The notes beneath the pieces were generated by a model. The model searched no databases. It was not told the origin of the DNA and saw only the letters and a program-made list of their open reading frames with translations. Position numbers and translations under genes: made by a program. From positions 62,001-126,000 of the forward strand of contig NZ_JAHXBF010000030.1 of the NCBI RefSeq assembly GCF_020103695.1: a stretch of 64,000 nt of DNA. The letters run 5' to 3'. This DNA is from Hyalangium versicolor. GTDB lineage: Bacteria; Myxococcota; Myxococcia; Myxococcales; Myxococcaceae. Positions 1 through 64,000 of the stretch are shown in pieces (the first letter of the stretch is position 1; the number at the start of each line of letters is the position of its first letter).

Positions 1-1298
1 AAGAGCGCGTCCGCGCGGTTCTTCATGATGGGCCGCACGTACTGCTCGGGCCGGAACAGGCTCAGGTACTCGCGGTAGGCCTGCGCCGCCGTGATGTACA
101 TGGCCTTGTCGTCCTTCTTCTGGGCGGCCACGTGCAACTGGGTGGAGAGATCTCTCCCCATCTCCTCCAGCTCGGCGAGCTGCTTCTTGCGCTCTCCTCC
201 GTCCAGCTCCGGATCCGTCTTCGTCTGGACGGCGGCGCGGACGAGGAAGCGGATGTCCTGGGGCTCGGGCATCACCTTGCCCTTGGACGCCTTGAGCGCG
301 TCATACAGCTTCTGCCCGCGCTCGAGGTCCAGCTCGGGATCGAACTGGATCTCCATCAGCTTGCGCAGCGCGGGGATGGCCCACTCGTACTGCTGCTTGA
401 TGAAGTAGCGGTTGCCCAGCTTGTCCAGCGCCAGGGCGAACGTGGCGCGGCTGTCGCTCAGCTTCTCGAAGTAGTTGAGCGCGCCCTTGGCCGGCTTGGC
501 CTCGGTGTAGCTGTAGACCAGGTCCAGCAGCGCCTCGCGCTTCACGTTGAGCGCCTTCTTCGCGTCCACCCCGGGCAGCGTGTCGCTGGCGGCGGCGGCC
601 TCGAAGAAGACCACGGCCTCGGCGTGCTTGGCCTGGTTCACCCGGATCCAGCCCATCTTGTAGCGGGCCAGGTCGTGCACCGGCGAGGGCGGCTGGGCCA
701 GGATGGCGGTGTAGTGCTTCTCCGCCTCCACCAGGTCCGCCTTGTCGAAGTAGTAGTCGCCGATGATCTGCTCGGACTCCAGGCGCAGCGGGCTGGTGGG
801 GTACTTGCGGATCAAGTCCCCCAGCGTCTTGAGCATCTCGTCGAAGGTGCCCAGCTCGCGCTGCTCGTGCGCCAGGTAGAACGTCACCTTGTCGCCGTCG
901 TGGAAGTCCGGGTACTCGCGCAGCAGGCGCAGGTAGAGCTGGACGGCCTTGTTCTTCATCAGCCGCGTCTCCGGAGAGACGAGCGCGCCCGTGGCTCCCT
1001 CGGGCCGCTGCTCGGCCTGCAGGTAGTACACGTAGCGGCTCTTCTCCACGTAGAGCTCGGCCAGCCGGAACTGCAGGTCCGGCAGGTAGGGCGCGTTGCG
1101 GCTCTTGGAGATGAGCTTCTCCGTCTCGCCGATGGCGCGGTCCACCTTGAAGATGTCGCGCTTGAGCTTGGTGATGAGCTCGTCGCGCTCCTTCGCCTTG
1201 GAGACGATGGGGTTGAGGTTGCGATCCAGGCGCTGGGGCCCGGCGGAGCTCGCGGCCAGCAGGGCCGCGGTGATGATCCCCGTCAACTGCCCGGTCAT
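1..1298 (-). CDS. TPR-type gliding-machinery protein, 3' end off the left edge
   Basis: The gene reads leftward and leaves the window, so about 432 codons of its N-terminal part are visible. It opens with a short hydrophobic export signal (residues 1-20, no lipobox Cys) and continues as helical TPR-like repeats, with segments such as LADLYVEKSRYVYYLQAE-like helices and a YPTSPLRLESEQIIGDYYF tetratricopeptide-style unit. The ATG overlaps the TGA of the upstream gene (ATGA), so it is translationally coupled. Its operon partners are a beta-barrel and a GltG-like FHA protein. Periplasmic TPR proteins GltD/GltE of the Myxococcus gliding machinery are the obvious comparison. That it is one of these, rather than an Nfs-type paralogue, is inference. 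Confidence 0.75.
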   Translation of the reverse strand, partial: MTGQLTGIITAALLAASSAGPQRLDRNLNPIVSKAKERDELITKLKRDIFKVDRAIGETEKLISKSRNAPYLPDLQFRLAELYVEKSRYVYYLQAEQRPEGATGALVSPETRLMKNKAVQLYLRLLREYPDFHDGDKVTFYLAHEQRELGTFDEMLKTLGDLIRKYPTSPLRLESEQIIGDYYFDKADLVEAEKHYTAILAQPPSPVHDLARYKMGWIRVNQAKHAEAVVFFEAAAASDTLPGVDAKKALNVKREALLDLVYSYTEAKPAKGALNYFEKLSDSRATFALALDKLGNRYFIKQQYEWAIPALRKLMEIQFDPELDLERGQKLYDALKASKGKVMPEPQDIRFLVRAAVQTKTDPELDGGERKKQLAELEEMGRDLSTQLHVAAQKKDDKAMYITAAQAYREYLSLFRPEQYVRPIMKNRADAL

Positions 1299-2962
1299 TG
1301 GTTTTCCTCGATGCAACGGCTCTCGATGCGGACCCGGTAGGACTTCAGCTCGTCATTCCAGTACTCGCCGTCGAACCTGAAGGCGACCTGGTGGGGCTGC
1401 AGCAGCGCCTCCTCTGGCGGGATGACGACCTTGGAGCCCCTCTTCACGCGCTCGTACAGCTTGAGGCCCACCTCGTACTCCATGAGGCGGACCTGCTCGG
1501 CGGCGCGCAGCAATGTATCGGCCTCCTGGCGCACGGCGTCGTTCAGCCGCGACTGGTAGACGCGCTCGGCCTCGCCCAGGGAGAGGGCGTAGAGCTTGGT
1601 CAGGTGGGCCTGCAGCCGGTCTCCGAAGCTGCCGGCGTAGCGGCCCAGGCGCTCGGACTCCAGCTCCAGCATCTCCTTGAAGCGCGAGGCCCGCTTGGTG
1701 GCGCCATGGGCCTCGGCGGCTCGGCGCAGGCGCAGGTCCTGCGTCAGGTCCTCGCGCTCGGCGATGGCGTCCAGCGAGTCGGCGAACCGGCGCGTCAGCT
1801 CCTTGGCGGAGCGCTTGGCCGGAAGGTAGTGGCACAAATCCCGGAAGATGAGGGCGCGCAGCAGGTACTTGTCCGGGAGGAACTCGTCCCGGAAGGAGGG
1901 CGCGTCCAGCGTGGTGAGGATGCCCAGGGAAGCGCGCAGCTCGCCCATCTTGTAGCGGGTCCACGCCTCCTCCAGGTAGAGGGTGGCGCGGCCCGGATCC
2001 AGCTCGGGCAGCTTCACCAGCGAGTAGGCCTGCAGGGCGCCCTGGAAGTCCTTGCGCTCATAGCGCAGGCGGGCCACCGCGAGCGCCGCCTCGTTGCGCG
2101 CCTCGCGGGTGAGCTTCTCGTCCTTGGAGAGTGTGAGGAAGTCGGTGATGAGCTCCTCGGAGGGCTCCTTCACCGTCTTCAGGCGGGTGACGAGCAGGGC
2201 GAACTTGGCGCGGCTGGCCTCGGCGCTGCCATCGTCCAGCTTGGCGAAGTGGGTGTTGGCCCAGCGCTCGTTGCCCACGCGCAGGTCCACCAGGCCCTGC
2301 TGGTAGTGGGCGTAGGCGCCGGCCTCCTGCTCGAGGAAGCCCAGGTCCAACGCGGCGAACACCTGCTCGTCGATCATCACCTCGTCGTGCGGCTTGTCCG
2401 TCAGGTCCTTGAGGGACTCGAGGGCGCGGGGCAGCACGTTGGGGTTGGTGCGCTCACGGGCGATGCGGGCCAGGTACACGGCGCCGGCATGCGTGAGGCC
2501 GAGATCGATCAGGCTGCGCGCCAGGAAGTACTGCGCCCAGGCGTAGTTGTCGTCCGTCTTGGGCGCGGCGGACAGCCAGGCGTACAGCGGCCCGGCGGCG
2601 GCGCGCGGATTCCCGTTGAAGTAGTCCGAGAGGGCCTCATCGAAGACCTTCGGATCCACCTTCTCCGGAGCCGGGGGAGGGGCCGCCTCTTCGGGCTTCT
2701 TCGCGGCGGCCTCGCCCTCGGCGGGCGGGGCCTTGCTGGCATCCCCGGGGGCCGGAGGCGTGCCGGTGTTGGCGGCGGGAGCCGGAGCAGGCGCGGCGGT
2801 GCTCGCGGCGGGGGCCGGAGCGGGCGCGGCGGGAGCCGGAGCGCCAGTGCTGGGCGCGGGGGCACGTGCGGGCGTGGGGGGATTGGCGCCAGCCCGGGAC
2901 GTGACAGGGAGGACGAGGAGCGCGGCGCTCGAGAGCGCGGCGAGCAGTTGGCGGGGCATCAT
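1295..2962 (-). CDS. exported helical-repeat protein of a Glt-type operon (GltC/D/E-like)
   Basis: About 555 residues. It starts MMPRQLLAAL with a signal peptide to about residue 25. A low-complexity Ala/Pro linker follows (about residues 26-110), then a long alpha-helical TPR-like region, and it ends in FRFDGEYWNDELKSYRVR. Either of two adjacent ATGs can be used; the first is embedded in the stop of the beta-barrel gene (GGAATGATG). The stop overlaps the next gene's ATG. The export signal plus repeats suggests a periplasmic scaffold. By position in the operon and its C-terminal Trp/Tyr-rich end it resembles adventurous gliding proteins of the GltC/D/E group, but which one cannot be decided from sequence alone. 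Confidence 0.75.
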   Translation of the reverse strand: MMPRQLLAALSSAALLVLPVTSRAGANPPTPARAPAPSTGAPAPAAPAPAPAASTAAPAPAPAANTGTPPAPGDASKAPPAEGEAAAKKPEEAAPPPAPEKVDPKVFDEALSDYFNGNPRAAAGPLYAWLSAAPKTDDNYAWAQYFLARSLIDLGLTHAGAVYLARIARERTNPNVLPRALESLKDLTDKPHDEVMIDEQVFAALDLGFLEQEAGAYAHYQQGLVDLRVGNERWANTHFAKLDDGSAEASRAKFALLVTRLKTVKEPSEELITDFLTLSKDEKLTREARNEAALAVARLRYERKDFQGALQAYSLVKLPELDPGRATLYLEEAWTRYKMGELRASLGILTTLDAPSFRDEFLPDKYLLRALIFRDLCHYLPAKRSAKELTRRFADSLDAIAEREDLTQDLRLRRAAEAHGATKRASRFKEMLELESERLGRYAGSFGDRLQAHLTKLYALSLGEAERVYQSRLNDAVRQEADTLLRAAEQVRLMEYEVGLKLYERVKRGSKVVIPPEEALLQPHQVAFRFDGEYWNDELKSYRVRIESRCIEENQ

Positions 2963-3648
2963 TCCGTGGCGCCGAAGTTGAACGCGGTCGCGAGCTGGAC
3001 GGTGGGGACGTTGATGATGCGGGAGGGCGCGGCGAACAGGACGTTGTTCGTCACATCCAGCCGGAAGGAGATGTGGTTGCTCTTGAAGACGCGCATGCCC
3101 ACGCCCACGTTGGCGGCGGGTCGGAAGCCGCCTCCCTCGCGGTTGAGCTTGAAGACGGTGGCGCCGCCCAGCAGGAAGGCCTCGAAGTGCAGCACCTTGC
3201 TGTTGAGGATGGAAGTCTTCCCGTAGATGGGGCTCCACACGATGTCCGAGCCCACCATCCACTGCACTTCGTCCTCGTGGGCGCTGCTGGTGGGCGCCAC
3301 GCCGAAGTCGCGCTCGAGCTGGCGGCGCAGGCTCGTCTCCACGTTGTAGCTGTAGGCGCCTCGGCCCACCTGCCACGCGAAGTTGTCGCTGAAGTGGTAC
3401 GTGTAGCTGAGCGCGGCGATGTAGCCCTTGTAGAAGGCGTCCGCGGGCAGCGCGCCGATGCCGAGCGTCAGCTCGTGGTTCATCTGGTACAGCCGGTCTT
3501 GCACGGCCGAGGTGGTACCAGGATTCTCGAGCACCTCGGCCTGCGCGAGCGCGAGGCCAGGAGCCAGGGAGAGGAGCAGGAGCAGGGCGTATCGCACGAT
3601 GGGGACTGTCCGGTCGTGAGGACGGCTCGAGGCGGAGGGGATCCGCAT
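2959..3648 (-). CDS. outer-membrane beta-barrel domain protein of the Glt-type operon
   Basis: 229 residues. The start is the ATG overlapping the stop of the FHA gene (ATGA). A signal peptide (about residues 15-36, VRYALLLLLSLAPGLALAQA) is followed by alternating amphipathic strands: LTLGIGALPADAFYKGYIAA, LSYTYHFSDNFAWQVGRGAY, FRPAANVGVGMRVF. It ends in an aromatic-rich strand (TVQLATAFNFGATE), as in small outer-membrane barrels. Myxobacterial Glt and Nfs systems each include such outer-membrane proteins next to TPR and FHA/TonB-like components. The role here is probably the outer-membrane end of a trans-envelope complex, by inference from the operon. Confidence 0.8.
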   Translation of the reverse strand: MRIPSASSRPHDRTVPIVRYALLLLLSLAPGLALAQAEVLENPGTTSAVQDRLYQMNHELTLGIGALPADAFYKGYIAALSYTYHFSDNFAWQVGRGAYSYNVETSLRRQLERDFGVAPTSSAHEDEVQWMVGSDIVWSPIYGKTSILNSKVLHFEAFLLGGATVFKLNREGGGFRPAANVGVGMRVFKSNHISFRLDVTNNVLFAAPSRIINVPTVQLATAFNFGATE

Positions 3649-6008
3649 CAGTAGCCGACCGAGTTGAAGATGAACGGGTAGCTGATGATGACGACGCCGC
3701 CCTTGGGGGCGGGGAAGTTCCATTTCTTCAGGTTGCTGAGGATACAGGCCTCGACGGTGCCGTTGCGCAGGGTGGAGGACTTGGTCTTGGCTGCCACCAC
3801 GCTCCCGCTGCCGCCGATCGTCCATTCGAGCACCACCTTGCCAGCGAGTCCTGTGTCCTTGAGCAGGGCGCGCTCGTAGCACGCGTAGACTTCCTGGAGG
3901 TGGCTATTGATGACCTTGGCCACGGCCTCGCGGTCGATGGTGCCCTGCGTCGTGGCGACGCTGCGCGAGGTGGCGCGCGTCACCGTGCCGCCGACCTGGC
4001 CCTTGCCCACGCCGCCTGCACCCAGGGCGCCAATGCCTCCGCCGCCCTTGCCGCGCAGCAGCTCCGCGCCGAGCGTGGCGCCGCCGCCCTTACCACCGCC
4101 GCCCAGGCCGAAGGTGCCCAGGCCCGCGTTGGCGATGGGCGCCTTTCCGATGAGGCCGGACAGCTTGTAGTTGGACGTCTTCACGTTCTTGGAGCCGGGG
4201 CCACTGCCCAGCTTGTCCACCGCGGCCAGCACGTCATTGGTGGCGGGGCCGGCGGCCGACAGCTTCGCCAGGGCCTTGAGGGCCTTGGACTCGGGCGGAG
4301 GAGGGGCGACTTCCTTCTCCTTGGGCGGAGGCGTCTTCTCCACGGGCTTGGGCGTGGGCTTCTCGGCGACCTTCTCCACCTTCTTCTCGGGCTTGGGGGC
4401 CTTCTCCTTGATGGCCTCGAGCTTCTTCTTCGCCTCCTCCTTCTTCTTCGGCTCCGGCGCCAGCAGGCGCAGGGCGACGGGCGGGAGGTTCTTCTGCTGG
4501 AAGTCCGGGGACTCGGGCATCTGGGGCTTGAGCACCACGAAGGCGCCGAAGGCTCCACCGAAAAGGAAGAGGCAGACCAGCGCCAGCCAGGGCAGGCCCG
4601 AGAGCGGGTTGACCCACACCTTGTCCGGCTTGGGCGCGGCGTAGGCCACCAGGGACATATGCCCCTGGCTCACGCGGGCGGCGGTGCCGTCTCGCAGGGT
4701 GATGAAGCGGCGGGTGCCGTCCGCCTCGAGCGCGTTGGCCTGGACGGCCTGGTAACGGGCACCCGAGTTGGCCTTCTCCACCGTGGAGCCCGGCGGGACG
4801 TAGAGGCGGTAGGCGCCGTTGAGGGACTCGGCGAGCGTGAAGCCCTCCTCGGGCACCGAGAAGCCCCACAGCGGCATGCCGGTCTTCTCATCGGTGGATG
4901 CCTTGAAGGGCTCCTTGCCACCGCTGTAGCGGCGCGCGTCGCGGCGGATGCCGCCCCAATAGAGCTCCAGGTAGAGCTGGGCAGCGCCCTTGCCGGGCCC
5001 CAGCTTCGGGGCATTCGTGGGGCGAGGCGGATCCGGCACCTCCCCGGCGGCGCTGTGCGCGAGCTGGGGGGCGGGCCGGGCCACGGGGGCCTGGGCCACG
5101 CGGGGGGCGGGAGCGGCTCGGGCGGCAGGGGCCTGCGGCTGCTTGGGAAGGTCCAGCTCGAGGGGAGCCTCGTCCTCGGGAGACGGCTCCGGCGTGGGCA
5201 GCAGATCGTTGAAGAGATCATCCGCCAGGTGGATGCCGGGGCTGGGCTCCGCCGCGGGGATCACATCCTGGGTGGCGCGGCGGCGGGCGGAGGGCACCGT
5301 GTTCGCGGGCACGGGCACGGCCGGTGCGGGCTGCACGGGCACTACCGCGGGCATGGGCGGCTGGGCGTGGGCGACGGCGGGGCCTCCGCGAGAAGCCGCG
5401 ACAGGCGGGCCACGCTGGGGCACGGGCTGAGCGATGGGGACGACGGCGGCCTGGGGCGCCGGGCCTCGGGGGGCGCTCTGGGGCGCGTACCCGGTGGCGA
5501 CGGTGGCGATGGGCACTTCACCCGGTGCCGGCTCCTGGACGGCCGGCAGCGACGACAGCGAGGCGCGCGCGGGCATCGTCGCCTGCTGGCCGGGGCGCAG
5601 CGGGTGGACGGCGGCCGGCGGATGCTGCGCGATGGGTGCGGACGCGCCGCCGAGCAGGGCGGCCATCTCGGGAGACGGAGGCGGCTTCTCGGCGGGCTTC
5701 TGCGAGAGCACGCGCGTCTTCAGGACGAAGGGGCCACACAGCACCTCGTCCACGGAGCGGATCTCGCACGCGGTGACGCGGTGGCCGTTGACGTAGACGC
5801 CGCCGTTGGAGCCCGCGTCCTGAATGGCCGAGCGGCCGTTCTGGAAGTACAGCAGCGCGTGGCGTGGATCGATGGAGGGATCATCCAGCCGCAGATCCGA
5901 GGACGGATCGGAGCCGACGGCATAGGTGCCGGGGACGAAGACCTCCGTACCGACGAGGAGCCCGTCGCGGAGGATGACGACCTGGAGGACAGAGGGCTGA
6001 GCGCTCAC
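3648..6008 (-). CDS. gltG: GltG-like FHA protein with AgmX/PglI-type TonB-like C-terminus
   Basis: 786 residues. An N-terminal FHA domain (about 10-95) carries GSDPSSDLRL, the SxxxRH motif SIDPRH and GSNGGVYVNG. A Pro/Ala-rich cytoplasmic linker leads to one membrane span at about 468-491 (LSGLPWLALVCLFLFGGAFG). The periplasmic part is Lys/Pro/Glu-rich and then Gly-rich. The last ~95 residues (INSHLQEVYACYERALL ... KKWNFPAPKGG) match the AgmX/PglI C-terminal domain of GltG and GltJ. FHA in the cytoplasm and a TonB-like tail in the periplasm fit an inner-membrane energy transducer of the gliding machinery. A paralogous NfsG role cannot be excluded. It overlaps the barrel gene by ATGA. Confidence 0.85.
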   Translation of the reverse strand: MSAQPSVLQVVILRDGLLVGTEVFVPGTYAVGSDPSSDLRLDDPSIDPRHALLYFQNGRSAIQDAGSNGGVYVNGHRVTACEIRSVDEVLCGPFVLKTRVLSQKPAEKPPPSPEMAALLGGASAPIAQHPPAAVHPLRPGQQATMPARASLSSLPAVQEPAPGEVPIATVATGYAPQSAPRGPAPQAAVVPIAQPVPQRGPPVAASRGGPAVAHAQPPMPAVVPVQPAPAVPVPANTVPSARRRATQDVIPAAEPSPGIHLADDLFNDLLPTPEPSPEDEAPLELDLPKQPQAPAARAAPAPRVAQAPVARPAPQLAHSAAGEVPDPPRPTNAPKLGPGKGAAQLYLELYWGGIRRDARRYSGGKEPFKASTDEKTGMPLWGFSVPEEGFTLAESLNGAYRLYVPPGSTVEKANSGARYQAVQANALEADGTRRFITLRDGTAARVSQGHMSLVAYAAPKPDKVWVNPLSGLPWLALVCLFLFGGAFGAFVVLKPQMPESPDFQQKNLPPVALRLLAPEPKKKEEAKKKLEAIKEKAPKPEKKVEKVAEKPTPKPVEKTPPPKEKEVAPPPPESKALKALAKLSAAGPATNDVLAAVDKLGSGPGSKNVKTSNYKLSGLIGKAPIANAGLGTFGLGGGGKGGGATLGAELLRGKGGGGIGALGAGGVGKGQVGGTVTRATSRSVATTQGTIDREAVAKVINSHLQEVYACYERALLKDTGLAGKVVLEWTIGGSGSVVAAKTKSSTLRNGTVEACILSNLKKWNFPAPKGGVVIISYPFIFNSVGY

Positions 6009-6043
6009 GGGGATACTCCCGTTCGAGGGCAGTGGGCGGAGCC

Positions 6044-6460
6044 CTACTGGTCGTAGACGGTGGAGAGGGTTTCGGAGCGGAAGCTTTCCCGCTCCTTGAT
6101 CATCGACCGCGTCTTCAGTTCCTTGCGGTCGTAGAGGTAGACAGCGCCGGACTTGTTGGTCTGGCCCTGGATGAGGCGGTCATCGAAGTCGATGCGCGAG
6201 GGCCCGCGGCTGGGCGGTGGCGCCGAGGCGGAGGCACCGGACGAGGCCTCGCCTGTGACGGGATCCGCGGGGGCGGGAGCCGGATCCGTCTTGGGCTCGG
6301 GTTTGGAGACAGATTTCGATGGCGCAGCTTTCTTGGCTTTGCCCTTCGGCGCGGCACGAGCCGCGCGTCCGCGCTGCGCCCATGCCTCCGAGCCGACGAG
6401 AGGGAGAGGCGCGATGCCAAGGAGGCTGGCGACGAGAGAACCAAGGAGGAAGCGTCGCAT
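6044..6460 (-). CDS. small exported protein, first gene of the Glt-type operon (GltF-like by position)
   Basis: 138 residues. The start MRRFLLGSLVASLLG gives a signal peptide with cleavage near residue 28 (SEAWAQ). A basic Ala/Pro/Lys region covers about 30-85, then a short conserved-looking C-terminal segment (DFDDRLIQGQTNKSGAVYLY ... ETLSTVYDQ). It lies 35 bp upstream of the gltG-like gene and is the promoter-proximal gene of the operon. I recognise no domain. Its size and position suggest the small GltF-type component of the machinery, but this is inference. The 204 bp to its right is shared with the divergent gene at 6665 and should hold both promoters. Confidence 0.65.
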   Translation of the reverse strand: MRRFLLGSLVASLLGIAPLPLVGSEAWAQRGRAARAAPKGKAKKAAPSKSVSKPEPKTDPAPAPADPVTGEASSGASASAPPPSRGPSRIDFDDRLIQGQTNKSGAVYLYDRKELKTRSMIKERESFRSETLSTVYDQ

Positions 6461-6664
6461 CGGAGTTCCAGGTTAAGCGATGATTGTACCGCTCTGTCAA
6501 CGCACGCGCTTCAGAGGTTCCCATGCGAGCGAGCAAGCAGTGTGGGGATCAGTCCACCCCAGTTGGGGGATGTGGACCACACCTGCACTGACCTTTGGAA
6601 CATGGGGGTATGGGCGTGCTGGAAAGCTAGAGTGCAACTCCTCTTTTGACGGGTAGCAACATCC

Positions 6665-8968
6665 ATGAAACACACCCTCACGGTGGTGGTGGCATTGGCG
6701 TTGTGCCTGGGCGTGGTGGCGCTCTTCATCGCGCGTACGCGCTCGCATGAGCCGTCGGTGGCGCCTCCCGAGGCGCCGGTGGGACCTGTCGCGAAGCTGC
6801 GGGCGGTGGGACCGAAACTGACGAGCAACCAGACCTCGGAGCCGCTGGCGGTGTACGGCGAGGGGCTCGAGGAGGGGATGCGCCTGGCGCTGGGACCCCC
6901 TGTGTCGCGCGAGCTGGCGCTGAAGGTGGTGGATGCGACGCATGCGTACGCGCGGCTGCCGGCGGGCGTGGAGCTCTCTCCGGAGCTTCCGGTCGCGAGC
7001 GTGACGGTGCGGCTGGTCGGGGTGGCAGGGAGACCTGTCCCGGAGGGTGAGGCCCGGCTGGACGTGGTGAACGACACGGCGTTCCCGGATCTGTTCGCGC
7101 TGGCGCTCTCTCCGGATGGACGGACGGCGTTCATCGCCTCGCCGCCGACGGACACGGTGTTTTCGCTGGAGGTGGAGACGGGACGGGTGACGGCGCTGGC
7201 CACGGCGGACGGGCCGAGCGCGATCGCTACATATAAGGACGGGGAGGGCCGGCCGTGGCTCGCGGTGGCTCACCGGTTCAGCGCGGAGCTGCGCCTGTAC
7301 GCGCTGGACGCTCCTGGGAGTGCGCCTCGGGTGCTGCCGGCGCCCGCTGGAGCCATGGGGTTGGTGGTGGATGCGCGAGGCGAGGTGGCGTTCGTGGCGG
7401 AGCAGGTGAGGGACACGGTGCGGGCGCTGTCGCTGGCGGATGGGAAGGAGCGGTGGGTGACGGCGGTGGATCCGAACCCGCGTGCGCTCGCGTCGTGGAA
7501 GGGGCTGCTCGCGGTGGGCAGTCTGCAGACGGGCCAGGTGGAGCTGCTGCGCCAGTCGGATGGGGGGCTGGTATCGACACTGGTACCGGGGCCAGGAGTC
7601 TCCATCGTGGGAGGCGGGACGGAGCGCTTCTCGAAGCAGGTGATGGGCGGCAAGGCGCCCCGTGCGCTGGTGGGGAGCGAGCGGCTGGGACGCCTCTTCT
7701 TCTCCAGCACGGGGCCGAACGTGGGGCCGAACGCCGAGCGCATGGAGGTGAGCGCCAACGGCGGTGTGGGCGTGCTGGATCCGGAGCGAGGCCAGGTGGT
7801 GCGCCACCGGGGTTTCGGAGCGGGAGTGACGGAGGGGCTGGTGGTGGATGAGGCGGCGGGGTTGCTCTACGTGGCGGACATCGGGCTGGGCTTGGTGCGG
7901 GTGGTGGACGCACGGAAGCTGGTGGAGAGCGATGTGGGGGCGCGCAAGGCGCTGCTCCAGGACCTGCCCATCCCGCTGCCGGAGAAGACGCCGAGGGCGC
8001 GTCCGGACGAGGACTATGGCAAGGAGGGGCGGGCTGGGGTGGAGCTGCACTCGGGGCCGCGATCGTTGGCGCTGGCACCGGATGGGCACACCCTGTACGT
8101 GCTCAACCGGCACACGGGAACGGTGGCGGTGGTGGACGTGGCGCAAGCGCGGTCGGGCCAGGCGCGGGTGGTGCGCCAGTGGCCGGTGACGGAGATGCGC
8201 GCGCAGGCCAAGCGGCGGCTCGGGCAGGTTCTCTACTTCGCGGACATGGGACGCACGGCGATGAGCTGTGATGCGTGCCACCTGGAGGGGCACACGGAAG
8301 GCGTCTTCTTCGAGAAGACGAGGCCGATGCGCATCTACCGTTCCACCACGGTGAGAGGGAGCCGGGATACGCCGCCGTACTTCACGCCCGCGAGTACGCA
8401 CAGCATCGCGGAGACGATCAAGACGGTGGGAGCGCGGAACCGCTACCAGAACCCACCGCTCACGGACACCGAGGTCGAGGTGTTGACGCTCTACTCCTCG
8501 CTGGTGCCGACGCTGCCCAACCCTTTCCGAGGCGAGGATGGAGCACCGCCGGAGACGCTCGCGCTGCCGGATGGGCACACGGGGAGGCCGGGGGAGGGCA
8601 GGGGGCTCTTCGAGGGCAAGGGAGGGTGCGTGGCCTGCCATCCAGCCCCGCTCTACACGATGGACCAGGATCCACAGACGCGAGGCCAGTACCTGGAGGT
8701 GGGCACGCCCATCTCGCTGCCGCTGCGCACGGATCAGCAGGACCGCGTGCCGGGAGCCGCGCCGCCCGCGCTCATCGGAGCCTGGGATGTCTGGCCCATG
8801 CTCACGAGCGCGACGGCAGGGTACGAGGTGAAGGAGGATCGGCTGATCGTGGGGACGCGCTTCCCACTGCGCGCGGTGATCGAGAGTGCCGGGCCCCAGC
8901 ATGGGAACGCCCAGGTCCTCACGCCCCAGGAGAAAGACGACCTGCTCGCCTTCCTACTCACACTGTAG
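6665..8968 (+). CDS. YncE-like beta-propeller fused to diheme cytochrome c
   Basis: 767 residues with an N-terminal signal anchor (MKHTLTVVVALALCLGVVAL). The middle is a repeat-rich beta-propeller (LALSPDGRTAFIASPPTDTV, LALAPDGHTLYVLNRHTGTV). The C-terminal part holds two heme c attachment sites: CDACH at about 535-539 and CVACH at about 655-659. TPPYFTPASTHSIAETIKT between them is typical of bacterial cytochrome c peroxidase-like diheme folds. It is probably a periplasmic redox protein; substrate unknown. It is divergent from the Glt-type operon and convergent with the LysR gene. A second protein of the same architecture lies at 57828-59888. Confidence 0.8.
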   Translation: MKHTLTVVVALALCLGVVALFIARTRSHEPSVAPPEAPVGPVAKLRAVGPKLTSNQTSEPLAVYGEGLEEGMRLALGPPVSRELALKVVDATHAYARLPAGVELSPELPVASVTVRLVGVAGRPVPEGEARLDVVNDTAFPDLFALALSPDGRTAFIASPPTDTVFSLEVETGRVTALATADGPSAIATYKDGEGRPWLAVAHRFSAELRLYALDAPGSAPRVLPAPAGAMGLVVDARGEVAFVAEQVRDTVRALSLADGKERWVTAVDPNPRALASWKGLLAVGSLQTGQVELLRQSDGGLVSTLVPGPGVSIVGGGTERFSKQVMGGKAPRALVGSERLGRLFFSSTGPNVGPNAERMEVSANGGVGVLDPERGQVVRHRGFGAGVTEGLVVDEAAGLLYVADIGLGLVRVVDARKLVESDVGARKALLQDLPIPLPEKTPRARPDEDYGKEGRAGVELHSGPRSLALAPDGHTLYVLNRHTGTVAVVDVAQARSGQARVVRQWPVTEMRAQAKRRLGQVLYFADMGRTAMSCDACHLEGHTEGVFFEKTRPMRIYRSTTVRGSRDTPPYFTPASTHSIAETIKTVGARNRYQNPPLTDTEVEVLTLYSSLVPTLPNPFRGEDGAPPETLALPDGHTGRPGEGRGLFEGKGGCVACHPAPLYTMDQDPQTRGQYLEVGTPISLPLRTDQQDRVPGAAPPALIGAWDVWPMLTSATAGYEVKEDRLIVGTRFPLRAVIESAGPQHGNAQVLTPQEKDDLLAFLLTL

Positions 8969-8991
8969 GCAGCGCCCCAGCCGGAGGTGCG

Positions 8992-9011
8992 CGGCAGAGG
9001 GCGTCCTGCCG
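8992..9011. terminator. possible terminator hairpin between convergent genes
   Basis: CGGCAG and CTGCCG are perfect 6-bp arms around an 8-nt loop, located between the convergent ends at 8968 and 9026. There is no T-tract, so a bidirectional terminator is only plausible. Confidence 0.35.
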
Positions 9012-9025
9012 TAAGTCATGGCCCA

Positions 9026-9931
9026 TCAGCCTGAGGGCGTCTTCGGTGATGCTGGGCGAAGCGCATCCATCAGCAGGCGAGCAGGTATGGAGAGCGCCTG
9101 CGGGTCGCGCACGCAGATCAGCAGGTCTCGCTGCGCCCAGGGTTCGTTGAGGGAGAGCCGACGGATGGCCATCGAGCGTTGGCAGCGTCGAGCAGCGGCC
9201 TCTGGCATGACGCTGATGCCGACGCCGCGCTCGACCAGGCGGCAGACGGCATCGAAGCTCCTGAGCCGTACACGGTAGTTGAGCCTCCGTCCGAGCCGCG
9301 CGGCGTGCCCGGCGAGGTGTTCCTGCAAGGCGCTGCCCTCTCCCAGGCCGATGAAGGGCTCGGCGAGTAGCTCGGCGAAGCCAACCTGGCGCTGGCCGGC
9401 CAGCCTGTGTTCGCGCGCTGTCACAGCCACCAGGGTGTCGTGGCGGAAGGGAAAGGTCTGAAGCACTCCGAGATCGACCGTGTTCGCGACGATGCCGAGC
9501 TCCGCACGGCCCTCGGCGATCGCCTGGACGATCTCAAAGCTGAGCTTCTCTTCGAGATCGACATCAATGCTGGGATGCGCGGTGAGAAAGGTGCCGAGCA
9601 CCTCTGGAAGGAACTCGCTGACAGCCGAGGTGTTGGCCAGGAGCCGCACATGGCCCTTGAGCCCGTGCGCATAGTCTCCAAGCTCGGCACGTAGCCGATC
9701 GATCTGTTGCAGCACGACGCGCGCGTGATGCGCCAGCGCGCGGCCCGCGGGTGTCTGGTGCACGCCGCGGCGGCCACGCTCCAGGAGTTGCACGCCCAGG
9801 GTCTCCTCCATGCCGCGGATGCGTTCGCTGGCCGAGGGAAGCGCAAGGTGCGCGCGCGCCGCGCCACGCGTGATGCTGCCGGTCTCGGTGACGTGGAGGA
9901 ATAGCGAGAGATCCGTGAGATCGAAGCTCAT
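9026..9931 (-). CDS. LysR-family transcriptional regulator
   Basis: 301 residues from MSFDLTDLSLFLHV, chosen because LysR proteins normally begin just before this helix; upstream in-frame ATGs would add up to 22 unlikely residues. The winged HTH (about 1-60) includes GSITRGAARAHLALPSASERI and LGVQLLERGRRGVHQTPAG. The rest is the periplasmic-binding-like effector domain (HPSIDVDLEEKLSFEIVQAI). It is divergent from the TauE/SafE-type exporter at 10032 with about 100 bp between them. This is the classic arrangement in which a LysR protein controls its divergent neighbour, so it probably regulates that transporter; the effector is unknown. Confidence 0.9.
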   Translation of the reverse strand: MSFDLTDLSLFLHVTETGSITRGAARAHLALPSASERIRGMEETLGVQLLERGRRGVHQTPAGRALAHHARVVLQQIDRLRAELGDYAHGLKGHVRLLANTSAVSEFLPEVLGTFLTAHPSIDVDLEEKLSFEIVQAIAEGRAELGIVANTVDLGVLQTFPFRHDTLVAVTAREHRLAGQRQVGFAELLAEPFIGLGEGSALQEHLAGHAARLGRRLNYRVRLRSFDAVCRLVERGVGISVMPEAAARRCQRSMAIRRLSLNEPWAQRDLLICVRDPQALSIPARLLMDALRPASPKTPSG

Positions 9932-10031
9932 CCTTCGTACCCGTGGCATGGGGTCAGCCTTCGGACTGCCCGAAGGCTGCCTTCGCGCCTTCCACATTGT
10001 CGCTGCGAGAATGTGGGGTCAAGGTCACGGG

Positions 10032-10781
10032 ATGAACCAGGCGGTGTGGCTGCTGGCAGGAGCAGGATTTCTCGCGGGGGCGATGAACGCTGTCGCGGGT
10101 GGCGGTTCTTTCGTGACGCTCCCCGCGCTCATCCTCGCCGGACTGCCTTCGGTTGGCGCGAATGCATCCAGCGCCGTCGCGCTCTTTCCCGCGAGTCTCG
10201 CCAGCACATGGGCCTATCGCCGGGAGCTGGCCGACACCAGGTTCGTGGCGCTCCAAAGTCTGCTGCCGGTGAGTCTGGTGGGCGGTGCCGTGGGAGCTGC
10301 CCTGTTGCTCGCCACGCCGTCGACGCTGTTCGATGCGATCCTTCCCTGGCTGCTGCTCCTGGCGACGCTCTCTTTCGCATTCGGGCAGCAGGCGGGGTTG
10401 GCACTGCGCCGCCTCTTCCATATCGGACCGAGGGCACTGCTCCTCGCGCAGTTCCTGCTTGCGGTCTATGGCGGCTACTTCGGTGGGGCGGTCGGCATCA
10501 TGATGATGGCCACCTGGAGTCTGCTGAGCGCCGTCGATATCAAAGCGATGAATCCGCCCAAGACCCTGCTGGTTGCCGCGACCAATGCGATCGCGGTGCT
10601 GTGTTTCATCGCCGCGCGTCAGGTGTGGTGGAAGGAGACGCTCGCCATGCTGATCGCCGCGGCACTGGGAGGGTATGCCGGCGCACACCTTGCTCGGTGG
10701 CTCGAGCCACAGTGGCTCCGCCGAGGAGTCATCCTCCTCACCGCGGGGATGACACTGGCCTTCTTTCTCCGGGCACGTTGA
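10032..10781 (+). CDS. TauE/SafE (TSUP) family membrane exporter
   Basis: 249 residues, very hydrophobic, with about eight predicted membrane helices arranged as two similar halves. The N-terminal family signature reads GAGFLAGAMNAVAGGGSFVT and the second half contains YGGYFGGAVGIMMM, as in sulfite/sulfonate exporters of the TSUP family. The ATG at 10032 was preferred because the upstream in-frame sequence lies inside the divergent LysR gene. Substrate cannot be read from sequence; TSUP members move sulfite, sulfoacetate or other organosulfur anions. Regulation by the divergent LysR gene is likely. Confidence 0.88.
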   Translation: MNQAVWLLAGAGFLAGAMNAVAGGGSFVTLPALILAGLPSVGANASSAVALFPASLASTWAYRRELADTRFVALQSLLPVSLVGGAVGAALLLATPSTLFDAILPWLLLLATLSFAFGQQAGLALRRLFHIGPRALLLAQFLLAVYGGYFGGAVGIMMMATWSLLSAVDIKAMNPPKTLLVAATNAIAVLCFIAARQVWWKETLAMLIAAALGGYAGAHLARWLEPQWLRRGVILLTAGMTLAFFLRAR

Positions 10782-10860
10782 ACCTGTCTTCGCGTCCCGC
10801 ATTCGATGTCAGACCCATCTGCTTGGATGGCAGAGGCTTTCGATGAGGAGGGTGGCGGGG

Positions 10861-12009
10861 ATGGAACACAAGGGGCTCGTGGCACGGGTATCGGAGCAGT
10901 TGGAGCGGGTGATTGCGCTGGGCCATATGCCCAAGGACACGCTCCCTTCAGAGCGCGTGATGGCCAAACGCTACGGAGTTTCGCGCACCACCATTCGAGG
11001 TGCACTCCGGGGGCTTGCTGCCCGAGGACTCATCGTCCAGCACCCTGGGCGCCAGAGTCGCACGGTGGGCCTCGGTGAGGCCCTGTCCCTGGAGAGCCTG
11101 AAACTCTTGCTCCCAGAGGGGCGCACGGACCTGGACCGCCGCTATCTGCTCGAGGGCTTCTTCTCTCTAAAACGAGAGGAGACGGTGGAGTTGCTGGCGG
11201 CCTGCTGCGAACATGCCAGCCCGCAAGACCTGGAGCTTCTCAAGGATGCCAGCTTTGCGCTCAGAGACGACGCGCGCTGGCAGGAGGAGCCCCGAAGGTG
11301 GGCGCAGCGAGAGTTCGAACTGCTGAGGCTGGCGGCCCGAGCCGCAGACCGCCCCGGCCACATGCTGCTCATCGTCACGTTGGAGAAGGCCTTCTGGGGC
11401 GTGGCCGAGAGCGTGCTACCCGCCCTGCAAGCGGAGGCTGTCCGTGAATGGGCCATGTTCGTGTTCGACGCGTTGGTCGACCGCGACGCCCAGTTGGTGC
11501 GTCGGGAGCTGCCGGCACTGCTGAAGGCGGTGGATGGGCCGCTGCTCGACCACCTGGCTCCTGTTCGCGATGAGGCCCCGGCGCCCGTGCCCGCCGCCGC
11601 TCCCGAGGAGGTGCCCCTGTCGGGCGAGACCGCCGCCGACTGGTATGCCTGTCATACCAGTTCGCAAGAGGTGCGGCCGACAGGGATGCTCTCGTCCCAA
11701 GAGCAGGCGCCCGATGCGGGTTCCACACCGGGTTCTTGCTTGCCTGTGGGGCCGCAAATGGCAGCCGGGCCGAGTGAACCCCACGCTCGTTCCAGCGAGC
11801 CCAGGTGCTCAACCAAATCCAGGGCCCGTTCCGTCAGCAGAGTGTTCTCTGGTCGAGGAGCCATTCCTCCAACGCTGGGGCTCGCTCTGGCAGAGCCCTT
11901 CTTTCTGGATGCTCAAGGCTCGTTGGACGCAGGAGATTCAACATCCGACGACATCGTCCAAGGCTCTTCGAGCAGCTCAAACCCGTGTCCTCTCGACGGA
12001 TCGTCATGA
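10861..12009 (+). CDS. GntR-family regulator with FadR-like C-terminal domain and atypical tail
   Basis: The reading frame gives 382 residues. A GAGGAGG Shine-Dalgarno lies just before ATG 10861. The GntR winged HTH (about 1-75) contains LPSERVMAKRYGVSRTTIRG and AARGLIVQHPGR. A helical FCD-like ligand domain follows to about residue 235 (LEGFFSLKREETVELLAACC ... ALVDRDAQLVRRELPALLKA). From about residue 240 the sequence turns Pro/Ala-rich and then compositionally random. It passes through a perfect palindrome (11640-11660) belonging to a repeat also found at 27.8 kb. The last ~130 residues are therefore probably not native; a frameshift or repeat insertion may have extended the frame. Targets and ligand are unknown. 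Confidence 0.75.
   Translation: MEHKGLVARVSEQLERVIALGHMPKDTLPSERVMAKRYGVSRTTIRGALRGLAARGLIVQHPGRQSRTVGLGEALSLESLKLLLPEGRTDLDRRYLLEGFFSLKREETVELLAACCEHASPQDLELLKDASFALRDDARWQEEPRRWAQREFELLRLAARAADRPGHMLLIVTLEKAFWGVAESVLPALQAEAVREWAMFVFDALVDRDAQLVRRELPALLKAVDGPLLDHLAPVRDEAPAPVPAAAPEEVPLSGETAADWYACHTSSQEVRPTGMLSSQEQAPDAGSTPGSCLPVGPQMAAGPSEPHARSSEPRCSTKSRARSVSRVFSGRGAIPPTLGLALAEPFFLDAQGSLDAGDSTSDDIVQGSSSSSNPCPLDGSS
11617..11682. repeat. dispersed palindromic repeat, copy 1
   Basis: CTGTCGGGCG, 12 variable bases, then the perfect 8-bp inverted repeat CTGGTATG-CCTGT-CATACCAG at 11640-11660, then a diverged flank ending CCGACA. The same order and spacing recurs at 27780-27844. The palindrome core resembles a GntR-type operator (TGGT...ACCA) and sits inside the 3' part of a GntR-regulator gene. 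It could be an operator, a REP-like element or a remnant of a duplicated segment. Confidence 0.65.
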
Positions 12010-12196
12010 GGGTGGCCATCTCCGCAGGCTCGTCGTTCGTGCCCGGGAGATAGGGACTGGCTCCCATCGGACAAAGTGTCCCAGCTCCCGTGCACCCTTG
12101 TGTCATCTCGACGCTCTCGAGCCCACCGGCAGCGCGTCTCCGCTCGGGGCGCTCGTGGCATGCTGATTGCCGCCGCTGGGATGCGAGGAGACACGC

Positions 12197-13450
12197 TTGG
12201 GAATCGAATCCATCATCCGCGTCGCCCGTGAGCAGGGGGCGAGCGACGTCCATCTCGAGGGCGGAATGCCCATGGCACTCCGGGTTCGGGGCGAGTTGCG
12301 GCTCGTGGGCGAGCCCGTGCCCGCCTCCTCGCTCACCGCCCTGGCTCGTGAGCTGCTCGGGGACTCTGGCTGGGACGAGTTCCTGGAGCGCTGCTCGCAC
12401 GATTTCTCCCGCACCGTGGAGGGCCAGCGCTGCCGCATCAACGTGCTGCGCAGCGCGCGAGGCGTGGGTTTCGCCATCCGACTCCTGTCGTCCTCCCAGG
12501 CCACGCTGAAGAAGCTGAACCTCCATCCGGATCTGCGCCGCCTCGTCGAGTCCTCCCATGGGCTCATCCTCCTCAGCGGCCCCACTGGCTCCGGTAAGAC
12601 GTCCACGCTCGCGGCGCTGCTGCAGGAGATCAACCTCAGCGAGGCCCGCCACATCATCACCGTGGAGAGCCCCATCGAGTACTCGCTCGCGCCGCGCAAG
12701 TCCTTCATCCGCCAGCGCGAGGTGGGCCGCGACACACCCTCTTTCACCCAGGCACTCCTCGACGCGCTCCGTGAGGACCCGGACGTCCTCATGGTGGGCG
12801 AGATGCGAGAGCCGGAGGTGATGCGCCTGACGCTGAGCGCCGCGGAGACGGGGCACCTCGTGCTCGCCACGGTTCACTCCGCCAGCACCACCGAGGCCCT
12901 CCAGCGCGTGGTGGCCGCCTTTCCTCCCGAGCAGCAGAACTCCGTCTGCATGCAGCTCGCGGACTGCCTGGTCGGCGTGGTGTGTCAGCGCCTCCGTTTC
13001 CGCTCCGAGCTCGGCATCCGCGTGCCCGAGTGCGAGATCCTCACCGGCAGCACTCCGGTGAAGAGCCTCGTCCGCCAGGGACAGTTCTTCAAGCTCCCCT
13101 CGGCCATCGAGACCGGTGCCGCTGACGGCTGCTGGACCTTCTCTCGCTACGCCGAGTGGCTGAACCGGAAGACGGATTGGGTCCTTCCCACCGCCGCCGA
13201 GGAGGACATCGCCGCACCTCCTCCCGCGCCACCCCCAGAGCTCCAGGGTGCGCGGCCAGCGCGGCCCAGGCCCGTCGAGCGAGCCACTCCCGCTCCCGTT
13301 CCCGCTCCCAAGCCCAGGCATGCTCCTCACACCGAGGCCCCTGCCTCGTCCCAGGCGGAGGATGGCGTCTTCGTCATCCAGGAGGAGCAGGATGATCTGG
13401 CGGCCATCGTCCAGGAACTCGAGCATGGGCCACCCAAGCGCTCCCGGTGA
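12197..13450 (+). CDS. PilT-like ATPase with Pro-rich C-terminal extension
   Basis: 417 residues. The start is probably TTG at 12197, because GAGGAG sits 7 bp upstream and the product then begins LGIESIIRVAREQGASDVHL, the usual PilT opening. The Walker A is GPTGSGKTS (about 128). A Walker B region DPDVLMVGEMR and the GHLVLATVHS box follow, all typical of type IV pilus retraction/type II secretion ATPases. Beyond about residue 345 there is a Pro/Ala-rich tail of some 70 residues not usual in PilT. No pilus genes are adjacent, so this is an orphan paralogue that may power a pilus-like or motility function; partner unknown. Confidence 0.88.
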   Translation: MGIESIIRVAREQGASDVHLEGGMPMALRVRGELRLVGEPVPASSLTALARELLGDSGWDEFLERCSHDFSRTVEGQRCRINVLRSARGVGFAIRLLSSSQATLKKLNLHPDLRRLVESSHGLILLSGPTGSGKTSTLAALLQEINLSEARHIITVESPIEYSLAPRKSFIRQREVGRDTPSFTQALLDALREDPDVLMVGEMREPEVMRLTLSAAETGHLVLATVHSASTTEALQRVVAAFPPEQQNSVCMQLADCLVGVVCQRLRFRSELGIRVPECEILTGSTPVKSLVRQGQFFKLPSAIETGAADGCWTFSRYAEWLNRKTDWVLPTAAEEDIAAPPPAPPPELQGARPARPRPVERATPAPVPAPKPRHAPHTEAPASSQAEDGVFVIQEEQDDLAAIVQELEHGPPKRSR

Positions 13451-13597
13451 GCAACTTCCTCACGTTACGGCGCTCTGCTGGTGCGAAGGCCCAGGTGGAA
13501 GATTCCTCCCCGGCGAGACCGTGGGGCGGATCCGCCTTCACCTACCCTGGAGAAGCTTGAAACTCTCCCAGTGCCTGCGCTCTACAATGAGCGGTTG

Positions 13598-15190
13598 ATG
13601 CGCTCCCTCTTCCGGTTGATCTGGCTCCTCGTTCCCCTCCAGCTTCTCTCGTGCTCCGACGCGGGCCTCTACGCGCTCGATGGCCGAGGCCCCAGTGGAA
13701 AGGATCGCGCGGATTACTCGGGCGAGGTCTGCATCCCCCTGGCCGGCGGCGATGCCTTCCCGGTGAAGGTCGTCTTCGCGCTCGCGGGAGGGGAGGGTGT
13801 CCCCTCGGAGGTCGTGGGCTACGCCACGGACGCGCTCGGCACGCTCAGCAGCCGCTTCTCCGGCCCCTTCATCACCTTCTCCCTCATTGCCTTCCACACC
13901 GTGGCCACCGGCATCCAGGGCAGCTTCGTGGACGCGGCTACCTTCCAGTCCGCCCTGGCCCGATACGCCAGCTACCAGGAGACGGGGCCCATGAGCATCC
14001 GCTCCGCGCTCCGGCTCTCCAAGAGCATCCTCGCCGGTGACATGCAGACGTCCTGCCGAGGCGCCGTCGGTCGCACCCGCTACATGGTCGTCCTCGTCAT
14101 CACCAACGCGGACCTCAGCTGTGCCCGGGACGACATCAACGTGGGCATCGACGCGAACTGCGCCAAGCTCGCCAGCTCCGAGTCGTGCAGCCAGTGCGAG
14201 CTGACGGTCGTCACCGGCGAAGTGAAGAACCTCGTCCAGCAGTTCAACGCCGGCGAGGTGGTGGTGCAGCCCGTCTATGTGCGCTCCGTGCCGGATGAGG
14301 CCACGCGCAACCATGTGGCCGCCATCGCCAACGCCGGAGGCACCAAGCCCATCGAGACGGACCCCGAGGGCCTGCGCGACGTGCTCGCTAACATCAACTA
14401 CTCCTCGCTCCAGACGCAGCTCATCCTCAAGCGCTTCGTGGCCTTCAACCGCAACGTCCAGGTGCGCAACGGGGAGATTCTCACCGACAGCGACGGCGAC
14501 GGCCTGCCCGACAAGGACGAGGAGGGGCTGGGCCTGGATCCCCGCCAGGCGGATACCGACGGCGACGGCCTCATGGATGGCATCGAGCTGCGCATGGGCC
14601 TGGATCCGCTCACCGTCAACATCATCAACGGCTGCAACGTCTCGCTGGATGACGATGGAGACCGTCTCAACACCTGCGAGGAGCGCGTGCTCGGCACCAA
14701 CCCGTGCATGGGAGACACCGACGCGGACGGCCTGCCAGACCTCGTGGAGGCGCTCGGCCACACCAACCCACTCGTCCCCGAGGACCTGCTCGACACCGAC
14801 CGCGATGGCGTCTCCAACATCGACGAGGCCATCGTCCACTCGGATCCACTCAGCGCCGACATCGCCTTCCAGGCCGAGCGCGGCTACGGCTATTCGCTCG
14901 AGCTCACCGAGCCCACTCCGGATGGGCGCGCCTGCTACAAGGTGCGCGCGGAGAACATCACCGTCGTTCCCACCCTGGAGCACCCCCATCCGCTCTTCCC
15001 AGGCGTGACGATCCCCGCCGGGCAGAACGACATCTACTTCTACATGCAGGTGGGCCGGGACAATGATCCGCGCGGCGCGGGCGTCGGCTCGCTCTACGTC
15101 GATGATCAGCTGCGCTACTCCGAGGACAAGGGAAAGCAGCCCGCGGGCGCCCGCTCTTTGGATCCGAACGCCTTCATCCTCGGAACCTGA
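13598..15190 (+). CDS. VWA-like/thrombospondin type 3 surface lipoprotein with degenerate MIDAS
   Basis: 530 residues; signal peptide with lipobox Cys at about 19 (LQLLSCSD). The first ~300 residues align with the VWA part of the lipoproteins at 16741 and 18702. Where those carry DxSxS, this protein has FPVKVVFALAGGEG, so the metal-coordinating Asp and Sers are absent. Residues about 310-440 hold type-3 thrombospondin Ca-binding repeats (TDSDGDGLPDKDEEGLGLDP and similar). The C-terminal ~80 residues match a domain shared with the two sister proteins (RGYGYSLELTEPTPDGRACY). It is probably anchored in the outer membrane and Ca-structured, a member of the CglD/Mts adhesin group. Confidence 0.82.
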   Translation: MRSLFRLIWLLVPLQLLSCSDAGLYALDGRGPSGKDRADYSGEVCIPLAGGDAFPVKVVFALAGGEGVPSEVVGYATDALGTLSSRFSGPFITFSLIAFHTVATGIQGSFVDAATFQSALARYASYQETGPMSIRSALRLSKSILAGDMQTSCRGAVGRTRYMVVLVITNADLSCARDDINVGIDANCAKLASSESCSQCELTVVTGEVKNLVQQFNAGEVVVQPVYVRSVPDEATRNHVAAIANAGGTKPIETDPEGLRDVLANINYSSLQTQLILKRFVAFNRNVQVRNGEILTDSDGDGLPDKDEEGLGLDPRQADTDGDGLMDGIELRMGLDPLTVNIINGCNVSLDDDGDRLNTCEERVLGTNPCMGDTDADGLPDLVEALGHTNPLVPEDLLDTDRDGVSNIDEAIVHSDPLSADIAFQAERGYGYSLELTEPTPDGRACYKVRAENITVVPTLEHPHPLFPGVTIPAGQNDIYFYMQVGRDNDPRGAGVGSLYVDDQLRYSEDKGKQPAGARSLDPNAFILGT

Positions 15191-15369
15191 TCTGTCTGAT
15201 CCCACCCTCGAGTGAGGGGTAGACTCCACGCTGTCGCTGGGGTCTGCCCCCCACACCCCTCGGCCCCCACGATGAAGCTTCCGTGCAAATCCCTGAATTT
15301 CCTGACAGCGACCGTTGCCCGGTGAACGGATCGGCTCTTGCTATGAGGCCTAGCGCGAAAGGAGTTGTC

Positions 15370-16701
15370 ATGACGCGTATCCGCTTTGCCCAAGTTGCGG
15401 CCCTCGGGGCTCTCTTCCTTCTCACTGCTGTGCCTGCCCAGGCGCAGACCAACTCAACCGATAACCCGGAGTGCCTCGGCAGCAGCTGCGGCAGACCCAA
15501 GGAGGAGGGCGGTGGCTGCGGCTGCGGCTGCGGCTGCTCCGTGTGGGTGGCCTACACCGATGACGGCGTGACGCTGGCCTACACCGATGACGCGGACGGT
15601 GACGGCAAGGCGGATGACAAGGACAACTGCCCGTTCGCCTCCAACCGCGACCAGGCGGACACCGACGGCGATGGCGTGGGCGATGTCTGCGACAACTGCT
15701 CGGCGCTCTCCAACTTCCAGCAGCGCGACGCGGACGGCGACGGCCAGGGCGATGACTGCGACGGAGACGCGGACAACGACTCCATCCCCAACGCCTCGGA
15801 CAACTGCGCCCTGGTGCCCAACAAGGACCAGAGCAACGTGGACGGCGACGCCCAGGGTGACGTGTGCGACCTGGACGATGACAACGACGGCGTTCCGGAC
15901 GGCTCGGACAACTGCCCGCGCATCCCCAACCCGGATCAGGTCATGCCCCAGAATTCCGCGCTGTGCCGCGTGGACAAGGACGGGGACAACGTCGCCGACA
16001 GCAGCGACAACTGCCCGGACATCGCCAACCCGGATCAGAAGAACACGGACAACGATCTGCTCGGCGACGTGTGCGACGCGGACATCGACGATGACGGCGT
16101 GCTGAACAAGGGCCCGGATGGCCAGCCGCTGGACAACTGCGTGGACAAGGCCAACCGCGACCAGCTGGACGACGACGGTGACGGCGTGGGTGACGCGTGC
16201 GACTCCAAGTACTGCGTCGTGGTGAACAAGGAGAACCCGAGCGACTGCCTGGATCCGAAGGGCCCCTTCACCGTGTCCGGTGGTGGCCAGCTGAGCCTGA
16301 AGAAGGGCGATCAGGTGCGCCTGCCGCTGTTCGCCAACCGCAACGGCGCGGCCATCGAGTACACCTGGACGGTGAAGGGTCGTCCCTCCGGCTCCAAGGC
16401 CGTGGTGGAGAACCCCAAGGGCGCGGTGACCAACAGCCGTCACTGGGAGTACGCCTACGTGGATGGCAACGTGCCGACGTTCACCGCGGACGCGGACGGC
16501 GCGTATGATCTCCAGGTCCAGGCGAAGCTGGCCTTCGCGGACCGCGCGTACCCGGAGCAGCGTGAGTCCGTCTCCAGCCTGAAGCTGGCGGTGGGCGACG
16601 GCAACGCCAGCAACTGCTCCGCGATGCCGGGCACCGCGGGTGGCGTGGCGCTGGGCGCCGCGCTCCTCAGCATGCTGCTGCGCCGCCGCCGGACGGAGTA
16701 G
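15370..16701 (+). CDS. mtsC: MtsC-like thrombospondin type 3 protein with MYXO-CTERM-type anchor
   Basis: 443 residues; GGAG 6 nt before the ATG; Sec signal peptide (residues 1-26). Just after it is an unusual Cys cluster (GGGCGCGCGCSVWVAYTDD). About 200 residues of tandem Asp-rich type-3 thrombospondin repeats follow (DADGDGKADDKDNCP, DTDGDGVGDVCDNC). A beta-rich domain then covers about 300-410. The C-terminus is a sorting-type tail: Cys, a hydrophobic span GGVALGAALLSMLL and RRRRTE, as in MYXO-CTERM surface proteins. The architecture and VWA lipoprotein neighbours match what is annotated as cell-cell cohesion protein MtsC in Myxococcus relatives. I assign that name by architecture, not by alignment. 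Confidence 0.78.
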   Translation: MTRIRFAQVAALGALFLLTAVPAQAQTNSTDNPECLGSSCGRPKEEGGGCGCGCGCSVWVAYTDDGVTLAYTDDADGDGKADDKDNCPFASNRDQADTDGDGVGDVCDNCSALSNFQQRDADGDGQGDDCDGDADNDSIPNASDNCALVPNKDQSNVDGDAQGDVCDLDDDNDGVPDGSDNCPRIPNPDQVMPQNSALCRVDKDGDNVADSSDNCPDIANPDQKNTDNDLLGDVCDADIDDDGVLNKGPDGQPLDNCVDKANRDQLDDDGDGVGDACDSKYCVVVNKENPSDCLDPKGPFTVSGGGQLSLKKGDQVRLPLFANRNGAAIEYTWTVKGRPSGSKAVVENPKGAVTNSRHWEYAYVDGNVPTFTADADGAYDLQVQAKLAFADRAYPEQRESVSSLKLAVGDGNASNCSAMPGTAGGVALGAALLSMLLRRRRTE

Positions 16702-16740
16702 AGTCTCATCTCGTCGATGCGTCACAGGAGGTCCGTTTCC

Positions 16741-18705
16741 ATGCACCCCAACCCTCGGATGCTGATGGCAGCGGGCCTCCTGGCCGCGTCTCTGGCAGCC
16801 TGTACCGATACACTGGTGGAACCGCTCGTCCAGGAGCAGAAGCTGCTGGATGATCGGCTCACCTTGAAGGGCCGTGTCTGCACCGCCCCGGCGAACCCCT
16901 CGGGCTTCCCGGTGAAGGTGGTGCTCGTCATCGACCAGTCCGGCAGCATGTGCGTGTCGGATCCGCCCGGCTCGCAGGAGGGCACCGGCTTCTGCGAGCA
17001 GGTGGCCGTCGTCGTGCCCCCCGGCGTCACCGAGCCGGCGCGCGTGAGAGCGCTGCGCAAGCTGGTGGCGCAGTTCCGCGAGCAGCCCAACGTGCAGATG
17101 TCCGTGGTGCCCTTCGAGACCAACGTGAAGAACGTGTGGCCTCCGGCAGCCACCGGCAGCCGCTTCGCCCGGCCTGACACCACGCTGGATACGTACATCG
17201 GTGGCCTGCAGGCCCAGTTGGGCAAGGGCACCGACTACCAAGGCGCCATCTCCTACGCCTACAGCCTCATCGCCAGCGACATCACCGCGCTGTCGCAGAG
17301 CAACCCCGAGGTGCTTCCGCGCACCCGCTACGTGGTCGTCTTCCTCACGGACGGCACCCCGTACCCGCGCTGCTCGGCCAACGACAACCTCACCGTCTAC
17401 GCGGACCCGAACAACCCGGACTTGACGTGGTCGGACTCCTCCAGCGCGGTGGAGTTCTGCAACCTGCTGGATCCGGACTCGCCCGACAACATCGAGGGCT
17501 TCGAGGTCGGCACGGACCGCAACCAGAACTACCAGCTCTTCAGCTACGTGCGCCGGCTGATGGAGTTGAAGGACCAGTACAACGTGGGCGACATCCGCAT
17601 GCACACCGTGCTGCTCTTCAACCAGCAGGCGGTGAGGCTGTGCGGCCCCATCTGCCAGGATCTCTACGGCACCTACCCGGGCGTGCCGCCGGGCGAGTAC
17701 CCGCAGGCGGCCAAGAAGATCGCCTCGTGGCTGCTGCAGCGCTTCGCGGAGATAGGCAACGGCGTGTACCAGGAGTTCAACGACACGGCCGAGATCAACA
17801 ACATGGGTCTGGGCGCGCTGGACTACTCGTCCTTCGCCTCGCGCAACGTCATCAAGACGCTCATGGTGCAGTCGCTCAGCTCTGTGCCCGGGGTGAATGG
17901 CCGTGAGGTGGACTCGGACGGAGACGGGCTGCCGGACACGGTGGACAACACCTTCAAGCTGCAGACCAACTCCTTCATCGAGGACAGCGATGGGGACTGC
18001 CTGGACGACGGCTTCGAGGAGCGCCGCAAGGACCAGGGCTTCAAGCCGGCCAATGACAAGGACGCGCGCGGGTGCGACCCGGACTCGCCGCTGTCGAAGG
18101 ACTGCGTGTGCCGCGACACGGACGGCGATGGCCTGTCCCAGTACGCGGAGAACTACCTGCAGACGCGCGCCGGCATCATCGACAGCGACGGTGACGGCGT
18201 ACCGGACGCGATGGAGGCCCGCTACGGGCTGGATGCGCGCGAGCCGAACGTGTCGGGCATCGACACGGACGGAGACGGGCTGCCGGATGATCAAGAGCTG
18301 CGCGCGGGCAGCGATCCGACACGGCGGGACAAGGACTTCTTCGAGCGCTACGGCTACCAGTACTCGGTGACGGTGGCCGAGAAGCTGGGCAATGGCAGCA
18401 CCTGCTATGATTTCAGCGTGTCCAACCTGCAGATGGTGACGCCGCCCAACCGTTCGGGCATGCAGCAGGGCTACAACCTCTTCAAGGTGTGGTTCGCCGA
18501 GGCCCCCGAGAGCGGCGTGTCCACCGACTACGGCGTGTGGCGCGCGGCCTGCGCGTGGGCGCAGTACGCTCCACCCAGCCTCCGCGTGCCGCTGGGGCCT
18601 GACCTGACCCTGGAGAATGGCGACTTCCGCCGGCCTCCGGACCTCAACGAGATGAGTGAGTACATGCAACACTGCGTCGGTGACGCGCCGGGGGCCACGC
18701 CGTGA
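16741..18705 (+). CDS. VWA and thrombospondin type 3 surface lipoprotein (CglD/MtsD-like)
   Basis: 654 residues. The start at 16741 is set by CAGGAGG about 9 nt upstream. Lipobox LAAC with Cys 21. The VWA domain (about 58-330) has an intact MIDAS, VVLVIDQSGSM (D65, S67, S69). Type-3 thrombospondin repeats run from about 395 to 540 (DSDGDGLPDTVDNTFKL, DTDGDGLPDDQELRAGSDP). A C-terminal domain shared with its two sisters follows (YGYQYSVTVAEKLGNGSTCY). Myxobacterial CglD, needed for gliding, and Mts cohesion proteins have this architecture. It is coupled to the next gene by a GTGA overlap, so the two are made together on the cell surface. Confidence 0.83.
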   Translation: MHPNPRMLMAAGLLAASLAACTDTLVEPLVQEQKLLDDRLTLKGRVCTAPANPSGFPVKVVLVIDQSGSMCVSDPPGSQEGTGFCEQVAVVVPPGVTEPARVRALRKLVAQFREQPNVQMSVVPFETNVKNVWPPAATGSRFARPDTTLDTYIGGLQAQLGKGTDYQGAISYAYSLIASDITALSQSNPEVLPRTRYVVVFLTDGTPYPRCSANDNLTVYADPNNPDLTWSDSSSAVEFCNLLDPDSPDNIEGFEVGTDRNQNYQLFSYVRRLMELKDQYNVGDIRMHTVLLFNQQAVRLCGPICQDLYGTYPGVPPGEYPQAAKKIASWLLQRFAEIGNGVYQEFNDTAEINNMGLGALDYSSFASRNVIKTLMVQSLSSVPGVNGREVDSDGDGLPDTVDNTFKLQTNSFIEDSDGDCLDDGFEERRKDQGFKPANDKDARGCDPDSPLSKDCVCRDTDGDGLSQYAENYLQTRAGIIDSDGDGVPDAMEARYGLDAREPNVSGIDTDGDGLPDDQELRAGSDPTRRDKDFFERYGYQYSVTVAEKLGNGSTCYDFSVSNLQMVTPPNRSGMQQGYNLFKVWFAEAPESGVSTDYGVWRAACAWAQYAPPSLRVPLGPDLTLENGDFRRPPDLNEMSEYMQHCVGDAPGATP

Positions 18706-20510
18706 ATCGCAAGGCCGGCCTCGCGGCTGCGCTGGTGGTGATGACGGTGGCCATCGTCGCCGCCTGCTCGGATGCGTACCTCTACGACGAGCGGCGGGAC
18801 GAGCAGGTGCCCGTGGATCGCGCCGTCGCCTTCCAGGGCAGCTTCTGCACGGTGGGCACCAATGAGGTGATCCGCCCCATCAAGATCGTCGTGGCCATGG
18901 ACGCCAGCCAGTCCATGGTGGTGACGGATCCGGACGGCACCCGGGCCACCGCGCTCATCGAGCTCATCGAGAACCTGCCCACCGACCCCGAGGTCTTCAT
19001 CGCGGTGGTGCTCTTCGCGGGCAGCACCACGGCGTTCCTCACCAAGGACGCCAACGGGATGGACGGCTTCGCGCAGGTGGCCACGCTCACGGAGGTCCAG
19101 AAGCAGACGCTGACGCGCCAGCTCCTCAACTTCCGCAACCCGGACAACTCACCGAACCGCGACTCGACGGACTTCGTCAAGCCGCTGGCGGACATCTACT
19201 CGCTCATCAACGGGGACATCGCCAAGAGCCGCGCGGCCCCGGGCGGTGCCGAGGCGGTGGCCCAGGCGCGCTACAACCTCATCTTCCTGTCGGACGGCCA
19301 CCCCACCAACAACCAGGACGACGAGCTGCTCCAGGGAGACGCGGTGGTGCGCATCCGCCAGCTCAGGGATCTGGTGGAGGACGTGCGCGTCAACACCGTG
19401 CACGTCTTCAATCCCGCGCAGCCGGTCAGCTCGGTGTGTGATTTGTCGGGAGATGGTGGCTGCCCGCTGCTCCTCATCAACCAGGACGCGGACCGCCTGG
19501 AGAAGATGTCCCAGCTGGGCGGCGGCAACTTCCGGGACTTCCGCAACAACGAGCCCATCAACTTCCTGGACTTCAGCTTCGGCCAGGTGCGCCGGGCCTT
19601 CGTCGTCAAGGAGATGATCGCCTCCAACTTCACCGCGCCGCCGGGTAGCCCGGAGGACGCCGCGGACACGGACGGAGACGGGCTCACGGACGCGCAGGAG
19701 TTGAGCGGCGTCTACCCCAACATCAATGAGGTGATCCCCACCAACCCCAACATGGTGGACACGGACGGCGACGGCTTCAGCGATGGCGTGGAGGTGCGCT
19801 TCAGGACCCAGGGCGTGGACTTCAACCCCATCGGGTATGCGGATCCGGACGGCGGAGGCCTGGATCCAGGCTGCCCTCCGGCGCTGCGCGGCGTGGACAG
19901 CGACTGTGACGGGCTGCTGGACTGCGACGAGCAGTTCATCGGCACCAACGCGAACCTCGTGGACAGCGACCGCGACGGCGTGCCGGACGGGGTGGAGTGG
20001 CGCGGCGGCACCCAGGGCTCCAGCAACGATCTGGAGCAGGATCCGGACAACGACGGGCTCTCCAGCCGCGCCGAGCTGCGCCTGCACACCAACCCGGTGG
20101 ACGTGGACATCTCCCACCTGTCCGTGGACGGCTACCGCTACTCCATGGAGGCCATCGGGCCGCCGGACGAGAAGGGCAGCCAGTGCTACGACTTCCGCGT
20201 GGACAACGTGCTGCTGGCGCCGTCGATCCTCGAGTACGCCGATGCGGGCGTGGACGGCGGAGTGCCCATGCTGGAGGACGGCGGCCTGCCGGTGACGCGC
20301 GGCGCGGGCTACAACGATCTCTGGCTCTCCGTGTCGATGATCCCCGCGGACGATCCCACGGCGCGCACCATCACCCGCTTCTACCGGTACCAGGGGGCGC
20401 GCTACCCCATCGGCGGCATCAAGTCGCCGGTGGATGGCCTCATCCGCGTGAACCCGGAAGACTTCCTCACCACGTGCCCAGGCCGACCCGACTTGCTTCA
20501 GACACCCTGA
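18702..20510 (+). CDS. VWA and thrombospondin type 3 surface lipoprotein (CglD/Mts-like)
   Basis: 602 residues from a GTG that overlaps the preceding TGA. Lipobox IVAACSD with Cys 22. The VWA domain (about 58-310) has an intact MIDAS, VVAMDASQSM (D67, S69, S71). Type-3 thrombospondin repeats cover about 325-465 (DTDGDGLTDAQELSGVYP, DSDRDGVPDGVEWRGGT). The shared C-terminal domain (VDGYRYSMEAIGPPDEKGSQ) closes the protein. With the genes at 13598, 15370 and 16741 it forms an adhesin-like set. The pair with intact MIDAS may bind a divalent-cation-dependent ligand on other cells or the substratum; this is inference from integrin-like VWA proteins such as CglB and CglD. Confidence 0.83.
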   Translation: MNRKAGLAAALVVMTVAIVAACSDAYLYDERRDEQVPVDRAVAFQGSFCTVGTNEVIRPIKIVVAMDASQSMVVTDPDGTRATALIELIENLPTDPEVFIAVVLFAGSTTAFLTKDANGMDGFAQVATLTEVQKQTLTRQLLNFRNPDNSPNRDSTDFVKPLADIYSLINGDIAKSRAAPGGAEAVAQARYNLIFLSDGHPTNNQDDELLQGDAVVRIRQLRDLVEDVRVNTVHVFNPAQPVSSVCDLSGDGGCPLLLINQDADRLEKMSQLGGGNFRDFRNNEPINFLDFSFGQVRRAFVVKEMIASNFTAPPGSPEDAADTDGDGLTDAQELSGVYPNINEVIPTNPNMVDTDGDGFSDGVEVRFRTQGVDFNPIGYADPDGGGLDPGCPPALRGVDSDCDGLLDCDEQFIGTNANLVDSDRDGVPDGVEWRGGTQGSSNDLEQDPDNDGLSSRAELRLHTNPVDVDISHLSVDGYRYSMEAIGPPDEKGSQCYDFRVDNVLLAPSILEYADAGVDGGVPMLEDGGLPVTRGAGYNDLWLSVSMIPADDPTARTITRFYRYQGARYPIGGIKSPVDGLIRVNPEDFLTTCPGRPDLLQTP

Positions 20511-20573
20511 GGCCTGCCGGGAATGGAGCACCTCACGGCCCCGGCTTCGTCCGGGGCACACGAGACCCTCACC

Positions 20574-22862
20574 ATGTCCAGACTTCCTCGCCTGCTCCCG
20601 CTCGCGTCCCTGCTGCTCCTCGCTGCCTGTTCCGGGGATGGAGGAGACCCTGATCCGGATGCGGGCCAGGAGCTGCCTCCGGACCTGTGCAACAACCGGG
20701 ACGAGGCGCTCTCTCAACCCGATTGCCAATTGACGCTGGGGCAGGAGGTGCAGCGCTACATCTCCTCCGCGGGCGATCAGGATTGGTACAGCGTGCAGAT
20801 CCCCGCCACCGCCAACGCGCGCACGCTGCTGCACATCAACGCGGGCTACAAGGCGCAGAGCACGGCGGTGAACCTGTCGGTGAACCTGCTGCGCGCGGAT
20901 GGCAGCCAGAGCTCGCTGGCGCTCAAGGTGGACAACCACGGTCAGGGCGCGCCCAAGCCGGTGGACATCATCCTGCCCTTCACCGAGCCCAACGCGAAGC
21001 TGCTGCTGCTGGTGGAGGACAAGCCCGCCATCGCCAACCGGCCCCAGTTCGATGCGCGCTCGCCGTACTCGCTGACGGTGTCCGTGCAGGACAACCCGGA
21101 CACCCACGAGCCCAATGACACGCAGGCGCAGGCCACGGCCCTCACGCTCCAGCCGCAGAACGGCGTGGAGGTGGCCACCAGCACCGGCTTCCTGGCCACC
21201 ACGAATGACGTGGACCGCTTCACCTTCACCGTGCCCTCCGGCAAGGTGGCGTACGTGCGGCTGACCGCGGCGGAGCTGCGGCCGGCTCCCCCCTACCGGC
21301 TCGGCTACACGCTGGTACGTCCGGACGGCACGGCGGAGGTGGAGGGGCACGTGAGCAACGCCACCATCGCCACGGACCTGGCCTCGGCGCGCAAGATTCG
21401 CAGCGCCGGCACCTGGACGATGGTCATCCAGGCGTACCGGCCCGCGGGAGACAACAACCCCATCGAGGGAGATCTGCGGCAGGAGGCGCAATACACCGTC
21501 GAGGTGCGGGTGATGGACGAGGAGGACTCCTACGACAGCAACGGGGACAACGACGCGCTCACCAAGGCGGTGGTGCAGTCGCTCGGCACCGCGCCCCCCA
21601 GCTCCGTGTCGTTCTCGGGACGCCTGGGCTACGTGCCGGACTCGGACTGGTACGGGGTGACGGTGCCCGTCAGCACTCAGGGCACGGTGCTGTACTACCG
21701 GCTGACGCAGGGCTCGGGAGGGGGCCGCTTCCCTCCGCTGCCCGGCCTGGTGGATCGCGAGGTGCGTGTCTTCACCCAGGTGACGAAGGGCGCGGCGGTG
21801 GCCGATCGCCGGCAGAACTGCAAGGCGGACGTGACGGCCTGCCCCAAGGGCTACTCGGAGGTGCCCTCCGCCAAGGGGCTGGTGGAGGCCTACTGCAACA
21901 ACTCGCAGCCTGAGCCGCTGTGCCTCCAAGCCTCGCGCGAGGAGGCGCCGGAGAACTTCCCCAACCTGCGCAACTTCGAGGGCACCATCCCCGTGCCGGC
22001 GCACACGTCCGCGGTGACCTACTACTTCCTCGTCCAGGACGAGAGCACCGACTGGGCGGACGACAGGAACTACTCGCTGCAGGTGTCCTGGCAGGCGGAC
22101 TCGGACACCGAGTCGAGCGGCCCCGTGCAGCTCGCGGATGACTCCTCGAGCACCACCTTCCCGGCGCCGCCCTCCGGGGCCGTGGTGCTGAGCGGCCAGC
22201 TCAACTATGGCTTCGGCCGCCTCCAGGCGGATGACAGGACCAAGGGCCGTGGCGTGCGCGGGCCCACGGACTATGACGCCGTCCCCTCGGACGTGGACAG
22301 CGTCACCCTGGAGCTGCCTCCCCCGGGCGCGGAGCCCCTGGACCGCACCTGGGAGCTGCAGTGGACGGTGCAGAACCTGGCGGACGGTGGCCTGCCGCAC
22401 GGGTTGGCGCTGGATCTCACCTTCTGCGATGGGAGCCGCTCGGATGGTGGCTGCACGCCGGTGAACACGGGCAGCCGCGGCGGGGCGCTGACGCTGGCGT
22501 ACCGGCCGGACCCGCTGCGGGCCTGGCACTCGCCCAGCGGCGCGCTCACAGGACTGCAGCCGCTCTACTCGAAGCAGGTATCGGGAGGCGCCACCACCTT
22601 CACCGTGCTGCCCTACGCCTGCGGCTGTCTGGAGCCACGCTTCATCAAGGGCGGCTCCCTGCGCATGGACGTCAGCGCCGTCGAGCGCGACTCCTATGAT
22701 CGCGTGAACTACACCGTCCGCAGCGCCCACACGGACTACCCGCAGAGCTACTCGTCGGATGGAGGCACCAAGATGTGCCCCGCGCCGCAGCAGGATGGAG
22801 GAGCGCTGCCGGACGGCGGGGCGGGCTGGTCTTCGGGCTGCAGGTTCACCCTTCAGCCGTGA
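20574..22862 (+). CDS. large lipoprotein with pre-peptidase-C-like beta domains
   Basis: 762 residues. The ATG at 20574 gives a clean lipoprotein signal, LLLLAACSGDGG (Cys 19). Several beta-sandwich units resemble bacterial pre-peptidase C-terminal domains, each with a DxDxYxxxxP-type core: DQDWYSVQIPATANARTLL, NDVDRFTFTVPSGKVAYV, DSDWYGVTVPVSTQGTV. No catalytic domain is visible. It follows the three VWA/thrombospondin genes in the same direction after a 63-bp gap and is probably the last gene of that surface operon, as a structural partner. It ends just before a strong bidirectional hairpin. Confidence 0.78.
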   Translation: MSRLPRLLPLASLLLLAACSGDGGDPDPDAGQELPPDLCNNRDEALSQPDCQLTLGQEVQRYISSAGDQDWYSVQIPATANARTLLHINAGYKAQSTAVNLSVNLLRADGSQSSLALKVDNHGQGAPKPVDIILPFTEPNAKLLLLVEDKPAIANRPQFDARSPYSLTVSVQDNPDTHEPNDTQAQATALTLQPQNGVEVATSTGFLATTNDVDRFTFTVPSGKVAYVRLTAAELRPAPPYRLGYTLVRPDGTAEVEGHVSNATIATDLASARKIRSAGTWTMVIQAYRPAGDNNPIEGDLRQEAQYTVEVRVMDEEDSYDSNGDNDALTKAVVQSLGTAPPSSVSFSGRLGYVPDSDWYGVTVPVSTQGTVLYYRLTQGSGGGRFPPLPGLVDREVRVFTQVTKGAAVADRRQNCKADVTACPKGYSEVPSAKGLVEAYCNNSQPEPLCLQASREEAPENFPNLRNFEGTIPVPAHTSAVTYYFLVQDESTDWADDRNYSLQVSWQADSDTESSGPVQLADDSSSTTFPAPPSGAVVLSGQLNYGFGRLQADDRTKGRGVRGPTDYDAVPSDVDSVTLELPPPGAEPLDRTWELQWTVQNLADGGLPHGLALDLTFCDGSRSDGGCTPVNTGSRGGALTLAYRPDPLRAWHSPSGALTGLQPLYSKQVSGGATTFTVLPYACGCLEPRFIKGGSLRMDVSAVERDSYDRVNYTVRSAHTDYPQSYSSDGGTKMCPAPQQDGGALPDGGAGWSSGCRFTLQP

Positions 22863-22867
22863 GCTGC

Positions 22868-22899
22868 GAGAGGGCGGGTCGGAAGGAGCCCGCCCTCTC
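22868..22899. terminator. bidirectional terminator hairpin
   Basis: A perfect 11-bp inverted repeat (GAGAGGGCGGG / CCCGCCCTCTC) with a 10-nt loop lies between the convergent ends at 22862 and 22916. Confidence 0.8.
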
Positions 22900-22915
22900 T
22901 TCCGGCTGGCGAGGC

Positions 22916-23365
22916 CTACGGGGGCGGAGGCGTCACGCCCTTGCCGGACAGTTGGACGACCTTCTCGGGCGCGTTCTTGGCGGTGGACTTGATGGTGAAC
23001 TTGCCGTCATAGGTCTGCACCTTGGTGGGCTTGAACTGGACCTGGATGGAGGCATGCGCGCGGCTCTCGAGCCGCAGCGTCTGGCCTTTGGCGAGCTCGT
23101 CGGGCAGCAGGATGGTGAACTCGGCCGGTGCCGCCTTGACGACCTCGGTGATGTCCAGGGGCTCGTCGCCCCGGTTCTCGATGTAGAGGGCGTTGAAGGT
23201 GGAGGCCCCCACATAGGTGCCGCTGCCAAACTCCTGGTCGAAGCCCATGGATTCGCGATCCACGAAGAGGAAGGGGCCCTTCTCCAGCTGCACTTCATCA
23301 CCATCGTCTCCACATCCGGCCATGGCCAGGAGGATGATGGGGAACCACAAGTGACGCAGTCTCAT
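22916..23365 (-). CDS. small lipoprotein with HYDIN/choice-of-anchor-like Ig domain
   Basis: 149 residues. The lipoprotein signal MRLRHLWFPIILLAMAGCGD places Cys at 18. The remainder is a single beta-sandwich domain with the pattern of ASPM-SPD2-Hydin-type modules: DFGxVxVGxxxx-like start (GFDQEFGSGTYVGAS), TFNALYIENRGDEPLDI, FTILLPDELAKGQTL, and IQVQFKPTKVQTYDGKFTI. It ends in VTPPPP. Such domains usually mediate protein contacts at the envelope. It is divergent from the gene at 23399 with only 33 bp between the two ATGs, so their promoters overlap or lie inside coding sequence. Confidence 0.78.
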   Translation of the reverse strand: MRLRHLWFPIILLAMAGCGDDGDEVQLEKGPFLFVDRESMGFDQEFGSGTYVGASTFNALYIENRGDEPLDITEVVKAAPAEFTILLPDELAKGQTLRLESRAHASIQVQFKPTKVQTYDGKFTIKSTAKNAPEKVVQLSGKGVTPPPP

Positions 23366-23398
23366 CGTCGTTCTCTCCTCAGGGTGAGGGTTTAGAAG

Positions 23399-23908
23399 AT
23401 GGTTGGGTTTGTAACAGTGTTCACGAGAAGCACCCAAGTGATCATGGGAACTGTGCTGGCGCTGGTGCTCGGCGTGGGCTGTGGAGGTGGGCGCGCGGAC
23501 TTCATCGGCGGACGTGCCAAGGACACGTGCGATGCCGAGTGGCCGGTGTGCAGCCAGGTGGCAGGCTGCATCCTCGGGCAGGAGAGCTACATGGAGGGGC
23601 GGCTGCCGGGGAAGGGGCAGTTCATCGTCCAGCTCAAGGAGGCCTCCACGGTGAAGGTGCGCTTCTACCTGGAGGATGTGGTGGCGGCGGGGGAGGAGAC
23701 GGTGGTGACGTTCCACGAGGAGGGCTGCCGCTCGCGCACCCGAGAGACGGTGTCCGGGCGCGCGGCGCTGGACTCGGCCGAGAAGCTGGGCGAGTTCAAC
23801 CGCGAGGCGGACCTCACCGGAGTGGGGGACCACCTGGTGGAGTTCGAGTCGGACATGCAGGCGCGCTACGTGTTGAAGGTGGAAGTCGCGTCGCTGCGCA
23901 ACCGCTGA
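23399..23908 (+). CDS. small Cys-containing lipoprotein, unknown function
   Basis: 169 residues from ATG 23399; an internal ATG at 23444 would leave no basic residues before the hydrophobic stretch, so the longer form is preferred. Lipobox VLGVGCGGG. The mature part has four further Cys (DTCDAEWPVC, AGCILG, EEGCRSR) that could form two disulfides. It is beta-rich (GQFIVQLKEASTVKVRFYL, GDHLVEFESDMQARYVLKV), resembling a compact jelly-roll. No family was recognised. It is adjacent to the surface lipoprotein island and may belong with it. Confidence 0.7.
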   Translation: MVGFVTVFTRSTQVIMGTVLALVLGVGCGGGRADFIGGRAKDTCDAEWPVCSQVAGCILGQESYMEGRLPGKGQFIVQLKEASTVKVRFYLEDVVAAGEETVVTFHEEGCRSRTRETVSGRAALDSAEKLGEFNREADLTGVGDHLVEFESDMQARYVLKVEVASLRNR

Positions 23909-23964
23909 GCCGCCGGAACGCGGTAGGCTGGAGCCGCTGGCTCCCCCTCTACCCGGGCATCCCC

Positions 23965-24285
23965 ATGGCACAGCAGGATCTCAACAAGTTGCTCAAGGCG
24001 CTCGAGGAGCTCAACCGCTCGGCGCAGACGCCGGGCAAGCTCACGCGCCAGCAGGTCGAGGCGGAGGTGCTGCGGTTGACGGCCGCCGTGAAGACGGCGC
24101 TCGCGGATCTGGCCAGCCAGCTGCCGCCCGAGGCCGCCGGGGCGTCCGCCGTGCTCGTCGATCTCTTCAAGAACCAGTTGGGGACGCTGCTCGAGAGCTC
24201 GGGGCTGATCGTGGACCAGAGCCCGGAGATGAAGAAGCTCGCCGCGGAGCTGGAGATGCTCAAGCGGAGCTTCATCCGCAGCTGA
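23965..24285 (+). CDS. small all-helical cytosolic protein, unknown function
   Basis: 106 residues with no signal peptide. It is predicted almost entirely helical with heptad-like leucines (LNKLLKALEELNRSAQTPG, LLESSGLIVDQSPEMKKLAA) and a Pro-containing bend in the middle (LPPEAAGAS). The ATG was chosen at the first Met of this helical block; the frame extends upstream only through the preceding gene in another frame. It ends before a hairpin shared with the convergent low-complexity gene. Function not recognised. Confidence 0.62.
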   Translation: MAQQDLNKLLKALEELNRSAQTPGKLTRQQVEAEVLRLTAAVKTALADLASQLPPEAAGASAVLVDLFKNQLGTLLESSGLIVDQSPEMKKLAAELEMLKRSFIRS

Positions 24286-24312
24286 GGGCTTCGCAGGACT
24301 CCCAATGCACGA

Positions 24313-24342
24313 CGGCCCACCAACCGGGAGGTTGGCGGGCCG
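24313..24342. terminator. bidirectional terminator hairpin
   Basis: CGGCCCACCAACC and GGTTGGCGGGCCG form a 13-bp stem with one mismatch and a 4-nt GGGA loop, between convergent genes ending at 24285 and 24367. Confidence 0.75.
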
Positions 24343-24366
24343 GGTGACAGCGCAGTCGAGTCTGGC

Positions 24367-25176
24367 TCAGATAGTGGCCGGGGCCTCGGCGCCACCGGTG
24401 GTGGCCGCCTCAGGGACCACGCCCGTGTTGCCGTTCTGGCCCTTCTGGCCCTGCAGCGAGGTCAGCAGCTGCTGGAGCTGCTCGACGATCTTCTTGAGGG
24501 TGTCCATCAGCTGGGAGATGGGGTCCTTGGACTCCTCGGCACCCTCAGCGCCACCGGCCTGCTGAGCGCCCTCGGCACCCTCGGCGCCCTCGGCACCACC
24601 GGCCTGCTGCGCGCCCTCAGCGCCCTCGGCGCCCTCGGCACCACCGGCCTGCTGCGCGCCCTCGGAGCCACCGGCGCCCTCGGCACCACTGGCACCCTCG
24701 GAGCCGCCGGTCTGCTTGGCGCCCTCGGCACCACCGGCGCCCTTGGAACCACCGGCCTTCGCGCCCTCGGCGCCGGCCTGGGTCTCGTTCTTCTTGCCGA
24801 GCAGTTGCTCGAGCTGCTCCACGAACTTCTTCAGGCCGTCGACGAGCTGCTTGATGGCCTCCTCAGGAGTGGAGGCCTTGGCGTCCTCGGCCTTGCCCGC
24901 CTTGTCCGCCCCGTCCGCCTTGCCGCCCTTCTCCGCCTTGCCGCCCTTCTCGGCGCGGTGGCCGCCGTGCTTGCCCTTCACGCCGTCGAAGCCGCTCTCA
25001 CCGAGGAGCGAGCGAACGATGGGGTTCTGGCTCAGCTCCTTCAGCGCGCCCTGGAGCTCCTTGAGTCCGCCGCCCTGGCCCTGGCTCTGGCCGACCGCGG
25101 GGGTCTGGGTGCCCTCGACAGGACGGAAGGAGCCAACCGAGAAACCACCAGAGGACTTGATGCCGTTGACGGACAT
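24367..25176 (-). CDS. low-complexity Gly/Ala/Glu repeat protein with two similar amphipathic helices
   Basis: 269 residues, no Cys, no signal peptide; GGAG lies 7 nt before the ATG. The N-terminal third is Gly/Ser-rich with a helix ([20 protein letters not shown]), then a Lys/Gly tract. Two near-matching leucine-rich helices, [20 protein letters not shown] and [20 protein letters not shown], bracket about 80 residues of imperfect [19 protein letters not shown] repeats. No known family is recognised. Gly-rich, Cys-free composition with amphipathic helices recalls harpins and other secreted or structural repeat proteins, but this is only a resemblance. The upstream 259 bp is AT-richer than its surroundings. 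Confidence 0.7.
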
Positions 25177-25371
25177 GGTTTTTCTCCAGGACGAAAAGTT
25201 ATGGGGTGGTTGAAGGGGGGCAAAGATGCAACCACCGCCCTTGTTCTCGTACAGGGGGGGTAGGTTGGTTGCTTGATGCCTACATTTTCCTTCTTTTTTA
25301 TGGAAGAGACCGTGATTTCAGGCACTTGGCTCGCGAGAGCTGAGAAAAAAGGGCCCGAAATTCCCGGCAGA

Positions 25372-25393
25372 CGAGGGAAAATCGAGGGAAAAT
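25372..25393. repeat. short tandem direct repeat upstream of the low-complexity gene
   Basis: Two adjacent copies of CGAGGGAAAAT lie in the 259-bp gene-free stretch between 25177 and 25435. The stretch is unusually A/T-rich and may carry regulatory sites for the gene at 24367-25176. Confidence 0.5.
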
Positions 25394-25435
25394 CCCACCC
25401 GGTGCGAGGATCAGCGGGCGGTGTAAGGCGAGCGG

Positions 25436-27652
25436 CTACTTCGAGATCGACTTCGGCGTCGCGTTTCCATCGCTGACAACGAAGACAGGCGTGTAGCAGG
25501 TGCCTTCGTGTTCGTAGAAGTCATCGCCACAGGGTGGAAGCTTAGCCACCCTCACCCAGCATCCACCGTTGATCTCCTCCTGGCTCTGTCTGCACGGGGG
25601 GAGCTTCTGCCCCTTGTACACCTTGCGAGGCATGTCACGAGCGATCGCCATCGTGCCCGTTAGCTCCACCATGGGTACGGGAGGCACGAGATCGGCATCC
25701 GTGGCTGCGCTTTTGGCCACTCCAATTGTGATGGAGCCCTGCTCCGGCTGGCCAATCTCCATCTCCAAATCCGCATCTTCTTCTGGTGCAAGCGCGGGAT
25801 CAGGTTGCTGACGGTGTGAAGCCACGGCCATGGGGCTTGCCCCCTGGCTCTTTGTCTCGTGGACTCGCTGCGCTACCTGGCTCCCCACGAGCCCGCAGAT
25901 CGCAGCGGCAAGCGTGACGTCCTTCCAGGACCGGACTGCCGCCCGACGCGCGCGGCTCGCGTGTTGACGGAGGCGACCATGAAGTTGCTGGGCGCGTGTC
26001 ACCGGTGGAGACACGAGGTGTTCACGCACTTCGGGACGCTCCAGTGCGCGCTGCACCATCTTCGGTATGTTCGCGGCCACTGCGAGCAACTCTTCGTTCA
26101 GCCTGGCCTGCGAAACCGAGGGAGGAACCTGGATGGCCACGGCACGGTACGCAGGAGAGCCCGAGGAAGCCCAGGTGACGTTCACCGAGGCACTGGGGAA
26201 CTGGTTCATGACCTCGAGAGGCGTGGAGGGGCGGATCTGCTGCTCGTCGATGACGGGCCGCGCCACGAGCGCAGGAACCCCCGTGCGGGTGTCGCGTGCG
26301 AGATACAGGTCTCCCAACTCGGTCCCTCTCTCGATGCACCTGCCGAGGTGATACGGGCCCACCCGGTTGGTGTGCGAGGCCCGGTTGTCGCGCGGACCTC
26401 CCGATTCCCCTCGCTCATCTCCTCGCAGGGGCTGCGATGCATCACGGGCCTGCGTGCTCTCGTTCGTTGGCATGGGACGGTCCTTGCTGGGTTGCTCGAG
26501 CGCCACGGCGCAGCTCTGTGACGACGCTACCTCGTGAAGTGGCGCCTCCGGGGATTCAGAACTCTGTAGATGCGCGGAAACCTGTCCCGAGGGGCTCGGC
26601 GGAGCCTGCTCGGCACTGGGCTCCCGAGCCCTGGGCTGCGAGTCCCCTCCGGGGGCTTGTTCGTGGGACGCTCGAGCGCCACAAGCAGGGCCCAGGTGCG
26701 CGGCGCTCTCCGTGGGCGCATGCCAGGGATGCGGCGTGATGGGCTCATCCGCATCCGGCCCAGCCTCCTTCACCGCTCGTTCCAGCGCTTCGGCCACTTC
26801 ACCGGGGCGCCCCCGTGCCGAAGCATCATCCGAGAGGAGCTGGCCGATGAACGCCGCAAGCTCCGGGCTCATCTTCACGAGTTCCTCTGGAGGCACCCGC
26901 ACGGGACATGTGGGCAGCACATCGTCCTCGGCTGCCTCGGGGTCTGTCGCGGGTGGCGGGTAGACGCCTGTCACGAGGTAGTAAGCCGTCACGCCCAGGG
27001 CGTACAGGTCGTCGGCCGCAGTCGCCTCGTAGTGTGCTCCACGTTGGCGCCAGTGCTTCGATTGGAAGCGCAGCGCCTGGGGGCTGCGGTAGGGCCTCGT
27101 GCCTGGGGGCAACACCGTGTTCGTCACCGGTTTCGCACCTTGAAAGCTCCCGGCCCCGAGGTCGATCAGCGATGCCCCGCCGTCGACCGCGCGCACCAGC
27201 ACGTTGTCCCCTTTGACGTCGCGGTGCACACCTCCTGCCGCCTCGAGGGCCTCCAACGCTCGGGCAATCTGCGCCAGCAGTCGCATGACCTCGCGCGAGG
27301 TGGGCTTGCAGCCGCGGGCCCATTCGTACAGCGGAGTTCCCTCCACCCAATCCATCACGATGTACGGGTAGTTGAGGGTGTCCGTGTGCTTCCACCATCC
27401 TCGGTCATGAAGCTTGGGGATGTTCGGGTGGCGCAGGCGTGAGAGGAGCTCCACCTCTCGCGGGTAGCGGGGATCTTCGGGGTAGTTGGCCATCTTCAGG
27501 GCGACGATTTCGGACTCGGGGTGTCCGGCGTTCCGAGCGGCGTAGATCGTGCCGTAGGTGCCACGGGCATGCCACCTGAGCACTTTCCACGGTCCTACAA
27601 GTGTTCCTGGCGGTAGAGCCGCGAGGTTCTCCCTGGGTTCCAGGTGCTCCAT
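25436..27652 (-). CDS. membrane-anchored Ser/Thr protein kinase
   Basis: 738 residues. The kinase domain (about 18-295) shows a Gly-loop [15 protein letters not shown] with Lys 53, the catalytic loop HRDVKGDN (143-150) and DLG at 164-166 in place of [13 protein letters not shown] stands in the APE region. A Pro/Ser linker follows. About 425-560 resembles a kinase N-lobe again ([20 protein letters not shown]) but without a catalytic loop. A single membrane span lies near 595 ([16 protein letters not shown]). The C-terminal extracytoplasmic part has four Cys ([32 protein letters not shown]). This is a typical myxobacterial PknB-like layout. It may be linked to the decayed WD40 gene beside it. 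Confidence 0.88.
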
Positions 27653-27779
27653 GGCAGTCCTCTTGGTTGGGGAGGAGGTTCGGCTCCCTCGACAGACCCT
27701 ACCAGAGAAGTCCTGCGCCGGGCATCCGGTCCAGTAGGTTACAGACCGGGTTCCCGCCTGCGGTCATGGAGGAGGAGCC

Positions 27780-27844
27780 CTGTCGGGCGCGGTCTGCGCC
27801 AACTGGTATGCCAGCCATACCATCGCGGTTCTGGTCCGCCGACA
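27780..27844. repeat. dispersed palindromic repeat, copy 2
   Basis: The same arrangement as at 11617-11682: CTGTCGGGCG, 12 bases, then TGGTATG-CCAGC-CATACCA (27804-27822), and a diverged flank ending CCGACA. It lies in the otherwise empty 237-bp gap between the kinase start and the WD40 remnant. Apart from this repeat I see no gene there. Confidence 0.65.
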
Positions 27845-27889
27845 CCGGGCACCCCTTTCTACCGCTGCTCTCTTGAAGGGCAGGGGCTC

Positions 27890-28527
27890 CACGAGGAGGG
27901 GGGGCAGCATCGTCAGGTTGCCCTCGGGCAGCCCGGGCTGAGGATGGCATCCGACGGCAAGACACTGCTCCTCCTGGGAGGAAGAGGGAGGGCTTGGCTG
28001 TGGGGTGTGGAGCGCTGGCAGGTGGTGCGTGAGCTGGCTCCGAGTGACCAGTCTTTCACCTGTGGAGCGCTCTCTCCGGATGGGCGGTGGGCCGTGGCGG
28101 GAGTGGGCAGGTGGTACGCGGACGAGATCGTCGCCTTGTACATCTGGGACGCGCGCACAGGAGCCCTCGAGAGGCAAATCACCCTTCAGCTTCCTTGCGT
28201 GTGGAGTGTGGCCTTCCACCCGACGTAGCCGCTGCTGGTCGCAGGAGGGCCGCTCTACGAACTCCTCGTGTTGGACACGACCCACTGGCAGCAGGTGCGG
28301 CGTCTGGAGTTCCTGGGAACGGAAAGCTTGAGCTTCAGTCCGGACGGTAGGTTGCTGGTGGGGGGCGGCACGGGTTTCTCCGTGGTGGACTTTCACGAGG
28401 GTCGGGTTCTCCGTGAGCACACGGACGACAACGACGAACAGTCCAGCCACGCGGTGCTCTCGCCGGATGGGCGGCTGATTGCTGGGGACAAGGGGACGGC
28501 ACCGTAGGGCTGTGGGGCGTGAGATAA
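27890..28527 (+). pseudogene. decayed WD40-repeat protein gene
   Basis: At least three WD40-like blades are readable: MASDGKTLLLLGGRGRAWLW, ALSPDGRWAVAGVG...YIWDARTG, and SFSPDGRLLVGGGTGFSVVD. The frame is broken by an in-frame TAG at 28226-28228 (after FHPT, before PLLVAGGPLYELLVLD). A single-base shift near 28485-28496 then follows, after which another frame gives the natural ending GDGTVGLWGVR and TAA at 28525-28527. A further shift near 27938 would join GGSIVRLPSGSPG to the first blade. The lack of an upstream start also fits. It lies divergent from the kinase at 25436; kinase and WD40 genes commonly neighbour each other in myxobacteria. Confidence 0.75.
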
Positions 28528-28557
28528 GGCCCACGCTTTCCTATCCGGCACGGTGCC

Positions 28558-29316
28558 TCAGCGCGGGGGCACGCGCCCGCCAATCTCCGGGAAGCGCTCA
28601 TAGGCGCGCAAGAGCGCCTCCAGGTGGGAGGGGGTGTCGAGATCGAGCGGCGTCTCCGTGAGCCGAACGACCCACCCACCCGTCGCAGTGCGTCGCGCCC
28701 GAGAGAGGATCTCTGCATCGCGAACAGGGTCCGGGAATCCGAGGGTCTGTGCGGTGGCTGCCGACCAATAGTTCAGCCACCCGAGATAATGGGGGATCTC
28801 AGGCGAGCGGAGGTGCTTGGGAAGGTTGAGCGCTGGGAGCCCCCGGGGCGGAACATGCGGCTGATCCATCGAGTGGCGAAACTGTTTCGCCACCTCCGGC
28901 GCCACTCCGTTCGGCAACACGCGCCCCCAGAACGCGCGTGCGCCTTCCGCCACGCCTTCCAGCATATCCGCCGCCGCCGCGATGCTGGCCGCATCTAGCG
29001 GTAGCTCTGCATGGACATCGAGCAACGGCTGGCCGCCCGGCGCTTGGCGCCCAGATGTCCGCAACCCATAAACCGTCACCGGGTAACTCTCGTCGCCGTT
29101 GCACAGCAGTGGGAACTCCCCGCGCCCCGCCGCCTCAGCGAGCCACCCATCGCGTTGCGGCAACGCGATGAGCCGCCCCGCCGCTGACAGCTTCCATTCC
29201 AAGTGCACACCTGAGAGCGCCTGTTCGATTCCGTGGACGACTGCGAGCGTGCGACCGTCGTCGCTCACAAGCGTAGGCGCGAAGACGATATGGATGAGGG
29301 TTCTATGCTGGGTCAT
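28558..29316 (-). CDS. DUF5953-family protein, probable immunity partner
   Basis: 252 residues from MTQHRTLIHIVFAPTL; the ATG overlaps the stop of the DUF6310 gene upstream (ATGA). There is no signal peptide. The opening TLIHIVFAPTLVSDDGRTLA and the RLIALPQRDGWLAEA block are those I associate with the myxobacterial DUF5953 family. The C-terminal half holds GWLNYWSAATAQTLGFPDP and VRLTETPLDLDTPSHL. Tight coupling to a putative nuclease-fold lipoprotein, cytosolic location and the paired occurrence of these two families in related genomes suggest an immunity role. This is inference; no activity is known to me. Confidence 0.78.
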   Translation of the reverse strand: MTQHRTLIHIVFAPTLVSDDGRTLAVVHGIEQALSGVHLEWKLSAAGRLIALPQRDGWLAEAAGRGEFPLLCNGDESYPVTVYGLRTSGRQAPGGQPLLDVHAELPLDAASIAAAADMLEGVAEGARAFWGRVLPNGVAPEVAKQFRHSMDQPHVPPRGLPALNLPKHLRSPEIPHYLGWLNYWSAATAQTLGFPDPVRDAEILSRARRTATGGWVVRLTETPLDLDTPSHLEALLRAYERFPEIGGRVPPR

Positions 29317-30026
29317 CGCTTGCACCCCGTAACGACGATATTGAGGGTGGGCTCCTGTTCGAGCAACGCGTCCATGTGCTCTTGGGTGCTCACCCCAACG
29401 ACGAATCCATAGCCACATGCCTCCGCGATGTCCCGCTCTTCCTTCAGCAACGGCACCTGCTCCCGGATCGTCATCCGCCGGATGAAGGCATTGTATGTGT
29501 CAAATCGATGGGTCTTGATCTCCCACAGCACGCGCACGCCGACTTGCAGCGCATCAAAGCGCACACCGCCCACGCGCACGTCCATTCCGGGATAGCGGTT
29601 CGGCGGAAACTTGTCAGCGCACTCGTCATGCGGATCATCCTCGCCAGCGTGAGGCACTGGGATGGGTTCGCACTCGGAACGGCGGTGCTCCGTCGTCACT
29701 GGGGCAGGCGGGTCCCTCCTGTTCGCTCTGGGCCTGTCCGGTGTGGGGTTCGCCTCCGGTTCCTGCGAGGCCCGAGGAGCGTCTCCGGCCCAAAGGCCCG
29801 GCTCCCGGGTGGGCGGCAACACGCGCTTGTGCGGGCTGCGCGGCAGGGGCTCGGGGTGAACCTGCCCTGGCTGCCCGGAGGTTGGGAGGCCCGTGCCGGG
29901 CACGGCGGGTGGGCGCACAGGGGCCCAAGCGTAGGTCTCAGGCGCCTCTTGAGAGGTGGCGCACCCAGCTACGACGACGGCAATAGCAACGGCTTGGCGG
30001 AATGCGCTGCAAGTTCGGAAGTTCAT
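29313..30026 (-). CDS. DUF6310 lipoprotein with PD-(D/E)xK-like C-terminus, putative toxin
   Basis: 237 residues. Lipoprotein signal AVAIAVVVAGCATSQ (Cys 22), then a Pro-rich linker to about 125. The C-terminal domain contains CADKFPPNRYPGMDV, VRFDALQVGVRVLWEIKTH and GYGFVVGVSTQEHMDAL, characteristic of DUF6310. D158 with E169-x-K171 matches the spacing of PD-(D/E)xK nuclease cores. I infer a secreted or surface-delivered nuclease-like effector. The coupled downstream gene would be its immunity protein. Confidence 0.78.
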   Translation of the reverse strand: MNFRTCSAFRQAVAIAVVVAGCATSQEAPETYAWAPVRPPAVPGTGLPTSGQPGQVHPEPLPRSPHKRVLPPTREPGLWAGDAPRASQEPEANPTPDRPRANRRDPPAPVTTEHRRSECEPIPVPHAGEDDPHDECADKFPPNRYPGMDVRVGGVRFDALQVGVRVLWEIKTHRFDTYNAFIRRMTIREQVPLLKEERDIAEACGYGFVVGVSTQEHMDALLEQEPTLNIVVTGCKR

Positions 30027-30118
30027 TCCACGTCCTTTATCGAAGTGGGGGGTGGTGCGGGTCGAGGCTGGGCCAGATCCCTTCGGGCATCTGCCAGCAA
30101 TCGCTGAAAGGCCGCGGA

Positions 30119-30619
30119 CTAGCCGCGCCCAGCTTGCGGCGGGCGGATCCCTTGCATCTCCGCCGCGCGTCGCGCGTCGGTGATTCCGTCTAGCAACTGC
30201 TCACGGCCACGGCTCGTTGTTGGTATCCGCCGCACTCGGCGCTCTGCGCCGGCCAGGAGCGCGAAAGCATCCCGCGCATGCTCCGGAAACAGGGCGAGAG
30301 CCTGGACATAGAGACAAGCAATCAAGACATGGGTGCGGGTGTCCGGGAATCCGAGCCGCTTCATGCGCAGCAAGTGCGGGCCAAAGTCCTTCCAGGGCCG
30401 GGCGTCGGCGTAGGCTTCAACCAGTATGTCCTTGGTCGAGAGCCGCTGGATGTGTAGCTGCTCGGCAGGAGTTCGCGCACCCCGTAGGCACTTGCGCTCA
30501 AAGTCCTTGTGAGCGCGCGCGACCACATCAAAGGGCGCTTCCGCGTAGTTCAGCAGGAGAACGAGAGCATCCCTTTCCTGCGCGATACCGTCCCACCACG
30601 CTTTCCGGGAGCGAGTCAC
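30119..30619 (-). CDS. uncharacterised cytosolic protein coupled to a Cys-rich peptide gene
   Basis: 166 residues from GTG 30619, which overlaps the TGA of the preceding small gene (GTGA). It is mostly helical with no signal or membrane segment. Features include VARAHKDFERKCLRGARTPA, LLRMKRLGFPDTRTHVLIAC and LALFPEHARDAFALLAGAERR. I recognise no family. Coupling to a small Cys-rich gene, next to a DUF6310/DUF5953 pair, allows the guess that it protects against or processes that product. Confidence 0.62.
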   Translation of the reverse strand: MTRSRKAWWDGIAQERDALVLLLNYAEAPFDVVARAHKDFERKCLRGARTPAEQLHIQRLSTKDILVEAYADARPWKDFGPHLLRMKRLGFPDTRTHVLIACLYVQALALFPEHARDAFALLAGAERRVRRIPTTSRGREQLLDGITDARRAAEMQGIRPPQAGRG

Positions 30620-30771
30620 TGCGGGCCACCCGGGCACTGCTGCCCGTCAATGTCGGTGGGCCAGAGGCCCGTCTTCCAGCACTCGTCGTAGCAGGATTGG
30701 CAGTGAGTCGCCCCGTAGCGGAAACCGGGTTCATTCCCCGCATCGGTGCAGCGCTCGTAAACTTCTGGCAT
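30616..30771 (-). CDS. small Cys-rich protein, possible toxin-domain remnant
   Basis: 51 residues with a good ribosome-binding site (GGAGAGG about 8 nt before the ATG). It has five Cys arranged C-x15-C-x2-C-x3-C-x14-C: YERCTDAG, THCQSCYDECW, DGQQCPGG, with Trp-Pro in between. This Cys/WP pattern looks like the extreme C-terminus of longer myxobacterial lipoprotein toxins. Here it stands alone without a leader, so it may be a detached effector tip or a small metal-binding protein. It is coupled to the gene at 30119. Confidence 0.55.
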   Translation of the reverse strand: MPEVYERCTDAGNEPGFRYGATHCQSCYDECWKTGLWPTDIDGQQCPGGPQ

Positions 30772-30892
30772 TGCCGTTTCCTCTCCGCCCGTTGATGCAT
30801 GAGAGCGCGTATGGCACTGCGGGCGCATGGAGGGGCGTTCTCCGGGCATTGACCTTGGTTGGCGCCGCGCCATCACGGTGTTCTCATGAGGA

Positions 30893-31420
30893 TCAGTGCG
30901 CAGGCGCGGGGTTGAGCACGACGCCAAAGGGCACGGTTTCGATGCCCAGGCTGCGGCACTCACCGACACGGGAGCCCTTGAGTTTCTCCTTCAGCATGAG
31001 TTCGTAGGTTTCTTTGAAGCGGCTGCATAGCTCCGAGAGCATCGACCCTGGGTGTGCCGTGGACAGCACCTGAAAGGCCGCGCGATTGGCCATATCGGCC
31101 GAGGCTTCCCGCGCATCCTCGAGGGACACTTCTCCCTGAATGCTGGTCCTGATCGGCACGCCGACCTCGAACTTGCATACGGTCGTAGCGCCAGAATCCC
31201 CTTGGGAGACCTGGGCATGGATGCAGACAGCGCGCCATCCCCCGGGCTCCTCTTGCTTGCGGGGGGGCTTGACTGTTGTCGTGAACCGAAAGTGCTTAGG
31301 CGTGATGCGCCCTGTCACGGGGTTGATGGGAGGAGGCCCGTGGCTGCATCCCGCCCAGAGGAGCGCCAGAGTGAGGCCCAGCAGTACCTGTGGGCGAAGC
31401 ATCGAGCCTCCGGATTTCAT
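30893..31420 (-). CDS. lipoprotein, unknown function
   Basis: 175 residues from an ATG overlapping the previous stop (ATGA); an internal ATG at 31402 would also give a good signal. Lipobox LLWAGCSHG. The mature region is mixed alpha/beta with several Cys (RAVCIHAQV, TTVCKFEVG, ELCSRF, GECRSLGIE) and a helix EVSLEDAREASADMANRAAF. No known family. It forms a two-gene unit with the gene at 31417. The 121 bp on its left (30772-30892) contains no gene that I can support. Confidence 0.65.
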   Translation of the reverse strand: MKSGGSMLRPQVLLGLTLALLWAGCSHGPPPINPVTGRITPKHFRFTTTVKPPRKQEEPGGWRAVCIHAQVSQGDSGATTVCKFEVGVPIRTSIQGEVSLEDAREASADMANRAAFQVLSTAHPGSMLSELCSRFKETYELMLKEKLKGSRVGECRSLGIETVPFGVVLNPAPAH

Positions 31421-32016
31421 GGCAGGTTGAGTAACTGCGAATCGAAGAGGGCAGACAGCAGTGTGGCCTGTGCTCCTTCGGCGTGAGGAACGAAGACGTC
31501 AGGGACAACGACGTTGCTCAGACGAAGAGGGAAGGGCCGGTACTCCAGAGTGCGCTCGATGCCCCGAGCCAGTGTCCTGGCGTGGAGTTCCACCTCGGGA
31601 GCGGGCGTGAAGGAGATCCGCTGCGAGATGGAACCCGTCTGAGGCTCCACGGTCTCGGTGACGGTGTACGTGACGTAGAGCGGAGCCAGGACGCTCACGG
31701 CCGCCACCACGCGAGTGACATGGGGTGTGCCGTTCGGCAGGACGTGCCTTAGGGACTTGGAGCAGCGACGGCAGGCAGCCATGTAGGGCTGGGTGATGTC
31801 TCCCACTCCATCGAGCGCAGGGTCCAGTTCCTCGAGCAGCGAGTCCCACTTCGGCCACGCCATGGCGCGCTCCCACGCAGCCATCCAGCGCTGGTGCTCG
31901 GGCGTCCTTGCGTAGGGAGGCGCTTCCTGAGTGAACCCGTCAGAGGACTTGAAGGAACCGGTGGGATAGTAATGGCGGACAAGCTGGACGAGCTCTTGTT
32001 CACTCAGCTCATTCAT
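31417..32016 (-). CDS. uncharacterised protein, partner of the lipoprotein at 30893
   Basis: 199 residues, no signal peptide and no membrane span. It opens MNELSEQELVQLVRHYYPTG, has a Trp-rich helix (HQRWMAAWERAMAWPKWDSL), a CRRC pair (MAACRRCSKSLRHVL) and a beta-rich C-terminal half (RVVAAVSVLAPLYVTYTVTE). The family is not recognised. Coupling to a lipoprotein and its place in a string of small accessory genes suggest a contact-dependent or envelope function, without direct support. Confidence 0.62.
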   Translation of the reverse strand: MNELSEQELVQLVRHYYPTGSFKSSDGFTQEAPPYARTPEHQRWMAAWERAMAWPKWDSLLEELDPALDGVGDITQPYMAACRRCSKSLRHVLPNGTPHVTRVVAAVSVLAPLYVTYTVTETVEPQTGSISQRISFTPAPEVELHARTLARGIERTLEYRPFPLRLSNVVVPDVFVPHAEGAQATLLSALFDSQLLNLP

Positions 32017-32027
32017 GAGGCGCGCGC

Positions 32028-33683
32028 TCAGCCCTTCTTCAGCTTGCGCACGAGGTTGGATGCCACTCGGAAACTATTCGCGGCGATGGTCAGCGTGGAG
32101 GGCACGCTGCCCGCGCTCGGCATGAAGCTGCCGTCCACCACGTAGAGGTTGGGCACCTCGTGCGCACGGCAGTCCTTGTCCAGCACCGAAGTGGCCGGAT
32201 CGCTCCCGAAACGGCACGTGCCGTGCTGGAGGATCGTCGTCTCGCCGGCGATGCCCACTCGCTGCATCTCATCCGGATCCAGCCGCGCCAGCACCTCTTC
32301 GCCGCGCTCCACCAGGAATCGCGTGGCCGCGAAGTCCATGGGATGCCGATCCACCGTGATGGCCGCCACCGGGATGCCGTACTTGTCCTTCACGTTCGGC
32401 TCCACCGTCACGTATGTGCCCGGCGTCGCGAGGAACTCGCCGTACACCTCGAACTGCAGGATGCGCGAGTCCCGGTACGCCCGCATCTTGTCCTTCAGCG
32501 CCTTGCCGAACACGCCGTCCTTGCCCGAGCCCGCCATCCCCACAGCCGCGAAGATCGGATTCGGGTGCGTCCACATGAAGCCCAGCGTCCCGCCCTTGCG
32601 GAAGCCGAAGCGGTCGTCCGGCATCACGTAGAAGTCTTGAAGGCTCCGGTTCACGAACGGAGCCGGCTCCGCCAGCCAGGGCCGCGCCGCCTTCTGCTTC
32701 GAGAGCCGGAAGGTGGCTCGTGCCTCGCCGAACGAGCTGAACATGAGGTTCTTCCCCACCAGCCCGCTGCCGTTCGCAAGCCCCTTCGGGAAGCGCGAGG
32801 AGGTGGAGTTCAGCAACAGCCGCGCGCTCTCCACCGAGGTGCATGACACGACGATGATCTTCGCCGGCTGCTCCTGCTCCACGCCCTCCGCGTCCAGGTA
32901 GATGACGCTCTTGGCCCGCCCCTCCTTGTCCACCTCCACCGAGCGCGCCATGCACTTGGGGCGCAGCTCCACGTTGCCCGTGGCCAGCGCCGCCGGGATG
33001 ACGTTGGCGTTGGTGCCGCTCTTGGCGCCCATCTCGCAGCCGTAGCTGCCACACAACGCGCAGTACACGCACGCCGAGCGCCCCTTGTACGGCTTGCTGA
33101 TGATGCCCCGCGCGGTGCTCAGCGAGTGCCACTTCATCTCTCCGCACACCCGATCGATCTCATTCGCAATCGGGTGCACGTCCAGAGGAGGCAGCGGATA
33201 GGGACCGCTGCGAGGCTCGGCGAACGGATGGGGCCGCGCCTCACCGGACACGCCCAGCTCCGCCTCGGCCTTGTCATAGAACGGTGCGAACTCCTCATAG
33301 GAGATGGGCCAGTCCGCCAGGTTGGCGCCCTTCACGTCTCCCAAGGTGGAGCGCAGCCGGAAGTCCACCGGCTTGAGCCGGTAGAAGTACCCGCTCATGT
33401 GCACCGTGCCGCCACCCACGCAGTTGGCCGTCCACGCGGAGTTGGAGCGCTCGTAGCGCGCGGTGGGACCCTTGCGCCACAGGTGTGGCTCCTCCCACGG
33501 CAACGGCATGAAGAAGTTGCGGCGGCTGTTGAGGATCTCGTCGTGGACGAAGTCCTTCGGGTGGTAGTGCGCTCCTTTTTCCAGCACCACCACCTTGAAA
33601 CCCGCACGGCCCAGCTCCAGCGCCATCGGCGCTCCGCCCGCGCCGCTGCCGATGATGCACACATCCACCGGAGCCTTCGTCAT
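32028..33683 (-). CDS. GMC-family FAD oxidoreductase
   Basis: 551 residues from ATG 33683, which overlaps the stop of the upstream partner (ATGA). The N-terminal FAD-binding Rossmann motif is CIIGSGAGGAPMALELG followed by VVVLEKG. The C-terminal GMC signature contains the catalytic-type His in ILQHGTCRFG and the FAD-contacting VVDGSFMPSAGSVPSTLTI. A Cys-rich segment (SACVYCALCGSYGCEMG) is typical of bacterial membrane-associated GMC dehydrogenases. The preceding gene encodes the small gluconate 2-dehydrogenase subunit 3-like protein, so together they probably oxidise an alcohol or sugar in the periplasm and pass electrons to cytochromes. Substrate unknown. Confidence 0.9.
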   Translation of the reverse strand: MTKAPVDVCIIGSGAGGAPMALELGRAGFKVVVLEKGAHYHPKDFVHDEILNSRRNFFMPLPWEEPHLWRKGPTARYERSNSAWTANCVGGGTVHMSGYFYRLKPVDFRLRSTLGDVKGANLADWPISYEEFAPFYDKAEAELGVSGEARPHPFAEPRSGPYPLPPLDVHPIANEIDRVCGEMKWHSLSTARGIISKPYKGRSACVYCALCGSYGCEMGAKSGTNANVIPAALATGNVELRPKCMARSVEVDKEGRAKSVIYLDAEGVEQEQPAKIIVVSCTSVESARLLLNSTSSRFPKGLANGSGLVGKNLMFSSFGEARATFRLSKQKAARPWLAEPAPFVNRSLQDFYVMPDDRFGFRKGGTLGFMWTHPNPIFAAVGMAGSGKDGVFGKALKDKMRAYRDSRILQFEVYGEFLATPGTYVTVEPNVKDKYGIPVAAITVDRHPMDFAATRFLVERGEEVLARLDPDEMQRVGIAGETTILQHGTCRFGSDPATSVLDKDCRAHEVPNLYVVDGSFMPSAGSVPSTLTIAANSFRVASNLVRKLKKG

Positions 33684-34327
33684 CGGTGGTCTCCGCACTC
33701 ACGCAGGCACTTGGGCCCGTCGTAGCCCTCGGGCGGTGCCATGGCCACCGTGCCCACCGTGTCGAAGCCCACCAGGTGCCAGCCCACCCGACCCTTGTTG
33801 CCTCCATAGGACGGATCCCCGAGGAAGCCCTCCAGCGTCAGCACCACCAGCAGCTCGTAGAAGTGCGCCTCGCCCGAGCCCTCTCCGCTGTCCTTGAAGA
33901 TGGTCAGCAGCTCGTCCTGCTGTTCGGGCGTGGCCTCCGCGAACCCCTTCTTGAACATGCTCCGCGCACGTCGCTCCAGCGCCGCCAGCCCCTGGAGGAA
34001 GTCCGTCTTCATCTGCTTCATCTCCGGCGTCTGCAGGATCCGGTCGATGTAGGCCGGCACATTCGCGTCCTTGGCGCCGGGATCCTCATCTCGAGGGACG
34101 ATGCGCTCACTCGCGGCGGCCATGGTGGAGAATTCCAGTCCGGTGAAGGTGCCATGTGGGGAATCTCCCACCGAGGGCGCCTCCGCCGTCTTCTCTGCCT
34201 TGGGAGTCTCCTCCGCGGGGCGCTTGCAGGCCGTGGAGCCGAGCAGCACCACCCCACCGCCGAAGAAGGTCAACCGCTGGATGAAGGATCGCCGGGTGAG
34301 CCGCCCGGAGGAACGCTTACGAGCCAT
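33680..34327 (-). CDS. gluconate 2-dehydrogenase subunit 3-like protein, Tat-exported
   Basis: 215 residues from MARKRSSGRLTRRSFIQRL. The twin-arginine motif (LTRRSFIQ) and following hydrophobic stretch (FFGGGVVLLGSTACK) predict Tat export, with a possible lipid-anchored Cys. The mature part matches the small-subunit pattern (TMAAASERIVPRDEDPGAKD, QGLAALERRARSMF, EGFLGDPSYGGNKGRVGW). In this family it partners a GMC flavoprotein and allows its export as a complex. The stop is coupled to the GMC gene. Confidence 0.88.
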   Translation of the reverse strand: MARKRSSGRLTRRSFIQRLTFFGGGVVLLGSTACKRPAEETPKAEKTAEAPSVGDSPHGTFTGLEFSTMAAASERIVPRDEDPGAKDANVPAYIDRILQTPEMKQMKTDFLQGLAALERRARSMFKKGFAEATPEQQDELLTIFKDSGEGSGEAHFYELLVVLTLEGFLGDPSYGGNKGRVGWHLVGFDTVGTVAMAPPEGYDGPKCLRECGDHR

Positions 34328-34450
34328 AGGGCCCCAGCCTAGAGCGAGCGCCGCTCCTTGCAAAACGGAGTCGATGCCTGCTCGACCGCCCCCACGGCCC
34401 GAGGCTGGCATAGGATGGGCGCCTCAGGGCCGAACACCGAAGGAGACGTT

Positions 34451-35764
34451 ATGAGACGCCATGGCCTGGCACTGTGCCTGATGCTCGCCCTTGCAGCTTG
34501 CAAGGGAGATGACGGTGGTGACCCGAAACCCGATGGGGGCACCGACATCCCGGATCCGAACGACAATTCCAACTTCACGCGCCTCACGCTCGAGTCCACG
34601 CCCAACGACCAGTTGCCGCTGGCGCTCGCCGTGGGGCCCAACGACGTGGTCGGCGTGGCCTACTTCTTCCGCGTCAGCGACAAGAACTACGAGATCCGCT
34701 ACCTCCAGGTGGTCGACGGCCAGGTTTCTCAGCCCGAGACGGTCGCCACGGTGCAGCTCGTCTACGGGCTGTCGCTCGCGTTCGACTCGGCCGGGAAGCC
34801 CGCGGTGGCGTACCTCGGTGGAGACAATGACGACACCGTCTTCTGGCACCAGAGCGACATGGCCGTGTCCTTCCGCTCGGGCGCCAACCAGTGGACGGAG
34901 GAGATCGCCGTCAGGAGCAGCAACGAGGCCGTCTCGACCAGTGGGCCGAGCAACCAGGGCTACCTGGTGGGCATCAACCCCGCCATCGTCTTCGATGGCT
35001 CGAAGGCCGTGGTGACCTACCGCGACTGCCACAACGGCCAGTTCCCCCAGCAGGACTGGAACGCGAGCGATCTCGAAGTCGCCGAGGGCAACATCGGAAG
35101 CTGGACACACCGCGTGCTGGTCGCGGGAGGCGACGACAAGCAGGCCTACGGAGGCCATATCTCCATGGTGGTGGGGGCCGGTGGGCAGCCCGCGCTGGTG
35201 CACGATCAGATCTTCAACAGCCCGGACGGCACCGGCTCCAACGTGCTCTTCCAGCGCCGCAAGGCGGACGGCACGTGGACATCCCCTCCGTTCCCGGTGC
35301 AGACGGTGCCCAACACGCAGAAGGGCGCATCGCTGGCGTGGGATGCGACGCTGGGCTACGGCATCGCCGTGCTGGATCGCTTGGAAAGCAAGCTCATGTT
35401 CATCTCCTGCAAGGGCAACACAGGGACCCAGTGCACCGGGAAGGGGGACTGGACCACGCCGGACCCTGTCTACCAGTCGGGCTCGGGCGGCTGGTACCCG
35501 TCGCTGGCCATCGATCCGAAGACGCATGATCCGTCCATCGCCTTCTACATCTGCTCGAACTCGCCGGGCGCCAACGAGAGCAGCTGCCCCGCGAATGATG
35601 ACGAGCTGCGCGTCACCACCCGCATCGAGGGTAACTGGCGCGAGCAGTTGGTGGACGCCAACGGCGGCGTGTACCCGAAGATGGGGTACCTGTCCTCGAG
35701 CCAGCGCGTCATCGCCTACCGTCTGCCCTCCAACGGCGTGCTGATGCTCGCGGTGGAGAAATGA
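34451..35764 (+). CDS. lipoprotein with beta-propeller-like repeats, unknown function
   Basis: 437 residues from MRRHGLALCLMLALAACKGD (lipobox Cys 17), with an Asp/Pro/Gly linker after the anchor. The rest has repeating blades of the type LALAVGPNDVVGVAYFFRV, LSLAFDSAGKPAVAYLGGD and SLAIDPKTHDPSIAFYIC. This resembles sialidase/BNR-type six-bladed propellers without visible Asp-box catalytic features. The stop overlaps the ATG of the next lipoprotein gene (ATGA). It is divergent from the GMC pair, with about 120 bp between. Confidence 0.75.
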   Translation: MRRHGLALCLMLALAACKGDDGGDPKPDGGTDIPDPNDNSNFTRLTLESTPNDQLPLALAVGPNDVVGVAYFFRVSDKNYEIRYLQVVDGQVSQPETVATVQLVYGLSLAFDSAGKPAVAYLGGDNDDTVFWHQSDMAVSFRSGANQWTEEIAVRSSNEAVSTSGPSNQGYLVGINPAIVFDGSKAVVTYRDCHNGQFPQQDWNASDLEVAEGNIGSWTHRVLVAGGDDKQAYGGHISMVVGAGGQPALVHDQIFNSPDGTGSNVLFQRRKADGTWTSPPFPVQTVPNTQKGASLAWDATLGYGIAVLDRLESKLMFISCKGNTGTQCTGKGDWTTPDPVYQSGSGGWYPSLAIDPKTHDPSIAFYICSNSPGANESSCPANDDELRVTTRIEGNWREQLVDANGGVYPKMGYLSSSQRVIAYRLPSNGVLMLAVEK

Positions 35765-36294
35765 GGCGGGAGGGCCAGATGTTGAGCATGTCGAGCGTGT
35801 GGAGGTTCTCCGCGCTGCTGGTGGGGTGGGTGCTGCTGGGGTGCGGCGGCGCCAACTCCCTGTCGGGCAGCGTGGAGGAGCTCTTCTCGTTGGAGGTGTC
35901 GCGCGTGGAGGTGCTGCGCAACGCGGAGGCGCTCCAGGTGAGCTACTACCGCAACAACGGCCTCGACGTGGACCTGGTGGCGCGCCTCTCGGTGGCCACC
36001 GAGGGCGTCGATCTGAAGCCCGGGGCGAAGGTGAACCTGGGGGGCACCACGCCTTCCGGGGTGGCGCGTGCCACGGTGGTGCACCTGGCGGCCGGCGAGC
36101 CCGCCCGCGTCTTCGCTCCCGTGGACAAGGGCGACTTGCAGCTGGACGAGGGCGGCGGTGTCGACCAGCCCACGCGAGGCAACTTCTCGCTCTCCTTCCA
36201 GCGGGGCGAGGAATACGGCGCCGGCCGCAGCCTGGAGGGGAAGTTCTCGTCCACCGCGGTGGATGCGGGCTTCGGCCCCGAGCCACTGCCGTAG
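35761..36294 (+). CDS. small lipoprotein coupled to the propeller lipoprotein
   Basis: 177 residues; the ATG overlaps the upstream stop. The signal is VWRFSALLVGWVLLGCGG with lipobox LLGC. The mature domain is beta-rich (LEVSRVEVLRNAEALQVSY, DVDLVARLSVATEGVDLKPG, GNFSLSFQRGEEYGAG). It looks like a compact immunoglobulin-like or jelly-roll fold. No family recognised. It is translated with the preceding propeller lipoprotein and probably works with it in the envelope. Confidence 0.72.
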   Translation: MRREGQMLSMSSVWRFSALLVGWVLLGCGGANSLSGSVEELFSLEVSRVEVLRNAEALQVSYYRNNGLDVDLVARLSVATEGVDLKPGAKVNLGGTTPSGVARATVVHLAAGEPARVFAPVDKGDLQLDEGGGVDQPTRGNFSLSFQRGEEYGAGRSLEGKFSSTAVDAGFGPEPLP

Positions 36295-36325
36295 GCGCAC
36301 AGAGCTCAGAGCAGGGAGGCGTCAC

Positions 36326-37534
36326 ATGGGTGAGCGGCCAAATCTGCTGGATCCCGAGGTGCGGGCCAACCCGTATCCGCTCTACGCGCGGCTGCGGCAG
36401 GAAGCCCCCGTGTGCCAGGTGGACCCGCGAGGGATGTGGCTGCTCACCCGTCACGAAGAGGTTACCTTCGCGCTCAAGCACCCCGAGCTCTTCTCATCCT
36501 CGGCCCTGTCCCGAGCGCTGGAGGTGGGCTGGCTGGGGCGAGCCCATCCTCTCGCCTCCGGCATGTCCTTCGCGGATCCTCCCCGGCACGGGCGGCTGCG
36601 CGGGTTGGTGCAGCAGGCGTTCACCCCGGCGGCGCTGGCGGGGCTGGAGCCCTTTGTCCGCTCGGTGGTGGAGCCGCTGGTGACGAACCTTCTCGAGCGG
36701 CGGCAGGTGGACTTCATCCAGGAGTTCTGCATGCCGCTGGCCTCCAGCGTCATCGGCCAGCTGCTGGGGCTGGACACCTTCCTCTTCAAGCGGGTGAAGC
36801 GCTGGGCGGAGGTGGTGGCGGCCATGAGCTCCGTGTCGCCGCAGGACACCGCGCGCCAGGAGCAGGTGCGCACCTCCGTGGAGGAGCTGAGGGCCTACCT
36901 GGAGGAGGTCATCGACGCCCGGCGCCACCAGCCGCGGGAGGACACGGTGAGCGCGCTGGTCCAGGCGCGGGTGGAGGGCGAGGCGCTCACGCAGGAGGAA
37001 TTGCTCAGCTTCCTCTTCCTGCTGCTGGTGGCGGGGATGGAGACGACGGTGGTTCTCCTGGGCAGCGCCATGCGGCTGTTGCGCGAGCGCCCCGAGGTGT
37101 TCTCCTGGCTGCGGGCCGACACCGGGCGGGTGCCTCGCTTCGTCGAGGAGGTGCTGCGCTACGAGCCTCCGGTGCAGGGGCCGCTGAGGGTGGCGACCCA
37201 GGAGGTGGAGCTGGCGGGCGTGCGCATCCCGGCGGGCGCGCTGGTGATGCCCGTGGTGGCCTCGGCGCTGAGGGACGAGCAGCACGTGACGGACGGGGAG
37301 CGGTTCGACCCGGAGCGGGACGGATACAGTCTGTTGGCGTTCGGGCACGGCATTCACTTCTGCCTGGGGGCGCCCCTGGCGCGGCTCGAGGCGCGGGTGG
37401 CGCTCGAGGTGCTGCTGCCCCAATGTGCAGGGCTCGGCGGAGAGTCGGAGCAGGTGGTTTGGAGCAAGGCACTCGCGATGCGAGGACCCGCGGTGCTGCC
37501 CATCGAGCTGTTTCCCGCCAACCAGCCCACGTGA
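36326..37534 (+). CDS. cytochrome P450
   Basis: 402 residues, standard length for a soluble bacterial P450; GGGAGG lies upstream of ATG 36326. I-helix motif LLLVAGMETTVVLL (AGMETT at about 236-241). K-helix ExxR is EEVLRYEPP. The heme-binding loop is FGHGIHFCLGAPLAR with the thiolate Cys at about 346. The N-terminus opens LLDPEVRANPYPLYARLRQE, as usual. The next gene encodes an Old Yellow Enzyme-type reductase. No ferredoxin is nearby, so electrons must come from elsewhere. Substrate cannot be inferred. Confidence 0.93.
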   Translation: MGERPNLLDPEVRANPYPLYARLRQEAPVCQVDPRGMWLLTRHEEVTFALKHPELFSSSALSRALEVGWLGRAHPLASGMSFADPPRHGRLRGLVQQAFTPAALAGLEPFVRSVVEPLVTNLLERRQVDFIQEFCMPLASSVIGQLLGLDTFLFKRVKRWAEVVAAMSSVSPQDTARQEQVRTSVEELRAYLEEVIDARRHQPREDTVSALVQARVEGEALTQEELLSFLFLLLVAGMETTVVLLGSAMRLLRERPEVFSWLRADTGRVPRFVEEVLRYEPPVQGPLRVATQEVELAGVRIPAGALVMPVVASALRDEQHVTDGERFDPERDGYSLLAFGHGIHFCLGAPLARLEARVALEVLLPQCAGLGGESEQVVWSKALAMRGPAVLPIELFPANQPT

Positions 37535-37566
37535 GCCGAGCACCCTTCGGGGGGCCTCTGTGATAG

Positions 37567-38646
<1,080 letters not shown>

Positions 38647-38655
38647 GCGTCTGGC

Positions 38656-39612
38656 TCAACCCGTGGTCCACCAGGCTTCGTCACGCTCCGTGTACCAGTG
38701 CACGGTGCGTGTGAGCCCTTGTTCGAAGGGACAGTGGCCCTGCCAGCTCAGGTCCCTCGCGGCGGCCGATGCATCGGCCTGACTGTGAGGGATCTCTCCG
38801 GCACGTCGTGGCTCGTGCTTCGGGAGGCGATCGCACCGGGTGGCTCGGGCGATGGCCGCGTAGACCTCGCGCACGCTGATCCGTCCGCCCATGGCGATGT
38901 TGTAGACATTGCCCGAGCAGGACTCGCTCGCCCCGAGCGCGCGCAGGCTCGCGGTGACGACATTGTCCACGTAGGTGAAGTCTCGTGTCTGCCCGCCATC
39001 TCCATAGATGATGGCGTCGCCTCCTCGGAGGCATGCCTCGACGAACCGGGGGATGACCGCCGCGTAGGGCGACTGGGGCCGCTGCCGGGGGCCGAACACG
39101 TTGAAGAAGCGCAGCCCGATCGTCTGCAGGCCATAGCTCCGGGTCCAGGCTTGTGCGAGCTGCTCCATGGCGACCTTCGTCGCCGCATAGGGGCTGCATG
39201 CCGCGACCGGATGCTCCTCGCGCATGGGGAGCCTCGGGTTGGCTCCGTAGACGGAGCTGCTGCTCGCGTAGATGACGCGGGACACTCCCGCGCCGCGTGC
39301 AGCCTCCAGCACGTTGAGCATCCCCACCACGTTGACGTCGATGACCGCCCGAGGCTCGGCCAGTGAGCGCGGGACCGAGTTGCGCGCCGCCAGGTGCACG
39401 ATCGCATCGGCGTGGCGAGCGGCATGGGCGCACAGCTCGGGAGTCAGCACCGAGCCGATGAGCACTTCCAGCCGGGGTTCACGGGAGGGGAGATTGGCGG
39501 TCCGGCCCATCGACAAGTCGTCGAGGACGATCACCGAGTGGCCGTCCCCCAGCAGGGCCTCCACGACATGGGAGCCGATGAATCCCGCGCCGCCTGTCAC
39601 CCATACGTGCAT
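38656..39612 (-). CDS. NAD-dependent nucleotide-sugar epimerase/dehydratase (last gene of nine-gene operon)
   Basis: 318 residues from MHVWVTGGAGFIGSHVVEAL, an extended short-chain dehydrogenase. The Gly-rich NAD motif is GGAGFIGS, VIVLDDLSMG binds the ribose, and the catalytic Ser/YxxxK reads YASSSSVYG and SPYAATKVAMEQ. NVFGPRQRP and DGGQTRDFTYVDNVV are typical of UDP-glucose/UDP-GlcNAc 4-epimerases and related dehydratases. It is separated from the deacetylase stop by only one base. It probably supplies the sugar nucleotide for the two glycosyltransferases at the head of the operon. Confidence 0.9.
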   Translation of the reverse strand: MHVWVTGGAGFIGSHVVEALLGDGHSVIVLDDLSMGRTANLPSREPRLEVLIGSVLTPELCAHAARHADAIVHLAARNSVPRSLAEPRAVIDVNVVGMLNVLEAARGAGVSRVIYASSSSVYGANPRLPMREEHPVAACSPYAATKVAMEQLAQAWTRSYGLQTIGLRFFNVFGPRQRPQSPYAAVIPRFVEACLRGGDAIIYGDGGQTRDFTYVDNVVTASLRALGASESCSGNVYNIAMGGRISVREVYAAIARATRCDRLPKHEPRRAGEIPHSQADASAAARDLSWQGHCPFEQGLTRTVHWYTERDEAWWTTG

Positions 39613-39613
39613 G

Positions 39614-40510
39614 TCACAGGACTCCGGGATGGGAAGGCGTGATGAACTCTCGGGGCAGCCGGAAGAGGGGAGCCTCGCGCGTGACGGTTCCTGGGATGCA
39701 GGTGAGCGCGCAGGTGGCTCCCGCTGCCTGGACCTGCTGTTCGGTGGCTGAGTCGAAGTCTCCGTCCGGATAGGCAAAGGGTGCTGGGCGCGCGTCGGAC
39801 AGCCGGGCAATCCAGCTCAGCGAGGCGGAGATCTCGGAGGCGGCTTCCCGTGCTTCCATCTTCGTGAGGTGCCGGTGGCTCGTCCCATGAGCGCCGAGCC
39901 GGTGTCCGACCGAAGCCAATGCTCGGAGCTCTGCCTCCGTCGGGTAGAGCGTCCGCACCAGATCCGCGGGAGGCTCTACATCCAGTGCATGGGCCAGCAA
40001 TCGGAGGAACTCTCTCTGCTCTCCGGGAGGACCGTGGGCAATCCGGCGCTTGAGGTCTCCCGTGATGAGCGCGAGCTTTCCCGCATCGGTCTCGAGCGAA
40101 CCGTGCGTCAGGGTGCCATCCGAAAGCCGGAGCTCGAAGCGTGGGCGCCTCGCGTGGTCGAGCAGCCAGTAGAACAGGTCGACCGGATGGGGCTGTGCCG
40201 CCCGTTCCTGGACGAATGCCGGACACACCAGGAAGGTCGCGAAGACACGCCGGGCCTCGAGCGCTGGCACCACATGGTGGATCCACTCGCAGTAGCCATC
40301 GTCGAAGGTCAGCACCTGCCCCGGTGGGGGCGGTGCTCCCTCCATGACGGCCTCGACCACGTCCTCGAGTGAGCGCACCGGCTCGGAGTCCAGGAGCCGC
40401 TCGAACTCGGCGGGCGTCAGGGACGTTCCGCGCAGCCGGTAGCACGAGGGCCGGCCAAAGGCCGTGGGCTGGTTGGGGAGCACCCGGTGCAGCATGCACA
40501 CGCGAGTCAC
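39614..40510 (-). CDS. polysaccharide deacetylase (NodB-type)
   Basis: 298 residues, no signal peptide, so probably cytosolic. Motif 1 is QVLTFDDGYCEW (catalytic/metal Asp pair), motif 2 is RLGAHGTSHRHL (metal His), and motif 3 reads PFAYPDGDFDSAT. All ligands of the carbohydrate esterase 4 fold are present. Most such enzymes remove N-acetyl groups from hexosamines; without export, a small soluble glycoside or lipid-linked sugar is a likely substrate. The ATG overlaps the stop of the LOG-like gene (ATGA). Confidence 0.88.
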   Translation of the reverse strand: MTRVCMLHRVLPNQPTAFGRPSCYRLRGTSLTPAEFERLLDSEPVRSLEDVVEAVMEGAPPPPGQVLTFDDGYCEWIHHVVPALEARRVFATFLVCPAFVQERAAQPHPVDLFYWLLDHARRPRFELRLSDGTLTHGSLETDAGKLALITGDLKRRIAHGPPGEQREFLRLLAHALDVEPPADLVRTLYPTEAELRALASVGHRLGAHGTSHRHLTKMEAREAASEISASLSWIARLSDARPAPFAYPDGDFDSATEQQVQAAGATCALTCIPGTVTREAPLFRLPREFITPSHPGVL

Positions 40511-41061
40511 CGGGCAGCCCTCGCCAGGAAGCCTGGGTTCCGGGCGGGAGCCGAGGCGAGGATCACCTCGAGTTGTTCCATGGCCTCCGCAGCGGACGAG
40601 GCCCTGGCGATGGGGTGCTCACCTCGGTGATCGAGGAACTGTCCTCCCAGCTGGGTGCTCCAACCACTGCCGACATCGAGCGCCACGACGGGGACCCGGT
40701 GCTGCCAGGCGAGGGCGATCTCGGACAGGGTGCCTGCTCCGCCGCCGATCGCGATCAGGGCGTCCGCCATGGCGACGAGTACGACGTTCCGCGCGAAGTT
40801 CATCCCCGTGGGCACGACGATGTCCACCCACGGGTTCGCGGCGCTGGCGTCCAACATGGGGAGCACGCCGATGGTGTCTCCATCACCGGCCCGCTTCGAG
40901 CTCTTGGCTCCGCGGGCCGCGGCGGCCATGACGCCGTCGAGTCCTCCCGTGACGACGCGGTGACCGTGATCGACGAGCAACTGGCCGACTTCCTCGGCGA
41001 GCTTCAGCGTCTGCTCGCTTTCGGATGCACCCCCCACGACAGCGATTTGCCTGCGACGCAT
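40507..41061 (-). CDS. LOG/TIGR00725-family nucleotide-binding protein
   Basis: 184 residues from MRRRQIAVVGGASESE. It has a Rossmann-like fold with VVTGGLDGVMAAAARGAK and the signature IAIGGGAGTLSEIALAW (a GGxGTxxE variant). Related LOG proteins are nucleoside 5'-monophosphate phosphoribohydrolases that release the base; others of this subgroup bind molybdenum cofactor or have no known activity. In an operon of glycosyltransferases and an epimerase, a role on a nucleotide intermediate is attractive but unproven. Both ends overlap neighbouring genes. Confidence 0.82.
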   Translation of the reverse strand: MRRRQIAVVGGASESEQTLKLAEEVGQLLVDHGHRVVTGGLDGVMAAAARGAKSSKRAGDGDTIGVLPMLDASAANPWVDIVVPTGMNFARNVVLVAMADALIAIGGGAGTLSEIALAWQHRVPVVALDVGSGWSTQLGGQFLDHRGEHPIARASSAAEAMEQLEVILASAPARNPGFLARAAR

Positions 41062-42131
41062 CACCTGTGGCTCCGTGGTCGTGAGGCCTCCTCCAGCAGG
41101 AGGAGGCTGTAGAGTTTGGAGTGCCGCTCGTGATCGGAGAGATCCACCCGCGCGAGCAGCCTCCCATCCGAGAGATCCAGCAGCAGGAGAGAGGTCTCGG
41201 TTCCTTCCGGCTCCCGATCGGCCCAGCGATGGCGAGGCATGCGGCCCCGACGGACCTCCGTCAATCCCACCACCAGCCGCTTCCCATCCGTCCACAGCCC
41301 TCGGCACCAGCCCGCGTGGCCTGTGTCGAAGACACTCCGCCGCACCTCGGCCTTGTCTGTGACACGGCCATCGTTCAGGGGGGTCGCGCGAACGAGGCCA
41401 TCGATGCTCGTGGTCCAGAAGGAACCGGCTGCGATGAAGCCGTCATGGGGATGGCTGCCCTCCAGCCTGAGCAGGGTCTCGAACGTTCGGAGGTCTCGCA
41501 CCGTGCCGTCGTAGAGGCACGTCACCAGCGTCTGGAGCGGGGTGATGCAGACATGGTCGAGGTGGAGGTGATCCGGTACCTTCAGCCGGGCAAAGGGGCT
41601 GTCTCCCCGACGCTGGCCGAGGTCGTGGTAGCCGTCCTCCTCCGGTCCGCTCTGCCAGGGAGTGGGCTCCGCGCCATCCCAACCGGGGGCGAGCACGGCA
41701 TCCCACTGGGGAGGGTCCTCGCCGTTCATCCGCTGGCGGTTGGCCCAGGCGGGCAGCACGGTCTGCGAACCGATGAAGCGCCCTGTCAGCTCGTGAATGT
41801 CCACGGAGCCGAGGCCCGTGTTCGCGATGTACAGGCGGTCCTCCGAGACCGCGACGTGGTGGAGATCATTGAAGCTCGGCTGATGCAGCGCTCCCGTCAC
41901 CGTGGCGCTGACGGCGTCGATACGGACGATCGCGCAGTGAGCGGCGACGTACACGGTGCCGTCATTCGCCCTGCATCCACCCGCGAACCCCTTGCGTGGC
42001 ACTCGGAGATGCGCAGGCGGGAACCAACGGATGAAGGGCTCCGCGCGCTCTCGCTCCAGGTCGACGTGCCAGATGACGCCCTCGCCAGAATCGTCGAAGT
42101 AACCGCCTGTCACGAGAAAGCTCAGGCCCAT
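41061..42131 (-). CDS. beta-propeller-like protein of the nine-gene operon
   Basis: 356 residues from MGLSFLVTGGYFDDSGEGV, with no signal peptide. Repeating blades are seen: NDGTVYVAAHCAIVRIDAV, DLHHVAVSEDRLYIANTGLG, LVTCLYDGTVRDLRTFETL, GSFWTTSIDGLVRATPLND. A His-rich patch (LKVPDHLHLDHVCITP) could bind metal. No known enzyme family is recognised; cytosolic six-bladed propellers act as lyases, lactonases or binding scaffolds. The start overlaps the NAT-like gene by 10 bp and the stop shares one base with the next ATG, so it is an integral member of the operon. Confidence 0.72.
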   Translation of the reverse strand: MGLSFLVTGGYFDDSGEGVIWHVDLERERAEPFIRWFPPAHLRVPRKGFAGGCRANDGTVYVAAHCAIVRIDAVSATVTGALHQPSFNDLHHVAVSEDRLYIANTGLGSVDIHELTGRFIGSQTVLPAWANRQRMNGEDPPQWDAVLAPGWDGAEPTPWQSGPEEDGYHDLGQRRGDSPFARLKVPDHLHLDHVCITPLQTLVTCLYDGTVRDLRTFETLLRLEGSHPHDGFIAAGSFWTTSIDGLVRATPLNDGRVTDKAEVRRSVFDTGHAGWCRGLWTDGKRLVVGLTEVRRGRMPRHRWADREPEGTETSLLLLDLSDGRLLARVDLSDHERHSKLYSLLLLEEASRPRSHR

Positions 42132-44443
42132 GCGGCCCTCCAGGCGGGCAGTGTCTCCGCCACGTGCCGTCCGAAGCGGGAGAGTTGCTCGGGGAGAGCA
42201 GGTGCCTCCAATGCGGAGAGGGCACCGACCAGTTCCTCCACCTGTTCCAGCGAGGCAAGGCAGTTTCGCGCGCTCGCAGCGTCCTCCGGCTCGTGCCACC
42301 ACCAGGCTTCGGGGCGCGACAGCAGGCTCCGTGCCGCCGCCAGTTCGAGGCGCACGCCGCTCTGGCTTCGGGCGAGCAGTCCACGCCGCACGGCGATCTG
42401 TTGCTCGGCGTCGAGAGGTTCCAGGGAGCCGCCTCGCTCCAGGAGTCTCGCGAGCACCACTCCTCGCTCCTGTCCTTCCACGAAGCGGCGCAGCGAGGGG
42501 AGATCCACCTTGCTCTCCGCGAGAGGCGAACTGCCGTCTCCGGGCTGGCGGCCGTGGAGCAGATCGAGATCTGCCTGAACGAGGTGGAGCAGCGGATCTC
42601 GTGCGAAGAGGTGCGCCCAGAGTGTATCGGCGCGACGGGTCATGATGCCGTCCGCTCCGCGCATCACCGGGTAGGGAGCCGCCACGAGTGCATCCAGATC
42701 GAGGAACAAGGCATTGCCTCCGCGAGCGCGGCTGGGTGCCAGTGTCTCGAGGGGACGGTAGGTCAGCGGCCGGGTGACTTGATGCCCATGTGGCACCTGC
42801 GAGAAGGCCGCGCAGAGGGAGCGGAATGCCTCGCGGCCTTTCCAGGGAACAGGGGAGGGAGGCCACCAGGGGAACACCGCGTGAAGGTGCTCTGCCGAGC
42901 CCTGGGCATGGTCGTAGTAGTAGTCCCTCAGCTCTCGCGGAGCTGTGCCTGGGCGCCAGGGCGCGTCAGGAGGGAGTTCCACCATGGCCGAGAGATTTCC
43001 GGCCAGATCATGGAGCTGGACCTGGAGGGTGGCATAGCCGGGGATGGGCGGCTCTCCCGTGAAGGTCCCGAGCGCGACGGAGACCTCCGGATGCTCGCTC
43101 CAGAGCTGCTCAGCCCTGGCGAAGAGATCTTCTCCGTGCGTCGTCCGCAGTCCCTCGGGCATCTCGCAGAGCCGCTGGAACGTCAGATCGTCGTCCAGCA
43201 TCCAGATGACGACAGGGGCTCCTCCGTCGCCCGGGTGAGGCAGGTCGAGGCAGCCCGTCCGGAGGTGCTCATGCAGGAGCGCAGTCTGCAGTGTGCGGGA
43301 CGCCCCGATGGGAACGGGAATCGAGAGCTCAGAGGGGAGCAGGCTCAGGCGTTGGAAGGGGGTGAGGCGATCGAGTGTGTCATGTGAGCTCACTCGAACG
43401 GCTCGAATTCCCATCCGCCGTGCCTGCGCGAGGACGGCGTCCAGAGAACTGCCGTCTGGCTGAGGGCCGCTGTTGTCGAGAAGCAGGAGCCCCATCGAGT
43501 CGCGCGGGCGAGAGCTTCGTTCAAGCAACGTGTCCAGGGAGTGGAGCAGCGCGCTGGCACTCTCGGCCCGGCCGGTGACTGCCAGGGACAGGAGGAAGCG
43601 GAGCCTCTGCTGGAGTGGACGGGCTTCCTGTCGAGCGTTCAGGCCGCCTCTCAGGAGCGCCCCCCTGGCCTTCTCGATCAGGTTCTCGGGCAGCCCGAAG
43701 GTGATGCGCAGCAGCTCCGCCATCGGCTGCCAATCCGTCACGGGGCGAGTGCTCGTGAGCCCGCCTCCGAATCGCCGGTACTGACCGTCTTGGAGCACAG
43801 CCAGGGCCCATTCTGTCATCCGGACGGCGTGGACCCGAGTCAGCCTCTCGCCGCTTCGGTCAAGCTGCGTGCGGAGGAGGCGCTCGAAGGTGGCGTATGC
43901 GCGAGGCGCTGGATCGACGCGGTATACGGTCGCCACGCGTCCTCCAGGGAGTAGGCGGAGCAGCCGGTACCTTTCGGGCTCATCCTGTTCGAAGCGGAAG
44001 GATTGCCCCTGATGGGTGAAGGTCAGCGGGCCTCCCTGGAGGGGAAGAGGTTCCAGGAGTGGCAGGCCACTGCCGACGTCCACCAGGAACCGTCCTTCAG
44101 GCAACTGGACGATGCCGACGCAATGGTCCCCCGGCTCACCCATGCGGGCTGCGGCGAGCCACGACTCAAAGCCCAGTGCTTGCAGCAGTGACACAAAGGG
44201 AGGCGTGAGTTGGAGAGGACCGCCTCCCACGCCTGCGATGTTGCCCTCCACCGAGGCCTCGATAGGCGGGAGTTCGGGAGCGTTCCCTTCGCTGGCCAGG
44301 AGCGAGAGGTTGTGGAACGGCAGCGCGCGGAGGTGAGCCCGTTGCAGGCAGGCCAGCCCATTCAGGTCGACGGAGATGGCCGACAGGTGCAGGCGCGCGA
44401 GGTATGCATCCACCGTCGCGTTATCGAGCCGGGGCAGGTTCAT
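42122..44443 (-). CDS. arylamine N-acetyltransferase-like domain fused to a glycosyltransferase-like domain
   Basis: 773 residues. The first ~290 resemble arylamine N-acetyltransferases: RAHLRALPFHNLSLL, LLQALGFESWLAAARMG, DHCVGIVQL (His 107) and RFLVDVGSG (Asp 122). At the usual RGGxCxE position the sequence is AGVGGGPLQLT, so the nucleophilic Cys is missing. Residues about 345-773 look like a nucleotide-sugar-dependent transferase: RAVRVSSHDTLDRLTPFQRL, VIWMLDDDLTFQRLCEM (DxD-type) and GGNALFLDLDALVAAPYP. The fusion is unusual and I recognise no characterised homologue. It probably binds an aminoacyl or acyl intermediate without acetylating it, and may glycosylate. The start overlaps the M20 gene (ATGA). 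Confidence 0.68.
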   Translation of the reverse strand: MNLPRLDNATVDAYLARLHLSAISVDLNGLACLQRAHLRALPFHNLSLLASEGNAPELPPIEASVEGNIAGVGGGPLQLTPPFVSLLQALGFESWLAAARMGEPGDHCVGIVQLPEGRFLVDVGSGLPLLEPLPLQGGPLTFTHQGQSFRFEQDEPERYRLLRLLPGGRVATVYRVDPAPRAYATFERLLRTQLDRSGERLTRVHAVRMTEWALAVLQDGQYRRFGGGLTSTRPVTDWQPMAELLRITFGLPENLIEKARGALLRGGLNARQEARPLQQRLRFLLSLAVTGRAESASALLHSLDTLLERSSRPRDSMGLLLLDNSGPQPDGSSLDAVLAQARRMGIRAVRVSSHDTLDRLTPFQRLSLLPSELSIPVPIGASRTLQTALLHEHLRTGCLDLPHPGDGGAPVVIWMLDDDLTFQRLCEMPEGLRTTHGEDLFARAEQLWSEHPEVSVALGTFTGEPPIPGYATLQVQLHDLAGNLSAMVELPPDAPWRPGTAPRELRDYYYDHAQGSAEHLHAVFPWWPPSPVPWKGREAFRSLCAAFSQVPHGHQVTRPLTYRPLETLAPSRARGGNALFLDLDALVAAPYPVMRGADGIMTRRADTLWAHLFARDPLLHLVQADLDLLHGRQPGDGSSPLAESKVDLPSLRRFVEGQERGVVLARLLERGGSLEPLDAEQQIAVRRGLLARSQSGVRLELAAARSLLSRPEAWWWHEPEDAASARNCLASLEQVEELVGALSALEAPALPEQLSRFGRHVAETLPAWRAAWA

Positions 44444-45381
44444 GTCTGGCCGCGAGCCACCCGATCCACCCAGTGGAACACCACCTGCAACTCCTCGGCA
44501 TGCAGGGGAAAGGTCCACAGAGGCACGGACTCGTTCGTCCCGTGGATGCGCGAGCGGGAATCATTCACACCCAGCGCGAGGTATCGCGCCCCCACGGGCA
44601 GGTTCCTGTTGAAGGGGCATCCGCCGTCGACGGCCGCCTTGTTCAGCCCACGCACCTCCAGCCGGGTTCCCACGCCCCACCGCCCCGCGAGCAGGCGCAG
44701 CGCCTGGAGCAGCTCATGCATGGACGCGTCCGGTGGCTTGCTCATGCCGGCCTCTGGCCCGAGGGTGCGCGCGATGAGCCGCAGCGTGCCATCCTCGGCA
44801 TCGTGGTAGCCGGTCTCCTCCAACCAGAGTTCCGGCTGGAGTCCGGCAAGCCGCTCCCTCAGCACCAGGGACGACGCCACGGAGCCCGTCTCTTCCTCGC
44901 CCTGGATGAACCAGGTAAGGGCGGGAGTGCGCTCGAAGGATGCCAGCGCCACGAGGCGCGCGGCCAGAGGGCCCTTGTTGTCACCCACGCCATGCCCGGA
45001 CCAGCGTCCTTGCTCCTCCGTCAGCACATGCGGCGGACTGGTCCAGCCGAGTTCCCCGTGGCGCAGGAGCGTCACATCGTAGTGGTTGTAGAGCACGACA
45101 TGTCCCGCCAGTCCTCGCGAGGACCGATGGGCTTCGATGACGGCTGGCGCGTGAGGAAGCGGTTGATGGACCTTGCAGGTAAAGCCAATCGCTTCGAGGC
45201 GTTCGCACAGCCATTGGATGCAAGCGGGGTGGGCGGGGCTCCCGGGACTCGTGTCGAAAGCGAGCAGTTCCGCCAGGGTCTCTCGCGTCATCGGCAGGGG
45301 CGATGCCGTGTGGCGCGAACGCATGGGCGCTGTCACGAGCGGGTGGTAGCGCTGCGCGAGTGCCCTCTCTCCCGAGTCCAT
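44440..45381 (-). CDS. M20-family metallopeptidase/deacylase-like protein
   Basis: 313 residues from ATG 45381, chosen for a GGGGGG-rich ribosome-binding stretch 8 nt after the previous stop; a shorter start at 45291 (MTRETLAELLAFDTSPG) is also possible. M20 ligands are recognisable: the His-x-Asp region VVLYNHYDVT, the bridging Asp in SGHGVGDNKGPLA, the Glu pair FIQGEEETGS, and a downstream His (SRIHGTNESVP). It is somewhat shorter than typical 380-450-residue M20 enzymes. Such enzymes cleave amide bonds in dipeptides, acylamino acids or natural-product intermediates. In this operon it may deacylate or trim a pathway intermediate. Confidence 0.78.
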   Translation of the reverse strand: MDSGERALAQRYHPLVTAPMRSRHTASPLPMTRETLAELLAFDTSPGSPAHPACIQWLCERLEAIGFTCKVHQPLPHAPAVIEAHRSSRGLAGHVVLYNHYDVTLLRHGELGWTSPPHVLTEEQGRWSGHGVGDNKGPLAARLVALASFERTPALTWFIQGEEETGSVASSLVLRERLAGLQPELWLEETGYHDAEDGTLRLIARTLGPEAGMSKPPDASMHELLQALRLLAGRWGVGTRLEVRGLNKAAVDGGCPFNRNLPVGARYLALGVNDSRSRIHGTNESVPLWTFPLHAEELQVVFHWVDRVARGQT

Positions 45382-45389
45382 GGCAAGCT

Positions 45390-45854
45390 TTACCCCCCGG
45401 GCAGCCACGTCATGGGCAACCCCCGGTTCTTCCAATCACTATACCGATCATACCACCCACGAGCCTCTTCCATGCTCATGGAGCGGCTGCCCGGAGCATG
45501 TCCTTTCGGACGCTGGATGAACTGGCGCTCCCATTGCTCCAATGAAGGGAGCAGGAGGAGCACCTCCTCACCCGTGTGGAGAGGGAACAGATCCTCCTCT
45601 CGAAGGATGGCGGAGATGACCAGCAGCGGGGGAAGGTCATCATTGGCTGGGTCCAACTCCACCCGCCGGATGGCGTTCATGAGCAGACTTCGCGCCTGCA
45701 TCATTCCCTTGCGCTGCCGTGAGGGATCCATCAAGGGCTGGAGCAGGTGCGAGAGTTCCAACACTCGAGGGGGATCGGGCTGCTCCAGCCGTTTCGCCGC
45801 CCAGGTGCTCTTGCCCGCGGCAGGGGGGCCGATCAACCAGAGGAGGCGCTTCAA
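45390..45854 (-). CDS. small P-loop kinase-like protein
   Basis: 154 residues with the Walker A motif LIGPPAAGKSTWAAKRL at about 8-24, a LID-like basic region and no DNA-binding part. It resembles the zeta-toxin/chloramphenicol-phosphotransferase type of small-molecule kinases in size, with WERQFIQRPKGH as a possible substrate/ATP loop. It overlaps the upstream GT2 gene (ATGA). In this operon it probably phosphorylates a sugar or small molecule. Confidence 0.75.
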   Translation of the reverse strand: MKRLLWLIGPPAAGKSTWAAKRLEQPDPPRVLELSHLLQPLMDPSRQRKGMMQARSLLMNAIRRVELDPANDDLPPLLVISAILREEDLFPLHTGEEVLLLLPSLEQWERQFIQRPKGHAPGSRSMSMEEARGWYDRYSDWKNRGLPMTWLPGG

Positions 45855-46612
45855 GGGTCCACTCCGAAGAGCTGACGTGCGCGGGTCTTGAAGGCATCCA
45901 CTCGCGCGGGCCCCATGGCCGTCGCGTGTTTGGCGAGGAAGGCGCGCAGTCCCTCCAGGTTGGTGGGCGAACCGGCCGTGGACAGTCGCAGTCCCGGATG
46001 GACGTGGAAGTGCACCCGAGGCTGCACGTTGCGCCCGTACTTCAAGTCCGCGAGGCAGGCCAGCCGGTAGCCGAGATCCATGTCATGGAAGGAGGGCAGT
46101 GCCGGATCGAAGCCGCCCACGCGCATGAAAGTGATTCGGGAGATGAACAGGTTGGAGCCGCGGATGCCTGGATTGCGGACCAGGAAGTCCTCGGGCTGAA
46201 GGCGCTCGGGTGGGATCTTCTCGGGGATGATCTCCTGCTGGCCTGCGTGCGGACCCTCCTTCACTTTCAGGAAGGCGGTCAGCACCAGCTCCAGGCCGCC
46301 CGTGAGCGCCAACTGCTCTGCCTCGGCCAGATAGTCCGGGTGCCACGTGTCATCGTCGTCGAGAAAGGCGAGGTACTGCCCGCGTGCTACGGATGCGCCT
46401 CGATTCCGGGCACGCGCGGCACCATGAGGCGCCTCGTTCCGCACCCGGGAGATTCCTTCTCTCAGAGAGAGTTCCAGAGGCTCGTCTCCATCGTCGATGA
46501 CGAGCACCTCGTCCGGGTGGCGCGTCTGCGCCTCCACGCTGGCCAGAGCTCGCTGAAGCAGCTCCGGGCGGTGTCGCGTCGGGATGACGACCGAGAGCTC
46601 CGAGCCCTTCAT
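45851..46612 (-). CDS. family 2 glycosyltransferase
   Basis: 253 residues, GT-A fold. It opens LSVVIPTRHRPELLQRALAS, then DEVLVIDDGD, then the DxD metal site in QYLAFLDDDDTWHPDYLA, and an acceptor/catalytic segment FHDMDLGYRLACLADL. There is no membrane anchor. The donor is unknown. The gene overlaps both neighbours by ATGA, so it is co-translated with the GT-B gene upstream and the kinase downstream. Together they suggest two successive glycosyl transfers on a soluble acceptor. Confidence 0.9.
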   Translation of the reverse strand: MKGSELSVVIPTRHRPELLQRALASVEAQTRHPDEVLVIDDGDEPLELSLREGISRVRNEAPHGAARARNRGASVARGQYLAFLDDDDTWHPDYLAEAEQLALTGGLELVLTAFLKVKEGPHAGQQEIIPEKIPPERLQPEDFLVRNPGIRGSNLFISRITFMRVGGFDPALPSFHDMDLGYRLACLADLKYGRNVQPRVHFHVHPGLRLSTAGSPTNLEGLRAFLAKHATAMGPARVDAFKTRARQLFGVDP

Positions 46613-47781
46613 GCCCGTCGCTCCTTCCTGGAAGGAAGGTCGGCCATCACGCGCCGGATCTCCGCGGCAGCCTCGGCGCCACCGGGCGGACCGAGCAGCT
46701 CCAGGAAGGACCGCTGTGCCTCCACGTGCCGCTTCAGCTCCGAGGGCTCACGGCGAAGCTGAGCGATCACCCGTTCACTGACGAGGCTCCTGGCCGAAGG
46801 GTCCGCGTCGAAGCGGGAGACGAGTTCCAACACTCGTGCTGTCCCCTCTGACTCGGGGGCCTGCGAGGAGATGGGCACGTCGGGATAGAGCTCCGTGAGG
46901 TTCAGGCCTCGCGGCGCCAGGCCATGCTCCTGGTACACCTCCAGTTGGAAGACCTGGGTCAGGTTCTGTGGCGGCAGGAAGCTGGTGGGCACGCCCTGGG
47001 AGAAGCCCTCGAAGGGAGCATTCAGGCCCGGAGCCGTGAGGAACTGGCTCGCGCCCGCCAGCAGGTCCAGGTACTGCTCCTGGGGAAAGGTCTCGACGCG
47101 GAGCCCTCCCTCCGCCCCGTGCTCGTGGATGCTCGAGACAGCCTGTGCGCCCGCGGCGATGATGACGGCCGCTGGAGCCCAGCCTGCCTTGGGGAGCAGC
47201 TCCCGGATCAGCCGGGTCATCGAGGAGGGATAGCAGGTGTTCCTTCCCGGGAGGATGTCGGGAGACTGGGCGCCGCCATAGTTCACCAGGAGCCGAGGGG
47301 AGCGCACCGCTCGCTCGCGCAGGGACGGGGGCGCGATGAGGGGCCCCACCACCCGAGGGCGAACCATCTCCGGCTCGTACCTCCTCACGGTCTCGGAGAC
47401 GCCGGGGAAGTTCTCGATGATGTAGCTCCGCGCATGGCGCATGGCCGGGGTGAGCCGCCGCTTCATCCAGAAGAGGATGTCGATGAAGACCACGGGCAGG
47501 CCCAGCTCGAGCGCCAGGGGGATGTTCGTGTTGTTGGAGATGGCGAGGTAGAGGTCGGCGCTCGCCAGCACCGGAGCATGCCGGGCCACCGACTCTGGTG
47601 CCTTCACATCACAGGCGAGCACCTGGGAGAAGGTGGCCGGATCGCACTGCTCACGCGTGGGACCCGTGGCCAGGACTGTGAACCTGGCCTCCGGCAGTTC
47701 GCGCGCCACGGCCCGCAGCGCCGAGATGGACCCATAGCAGAACGGATTGGGATCGCAGACGATGTGCGGCCGTGCGTCCAT
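46609..47781 (-). CDS. GT-B type nucleotide-sugar glycosyltransferase, first gene of the nine-gene run
   Basis: 390 residues with the two-Rossmann layout of GT-B enzymes. The N-lobe has DPNPFCYGSISALRAVARELP and ISNNTNIPLALELGLPVVFI. The C-lobe has LLVNYGGAQSPDILPG and the donor-binding region ASQFLTAPGLNAPFEGFSQG followed by PTSFLPPQNLTQ. It recalls soluble glycosyltransferases of antibiotic pathways more than cell-wall enzymes, but the subfamily is unclear. Only 15 bp separate it from the DUF3332 gene upstream and no ribosome-binding site is evident, so it is probably read from a message that starts further upstream. Confidence 0.82.
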   Translation of the reverse strand: MDARPHIVCDPNPFCYGSISALRAVARELPEARFTVLATGPTREQCDPATFSQVLACDVKAPESVARHAPVLASADLYLAISNNTNIPLALELGLPVVFIDILFWMKRRLTPAMRHARSYIIENFPGVSETVRRYEPEMVRPRVVGPLIAPPSLRERAVRSPRLLVNYGGAQSPDILPGRNTCYPSSMTRLIRELLPKAGWAPAAVIIAAGAQAVSSIHEHGAEGGLRVETFPQEQYLDLLAGASQFLTAPGLNAPFEGFSQGVPTSFLPPQNLTQVFQLEVYQEHGLAPRGLNLTELYPDVPISSQAPESEGTARVLELVSRFDADPSARSLVSERVIAQLRREPSELKRHVEAQRSFLELLGPPGGAEAAAEIRRVMADLPSRKERRA

Positions 47782-47796
47782 CGGCTCGCGGCGGGG

Positions 47797-48444
47797 CTAC
47801 TGCTCAGCGGTGCAGACCTGGGCCAGCCCCTGCGAGAGCGGCGAGACCTGGTTGTGGGCGAACTGCGCGAGTCCCTCGGCGCCCTCGCTGAGGAACAGCT
47901 GCCGCGCCTGGGCCACCGCCTCGGCCGAGTGCAGGGCCATGGTGTTGCCTGCGGCGTCCGTCACCGCCACCGCGCCGTCCGCCTGCTCGCGCGCCTGGAT
48001 GAGCATCGCGCCGGCGTCGTCACGCACCGCCATGCCGTCATCGAGCGGCTCGAAGTAGCGCACCACTGGCGGCTTGCCCGCGCGCTCCAGCTCCATCTTC
48101 ATGACGCCGGACTCGGGGTCGCGCGACAGGCGCAGCGTGTCCTCGGAGTTCAGCCGCACCACGCGCGTGTTGCCGTCCGGCGAATCCGTGCTGGAGACGG
48201 GGTTCTGGCCGGTCCAGAACTCGATGCTGTTGATGACGAGCGCGTCCACCAGCGAGCCGATCTCGTACACGGGGACGATGACCAGCACGAGGAACACCAA
48301 CCACTGGATGAACTTGTTGGGCGAGACGTTCTTGTTGAAGTCCCAGATTGCCCGGGTGAGGGTGAACTTGCCGAAACACCCGGAGGCATGCACCGAGAAA
48401 AAGGCCAGGCACAGCACCACCAGCAGACGGGAAGCACGCTTCAT
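47797..48444 (-). CDS. DUF3332 lipoprotein with membrane segment
   Basis: 215 residues. Signal/lipobox LVVLCLAFFSVHASGCFGKF, immediately followed by the DUF3332 hallmark FTLTRAIWDFNKNVSPNKF and a membrane span WLVFLVLVIVPVYEIGSLVD. The C-terminal part is polar and helical (LHSAEAVAQARQLFLSEGAE). Members of this family are envelope proteins of unknown function. It lies 30 bp downstream of the FHA-sigma54 activator gene and 15 bp upstream of the glycosyltransferase operon; whether it belongs to that pathway is unclear. Confidence 0.82.
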   Translation of the reverse strand: MKRASRLLVVLCLAFFSVHASGCFGKFTLTRAIWDFNKNVSPNKFIQWLVFLVLVIVPVYEIGSLVDALVINSIEFWTGQNPVSSTDSPDGNTRVVRLNSEDTLRLSRDPESGVMKMELERAGKPPVVRYFEPLDDGMAVRDDAGAMLIQAREQADGAVAVTDAAGNTMALHSAEAVAQARQLFLSEGAEGLAQFAHNQVSPLSQGLAQVCTAEQ

Positions 48445-48474
48445 ATGGGGGATACCCCTCCAAGGGACAGCGGG

Positions 48475-49839
<1,365 letters not shown>

Positions 49840-50012
49840 GAACGCTGGGGATTGTAGTGGGCTTTACGACGAGTGGTGACTTCCCGGAAGCTGAGAATGT
49901 CCCGGCCCTCTTGACGGAGGGGTCGTCCCCAGGGCAGGCGAGCGGTGTACCCTCCAGGGTTCACCCTCAGGTTGACGTGGTGTGAGGCCGCACGTGGTAG
50001 AGGGGGCGCTGT

Positions 50013-52706
50013 ATGCGCTACCTCTGGCTCCTGCCGCTGATCTTCTCCTGCGCCACCGTTTCTACCCCAACGTCCCAGTCTGATGTGGCGTTGCCGCCCC
50101 CCACTTCGACCGAGGCCTCTCGTACCTGGAGCCAGGCCCGGGCCGTCGTCATCCGCCATGCGACGGTGATGCCTGCCTCCGGGCCCTCCATCGAGGACGG
50201 CGCCGTGGCGTTCGTGGACGGCAAGCTGCTGGCCGTGGGCAAGAACGCTGAGGTCGCGACTCCTCCCGGCGCCGAGGAGATCGACGGCACCGGCCTCTTC
50301 GTCACCCCAGGCATCATCGATGCGCACAGCCACCTGGGCGTGTATTCGACCCCGGCCAGCTTCTCCAATGATGATGGCAACGAGTACACCTCGCCCGTGA
50401 CGGCCGAGGTGGATGCCGAACACGGCTTCTGGCCGCAGGATCCCGGGCTGCGGCGCGCCGCCTCGGGAGGCATCACCTCCCTGCTCGTGCTGCCGGGCAG
50501 CTCCAACCTCATCGGCGGCCGGGGCTTCCCGGTGAAGCTGCACTTTGGCCGCACGGCAGTGGAGATGCGCTTCCCGGGCGCCAAGGACGCCCTGAAGATG
50601 GCTTGTGGTGAGAACCCTCGCCGCACCTACGGGGTCGAGCGCAAGACCGCCCCCCTCACGCGCATGGGCAACGTGGCAGGCTACCGCCAGGCCTTCGCCC
50701 AGGCTCGCGACTACCTCAACAAGCTCGAGGACTGGCAGCGGAAGCACTCCAAGAAGGCGGATGAAGCCGGTCCTCCTCCCGCGCGCGACCTGAAGTTGGA
50801 GACGCTCGCGGAGGTGCTGCGCGGCAACATCCTCGTCCAGAACCACTGCTACCGCGCCGACGAGATGGCCGTCATGCTCCAGGTGGCCGAGGAGAACGGC
50901 TTCACCGTTCGCGCCTTCCACCACGCTCTCGAGGCCTACAAGCTGAGGGATCTGCTCGCCGAGAAGCACGTCGCCGTGGCCACCTGGGCCGACTGGTGGG
51001 GCTTCAAACTCGAAGCGTGGGATGGCATCCCTGAGAATGCCGGTCTCATCTCTCAAGCCGGTGGACGCTCCGTCATCCACTCGGACTCGGCATACGGCAT
51101 CCAGCGGCTCAACCAGGAGGCCGGCAAGGCGATGTGGCGGGCTCGCGAGTCCGGCATCCCCATCCCCGAAGAGGAGGCCCTGCGCTGGGTGACGGTCAAC
51201 GCCGCCTGGGTCATGGGCGTGGATGACAAGACGGGCTCGCTCGAGCCGGGGAAGATGGCGGATGTCGTCCTGTGGAAGGGCCACCCTCTCAGCGTCTACG
51301 CGCGCGCCTGGCGCGTGTGGGCGGACGGCGTCGTCACCTATGACGCCGCCACCGGCCCCGTGGATGCCAGTGACTTCGAGGTGGGCGAGCGCGCGGCGAC
51401 CTCGGCACGGCTGGTGGCTCCTCCTGCTGCTGCCCCTTCGCTGCAGGACCTGGGGCTCACCGCGCGGTGCGACGCTCTGAAGGATCGCTCCTGCGCCGAG
51501 CTCCTCCCCGTGGGTGCTGAGGCCTGCACGGCCTTCCAGGGCGTGACGGTCTTTACCGGCACTGACTGGATGAAGGACGCCTCGGTCGTCGTCGAGGGCG
51601 GCAAGGTGACGCGCGTGCAGTCCGGAGCGCAGGGGGCACTCCCGGCGGGGTGCCGCACGGTGGAGGGCAGGGGGCGGCTGTTGACGCCCGGCTTCATGGA
51701 GCCCTTCTCGGGGTTGGGCCTCACGGAGGTGCTGATGGAGGACTCCACCACCGACTACGGACCTCGCGGTGACGCGGACGCCCGGGAGCCCATCCGTGCG
51801 GCACAGCGGGCGGTGGATAGCATCAACCCGGCCTCGGTTCTCTACCCGGTGGCGCGCCAGGGAGGAGTCACCGCGTCGGCGGCGGTACCCGCGGGTGGAC
51901 TCGTATCGGGACAGAGCGCCTGGGTGGCGACGGATGGCACCGTGCGCCGTTCGCTCCTCGCGCTCCACATCAACCTGGGCCTCGCCGGCCGCAACGCGTT
52001 GTCCAGCTCTCGCTCCGAGGTGCTCGAGCGGCTCCGCGAGCTGCTCTTCGATGCCCGCGAGTACGGCCGGCGCAAGGCGGACTTCGAGCAGAACCGCATG
52101 CGGCCAGTCACCGCCAGCCGGTTGGATCTCGAGTCGCTCCAGGACGTGCTGTCCGGCAAGCTGCCGGTGGTGGTGTACGCGTCCCGAGCCTCGGACATGC
52201 TCGCGGCGCTGGCGCTGGCCCGCGAGTACGGGCTCAAGCTCATCATCGCCGGGGGAGACGAGGCCTGGCGCGTGGCACAGGAGCTCGCGGCGGCGAAGGT
52301 GCCCGTCATCCTTCAGCCCACGCAGAACCTGCCCAAGGACTTCGACGCCCTGAGCAGCCGGCCGGACTGCGCGGTGCTCCTGCGCGCCGCCGGCGTGCGC
52401 GTCCTCTTCTCCACCCTGGGCGAGCCCCACCAGGTGCGCACGCTGCCTCAAGAGGTGGGCAACGCCGTGTCCTGGGGGCTGCCGCACACCGAGGCGCTCC
52501 AGGCCATCACCTCGAGCGTCGCCGACACCTTCGGAGTCGAAGGCGGGCGCATCGCCCCGGGTGCCGTGGCGGACCTGGTCCTGTGGAACGGAGATCCGCT
52601 GGAGTCCTCCAGCCGCGTCTTGGGGATGTGGCTGGCCGGCAAGCAGGTTCCGCTCGTCAGCCGCCAGCAGGCCCTCTTCGAGAAGTACCGCGTGATTCCC
52701 AAGTGA
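50013..52706 (+). CDS. tandem amidohydrolase lipoprotein with inactive-looking second half
   Basis: 897 residues; lipoprotein signal LWLLPLIFSCATVS (Cys 13). The first half (about 43-440) is an imidazolonepropionase-like amidohydrolase with an intact metal centre: GIIDAHSHLG (H105, H107), ILVQNHCYRADEM (H278), VRAFHHALEAY (H303/304) and SVIHSDSAYG (D358). The second half (about 505-890) repeats the fold. There the first metal site reads LTPGFMEPFSGLGL and the others have VVVYASRASDM and RVLFSTLGEPHQ, so no metal ligands remain. Two-domain proteins of this kind occur in Bacteroidetes and Myxococcota. It is probably periplasmic and hydrolyses a cyclic amide or dipeptide; the second half may be structural. 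Confidence 0.86.
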   Translation: MRYLWLLPLIFSCATVSTPTSQSDVALPPPTSTEASRTWSQARAVVIRHATVMPASGPSIEDGAVAFVDGKLLAVGKNAEVATPPGAEEIDGTGLFVTPGIIDAHSHLGVYSTPASFSNDDGNEYTSPVTAEVDAEHGFWPQDPGLRRAASGGITSLLVLPGSSNLIGGRGFPVKLHFGRTAVEMRFPGAKDALKMACGENPRRTYGVERKTAPLTRMGNVAGYRQAFAQARDYLNKLEDWQRKHSKKADEAGPPPARDLKLETLAEVLRGNILVQNHCYRADEMAVMLQVAEENGFTVRAFHHALEAYKLRDLLAEKHVAVATWADWWGFKLEAWDGIPENAGLISQAGGRSVIHSDSAYGIQRLNQEAGKAMWRARESGIPIPEEEALRWVTVNAAWVMGVDDKTGSLEPGKMADVVLWKGHPLSVYARAWRVWADGVVTYDAATGPVDASDFEVGERAATSARLVAPPAAAPSLQDLGLTARCDALKDRSCAELLPVGAEACTAFQGVTVFTGTDWMKDASVVVEGGKVTRVQSGAQGALPAGCRTVEGRGRLLTPGFMEPFSGLGLTEVLMEDSTTDYGPRGDADAREPIRAAQRAVDSINPASVLYPVARQGGVTASAAVPAGGLVSGQSAWVATDGTVRRSLLALHINLGLAGRNALSSSRSEVLERLRELLFDAREYGRRKADFEQNRMRPVTASRLDLESLQDVLSGKLPVVVYASRASDMLAALALAREYGLKLIIAGGDEAWRVAQELAAAKVPVILQPTQNLPKDFDALSSRPDCAVLLRAAGVRVLFSTLGEPHQVRTLPQEVGNAVSWGLPHTEALQAITSSVADTFGVEGGRIAPGAVADLVLWNGDPLESSSRVLGMWLAGKQVPLVSRQQALFEKYRVIPK

Positions 52707-52726
52707 CGGCCCTTCGATGGGCCGTT
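52706..52726. terminator. terminator hairpin at the amidohydrolase stop
   Basis: ACGGCCC-TTCGAT-GGGCCGT forms a perfect 7-bp stem that begins at the last base of the stop codon and is followed by TCTGC; no long T-tract. Confidence 0.6.
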
Positions 52727-52803
52727 CTGCAGAAAGGCCGAGGCCGCCCTCCCGGAAGGAGAGCGGCCGCGGTGCACGTCAGGCCGTGGGGGACCCTGAC
52801 GTA

Positions 52804-54444
52804 TCAATCGCCGGTGTAGATGCCGATGGATCCGGCCACCCACCGCTTGTCGCTGCGCTCGTAGCCGAGGAAGCCCACGAGGACGCGGCGCCGGCTGTCA
52901 CTCTTGTCCACCTGGATGTCGGAGACGCGGCACATCGCCAGGTCGATGCCGAACACCGTCGCGTTGTAGTGAGCCACGGTGTTGCCCTTCACCCGGCTCA
53001 GGCCGCCGCCCCAGTTGGCGCCCGCCCAGACGCTGTTGTCGAGCGGATCCACGGCCACTCCCGCCACATACCCCTTGCGGTCCACCAACTCGGTGCTGAG
53101 CCGGCGCACCACCGTGCCCTCCGGCGTCAGCTCCGCCAGCCCGCGAGTGAAGCTGCCCACCCAGACGCTGCCGTTGGCCGCCACCGAGATGGACGAGATG
53201 TTGTCCGTCGTCCGCTGCTCGGGCCGGGACATGCCCGATTCGCCGACAGCGTCCGGCCAGATGTCGAAGCGGTTCCACGCGTAGCCCTGGTCCTCCGTCA
53301 TGGACTGCGCGCGCCAGTAGTTGGGGCTGCCGGTGGCCGTCATGTAGCGGAACCGCGTGGAGCGATCCGAGCCGCCGAACCACGCATCCCCGCTCGGGTC
53401 CACCGCCACACCGTAGTAGGCGTCCGTGATCAGCGCGCCCTTCACCCGCCACTTGGAAGGCTCGTTCGGGTAGAGCTTCTCGTCCTCGCTCTTGTTCGAG
53501 TAGACGTACCCGTTGAACGCCGGGTGGACGTGCTCGATGACGCCCGCGCAGCTCAGCTGCCCGTTGCACGTGGGGTTGCCAGCGAAGTTCGCATCGCCAC
53601 GAGCGAAGCCGTGGTTGCCGCCGAACCACACGCTCTGCGTCCTCTTGTCATAGGCGATCCGCAGGATGTTGCAGAGCCGCTCGCGGCCCTGAGGCTCGGC
53701 CGCGACGACGTGGGGCCCGGAGAAGATGTCGTAGTGCACCACTTGGAGCGAGCCATCCGCCGCCAGCGTCACTTTGTCCGCGTCACCGCTCTTGTAGACG
53801 GAGGGATCCGGGTGGCCATCGTCCCAGTTGGCCTCGCACGAACTTGCGTTGGGCAGGCCCTCGTAGCCCACGAAGACGGTGCCCGCGGGGCCTCCGGCCA
53901 CCGAGATGACCTTGAGGTAGGTCGGGCCTGGAGGCGTGCTGCCATCCGGCATATAGCCGTACGGGCGCAGGCCGTCGGCCAGGGTGAAGCGCTGGAAGCT
54001 CGACGCTCCGGGCCGCAGGAGGAACAGACCCTCCTCCCCGCCCGCCACCCAGGTGTTGCCGCCTTCATCCGCGGTCACACCGAACACCTTCTGCGGACCG
54101 CCCTCGTTCACCCCGTAGAAAGTCCAGCCATCCGCGGAGGGAGGCGGAACGATGACAGGGGGCGGAGTCCCGGCGTCCGGAGTGCCCGCATCCGGCGGAG
54201 TGCCCGCGTCCGGAGTGCCCGCATCCGGCGGAGTGCCCGCGTCCGGAGTGCCTGAATCCGGAGTGCCCGCGTCCGGGATGCCCGAATCCGGGGAAGGCGG
54301 ATCGATGGGTTTGTCCACGTCCGGATCCGTGGGCGGCTGCACCACCCCCGGATTCTCCGAGCCGTCATTGTCATCCGAACAACCGGTCGCCCAAGCCAGG
54401 CTCGCCGCAACGAGCGCGCCGGCCCACCTCCATCCGCCCCTCAT
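52804..54444 (-). CDS. lipoprotein with PDAGTP repeats and a beta-propeller
   Basis: 546 residues. Lipoprotein signal AASLAWATGCSDDN (Cys 22). Residues about 50-95 are a repetitive linker of PDAGTP(P) and PDSGTP units. The remainder is a propeller of sensor-like blades: KVFGVTADEGGNTWVAGGEE, ISVAANGSVWVGSFTRGL, VAGVAVDPLDNSVWAGANWG. This resembles the two-component-regulator-propeller repeat often found in periplasmic sensors, but no kinase or membrane segment follows. It is probably a surface or periplasmic binding protein; ligand unknown. Convergent with the amidohydrolase, and about 200 bp from the divergent methyltransferase. Confidence 0.8.
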   Translation of the reverse strand: MRGGWRWAGALVAASLAWATGCSDDNDGSENPGVVQPPTDPDVDKPIDPPSPDSGIPDAGTPDSGTPDAGTPPDAGTPDAGTPPDAGTPDAGTPPPVIVPPPSADGWTFYGVNEGGPQKVFGVTADEGGNTWVAGGEEGLFLLRPGASSFQRFTLADGLRPYGYMPDGSTPPGPTYLKVISVAGGPAGTVFVGYEGLPNASSCEANWDDGHPDPSVYKSGDADKVTLAADGSLQVVHYDIFSGPHVVAAEPQGRERLCNILRIAYDKRTQSVWFGGNHGFARGDANFAGNPTCNGQLSCAGVIEHVHPAFNGYVYSNKSEDEKLYPNEPSKWRVKGALITDAYYGVAVDPSGDAWFGGSDRSTRFRYMTATGSPNYWRAQSMTEDQGYAWNRFDIWPDAVGESGMSRPEQRTTDNISSISVAANGSVWVGSFTRGLAELTPEGTVVRRLSTELVDRKGYVAGVAVDPLDNSVWAGANWGGGLSRVKGNTVAHYNATVFGIDLAMCRVSDIQVDKSDSRRRVLVGFLGYERSDKRWVAGSIGIYTGD

Positions 54445-54642
54445 ATTCCCCTCACCCCATGACGAAGACGGGTATCGGTGACACCCGTTCCACCCTTCTC
54501 CCTGGCAAGGCGAGTGCCAGCGCTCCCCCCACCCGGAGAGGGGGTGGGGCGTCGGTTGCTGGACAGGCAGTGGGTAGAAGAATTCCCTGGGTGTGCACCG
54601 CCCTGTCCCGGCGAGGCCCCAAACCGTGCTACGCCGGGGAGG

Positions 54643-55344
54643 ATGAGCGGAAACGATGTCCGCGGCCGCACTCCCCTGTCACTGGTGGAGCAGGATCCGG
54701 ATCTCCTCTTCTATTCGCGTCAAGCCGATGAGCGCGGCGGGCCGGTGCTCGTGCTGGGATCGGCCAACGGGCGTGTGCCCTGGTCCCTGGCGGGGCATGG
54801 CGTCTCGGCGGTGGGGGTGGACTCTTCCGAGGTGATGGTCCGCTCCGCCGAGGAGCGCCGTGCCGAGGAGCCGGCCGAGGTCTCCCAGCGGGTTCGCTTC
54901 GTTGCCTCGGACGTCCGAGTCCTCCGGCTGACAGAGCGCTTCCCGCTGGTGCTCGCGCCGCAGCACTCCATGGGGATGATGGCGACCCGGGATGACCTGG
55001 ATGCCTTCCTCGCCACGGTGTGTCATCACCTGGCGCCTGGGGGCACGTTCATCTACGACGTGCTGAACCCGCCTCGCGAGGCCATCATCCGCGATGATGA
55101 TGATGACGAGCCGCGCGCCCCGCTGGAGCCGCGCCGGCCGCTCTTTGCCTTGCACCTGCGCGAGCGCAAGCCGCCCGGAGGCACAGCGCCCATCCGTCGG
55201 CTGAAGCTGCGTCACTTCGCGCCCGAGGAGCTGGAGGAGGCGCTGTCCAGCTGCGGGTTGACGCTGCGCGAGCGCTTCGGGCGCTTCGATGGCAAGCCGT
55301 TCGATCTGGGAGACTCGCGGCAGATCGGCATCGCGGGCCTGTGA
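54643..55344 (+). CDS. class I SAM-dependent methyltransferase
   Basis: 233 residues from MSGNDVRGRTPLSLVEQ; GGGGAGG directly precedes the ATG. SAM-binding motif I is VLVLGSANGRVPWSLAGHG, with the acidic ribose contact in VSAVGVDSSEVM. Motif post-I/II is VRFVASDVRVL and LAPGGTFIYDVLNPP closes the fold. A run of Asp (DDDDDEP) sits in a loop near residue 150. Substrate unknown. It reads convergently toward the two-component system with 24 bp between the stops. Confidence 0.85.
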   Translation: MSGNDVRGRTPLSLVEQDPDLLFYSRQADERGGPVLVLGSANGRVPWSLAGHGVSAVGVDSSEVMVRSAEERRAEEPAEVSQRVRFVASDVRVLRLTERFPLVLAPQHSMGMMATRDDLDAFLATVCHHLAPGGTFIYDVLNPPREAIIRDDDDDEPRAPLEPRRPLFALHLRERKPPGGTAPIRRLKLRHFAPEELEEALSSCGLTLRERFGRFDGKPFDLGDSRQIGIAGL

Positions 55345-55368
55345 GGGCCCGGCAGGCCATGAGCCAGC

Positions 55369-56058
55369 TCAGCGCTCGAACTTGTAGCCCAGGCCCCGGA
55401 CCGTGAGGAAATGACGGGGATCCTCCGGATCCGGCTCGAATTTGAGCCGCAGTTGGCGCACGAAGTTGTCCACCGTGCGCGCGCTGCCCTCGTAGTCGAA
55501 GCCCCAGGCGCCTGACAGCAGCTCCTCGCGGGTGAACGTGCGCCCGGGCTGCGCCAGGAAGTGCGCCAGCAGCTTGAACTCCTGCGCCGTCAGCTCCACC
55601 GGCTTGCCAGCCCGCGCCACCGTGCGCGCCGTCAAGTCCACCTCCACGTCCCCGAACGTCACCGGCGGCGTGCCCGTGACCGGGTAGCGTCGGCGCAGCA
55701 CCGCCTTGATGCGCGCCAGCAGCTCCTGCAGCCCGAACGGCTTCGCCACGTAGTCGTCCGCACCCAGATCCAGGCCGAGGATCTTGTCCCGCTCCATGCC
55801 CTTGGCGGACAGCATGACGACGGGGGTGTCCCGGCCCCGGCGGCGCAGCTCCTTGATGAGCTCGTAGCCATTGAGCTCCGGGAGCATGATGTCCAGCACC
55901 ATGAGATCCGGCGTCTCGTCCAGCGCCTTGGCCAGCCCGGCGCGCCCGTCCTGCGCCTGGAGCACCTCATAGCCCTCGATGCGCAGGTTCATCGACAGCC
56001 CCGTGAGGATGGACAGATCGTCCTCCACCACCAGGATGCGTTGCGGCTTGTCGCTCAT
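55369..56058 (-). CDS. OmpR/PhoB-type response regulator
   Basis: 229 residues. Receiver domain with acidic pocket VVEDD, phosphoacceptor D56 (LMVLDIMLP), switch Ser in VMLSAKG and K106 (YVAKPFG). The C-terminal winged helix contains [19 protein letters not shown] and [16 protein letters not shown]. The ATG overlaps the histidine kinase stop (ATGA), so the pair is co-translated. The regulon is not evident from the window. Confidence 0.94.
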
Positions 56059-57575
56059 GCCTTGTCCACCGGTAGTTTGAGGGTGAAGCGGCTGCCCTTG
56101 CCCACTTCGCTCTGGACCGTGATGCGGCCCCCATGCGCCTCGATGATGCGCTTGGAGATGGCCAGCCCCAGCCCGCTCCCCTCGGTCTTCCGCGTCAGCA
56201 GGTTGTCCACCCGGTAGAAGCGCTCGAAGATGCGCTTGCGCTCCCTCGCCGGGATCCCCACTCCGTTGTCCTCCACCGCCAGGGCCACCCACCTTCCCTC
56301 CACCTGCGCGGTGATGGAGATGCGCTTGTCCTGCCCACTGTACTTGTAGGCATTCTGCAGCAGGTTGAGCAGCGCTCCGGCCACCGCGTGCCGATCCACC
56401 TGCACCGCGGGCAGGCTCACCGGCACATCCACCTTCAGCTCTACTCCGCCGTCCAACCGCTGCGCTCGAAAGGCCGCGATCGCCTCCTCGACGATCTGCG
56501 GCACCTCGAGGCGCTCCACATGGTACTCCTTGCGCCCACTCTCGATGCGCGCCCAGTCCAGCACGCGCTCGATGAGCGTGGACAGCCGCTCCGTCTCCCG
56601 CGTGAGCATCTGCAACACCTCCTGCGTCTGAGCGGGATCCTTCAGCCGGCCCAGAGCGAGCGTCTCGATGAACATGCGGATGGAGGTGAGCGGCGTGCGC
56701 AGCTCGTGGCTCACCAGCGAGACGAAGTCCGTCTTCAGCCGGGACAGCTTCGCCTCGCGGTAGAGCGCGCGGCCCGTGTACACCACGCCGAAGGTGAGCG
56801 TCAGGTAGAACAGCCCCAGCAGCACTGCGTACACCACCCGGTTGCGCGTGGAGGCGCGCGCCACCGGATCCTCGCCCGTGGACAGCACCACGAGCCGGAA
56901 GTCCTGCAGGGGCGGAGCGAGCACGCGCTCGGCCAGCACTGGGGGCCCCAGCGCGTTGGCGCGGGCCTGCACCACCTCCGACACGAGCCGGTTCACCAGG
57001 CCCTCACCCGTCTCCCGTGGCACGGGCAGCAGGGTGAAGCGCACGGGCTCCGGCGAGGCGAGGTAGCGGTCCGCCCGGGCCGTGAGCAACGCCTCGACTT
57101 CGGAGCGGGCCAGAGCGGTGCCGTGCACCATGTCCCCCGCGCGCTCGGTGGCGATGAGCTCCGGGTGCCCGCCCACCGGGAGCGAGAAGACCGTGTGCTC
57201 CGCGGGCAGGTTGCTCAGCTCGGTCAGCACCGAGGTGAGCGCCGCCGTCACCGCCGGGTCCACGCTCTCCACCTTGCCGTTGCTCACTTCAAAGGACACC
57301 GAGGAGAGCACCCGGCCCTCGGGCGAGATCAGCTCCCAGGCTCCGTTGCGCTTCACGAACCGCCCCTGCCGCAGCTCGCGAGGCAGCTCCTCCGCCAGCG
57401 CCTCTAGCGTCCCGTGCCAGGCCACCTCCAGCCGCTTCTCCACCGCCGCGCGCTCGTTGATGATCGCCACCACCCCGAAGCCCGACAGCCCTGCGGATGG
57501 GAGCACCACCAGCACGATGAGCAGCGCGAACGTGCGCCGGAAGTTCATGACGATCGGGGGAGAGGCGCGAGACAC
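56055..57575 (-). CDS. membrane sensor histidine kinase
   Basis: 506 residues from GTG 57575, supported by AAAGGAGAGG directly upstream; ATG 57548 lacks a ribosome-binding site. The first span is [19 protein letters not shown] and the second is near 265-285 ([20 protein letters not shown]), enclosing a ~220-residue periplasmic sensor region. No HAMP domain is obvious. His[17 protein letters not shown]. ATPase: N-box [14 protein letters not shown]1 [11 protein letters not shown]2 [12 protein letters not shown]. The partner regulator follows with an ATGA overlap. Signal unknown. Confidence 0.93.
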
Positions 57576-57827
57576 CCCTCTCCTTTACTCCTGAACCCTT
57601 GGTGTGCGCTCGTGTCGTTTCGCGGATGGAGCCGGCCCGGCTGTCCAGAGGGCCACACGGGATGTAGGGAAACATTCGACTTTCCGTGGCGATCGGTGGC
57701 AGCATGGAGCGGTTTGAGGGGGAGGCAGCCGGGCCGGATGCTTCCTTCATTGGTCATGCGTGGCACAGAAGCCAGGACATCCAGGGCCGGGGTGTGACTG
57801 GAAGGCCGCGCCGGGGAGGAGACTCCT

Positions 57828-59888
57828 ATGAAGAAGCAGTTTCTTGCCGCTGCGGTGGTGACAGCCCTTGGGCTCACTGCTTGCGAGCAGAAGACGTCCG
57901 CTACGTACACCTCTTCCGCAGGCTCGCTGGCGCTCAGTCGCGATGATGCGTTCCTGTATGCGGCGGACGCGGACAACGGCGTCATCTCGGTGGTGGACAC
58001 CGCGGCGCGTCTCAAGGTGGCGGAGATCAAGGTCGGTGCCGCCCCCGAGCGCCTCGCGGTAGGGCCGGACGACACCGTCTACGTCTCCAACCGTGGCAGC
58101 CGCAGCGTGTCGGTGATCCGCCGCGGACAGTGGACGGAGGCGGCCCGCCTGGACGTGGGCGTGGAGCCCATGGGCCTGGGCCTCTCGGCGGATGGCCACA
58201 CGCTCTACGTGGTGAACACCACCATGCTGGAGACCACCGAGAATGGCTCGCTGGTGGCTTTCGACACCGGGACGCTCCGCAAGCTGTGGGAGCTGCCCGT
58301 GGGCGACGAGCCTCGCGGCCTGGCGTTGCTGGAGAACGACAAGGCGCTCATCACCCTGCACCGCAAGGGTGACGTGGTGCAGGTGGACCTGTCCAACCGC
58401 GACCGGCCCAAGCTCGTCAAGGCGGGCACGGACGTCTACGACAAGGCCAACGCTTCCAAACTGCGCGAGGACGAGCGGCTCGTCAAGGTCGGAGCCGATG
58501 GCTTCTCCATGAACGGCCTGACCTCGTTCCACCCGCGCGGCGCGGAGGACATCGTCGTGACGCCGGATGGCCAGCGCGCCTTCGTCTCGACGCGGTGGGC
58601 CCGCGAGTCGGCCATCACTCCGGGGACCAACCCGAACAATCCGAGCCCCACCGAGCCCACGCCGGTTCCGCAGCCTCCGGTGGATCCGGGCACGGGAGGC
58701 CTGTATGGCGGCGGTGGCCCTTGCGGCACGGGCGCTATTGCTTCTCCGGGCATCCTCACCCTCGAGGCGGACTCGGACAGCCCGGTGGTGGATGATCTCA
58801 ACGGTGGGTGCGACACCGGCGGCGATGACAAGGACTACCCGCCGAGCACCATCGTCAGCCCGGATCCCTCGCACCCCATCCAGGGCCCCATCGCCACGGT
58901 GGTGGATCCGACGGGGGCGTGGCTCTTCGTGGTGAACCGCGAGACGAACAACGTCGCGGTGATGCCCACCAACCGGCGTTCGGGCGCGGACCTGAGCGTC
59001 ACCTTCCCGTCCACCTCGGTGCGCCAGTTGGTGCGAGTGGGCGCCGGCCCCAGTGGCATCGCCCTCACGCGCGATGGGAAGAAGGCGTACGTGTACAACT
59101 CCTTCGATCACACCCTGACGACGTTGGTGGGGGATGGCTCGGCCAACTCGCTGAACATCCGCGAGGAGGGCCCGCGGCTGAAGCTGGCCGAGGATGTGAT
59201 GTCTCCGGAGCAGGCGATGGGCCGCAAGCTGTTCTTCTCGGCCATCGACTCGCGGATGACGGCCTCCAACGTGGGCGCCGCCTGCGCCACCTGCCACTAC
59301 GACGGGCGTGACGACGGCCACACCTGGGGCTTCCCGGATGGCCCGCGCCAGACGCCCACGTTGGCGGGGCGCATGATTACCCAGACGGCTCCGTTCCACT
59401 GGAGCGGCGAGTTCTCCACGCTGCGCGACTTCCTGGACGTGACGGTGCGCCAGCGCATGGGGGGGGGCGTGGTGGACGCGCAGATGGCGACCCAGCTGGC
59501 CGCCTTCATCGACGTGCTGCCCACGCCGGACAACCCGTACAAGCGCGAGGTGATGACGGACGCGCAGCAGCGCGGCTCGCAGGTGTTCCTCAAGGCTCAG
59601 TGCAACGATTGCCACGCGGGCGAGGCGCTCACGAACAACAAGCAGGCCAACGTGGGCACCTTCGTGCTGGACGGCAGCGATCCGGACAACGCCGCTGTGC
59701 GCCAGCGGGGCCTGAACACGCCGTCGCTGTTGGGAGTGGCCCGCAGCGCTCCGTACCTGCATGACGGCAGCGCGCAGACGCTGAAGGAGCGCCTGTTGAA
59801 GGCGCGCTTCACGGATCAGCACGGCAAGACGTCGCAGCTGACCGACGCGGAGCTGGACGATCTCGTCGAGTTCCTGCGCGTGCTGTAG
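57828..59888 (+). CDS. YncE-like propeller lipoprotein fused to diheme cytochrome c
   Basis: 686 residues; lipoprotein signal AVVTALGLTACEQK (Cys 19) and GGAG upstream of the ATG. The propeller blades run to about 430 (LALSRDDAFLYAADADNGV, GLGLSADGHTLYVVNTTM). A Pro/Gly/Thr-rich loop (about 265-330) interrupts them. The C-terminal part carries two heme sites, CATCH at about 486-490 and CNDCH at about 592-596, with TPTLAGRMITQTAPFHWSGE as in cytochrome c peroxidase-like proteins. It is organised like the protein at 6665-8968. It probably sits on the periplasmic face as an electron-transfer or peroxide-handling protein; partner unknown. Confidence 0.85.
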   Translation: MKKQFLAAAVVTALGLTACEQKTSATYTSSAGSLALSRDDAFLYAADADNGVISVVDTAARLKVAEIKVGAAPERLAVGPDDTVYVSNRGSRSVSVIRRGQWTEAARLDVGVEPMGLGLSADGHTLYVVNTTMLETTENGSLVAFDTGTLRKLWELPVGDEPRGLALLENDKALITLHRKGDVVQVDLSNRDRPKLVKAGTDVYDKANASKLREDERLVKVGADGFSMNGLTSFHPRGAEDIVVTPDGQRAFVSTRWARESAITPGTNPNNPSPTEPTPVPQPPVDPGTGGLYGGGGPCGTGAIASPGILTLEADSDSPVVDDLNGGCDTGGDDKDYPPSTIVSPDPSHPIQGPIATVVDPTGAWLFVVNRETNNVAVMPTNRRSGADLSVTFPSTSVRQLVRVGAGPSGIALTRDGKKAYVYNSFDHTLTTLVGDGSANSLNIREEGPRLKLAEDVMSPEQAMGRKLFFSAIDSRMTASNVGAACATCHYDGRDDGHTWGFPDGPRQTPTLAGRMITQTAPFHWSGEFSTLRDFLDVTVRQRMGGGVVDAQMATQLAAFIDVLPTPDNPYKREVMTDAQQRGSQVFLKAQCNDCHAGEALTNNKQANVGTFVLDGSDPDNAAVRQRGLNTPSLLGVARSAPYLHDGSAQTLKERLLKARFTDQHGKTSQLTDAELDDLVEFLRVL

Positions 59889-59901
59889 CTGCTTACTGGC
59901 C

Positions 59902-59936
59902 GGGGAGGGTGCCGCGGGGCATTCTGCGCCCTCCCC
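59902..59936 (+). terminator. terminator hairpin after the diheme gene
   Basis: GGGGAGGG pairs perfectly with CCCTCCCC around a 19-nt loop, 14 bp after the stop at 59888 and before the cupin gene at 59986. Confidence 0.6.
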
Positions 59937-59985
59937 ACGCGGTGGCACCGGGAGCCCGGTGCGCCGCGCCCGCCAGGAGCGTGTC

Positions 59986-60480
59986 ATGACGTCGAAGCAG
60001 GAAGCCCCTCGCAAGTCCGTGCTCTTCCGCGCCGCCGATCACTCGCGAGTGGGGGAGCAGTCCCAGTCCCATCCGCTGAACCCGAACTCGCTGGTGCGAG
60101 GCATCTCGCTGAGTGAGCAGGTGGGGCTCCAGCGGCTGGGCTTCCACCTGCTGCGGATTCCTCCCGGCAAGGAGTCCTTCGCCTTCCACTCGCACCACTC
60201 GGAGGAGGAGTTCATGTACGTCCTCTCCGGGCGGGGTATCGCCGAGGTGGGGGACGAGAGCCACGAGGTGGGGCCTGGAGACTTCCTGGGCTTCCCCACG
60301 CCCTCGTTGGGGCACCACCTGCGCAACCCGTTCCAGGAGGAGTTCGTCTACATCTCCGGCGGTGAGCGCCGCGAGGTGGAGGTCGCGGACTTCCCCCGGC
60401 TGGGGAAGCGGCTGGTGCGCTTCGGCATGCAGGCGGCGATCTACGAGTTGGAGGGCGGGCTGAAGCTCAGCGAGGAGTAG
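59986..60480 (+). CDS. cupin-domain protein
   Basis: 164 residues from MTSKQEAPRKSVLFRA. A single double-stranded beta-helix. Cupin motif 1 is FHSHHSEEEFMYVLSGRG (metal ligands His, His, Glu) and motif 2 is VGPGDFLGFPTPSLGHHLRN with the second His. It is soluble and without signal. Many single cupins of this type bind sugar nucleotides or act as small isomerases or dioxygenases; no specific assignment is possible. The 97 bp before it contains the terminator of the preceding gene. Convergent with the lipoprotein at 60488. Confidence 0.85.
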   Translation: MTSKQEAPRKSVLFRAADHSRVGEQSQSHPLNPNSLVRGISLSEQVGLQRLGFHLLRIPPGKESFAFHSHHSEEEFMYVLSGRGIAEVGDESHEVGPGDFLGFPTPSLGHHLRNPFQEEFVYISGGERREVEVADFPRLGKRLVRFGMQAAIYELEGGLKLSEE

Positions 60481-60487
60481 GCGTGCC

Positions 60488-61153
60488 TCAGGGGCTCGGT
60501 GGGGCGGGAGGTGTCAGAGGAACTCCCGTGGGCGCCAGGAGGGTGCCCGCGTCCTCGGTGGGAGAGGGCAGGGTGCCCGCGTCCTCGGTGGAGGTGGGCG
60601 GTGTGCCGGCATCCGGCGTGCGTGCGGCGGCGAGCGAGGCGGCGGAGACGGCCATGAGGGCCGAGCGCGTCACGTCGACCGCGCGCTCCGGACCATTGCC
60701 GAGCCAGGTGACGACGAGGGCGCAAGGCGTGTCATCGTCCCAGGCGACGACCTGGAGCATGCCGGGGACAGGGGTGCGGCGAGCGGCTGCGCGGCCGAGG
60801 GCGGGCACTTCGACACCGCCGGCCTTCAGGGTGGGCGCGAGCAACTCACGCACGTCCATGGAGGGGGCTTTGGGGTCGCAGTTGTAGGCCAGGGAGATGG
60901 TGGTGCCCGGCTCCGCATCTGAGTGGAAGGTGCACAGCGGGCCGCAGGTGGCGCAGGCTCGGTCTTCCTTCATGGCGAAGCTGGGCAGTGCCAGCTCTCG
61001 CACGTCGGGGGGGAACAGGGCGTCGCAGCCTGGGCCCGTGGGGGTGGTTGGGGGCGGGGGGAGACCTGCGTCCGCGGGCGCACTGGGCGCACTCGCCCGG
61101 CATGCGCCCAGCGTCAGTGCCAGCACCAGTCCCACGCCCCGTCCGACCCTCAT
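60488..61153 (-). CDS. lipoprotein with DAGTP-type C-terminal repeats
   Basis: 221 residues from ATG 61153. Lipobox ALTLGACRAS (Cys 18), then a Pro-rich spacer. A domain with Cys pairs (GCDALFPPD, CATCGPLCTF, YNCDPK) precedes a tail of PDAGTPPTSTEDAGTL-type repeats at about 180-215. The composition resembles other Pro/Thr/Asp-rich lipoprotein stalks, but here the repeats are C-terminal. Function unknown. It follows the Imm52 gene on the same strand after a 127-bp gap in which I see no gene. Confidence 0.72.
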   Translation of the reverse strand: MRVGRGVGLVLALTLGACRASAPSAPADAGLPPPPTTPTGPGCDALFPPDVRELALPSFAMKEDRACATCGPLCTFHSDAEPGTTISLAYNCDPKAPSMDVRELLAPTLKAGGVEVPALGRAAARRTPVPGMLQVVAWDDDTPCALVVTWLGNGPERAVDVTRSALMAVSAASLAAARTPDAGTPPTSTEDAGTLPSPTEDAGTLLAPTGVPLTPPAPPSP

Positions 61154-61280
61154 CCCTGCGCGCTCCTCCTTCGGCCACTCTGGCAGGGCGCGGATGGTAG
61201 ACCGACTGAGGCCCATTGAGGCGATGGCATTGCGCACGGGGTGCTCTCTGGCGGACGTCCTCGGGGGCCGGGCTGGAATC

Positions 61281-62015
61281 CTATGTTCCCGCTGGAGGCT
61301 TGCGTTGGAGCAGGCCGGCGCGGTCGAGCAACTCGCGTACACGCTCGGCCAGTGCGAGGTGCTCGGGGTTGGAGGCGGTGAAGCGCTCGGGAGTGAGGAT
61401 GACGAGGGTGCCCAGGTCCTCCACGGGCTCGATGCGCACGGGGGCGGGCAGAGGGGGGACCTGGCCTTGGCGGTGCGAGAGGTATGTCACCCAGCCCACC
61501 CACACAGCCGGCTTCTTCTGCTCAAGGAGCTGCCGGTGGGTACGGGAGGTGGCCACTCCCCAATCGGGGTCCCAGGCCGTGGCGATGGCTCGCAGCGCTG
61601 CGACCTGGAAGGGAGTCGTCAGGACCCGCTCCGACCCAGGGCCCTCATCAGGAGGTTCCAGGACACACCGGTTGTTGATCTGCTCCCAATATCCTCCGCA
61701 ACCGATGTTCAGCCAGACGTCGTTGCCCCCCTGGCTGCCATTCCACAGCGTGACACTGAACCCCAAGTCTTCCATGGGCTGGCGCCGGTCGTCGCGCATG
61801 AGGTTGCGCTGGAGGTACTGCCGGATGCTGGAGAGTTCGAGCTCCAGCGGGCGTTGCAGCGTCAGTTTGAGGGACTTCGCGCCCTTGAACCAGCTGGCGA
61901 AGAGTGGATCCACTGGCGCGAGTTCCTGGACCATGGTTGCCAGACGTTGCGCGCACGCTTCCGCGTCCTCCTTCCGCGCGCCCCAATAAGCGCCGATGTA
62001 GTACGTCTCGCTCAT
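61281..62015 (-). CDS. Imm52-family immunity protein, copy A
   Basis: 244 residues, no signal peptide. The opening MSETYYIGAYWGARKEDAEA and LELSSIRQYLQRNLMRDDR, DVWLNIGCGGYWEQ and VDVxx-like C-terminal blocks are those of the immunity 52 family. It starts 9 bp downstream of the Tox-REase-5 gene, so it should protect the producer against that toxin. Its C-terminal ~70 residues are almost identical to those of the second Imm52 gene at the right edge, while the middle differs (HRQLLEQKKPAVW against YALQDVMVPKGDK). Confidence 0.85.
   Translation of the reverse strand: MSETYYIGAYWGARKEDAEACAQRLATMVQELAPVDPLFASWFKGAKSLKLTLQRPLELELSSIRQYLQRNLMRDDRRQPMEDLGFSVTLWNGSQGGNDVWLNIGCGGYWEQINNRCVLEPPDEGPGSERVLTTPFQVAALRAIATAWDPDWGVATSRTHRQLLEQKKPAVWVGWVTYLSHRQGQVPPLPAPVRIEPVEDLGTLVILTPERFTASNPEHLALAERVRELLDRAGLLQRKPPAGT
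61295..61500. repeat. duplicated Imm52 3' segment, copy A (partner at 63632-63837)
   Basis: About 206 bp starting GAGGCTTGCG are nearly identical to 63632-63837, with only scattered substitutions. Both encode the C-terminus of an Imm52 protein. The similarity fades sharply upstream, which points to recent duplication or gene conversion. Confidence 0.8.
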
Positions 62016-62024
62016 GGAGCACCT

Positions 62025-63539
62025 TTATTGCAGCGCGGGCGTGTGGACCACCTCGATCCCTGTGACCTCTGCATTGGCCAGGAGTTCGCGGATGGCATCT
62101 GCTGCTTTCTTCTCCGCCACATGCCAGCGGATGGGAATGCCCCTGGCTGCTTTGAGTTGGCGGTTGGCTTGCTCGATGAGTTGCCTGGCTCCCGAAGGCG
62201 CGAACCACTTCTTGGGCTTGAGGTTGTCGGCGAACTTGTTGGCGTAGCCTGGGCCCTTGGCTTCGAGGAGAACGTCGTCTTTGAAGCCATCGAGCTTCAC
62301 TCCGCCGCTCTTCAAGTCCTTGCCGCCGATCCAGTAGGCCTCGCTGGCCGGGTGGCCGCTGATCTGCTCCTGGTAGCGAGCGGCGCGCTTGCTCATGGAC
62401 TCGCGAGAGGGCCCCCAATCTCCCGGGCCCTGGGGCGCCGATTGTCCCTGGCTCGCCGAGTCGTTGGCGCGCTGGAGGATGATGGCGGCTCCCGGCCCAC
62501 CGCTTAGAGCCGTCACCACGCGCCCCGCGGGGACAGCCACCCGCTCCACCGTCAACGCGCCATCGGCGGCCAGCGAGAGCGCGGGCACGGAGACGGATTC
62601 CAACCCTCGGCCTACCCCGGCCACCGTGCGTGTCGTCCCTCCGGCTGCGCCGAAGGTTGACAGCAGGGTGGTGCTCAGCTTCGCCAGGGATTGGATCTGC
62701 TCTCCCCGAGTCATGAATCGGAAGCGCTCGAGGTACTCCGGAGAGCTCTCGATGAGGGCGGCCAGGGCCTTGGGCAGGTGTTTCAGCTCGGCCACGGTGT
62801 GGACGGGGCGCGTGACCAGCGCGCCAAGGGCCAGGCCCAGCTCGACGAAGGACTGTTCGGCGCCGTCCAGGGAGCGGCTGATGATATCGGCGTCGTCGTA
62901 GACCTCGGCCAGGACGCCGGACCCCTGGTTGTCGCGGAGCTGCTCGTCGACGGCAAAGAAGGCCATGCCGTTGCGGCCCGAGTAGAAGCGCCCCACTTCG
63001 AAGGCGTGAGCGCGGAAGGCGCCGTCCTTCCACTGCACGGGTGCGACGCGCTGTTGAGTCTCTCCAGTGAGAGCCCAGGCCAGGTAGCCATCGGGCCTCA
63101 ATACCGCCAGGCCATGGAAGCGTTGCACGCGCTCGAGGAGAGCTGAGCGGGAGAGCTCCTCGTTACCCTCCATCACCTCCCGCAAGAGGGACGCAGCGAC
63201 GAGCCGAGGACCAAAGCCCGCCAGGGTGACAGGCGTGTCCAGCAGCCTGTCATACAGGCGCGCCGCGTCCTCGGGAGTGAAGGGAGCCTCGCGCTCGGGC
63301 AGGTCCTCGCCGGAGTTGAGCCCAGCGAACAGGAGCACGGCCTCAAAAGGATCCATCTGCTGAAGCCCGCCCAGGACGGAGCGAGCCACCATCGCCGGGG
63401 GGCCACCCCTGCCAGCCGCGCCACCCCGAAAAGGCCGTGCGCTGTCCGTGGCGCAACCTCCGAGCACCCCTGCGAGCACCAGGACCATCCAACGCACTGC
63501 GGGATGCAGCACCAGGACGTCCAGACAGCTCGCACTCAT
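62025..63539 (-). CDS. Tox-REase-5 lipoprotein, putative antibacterial nuclease
   Basis: 504 residues. Lipoprotein signal MVLVLAGVLGGCATDSA (Cys 29). A long helical and Gly/Ala-rich N-terminal part (to about 375) includes FAVDEQLRDNQGSGVLAEVY and TLLSTFGAAGGTTRTVAGVG and likely mediates delivery. The last ~120 residues match Tox-REase-5: ARYQEQISGHPASEAYW, a restriction-endonuclease-like core VKLDGFKDDVLLEAKGPGYA (D417, E426, K428), LIEQANRQLKAARGIPIRWH. An Imm52 gene follows 9 bp downstream and another precedes it, making a toxin with two candidate immunity proteins. Cell-contact delivery by outer-membrane exchange or secretion is inference. Confidence 0.86.
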   Translation of the reverse strand: MSASCLDVLVLHPAVRWMVLVLAGVLGGCATDSARPFRGGAAGRGGPPAMVARSVLGGLQQMDPFEAVLLFAGLNSGEDLPEREAPFTPEDAARLYDRLLDTPVTLAGFGPRLVAASLLREVMEGNEELSRSALLERVQRFHGLAVLRPDGYLAWALTGETQQRVAPVQWKDGAFRAHAFEVGRFYSGRNGMAFFAVDEQLRDNQGSGVLAEVYDDADIISRSLDGAEQSFVELGLALGALVTRPVHTVAELKHLPKALAALIESSPEYLERFRFMTRGEQIQSLAKLSTTLLSTFGAAGGTTRTVAGVGRGLESVSVPALSLAADGALTVERVAVPAGRVVTALSGGPGAAIILQRANDSASQGQSAPQGPGDWGPSRESMSKRAARYQEQISGHPASEAYWIGGKDLKSGGVKLDGFKDDVLLEAKGPGYANKFADNLKPKKWFAPSGARQLIEQANRQLKAARGIPIRWHVAEKKAADAIRELLANAEVTGIEVVHTPALQ

Positions 63540-63614
63540 AAGGCTTCCTCACCATAGGGTGGATTCAGATCGCAGTAACACCAAGCACCGGTGCGGACGC
63601 CAAGCCCTCCATGC

Positions 63615-64000
63615 TCACGGTGGGCTGGAAAGAGGCTTGCGTCGGAGCAGGCCGGCGCGGTCGAGCAACTCGCGTACACGCTCGGCCAGGGCGAGGTGCT
63701 CGGGGTTGGAGACGGTGAAGCGCTCGGGAGTGAGGATGACGAGGGTGCCCAGGTCCTCCACGGGTTCGATGCGCACGGGGGCGGGCAGAGGGGGGAGTCG
63801 GCCCTGGCGGTGCGAGACATACGTCACCCAACCGACCTGCCAGTCTCGTTTGTCCCCCTTTGGCACCATCACATCCTGGAGGGCATAGGACGTGGACATC
63901 GCCCACTCGGGCGCCCACGCGGTGGCGAGCGCCCTCATCGCCGCTACTTGGAAGGGAGTCGTAAGGACCCGCTCTGAACCGGGCCCTTCCTCAGGCGCCC
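63615..64000 (-). CDS. Imm52-family immunity protein, copy B, 5' part off the right edge
   Basis: About 128 codons are visible; the frame is open to the right edge, so the true start lies outside. ERVLTTPFQVAAMRALATAW, VGWVTYVSHRQGRLPPLPAP and VRIEPVEDLGTLVILTPERF match the C-terminal half of the Imm52 gene at 61281. The central variable segment differs and probably sets toxin specificity. It lies 75 bp upstream of the Tox-REase-5 gene on the same strand. It may be an orphan immunity gene acquired by duplication, or the partner of another toxin just beyond the window. Confidence 0.82.
   Translation of the reverse strand, partial: APEEGPGSERVLTTPFQVAAMRALATAWAPEWAMSTSYALQDVMVPKGDKRDWQVGWVTYVSHRQGRLPPLPAPVRIEPVEDLGTLVILTPERFTVSNPEHLALAERVRELLDRAGLLRRKPLSSPP
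63632..63837. repeat. duplicated Imm52 3' segment, copy B
   Basis: Direct repeat of 61295-61500, in the same orientation 2337 bp away. Recombination between the copies would delete the toxin gene and one immunity gene. Confidence 0.8.

Follow-up and report, generated by a model that had tools for sequence, protein, structure and literature searches.

A nine-gene operon of Hyalangium versicolor with a NAT-fold/transferase fusion, a candidate cluster for a small soluble glycoside

Among the open reading frames of the 64,000-nt stretch of Hyalangium versicolor DNA analysed here (the window), nine genes follow one another on the minus strand between positions 38656 and 47781:

46609..47781, minus strand: GT-B glycosyltransferase, 390 aa, CGA synthase superfamily (TIGR04467, E 1.9e-10, 40.4 bits, cut-off 300)
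45851..46612, minus strand: GT2-family glycosyltransferase, 253 aa (PF00535, 82.9 bits)
45390..45854, minus strand: small P-loop kinase-like protein (AAA_33), 154 aa, TTG start (PF13671, 25.6 bits, slightly under the cut-off of 27)
44440..45381, minus strand: M20-family metallo-amidohydrolase (PF01546, 46.6 bits, cut-off 24.6)
42122..44443, minus strand: fusion of a NAT-fold domain and a C-terminal domain (PF00797, 53.5 bits, cut-off 22.8; W-M-x-D-D-D in the C-terminal domain)
41061..42131, minus strand: beta-propeller-like protein (weak DUF4915/TIGR03032)
40507..41064, minus strand: SLOG/LOG-fold nucleotide-binding protein, GTG start (TIGR00725, 124.9 bits, cut-off 106.9; PF18306)
39614..40510, minus strand: NodB-family polysaccharide deacetylase, GTG start (PF01522, 64.1 bits, cut-off 23.1)
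38656..39612, minus strand: SDR nucleotide-sugar 4-epimerase, TviC/WbpP/WbgU-like (PF01370)

The layout agrees with an earlier note on this DNA, which had described nine mostly overlapping minus-strand genes. Given the chosen starts, six of the eight junctions overlap, by 4 nt (GT-B/GT2, GT2/kinase, M20/fusion, propeller/LOG and LOG/NodB) or by 10 nt (fusion/propeller), and the remaining two are short gaps of 8 nt (kinase/M20) and 1 nt (NodB/epimerase). The family calls of that note hold in Pfam/NCBIfam for GT2, NAT, M20, LOG/SLOG, NodB and the SDR epimerase, and are weaker for the kinase, the propeller and GT-B. Purifying selection acts on each of the nine, with dN/dS of 0.10-0.22 against Hyalangium gracile. 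Within the window the difference in GC3 is modest (0.804 vs 0.851, p 0.022), and a promoter/terminator scan yielded nothing beyond chance level. In a Kyte-Doolittle hydropathy scan of all nine proteins over 19 residues, for which 1.6 is a usual threshold, seven stay below it throughout, and maxima above it occur in GT-B (1.94, residues 87-105) and LOG (1.81, residues 94-112). We read both stretches as probable buried Rossmann-type cores, the one in LOG because it continues into the conserved GGGAGT motif.

Flanking genes were also considered as members. The P450 and OYE genes at 36068-38646 were rejected, as they lie on the opposite strand and H. gracile alone retains them with the cluster; the other near loci (L039-L043) showed no match to either next to it. 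A place in the operon was likewise denied to DUF3332 and the sigma-54/FHA activator (47797-49839), which five other Hyalangium genomes carry while lacking the cluster.

Concerning distribution, the propeller, the distinctive M20 and the NAT/transferase fusion share the same 8 genomes out of 147 in the class. The propeller has no solitary copies, being present in 8/147 class and 8/195 phylum genomes, and the distinctive M20 reaches at least 317 bits in 8/147 class genomes, with the next best at only 96 bits. GT-B is strong in seven of the eight cluster genomes and in none of the remaining class genomes (n=147); at E<=1e-8 it is found in 7/195 phylum genomes, always within the cluster. Homologues of propeller, GT-B and M20 are not scattered singly, a possibility that the earlier note had raised, as they occur only in fusion-bearing genomes and beside the fusion, except in one (G072) where M20 ends one contig and the fusion begins another, which looks like a contig break. 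In a further genome (G052) the fusion halves are encoded in separate frames. The joint occurrence of these three proteins across the 147 and 195 genomes rules out a chance gene order: the nine-gene operon is real and no chance assembly.

The cluster genes stay together while their surroundings and orders vary between lineages, and for six cluster proteins the pairwise identities across loci covary (Spearman 0.49-0.87, 15 protein pairs). Trees of propeller and NodB group the window with H. gracile (support 100/98 and 99/97, respectively), deeper forks being poorly supported in both. Within Hyalangium the cluster is missing from five of seven genomes; in one of these (G082) the flanks are colinear with the nine genes missing between them, and in four more the nine are missing around DUF3332. 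In the gene map of relatives, for which kinase and GT2 models were built on trimmed domains, GT2 is co-located in near relatives and in locus L063. Only one extra gene is seen inside near-relative clusters, a UDP-sugar 6-dehydrogenase adjoining the epimerase in H. gracile (L038, 13533-14855), and such a gene also adjoins the epimerase in Plesiocystis (L057, 14345-15664). LOG is dispensable or replaced, given that its ortholog is absent from four of the eight near genomes carrying the cluster.

A core of M20, fusion, propeller, LOG and NodB reappears in Nannocystis, in a MAG of the Sandaracinaceae and in Ca. Parabeggiatoa, and also in Plesiocystis, where LOG is not in view. These distant loci lack GT-B/GT2 and have one or two genes for PhyH dioxygenases next to M20. 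The propeller is missing from 2 of the 11 distant genomes (Thiomargarita and Sphaerotilus loci), whose clusters lie at or near contig ends. No actinobacterium by name appears among the 15 loci of the scan of genome contigs.

The fusion shares the fold of the arylamine N-acetyltransferases/amide synthases (PF00797; GdmF and others in the PDB) in its first half, approximately residues 1-275, with PDB NAT profile matches spanning residues 12-274; it differs from them by the addition of a second domain of ~500 aa. The earlier description as a NAT-like/transferase fusion stands as regards the fold, whereas the Cys-His-Asp triad is incomplete in the window, where Pro76 takes the catalytic Cys position and His107 and Asp122 are present. 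Among 46 members the triad residues are found in 36 (Cys), 40 (His) and all 46 (Asp), so that the window is one of ten that have lost the Cys. With this cysteine gone, the NAT half probably does not function as an acetyltransferase in H. versicolor. The C-terminal ~500 aa matched no Pfam family, display an invariant W-M-x-D-D-D in the alignment and gave a probability of 1.9% in hhalign against a GT2 profile. On the basis of that motif, of the GT2 domains that accompany a fusion-type C-terminal part in a single protein at L044, and of one weak match to PF20691 (TAGT; 1/46 members, E 0.0036), this half is read as a putative GT-A-type glycosyltransferase.

M20 peptidases hold charged metal-site residues in the catalytic domain and carry a lid/dimerisation domain between the catalytic halves. 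The window protein matches the M20 dipeptidases/deacylases (carnosinase, DapE, ArgE) in the catalytic half, with carnosine dipeptidase as its nearest solved kin, and keeps the putative metal-site charged residues (H100, D102, D134, E162-E164, E189 and H280 are invariant in an alignment of 16). It differs from them in having no lid domain, since just 90 residues separate E189 from H280, and its PDB matches stop near residue 161, besides one weak piece at 252-284. An extra N-terminal domain of ~110-150 aa, present in six distant loci and H. gracile and absent from the window, L045 and L064, had no Pfam match over cut-off in five distant copies and H. gracile. The propeller resembles DUF4915/TIGR03032 proteins weakly (E 2e-3 and 5e-5, with no further family match) but stays under the DUF4915 cut-off of 35 bits (17.4 in the window, 21.5 in L063) and is confined to the cluster among 195 genomes. 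DUF4915 matches 8 of 15 members weakly (best E 3.7e-5), a weak NHL-propeller match was found in the PDB (E 0.016), and the invariant positions are a His, an Asp and Trp-Cys-Arg-Gly. NodB deacetylases are recognised by TFDDG and HxxxH metal motifs; the corresponding T68-G72 and H208/H212 are invariant in an alignment of 15.

As for the sugar donor, GT-B had no Pfam match and TIGR04467 (CGA_synthase) as its sole NCBIfam match; all 39 aligned relatives match it too (best E 3.1e-21), and PDB profile searches gave weak GT1-type matches (best E 0.009). The window protein belongs to the same GT-B superfamily as BlsD/MilC of the blasticidin S/mildiomycin clusters, but with a score of 40 bits where the cut-off is 300, and with different surrounding genes, the relation is one of superfamily only. 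According to PMC3715490, BlsD/MilC make CGA from UDP-glucuronic acid and free cytosine, the former being the donor of the known CGA synthases. Membership of this superfamily, together with the UDP-sugar dehydrogenase in two relatives' clusters, points to a likely donor of the UDP-uronic-acid type. Open-access literature on cytosylglucuronic acid concerned blasticidin/mildiomycin.

LOG proteins share a PGGxGTxxE-type motif, which in the window reads GGGAGTLSE, with Gly in place of Pro and with R92 and E115 present; R92, G107, G108 and G111-E115 are invariant in 11/11 sequences and G109 varies. The protein thus keeps the GG-x-GTLSE and Arg of LOG phosphoribohydrolases/molybdenum-cofactor carriers, and the LOG-type call is supported over the TIGR00725 cut-off; what needs amending is the affinity, as its nearest solved structures (6y01, 1rcu and the molybdenum cofactor carrier 2iz5) come ahead of the cytokinin LOGs. 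The kinase found no PDB match (best E 0.51), and an AAA_33 domain is fused to a LOG domain in L063 (5306-6436).

In the blasticidin and mildiomycin pathways CMP hydrolases free the base from a nucleotide, and a comparable nucleoside-type route could be envisaged here, with LOG freeing a base, GT-B adding a uronic acid to it and the others decorating the N-glycoside. The GT-B superfamily match in all relatives, the intact LOG motif, the kinase-LOG fusion, the dehydrogenase/epimerase pairs and the precedent of CGA formation agree with it. We nevertheless consider it unlikely, for the GT-B score is far below the CGA_synthase cut-off, LOG is closer to molybdenum-cofactor carriers and missing in half of the near genomes, and the nine proteins include neither a radical SAM (BlsE-like) enzyme nor an aminotransferase. 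Moreover, distant clusters have LOG without GT-B.

With moderate confidence we favour the explanation that the nine genes form an undescribed biosynthetic cluster, self-contained and spread horizontally, whose product would be a small soluble glycoside with a probably uronic-acid-type, N-deacetylated sugar. In its favour are the joint occurrence without solitary copies, the varied surroundings of the gene set, the distant core, the covarying identities, the GT-B relationship, the dehydrogenases beside the epimerase, the kinase-LOG fusion, the purifying selection and the flanks of Hyalangium genomes that lack the cluster. Against it count the modest GC3 difference, the two hydrophobic stretches, the absence of LOG from four near genomes and of the propeller from two distant ones, the poor match of the fusion's C-terminal half to glycosyltransferase profiles and the lack of a recognised transporter or resistance gene; with GT-B missing from 10/11 distant genomes, the family as a whole cannot have a CGA-like step at its core. 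From the protein families we infer a route in which the epimerase, with a UDP-sugar 6-dehydrogenase encoded elsewhere in the genome, would supply UDP-hexuronate or UDP-HexNAc-uronate, the CGA-synthase-like GT-B would transfer the uronate onto a small acceptor, and chain extension would fall to GT2 together with the fusion's GT-A-like half. NodB may then remove N-acetyl groups and M20 cleave an amide, taking off a protecting group or amino acid, while the LOG/kinase pair could handle a phosphorylated or nucleotide-derived precursor, possibly releasing the acceptor, and the propeller might act as lyase, isomerase or in a finishing step. In the window the NAT half would persist as a scaffold that no longer acylates; its counterpart in the distant loci retains Cys-His-Asp and may act together with the PhyH dioxygenases.

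The preference of the earlier note for a soluble small molecule over a capsule remains the most likely reading, as a candidate, and its statement that polymerase, flippase and export genes are lacking is borne out: Pfam/NCBIfam revealed no flippase, polymerase, transporter or ABC exporter among the nine proteins, the refuting case named in that note, a known O-antigen or capsule locus with a flippase, did not arise among these nine or inside the near-relative clusters, and NodB, as that note had said of its signal peptide, shows no hydrophobic N-terminus. A capsule/O-antigen module within the operon was set aside on the absence of flippase and polymerase. A capsule, O-antigen or spore-coat glycan made here with export genes elsewhere would account for three glycosyltransferase-like parts, the deacetylase and a TviC/WbpP-like epimerase, but it appears improbable given that lipid-carrier, flippase and polymerase enzymes are missing among the nine, the lack of a hydrophobic N-terminus in NodB, the patchy occurrence (8/147) and the presence of LOG, M20, NAT and a small kinase, to our knowledge not usual in capsule loci. 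By analogy with mycothiol and bacillithiol, which are built by GT-B plus deacetylase logic, a glycosylated cofactor or protective thiol/osmolyte could be proposed, and the acyltransferase-like part and the likeness of GT2 to MftF (E 2e-21) fit; such a role is hard to reconcile with absence from most genomes of the genus and with no recognised client enzyme co-travelling beyond Hyalangium, and we hold it to be quite improbable. A catabolic operon dismantling a glycoconjugate through M20, NodB, a propeller lyase and LOG, several of them hydrolase families, is very improbable with three transferase-like parts, a nucleotide-sugar epimerase and neither transporter nor glycoside hydrolase among the nine proteins.

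The open-access literature searched held no description of the cluster, no paper on a NAT-fold/amide synthase-GT fusion, and nothing on DUF4915, TIGR03032 or NAT plus glycosyltransferase gene clusters of myxobacteria; that on Hyalangium gene clusters with glycosyltransferases dealt with bacteriocins. No resistance gene or transporter was recognised, and because the nine genes lack the usual hallmarks of NRPS, PKS or RiPP pathways, standard natural-product searches may overlook the cluster. It occurs in several myxobacterial lineages, with mostly culturable carriers (Hyalangium gracile, Corallococcus, Archangium, Cystobacter, Nannocystis), its core is also found in uncultured giant sulfur bacteria, and its fusion, propeller and lid-less M20 are enzymes without assigned activity. 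Extending the favoured explanation of a small soluble glycoside, we tentatively suggest that predatory myxobacteria and giant sulfur bacteria might have in common an undescribed natural-product class, a soluble uronic-acid glycoside built round the NAT/glycosyltransferase fusion, which in myxobacteria may take the form of an N-glycoside on a nucleobase or other heteroaromatic, the acyltransferase half having decayed alongside GT-B/GT2 in one branch and keeping its triad together with PhyH in the other.

The earlier note had claimed nine consecutive, mostly overlapping minus-strand genes on this stretch of the H. versicolor genome (101 contigs, 13.56 Mb in total), and this layout is confirmed, with overlaps at six of the eight junctions (five of 4 nt, one of 10 nt) and gaps of 8 and 1 nt at the other two. 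In transcription order the genes encode a GT-B glycosyltransferase, a GT2 glycosyltransferase, a small P-loop kinase, an M20 protein, a fusion of a NAT domain with a second domain, a propeller, a LOG protein, a NodB deacetylase and an SDR epimerase. Pfam and NCBIfam bear out the families proposed there, weakly for the kinase and the propeller, and for the GT-B as a superfamily-level likeness only, to CGA synthase (TIGR04467), the nearest named enzyme. Two hydrophobic stretches exceed 1.6 (Kyte-Doolittle, 19 residues), in the GT-B (1.94) and in LOG (1.81). The features are:

38656-47781, minus strand, the nine-gene operon
42122-44443, minus strand, the fusion, fifth gene of the operon
36068-38646, opposite strand, cytochrome P450 and OYE-type FMN oxidoreductase genes, ending 9 nt from the epimerase
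47797-49839, genes for DUF3332 and an FHA/sigma-54 activator, immediately upstream of the operon, 15 nt before the GT-B

Whole-genome searches were run gene by gene for the fusion, propeller, GT-B, M20 and LOG. The fusion matches 31 of the 147 class genomes (E<=1e-3), with both halves present in 8, in two frames in genome G052; the remainder comprise a C-terminal part within another protein (G137), a short C-terminal match (G121) and 21 genomes with the NAT domain only. The propeller profile finds 8/147 genomes, the same eight. The GT-B profile finds 15/147, seven strongly (at least 564 bits) and eight weakly (E 1e-5 to 8e-4), the strong ones being seven of the eight fusion genomes, with G052 as the exception. 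M20, as expected for a large family, matches 142/147 genomes at E<=1e-5; its scores in the same eight are 317-458 bits, the next best genome reaching 96 (in G072 the gene lies at the end of a different contig). LOG has an ortholog in four of the eight. The phylum set (195 genomes) yields 8 propeller and 7 GT-B genomes, none beyond those of the class set. Since propeller, strong GT-B and high-scoring M20 matches are confined to fusion genomes, the single scattering of homologues that the earlier note named as refuting its reading is not seen in either set.

Near loci were compared by tblastn of 16 window genes against 12 genomic stretches. H. gracile (G081), whose fusion is the closest other homologue (71%), keeps all nine genes in the window order, while Archangium violaceum (G046), Corallococcus praedator (G064), a Myxococcaceae MAG (G068), Corallococcus terminator (G072) and Cystobacter fuscus (G075) show a rearranged form, M20-NAT-propeller-(LOG)-NodB-epimerase facing kinase-GT2-GT-B. 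The flanks vary from lineage to lineage: three Corallococcus-type loci (L039-L041) carry on one side genes that by eye are presumably secG and pgk, and two of them a PKS gene some genes away on the other, the third being cut by a contig end. Among near loci, H. gracile alone retains P450/OYE genes next to the cluster. The cluster is somewhat low in third-position GC, with 0.804 against 0.851 across 32 further genes of the window (Mann-Whitney p 0.022); in L039 and L040 the value is 0.72-0.73, compared with 0.82-0.99 for most flanking genes.

G082, a genome of the same genus, has colinear flanks but lacks the nine genes and OYE, DUF3332 being followed directly by a P450 remnant (residues 3-86; L105 9259-9510). 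G077-G080 have neither the nine genes nor P450 in the 16 kb around DUF3332. Gain by transfer followed by one later deletion would agree with this pattern. DUF3332 and the FHA/sigma-54 activator are kept across the genus without the cluster; hence, the operon may have come under a transcript that was already there.

A profile search of genome contigs with the fusion alignment gave 15 loci, mapped after domain trimming; L054, L060 (Thiomargarita), L061 and L064 (Sphaerotilus) are truncated by contig ends. All five of M20, fusion, propeller, LOG and NodB are found side by side in Nannocystis (L055), in a Sandaracinaceae MAG (L056), in Ca. Parabeggiatoa (L059) and in an unclassified MAG (L062); LOG is not in view in Plesiocystis (L057), which has the other four, nor M20 in Parabeggiatoa L058. 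The Myxococcales MAG locus L063 has M20, propeller, GT-B, GT2, NodB and a single protein with P-loop kinase-like and LOG domains (5306-6436), its fusion matching in the C-terminal part only (residues 246-718). One or two PhyH dioxygenase genes adjoin M20, or sit between M20 and the fusion, in 8 of the 10 M20-bearing distant loci (L045, L055, L056, L057, L059, L060, L062, L064); of the other two, L054 starts inside M20 and L063 has only ~330 nt before it, with no PhyH. L058, the near loci L038-L043 and the window show none. GT-B was not found in 10 of the 11 distant genomes, nor the propeller in two (those of L060 and L064). The cluster therefore seems to exist in two forms, marked by PhyH in one and by GT-B/GT2 in the other. 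The PhyH-type loci L045, L057 and L062 also contain P-loop kinase-like genes, the copies of the last two being related. Two PhyH genes of different subtypes are present in L056 (7173-8667), L057 (7157-8697) and L062 (7939-8793 and 14797-15540), and small genes, toxin-antitoxin-like by eye, lie between Parabeggiatoa cluster genes (L058 8840-9589, L059 12623-13239).

Of 46 aligned members of the fusion, 36 retain the NAT catalytic Cys; the 10 that have lost it all belong to the 15 closest (P0001-P0015), and the aligned His is missing in 6/46. Between window and H. gracile, dN/dS is 0.30 for the NAT half and 0.18 for the C-terminal half. As the Cys is lost yet the domain is under constraint, the NAT half is likely retained for binding or structure. 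The C-terminal half has W414-M415 and D417-D418-D419 in every member (46/46), with RGGNALFLDLDAL further along, and this domain is also part of a 1725-aa protein together with GT2 domains and a methyltransferase (L044 349-5526). We infer a putative GT-A-type transferase; hhalign against the GT2 profile gave a probability of 1.9%. The aligned window M20 conserves the metal-site residues and lacks the lid. An extra N-terminal domain of ~110-150 residues, with no Pfam family above cut-off for H. gracile and five distant copies, precedes M20 in H. gracile (L038 7442-7894) and six distant loci (L055, L056, L057, L059, L060, L062), the H. gracile copy being 37-38% identical to those of L056/L057; it is lost in the window, which retains only its last residues, and in its nearest kin, H. 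gracile excepted. The LOG motif is intact, and the nearest solved proteins are 6y01, which we take to be a MoCo-carrier protein, 1rcu and the MoCo carrier 2iz5.

Concerning the sugar donor, WbgU and WbpP, presumably UDP-HexNAc(A) 4-epimerases, rank among the top solved-structure matches to the epimerase. A UDP-sugar 6-dehydrogenase adjoins the epimerase in H. gracile and Plesiocystis, and enzymes of this type occur somewhere in the genome in 8/8 near genomes. All 39 GT-B relatives match CGA synthase. That enzyme joins UDP-glucuronic acid to free cytosine (PMC3715490). A nucleoside product is an attractive version of a glycoside pathway; however, LOG is absent from four of the eight near genomes and the GT-B score is low. 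Blasticidin-type pathways have a radical SAM enzyme, whereas the nine genes include none, and paper searches in one open-access library found no description of this gene set. The cluster is filed as a biosynthetic set for a glycosylated small molecule, assigned to no named cluster. Because it combines transferase and sugar-nucleotide enzymes with a deacetylase and an amidase, is present or absent as a block, is patchily distributed and is under selection, the best fit is a pathway dedicated to making a small, soluble glycoside, the proposed product.
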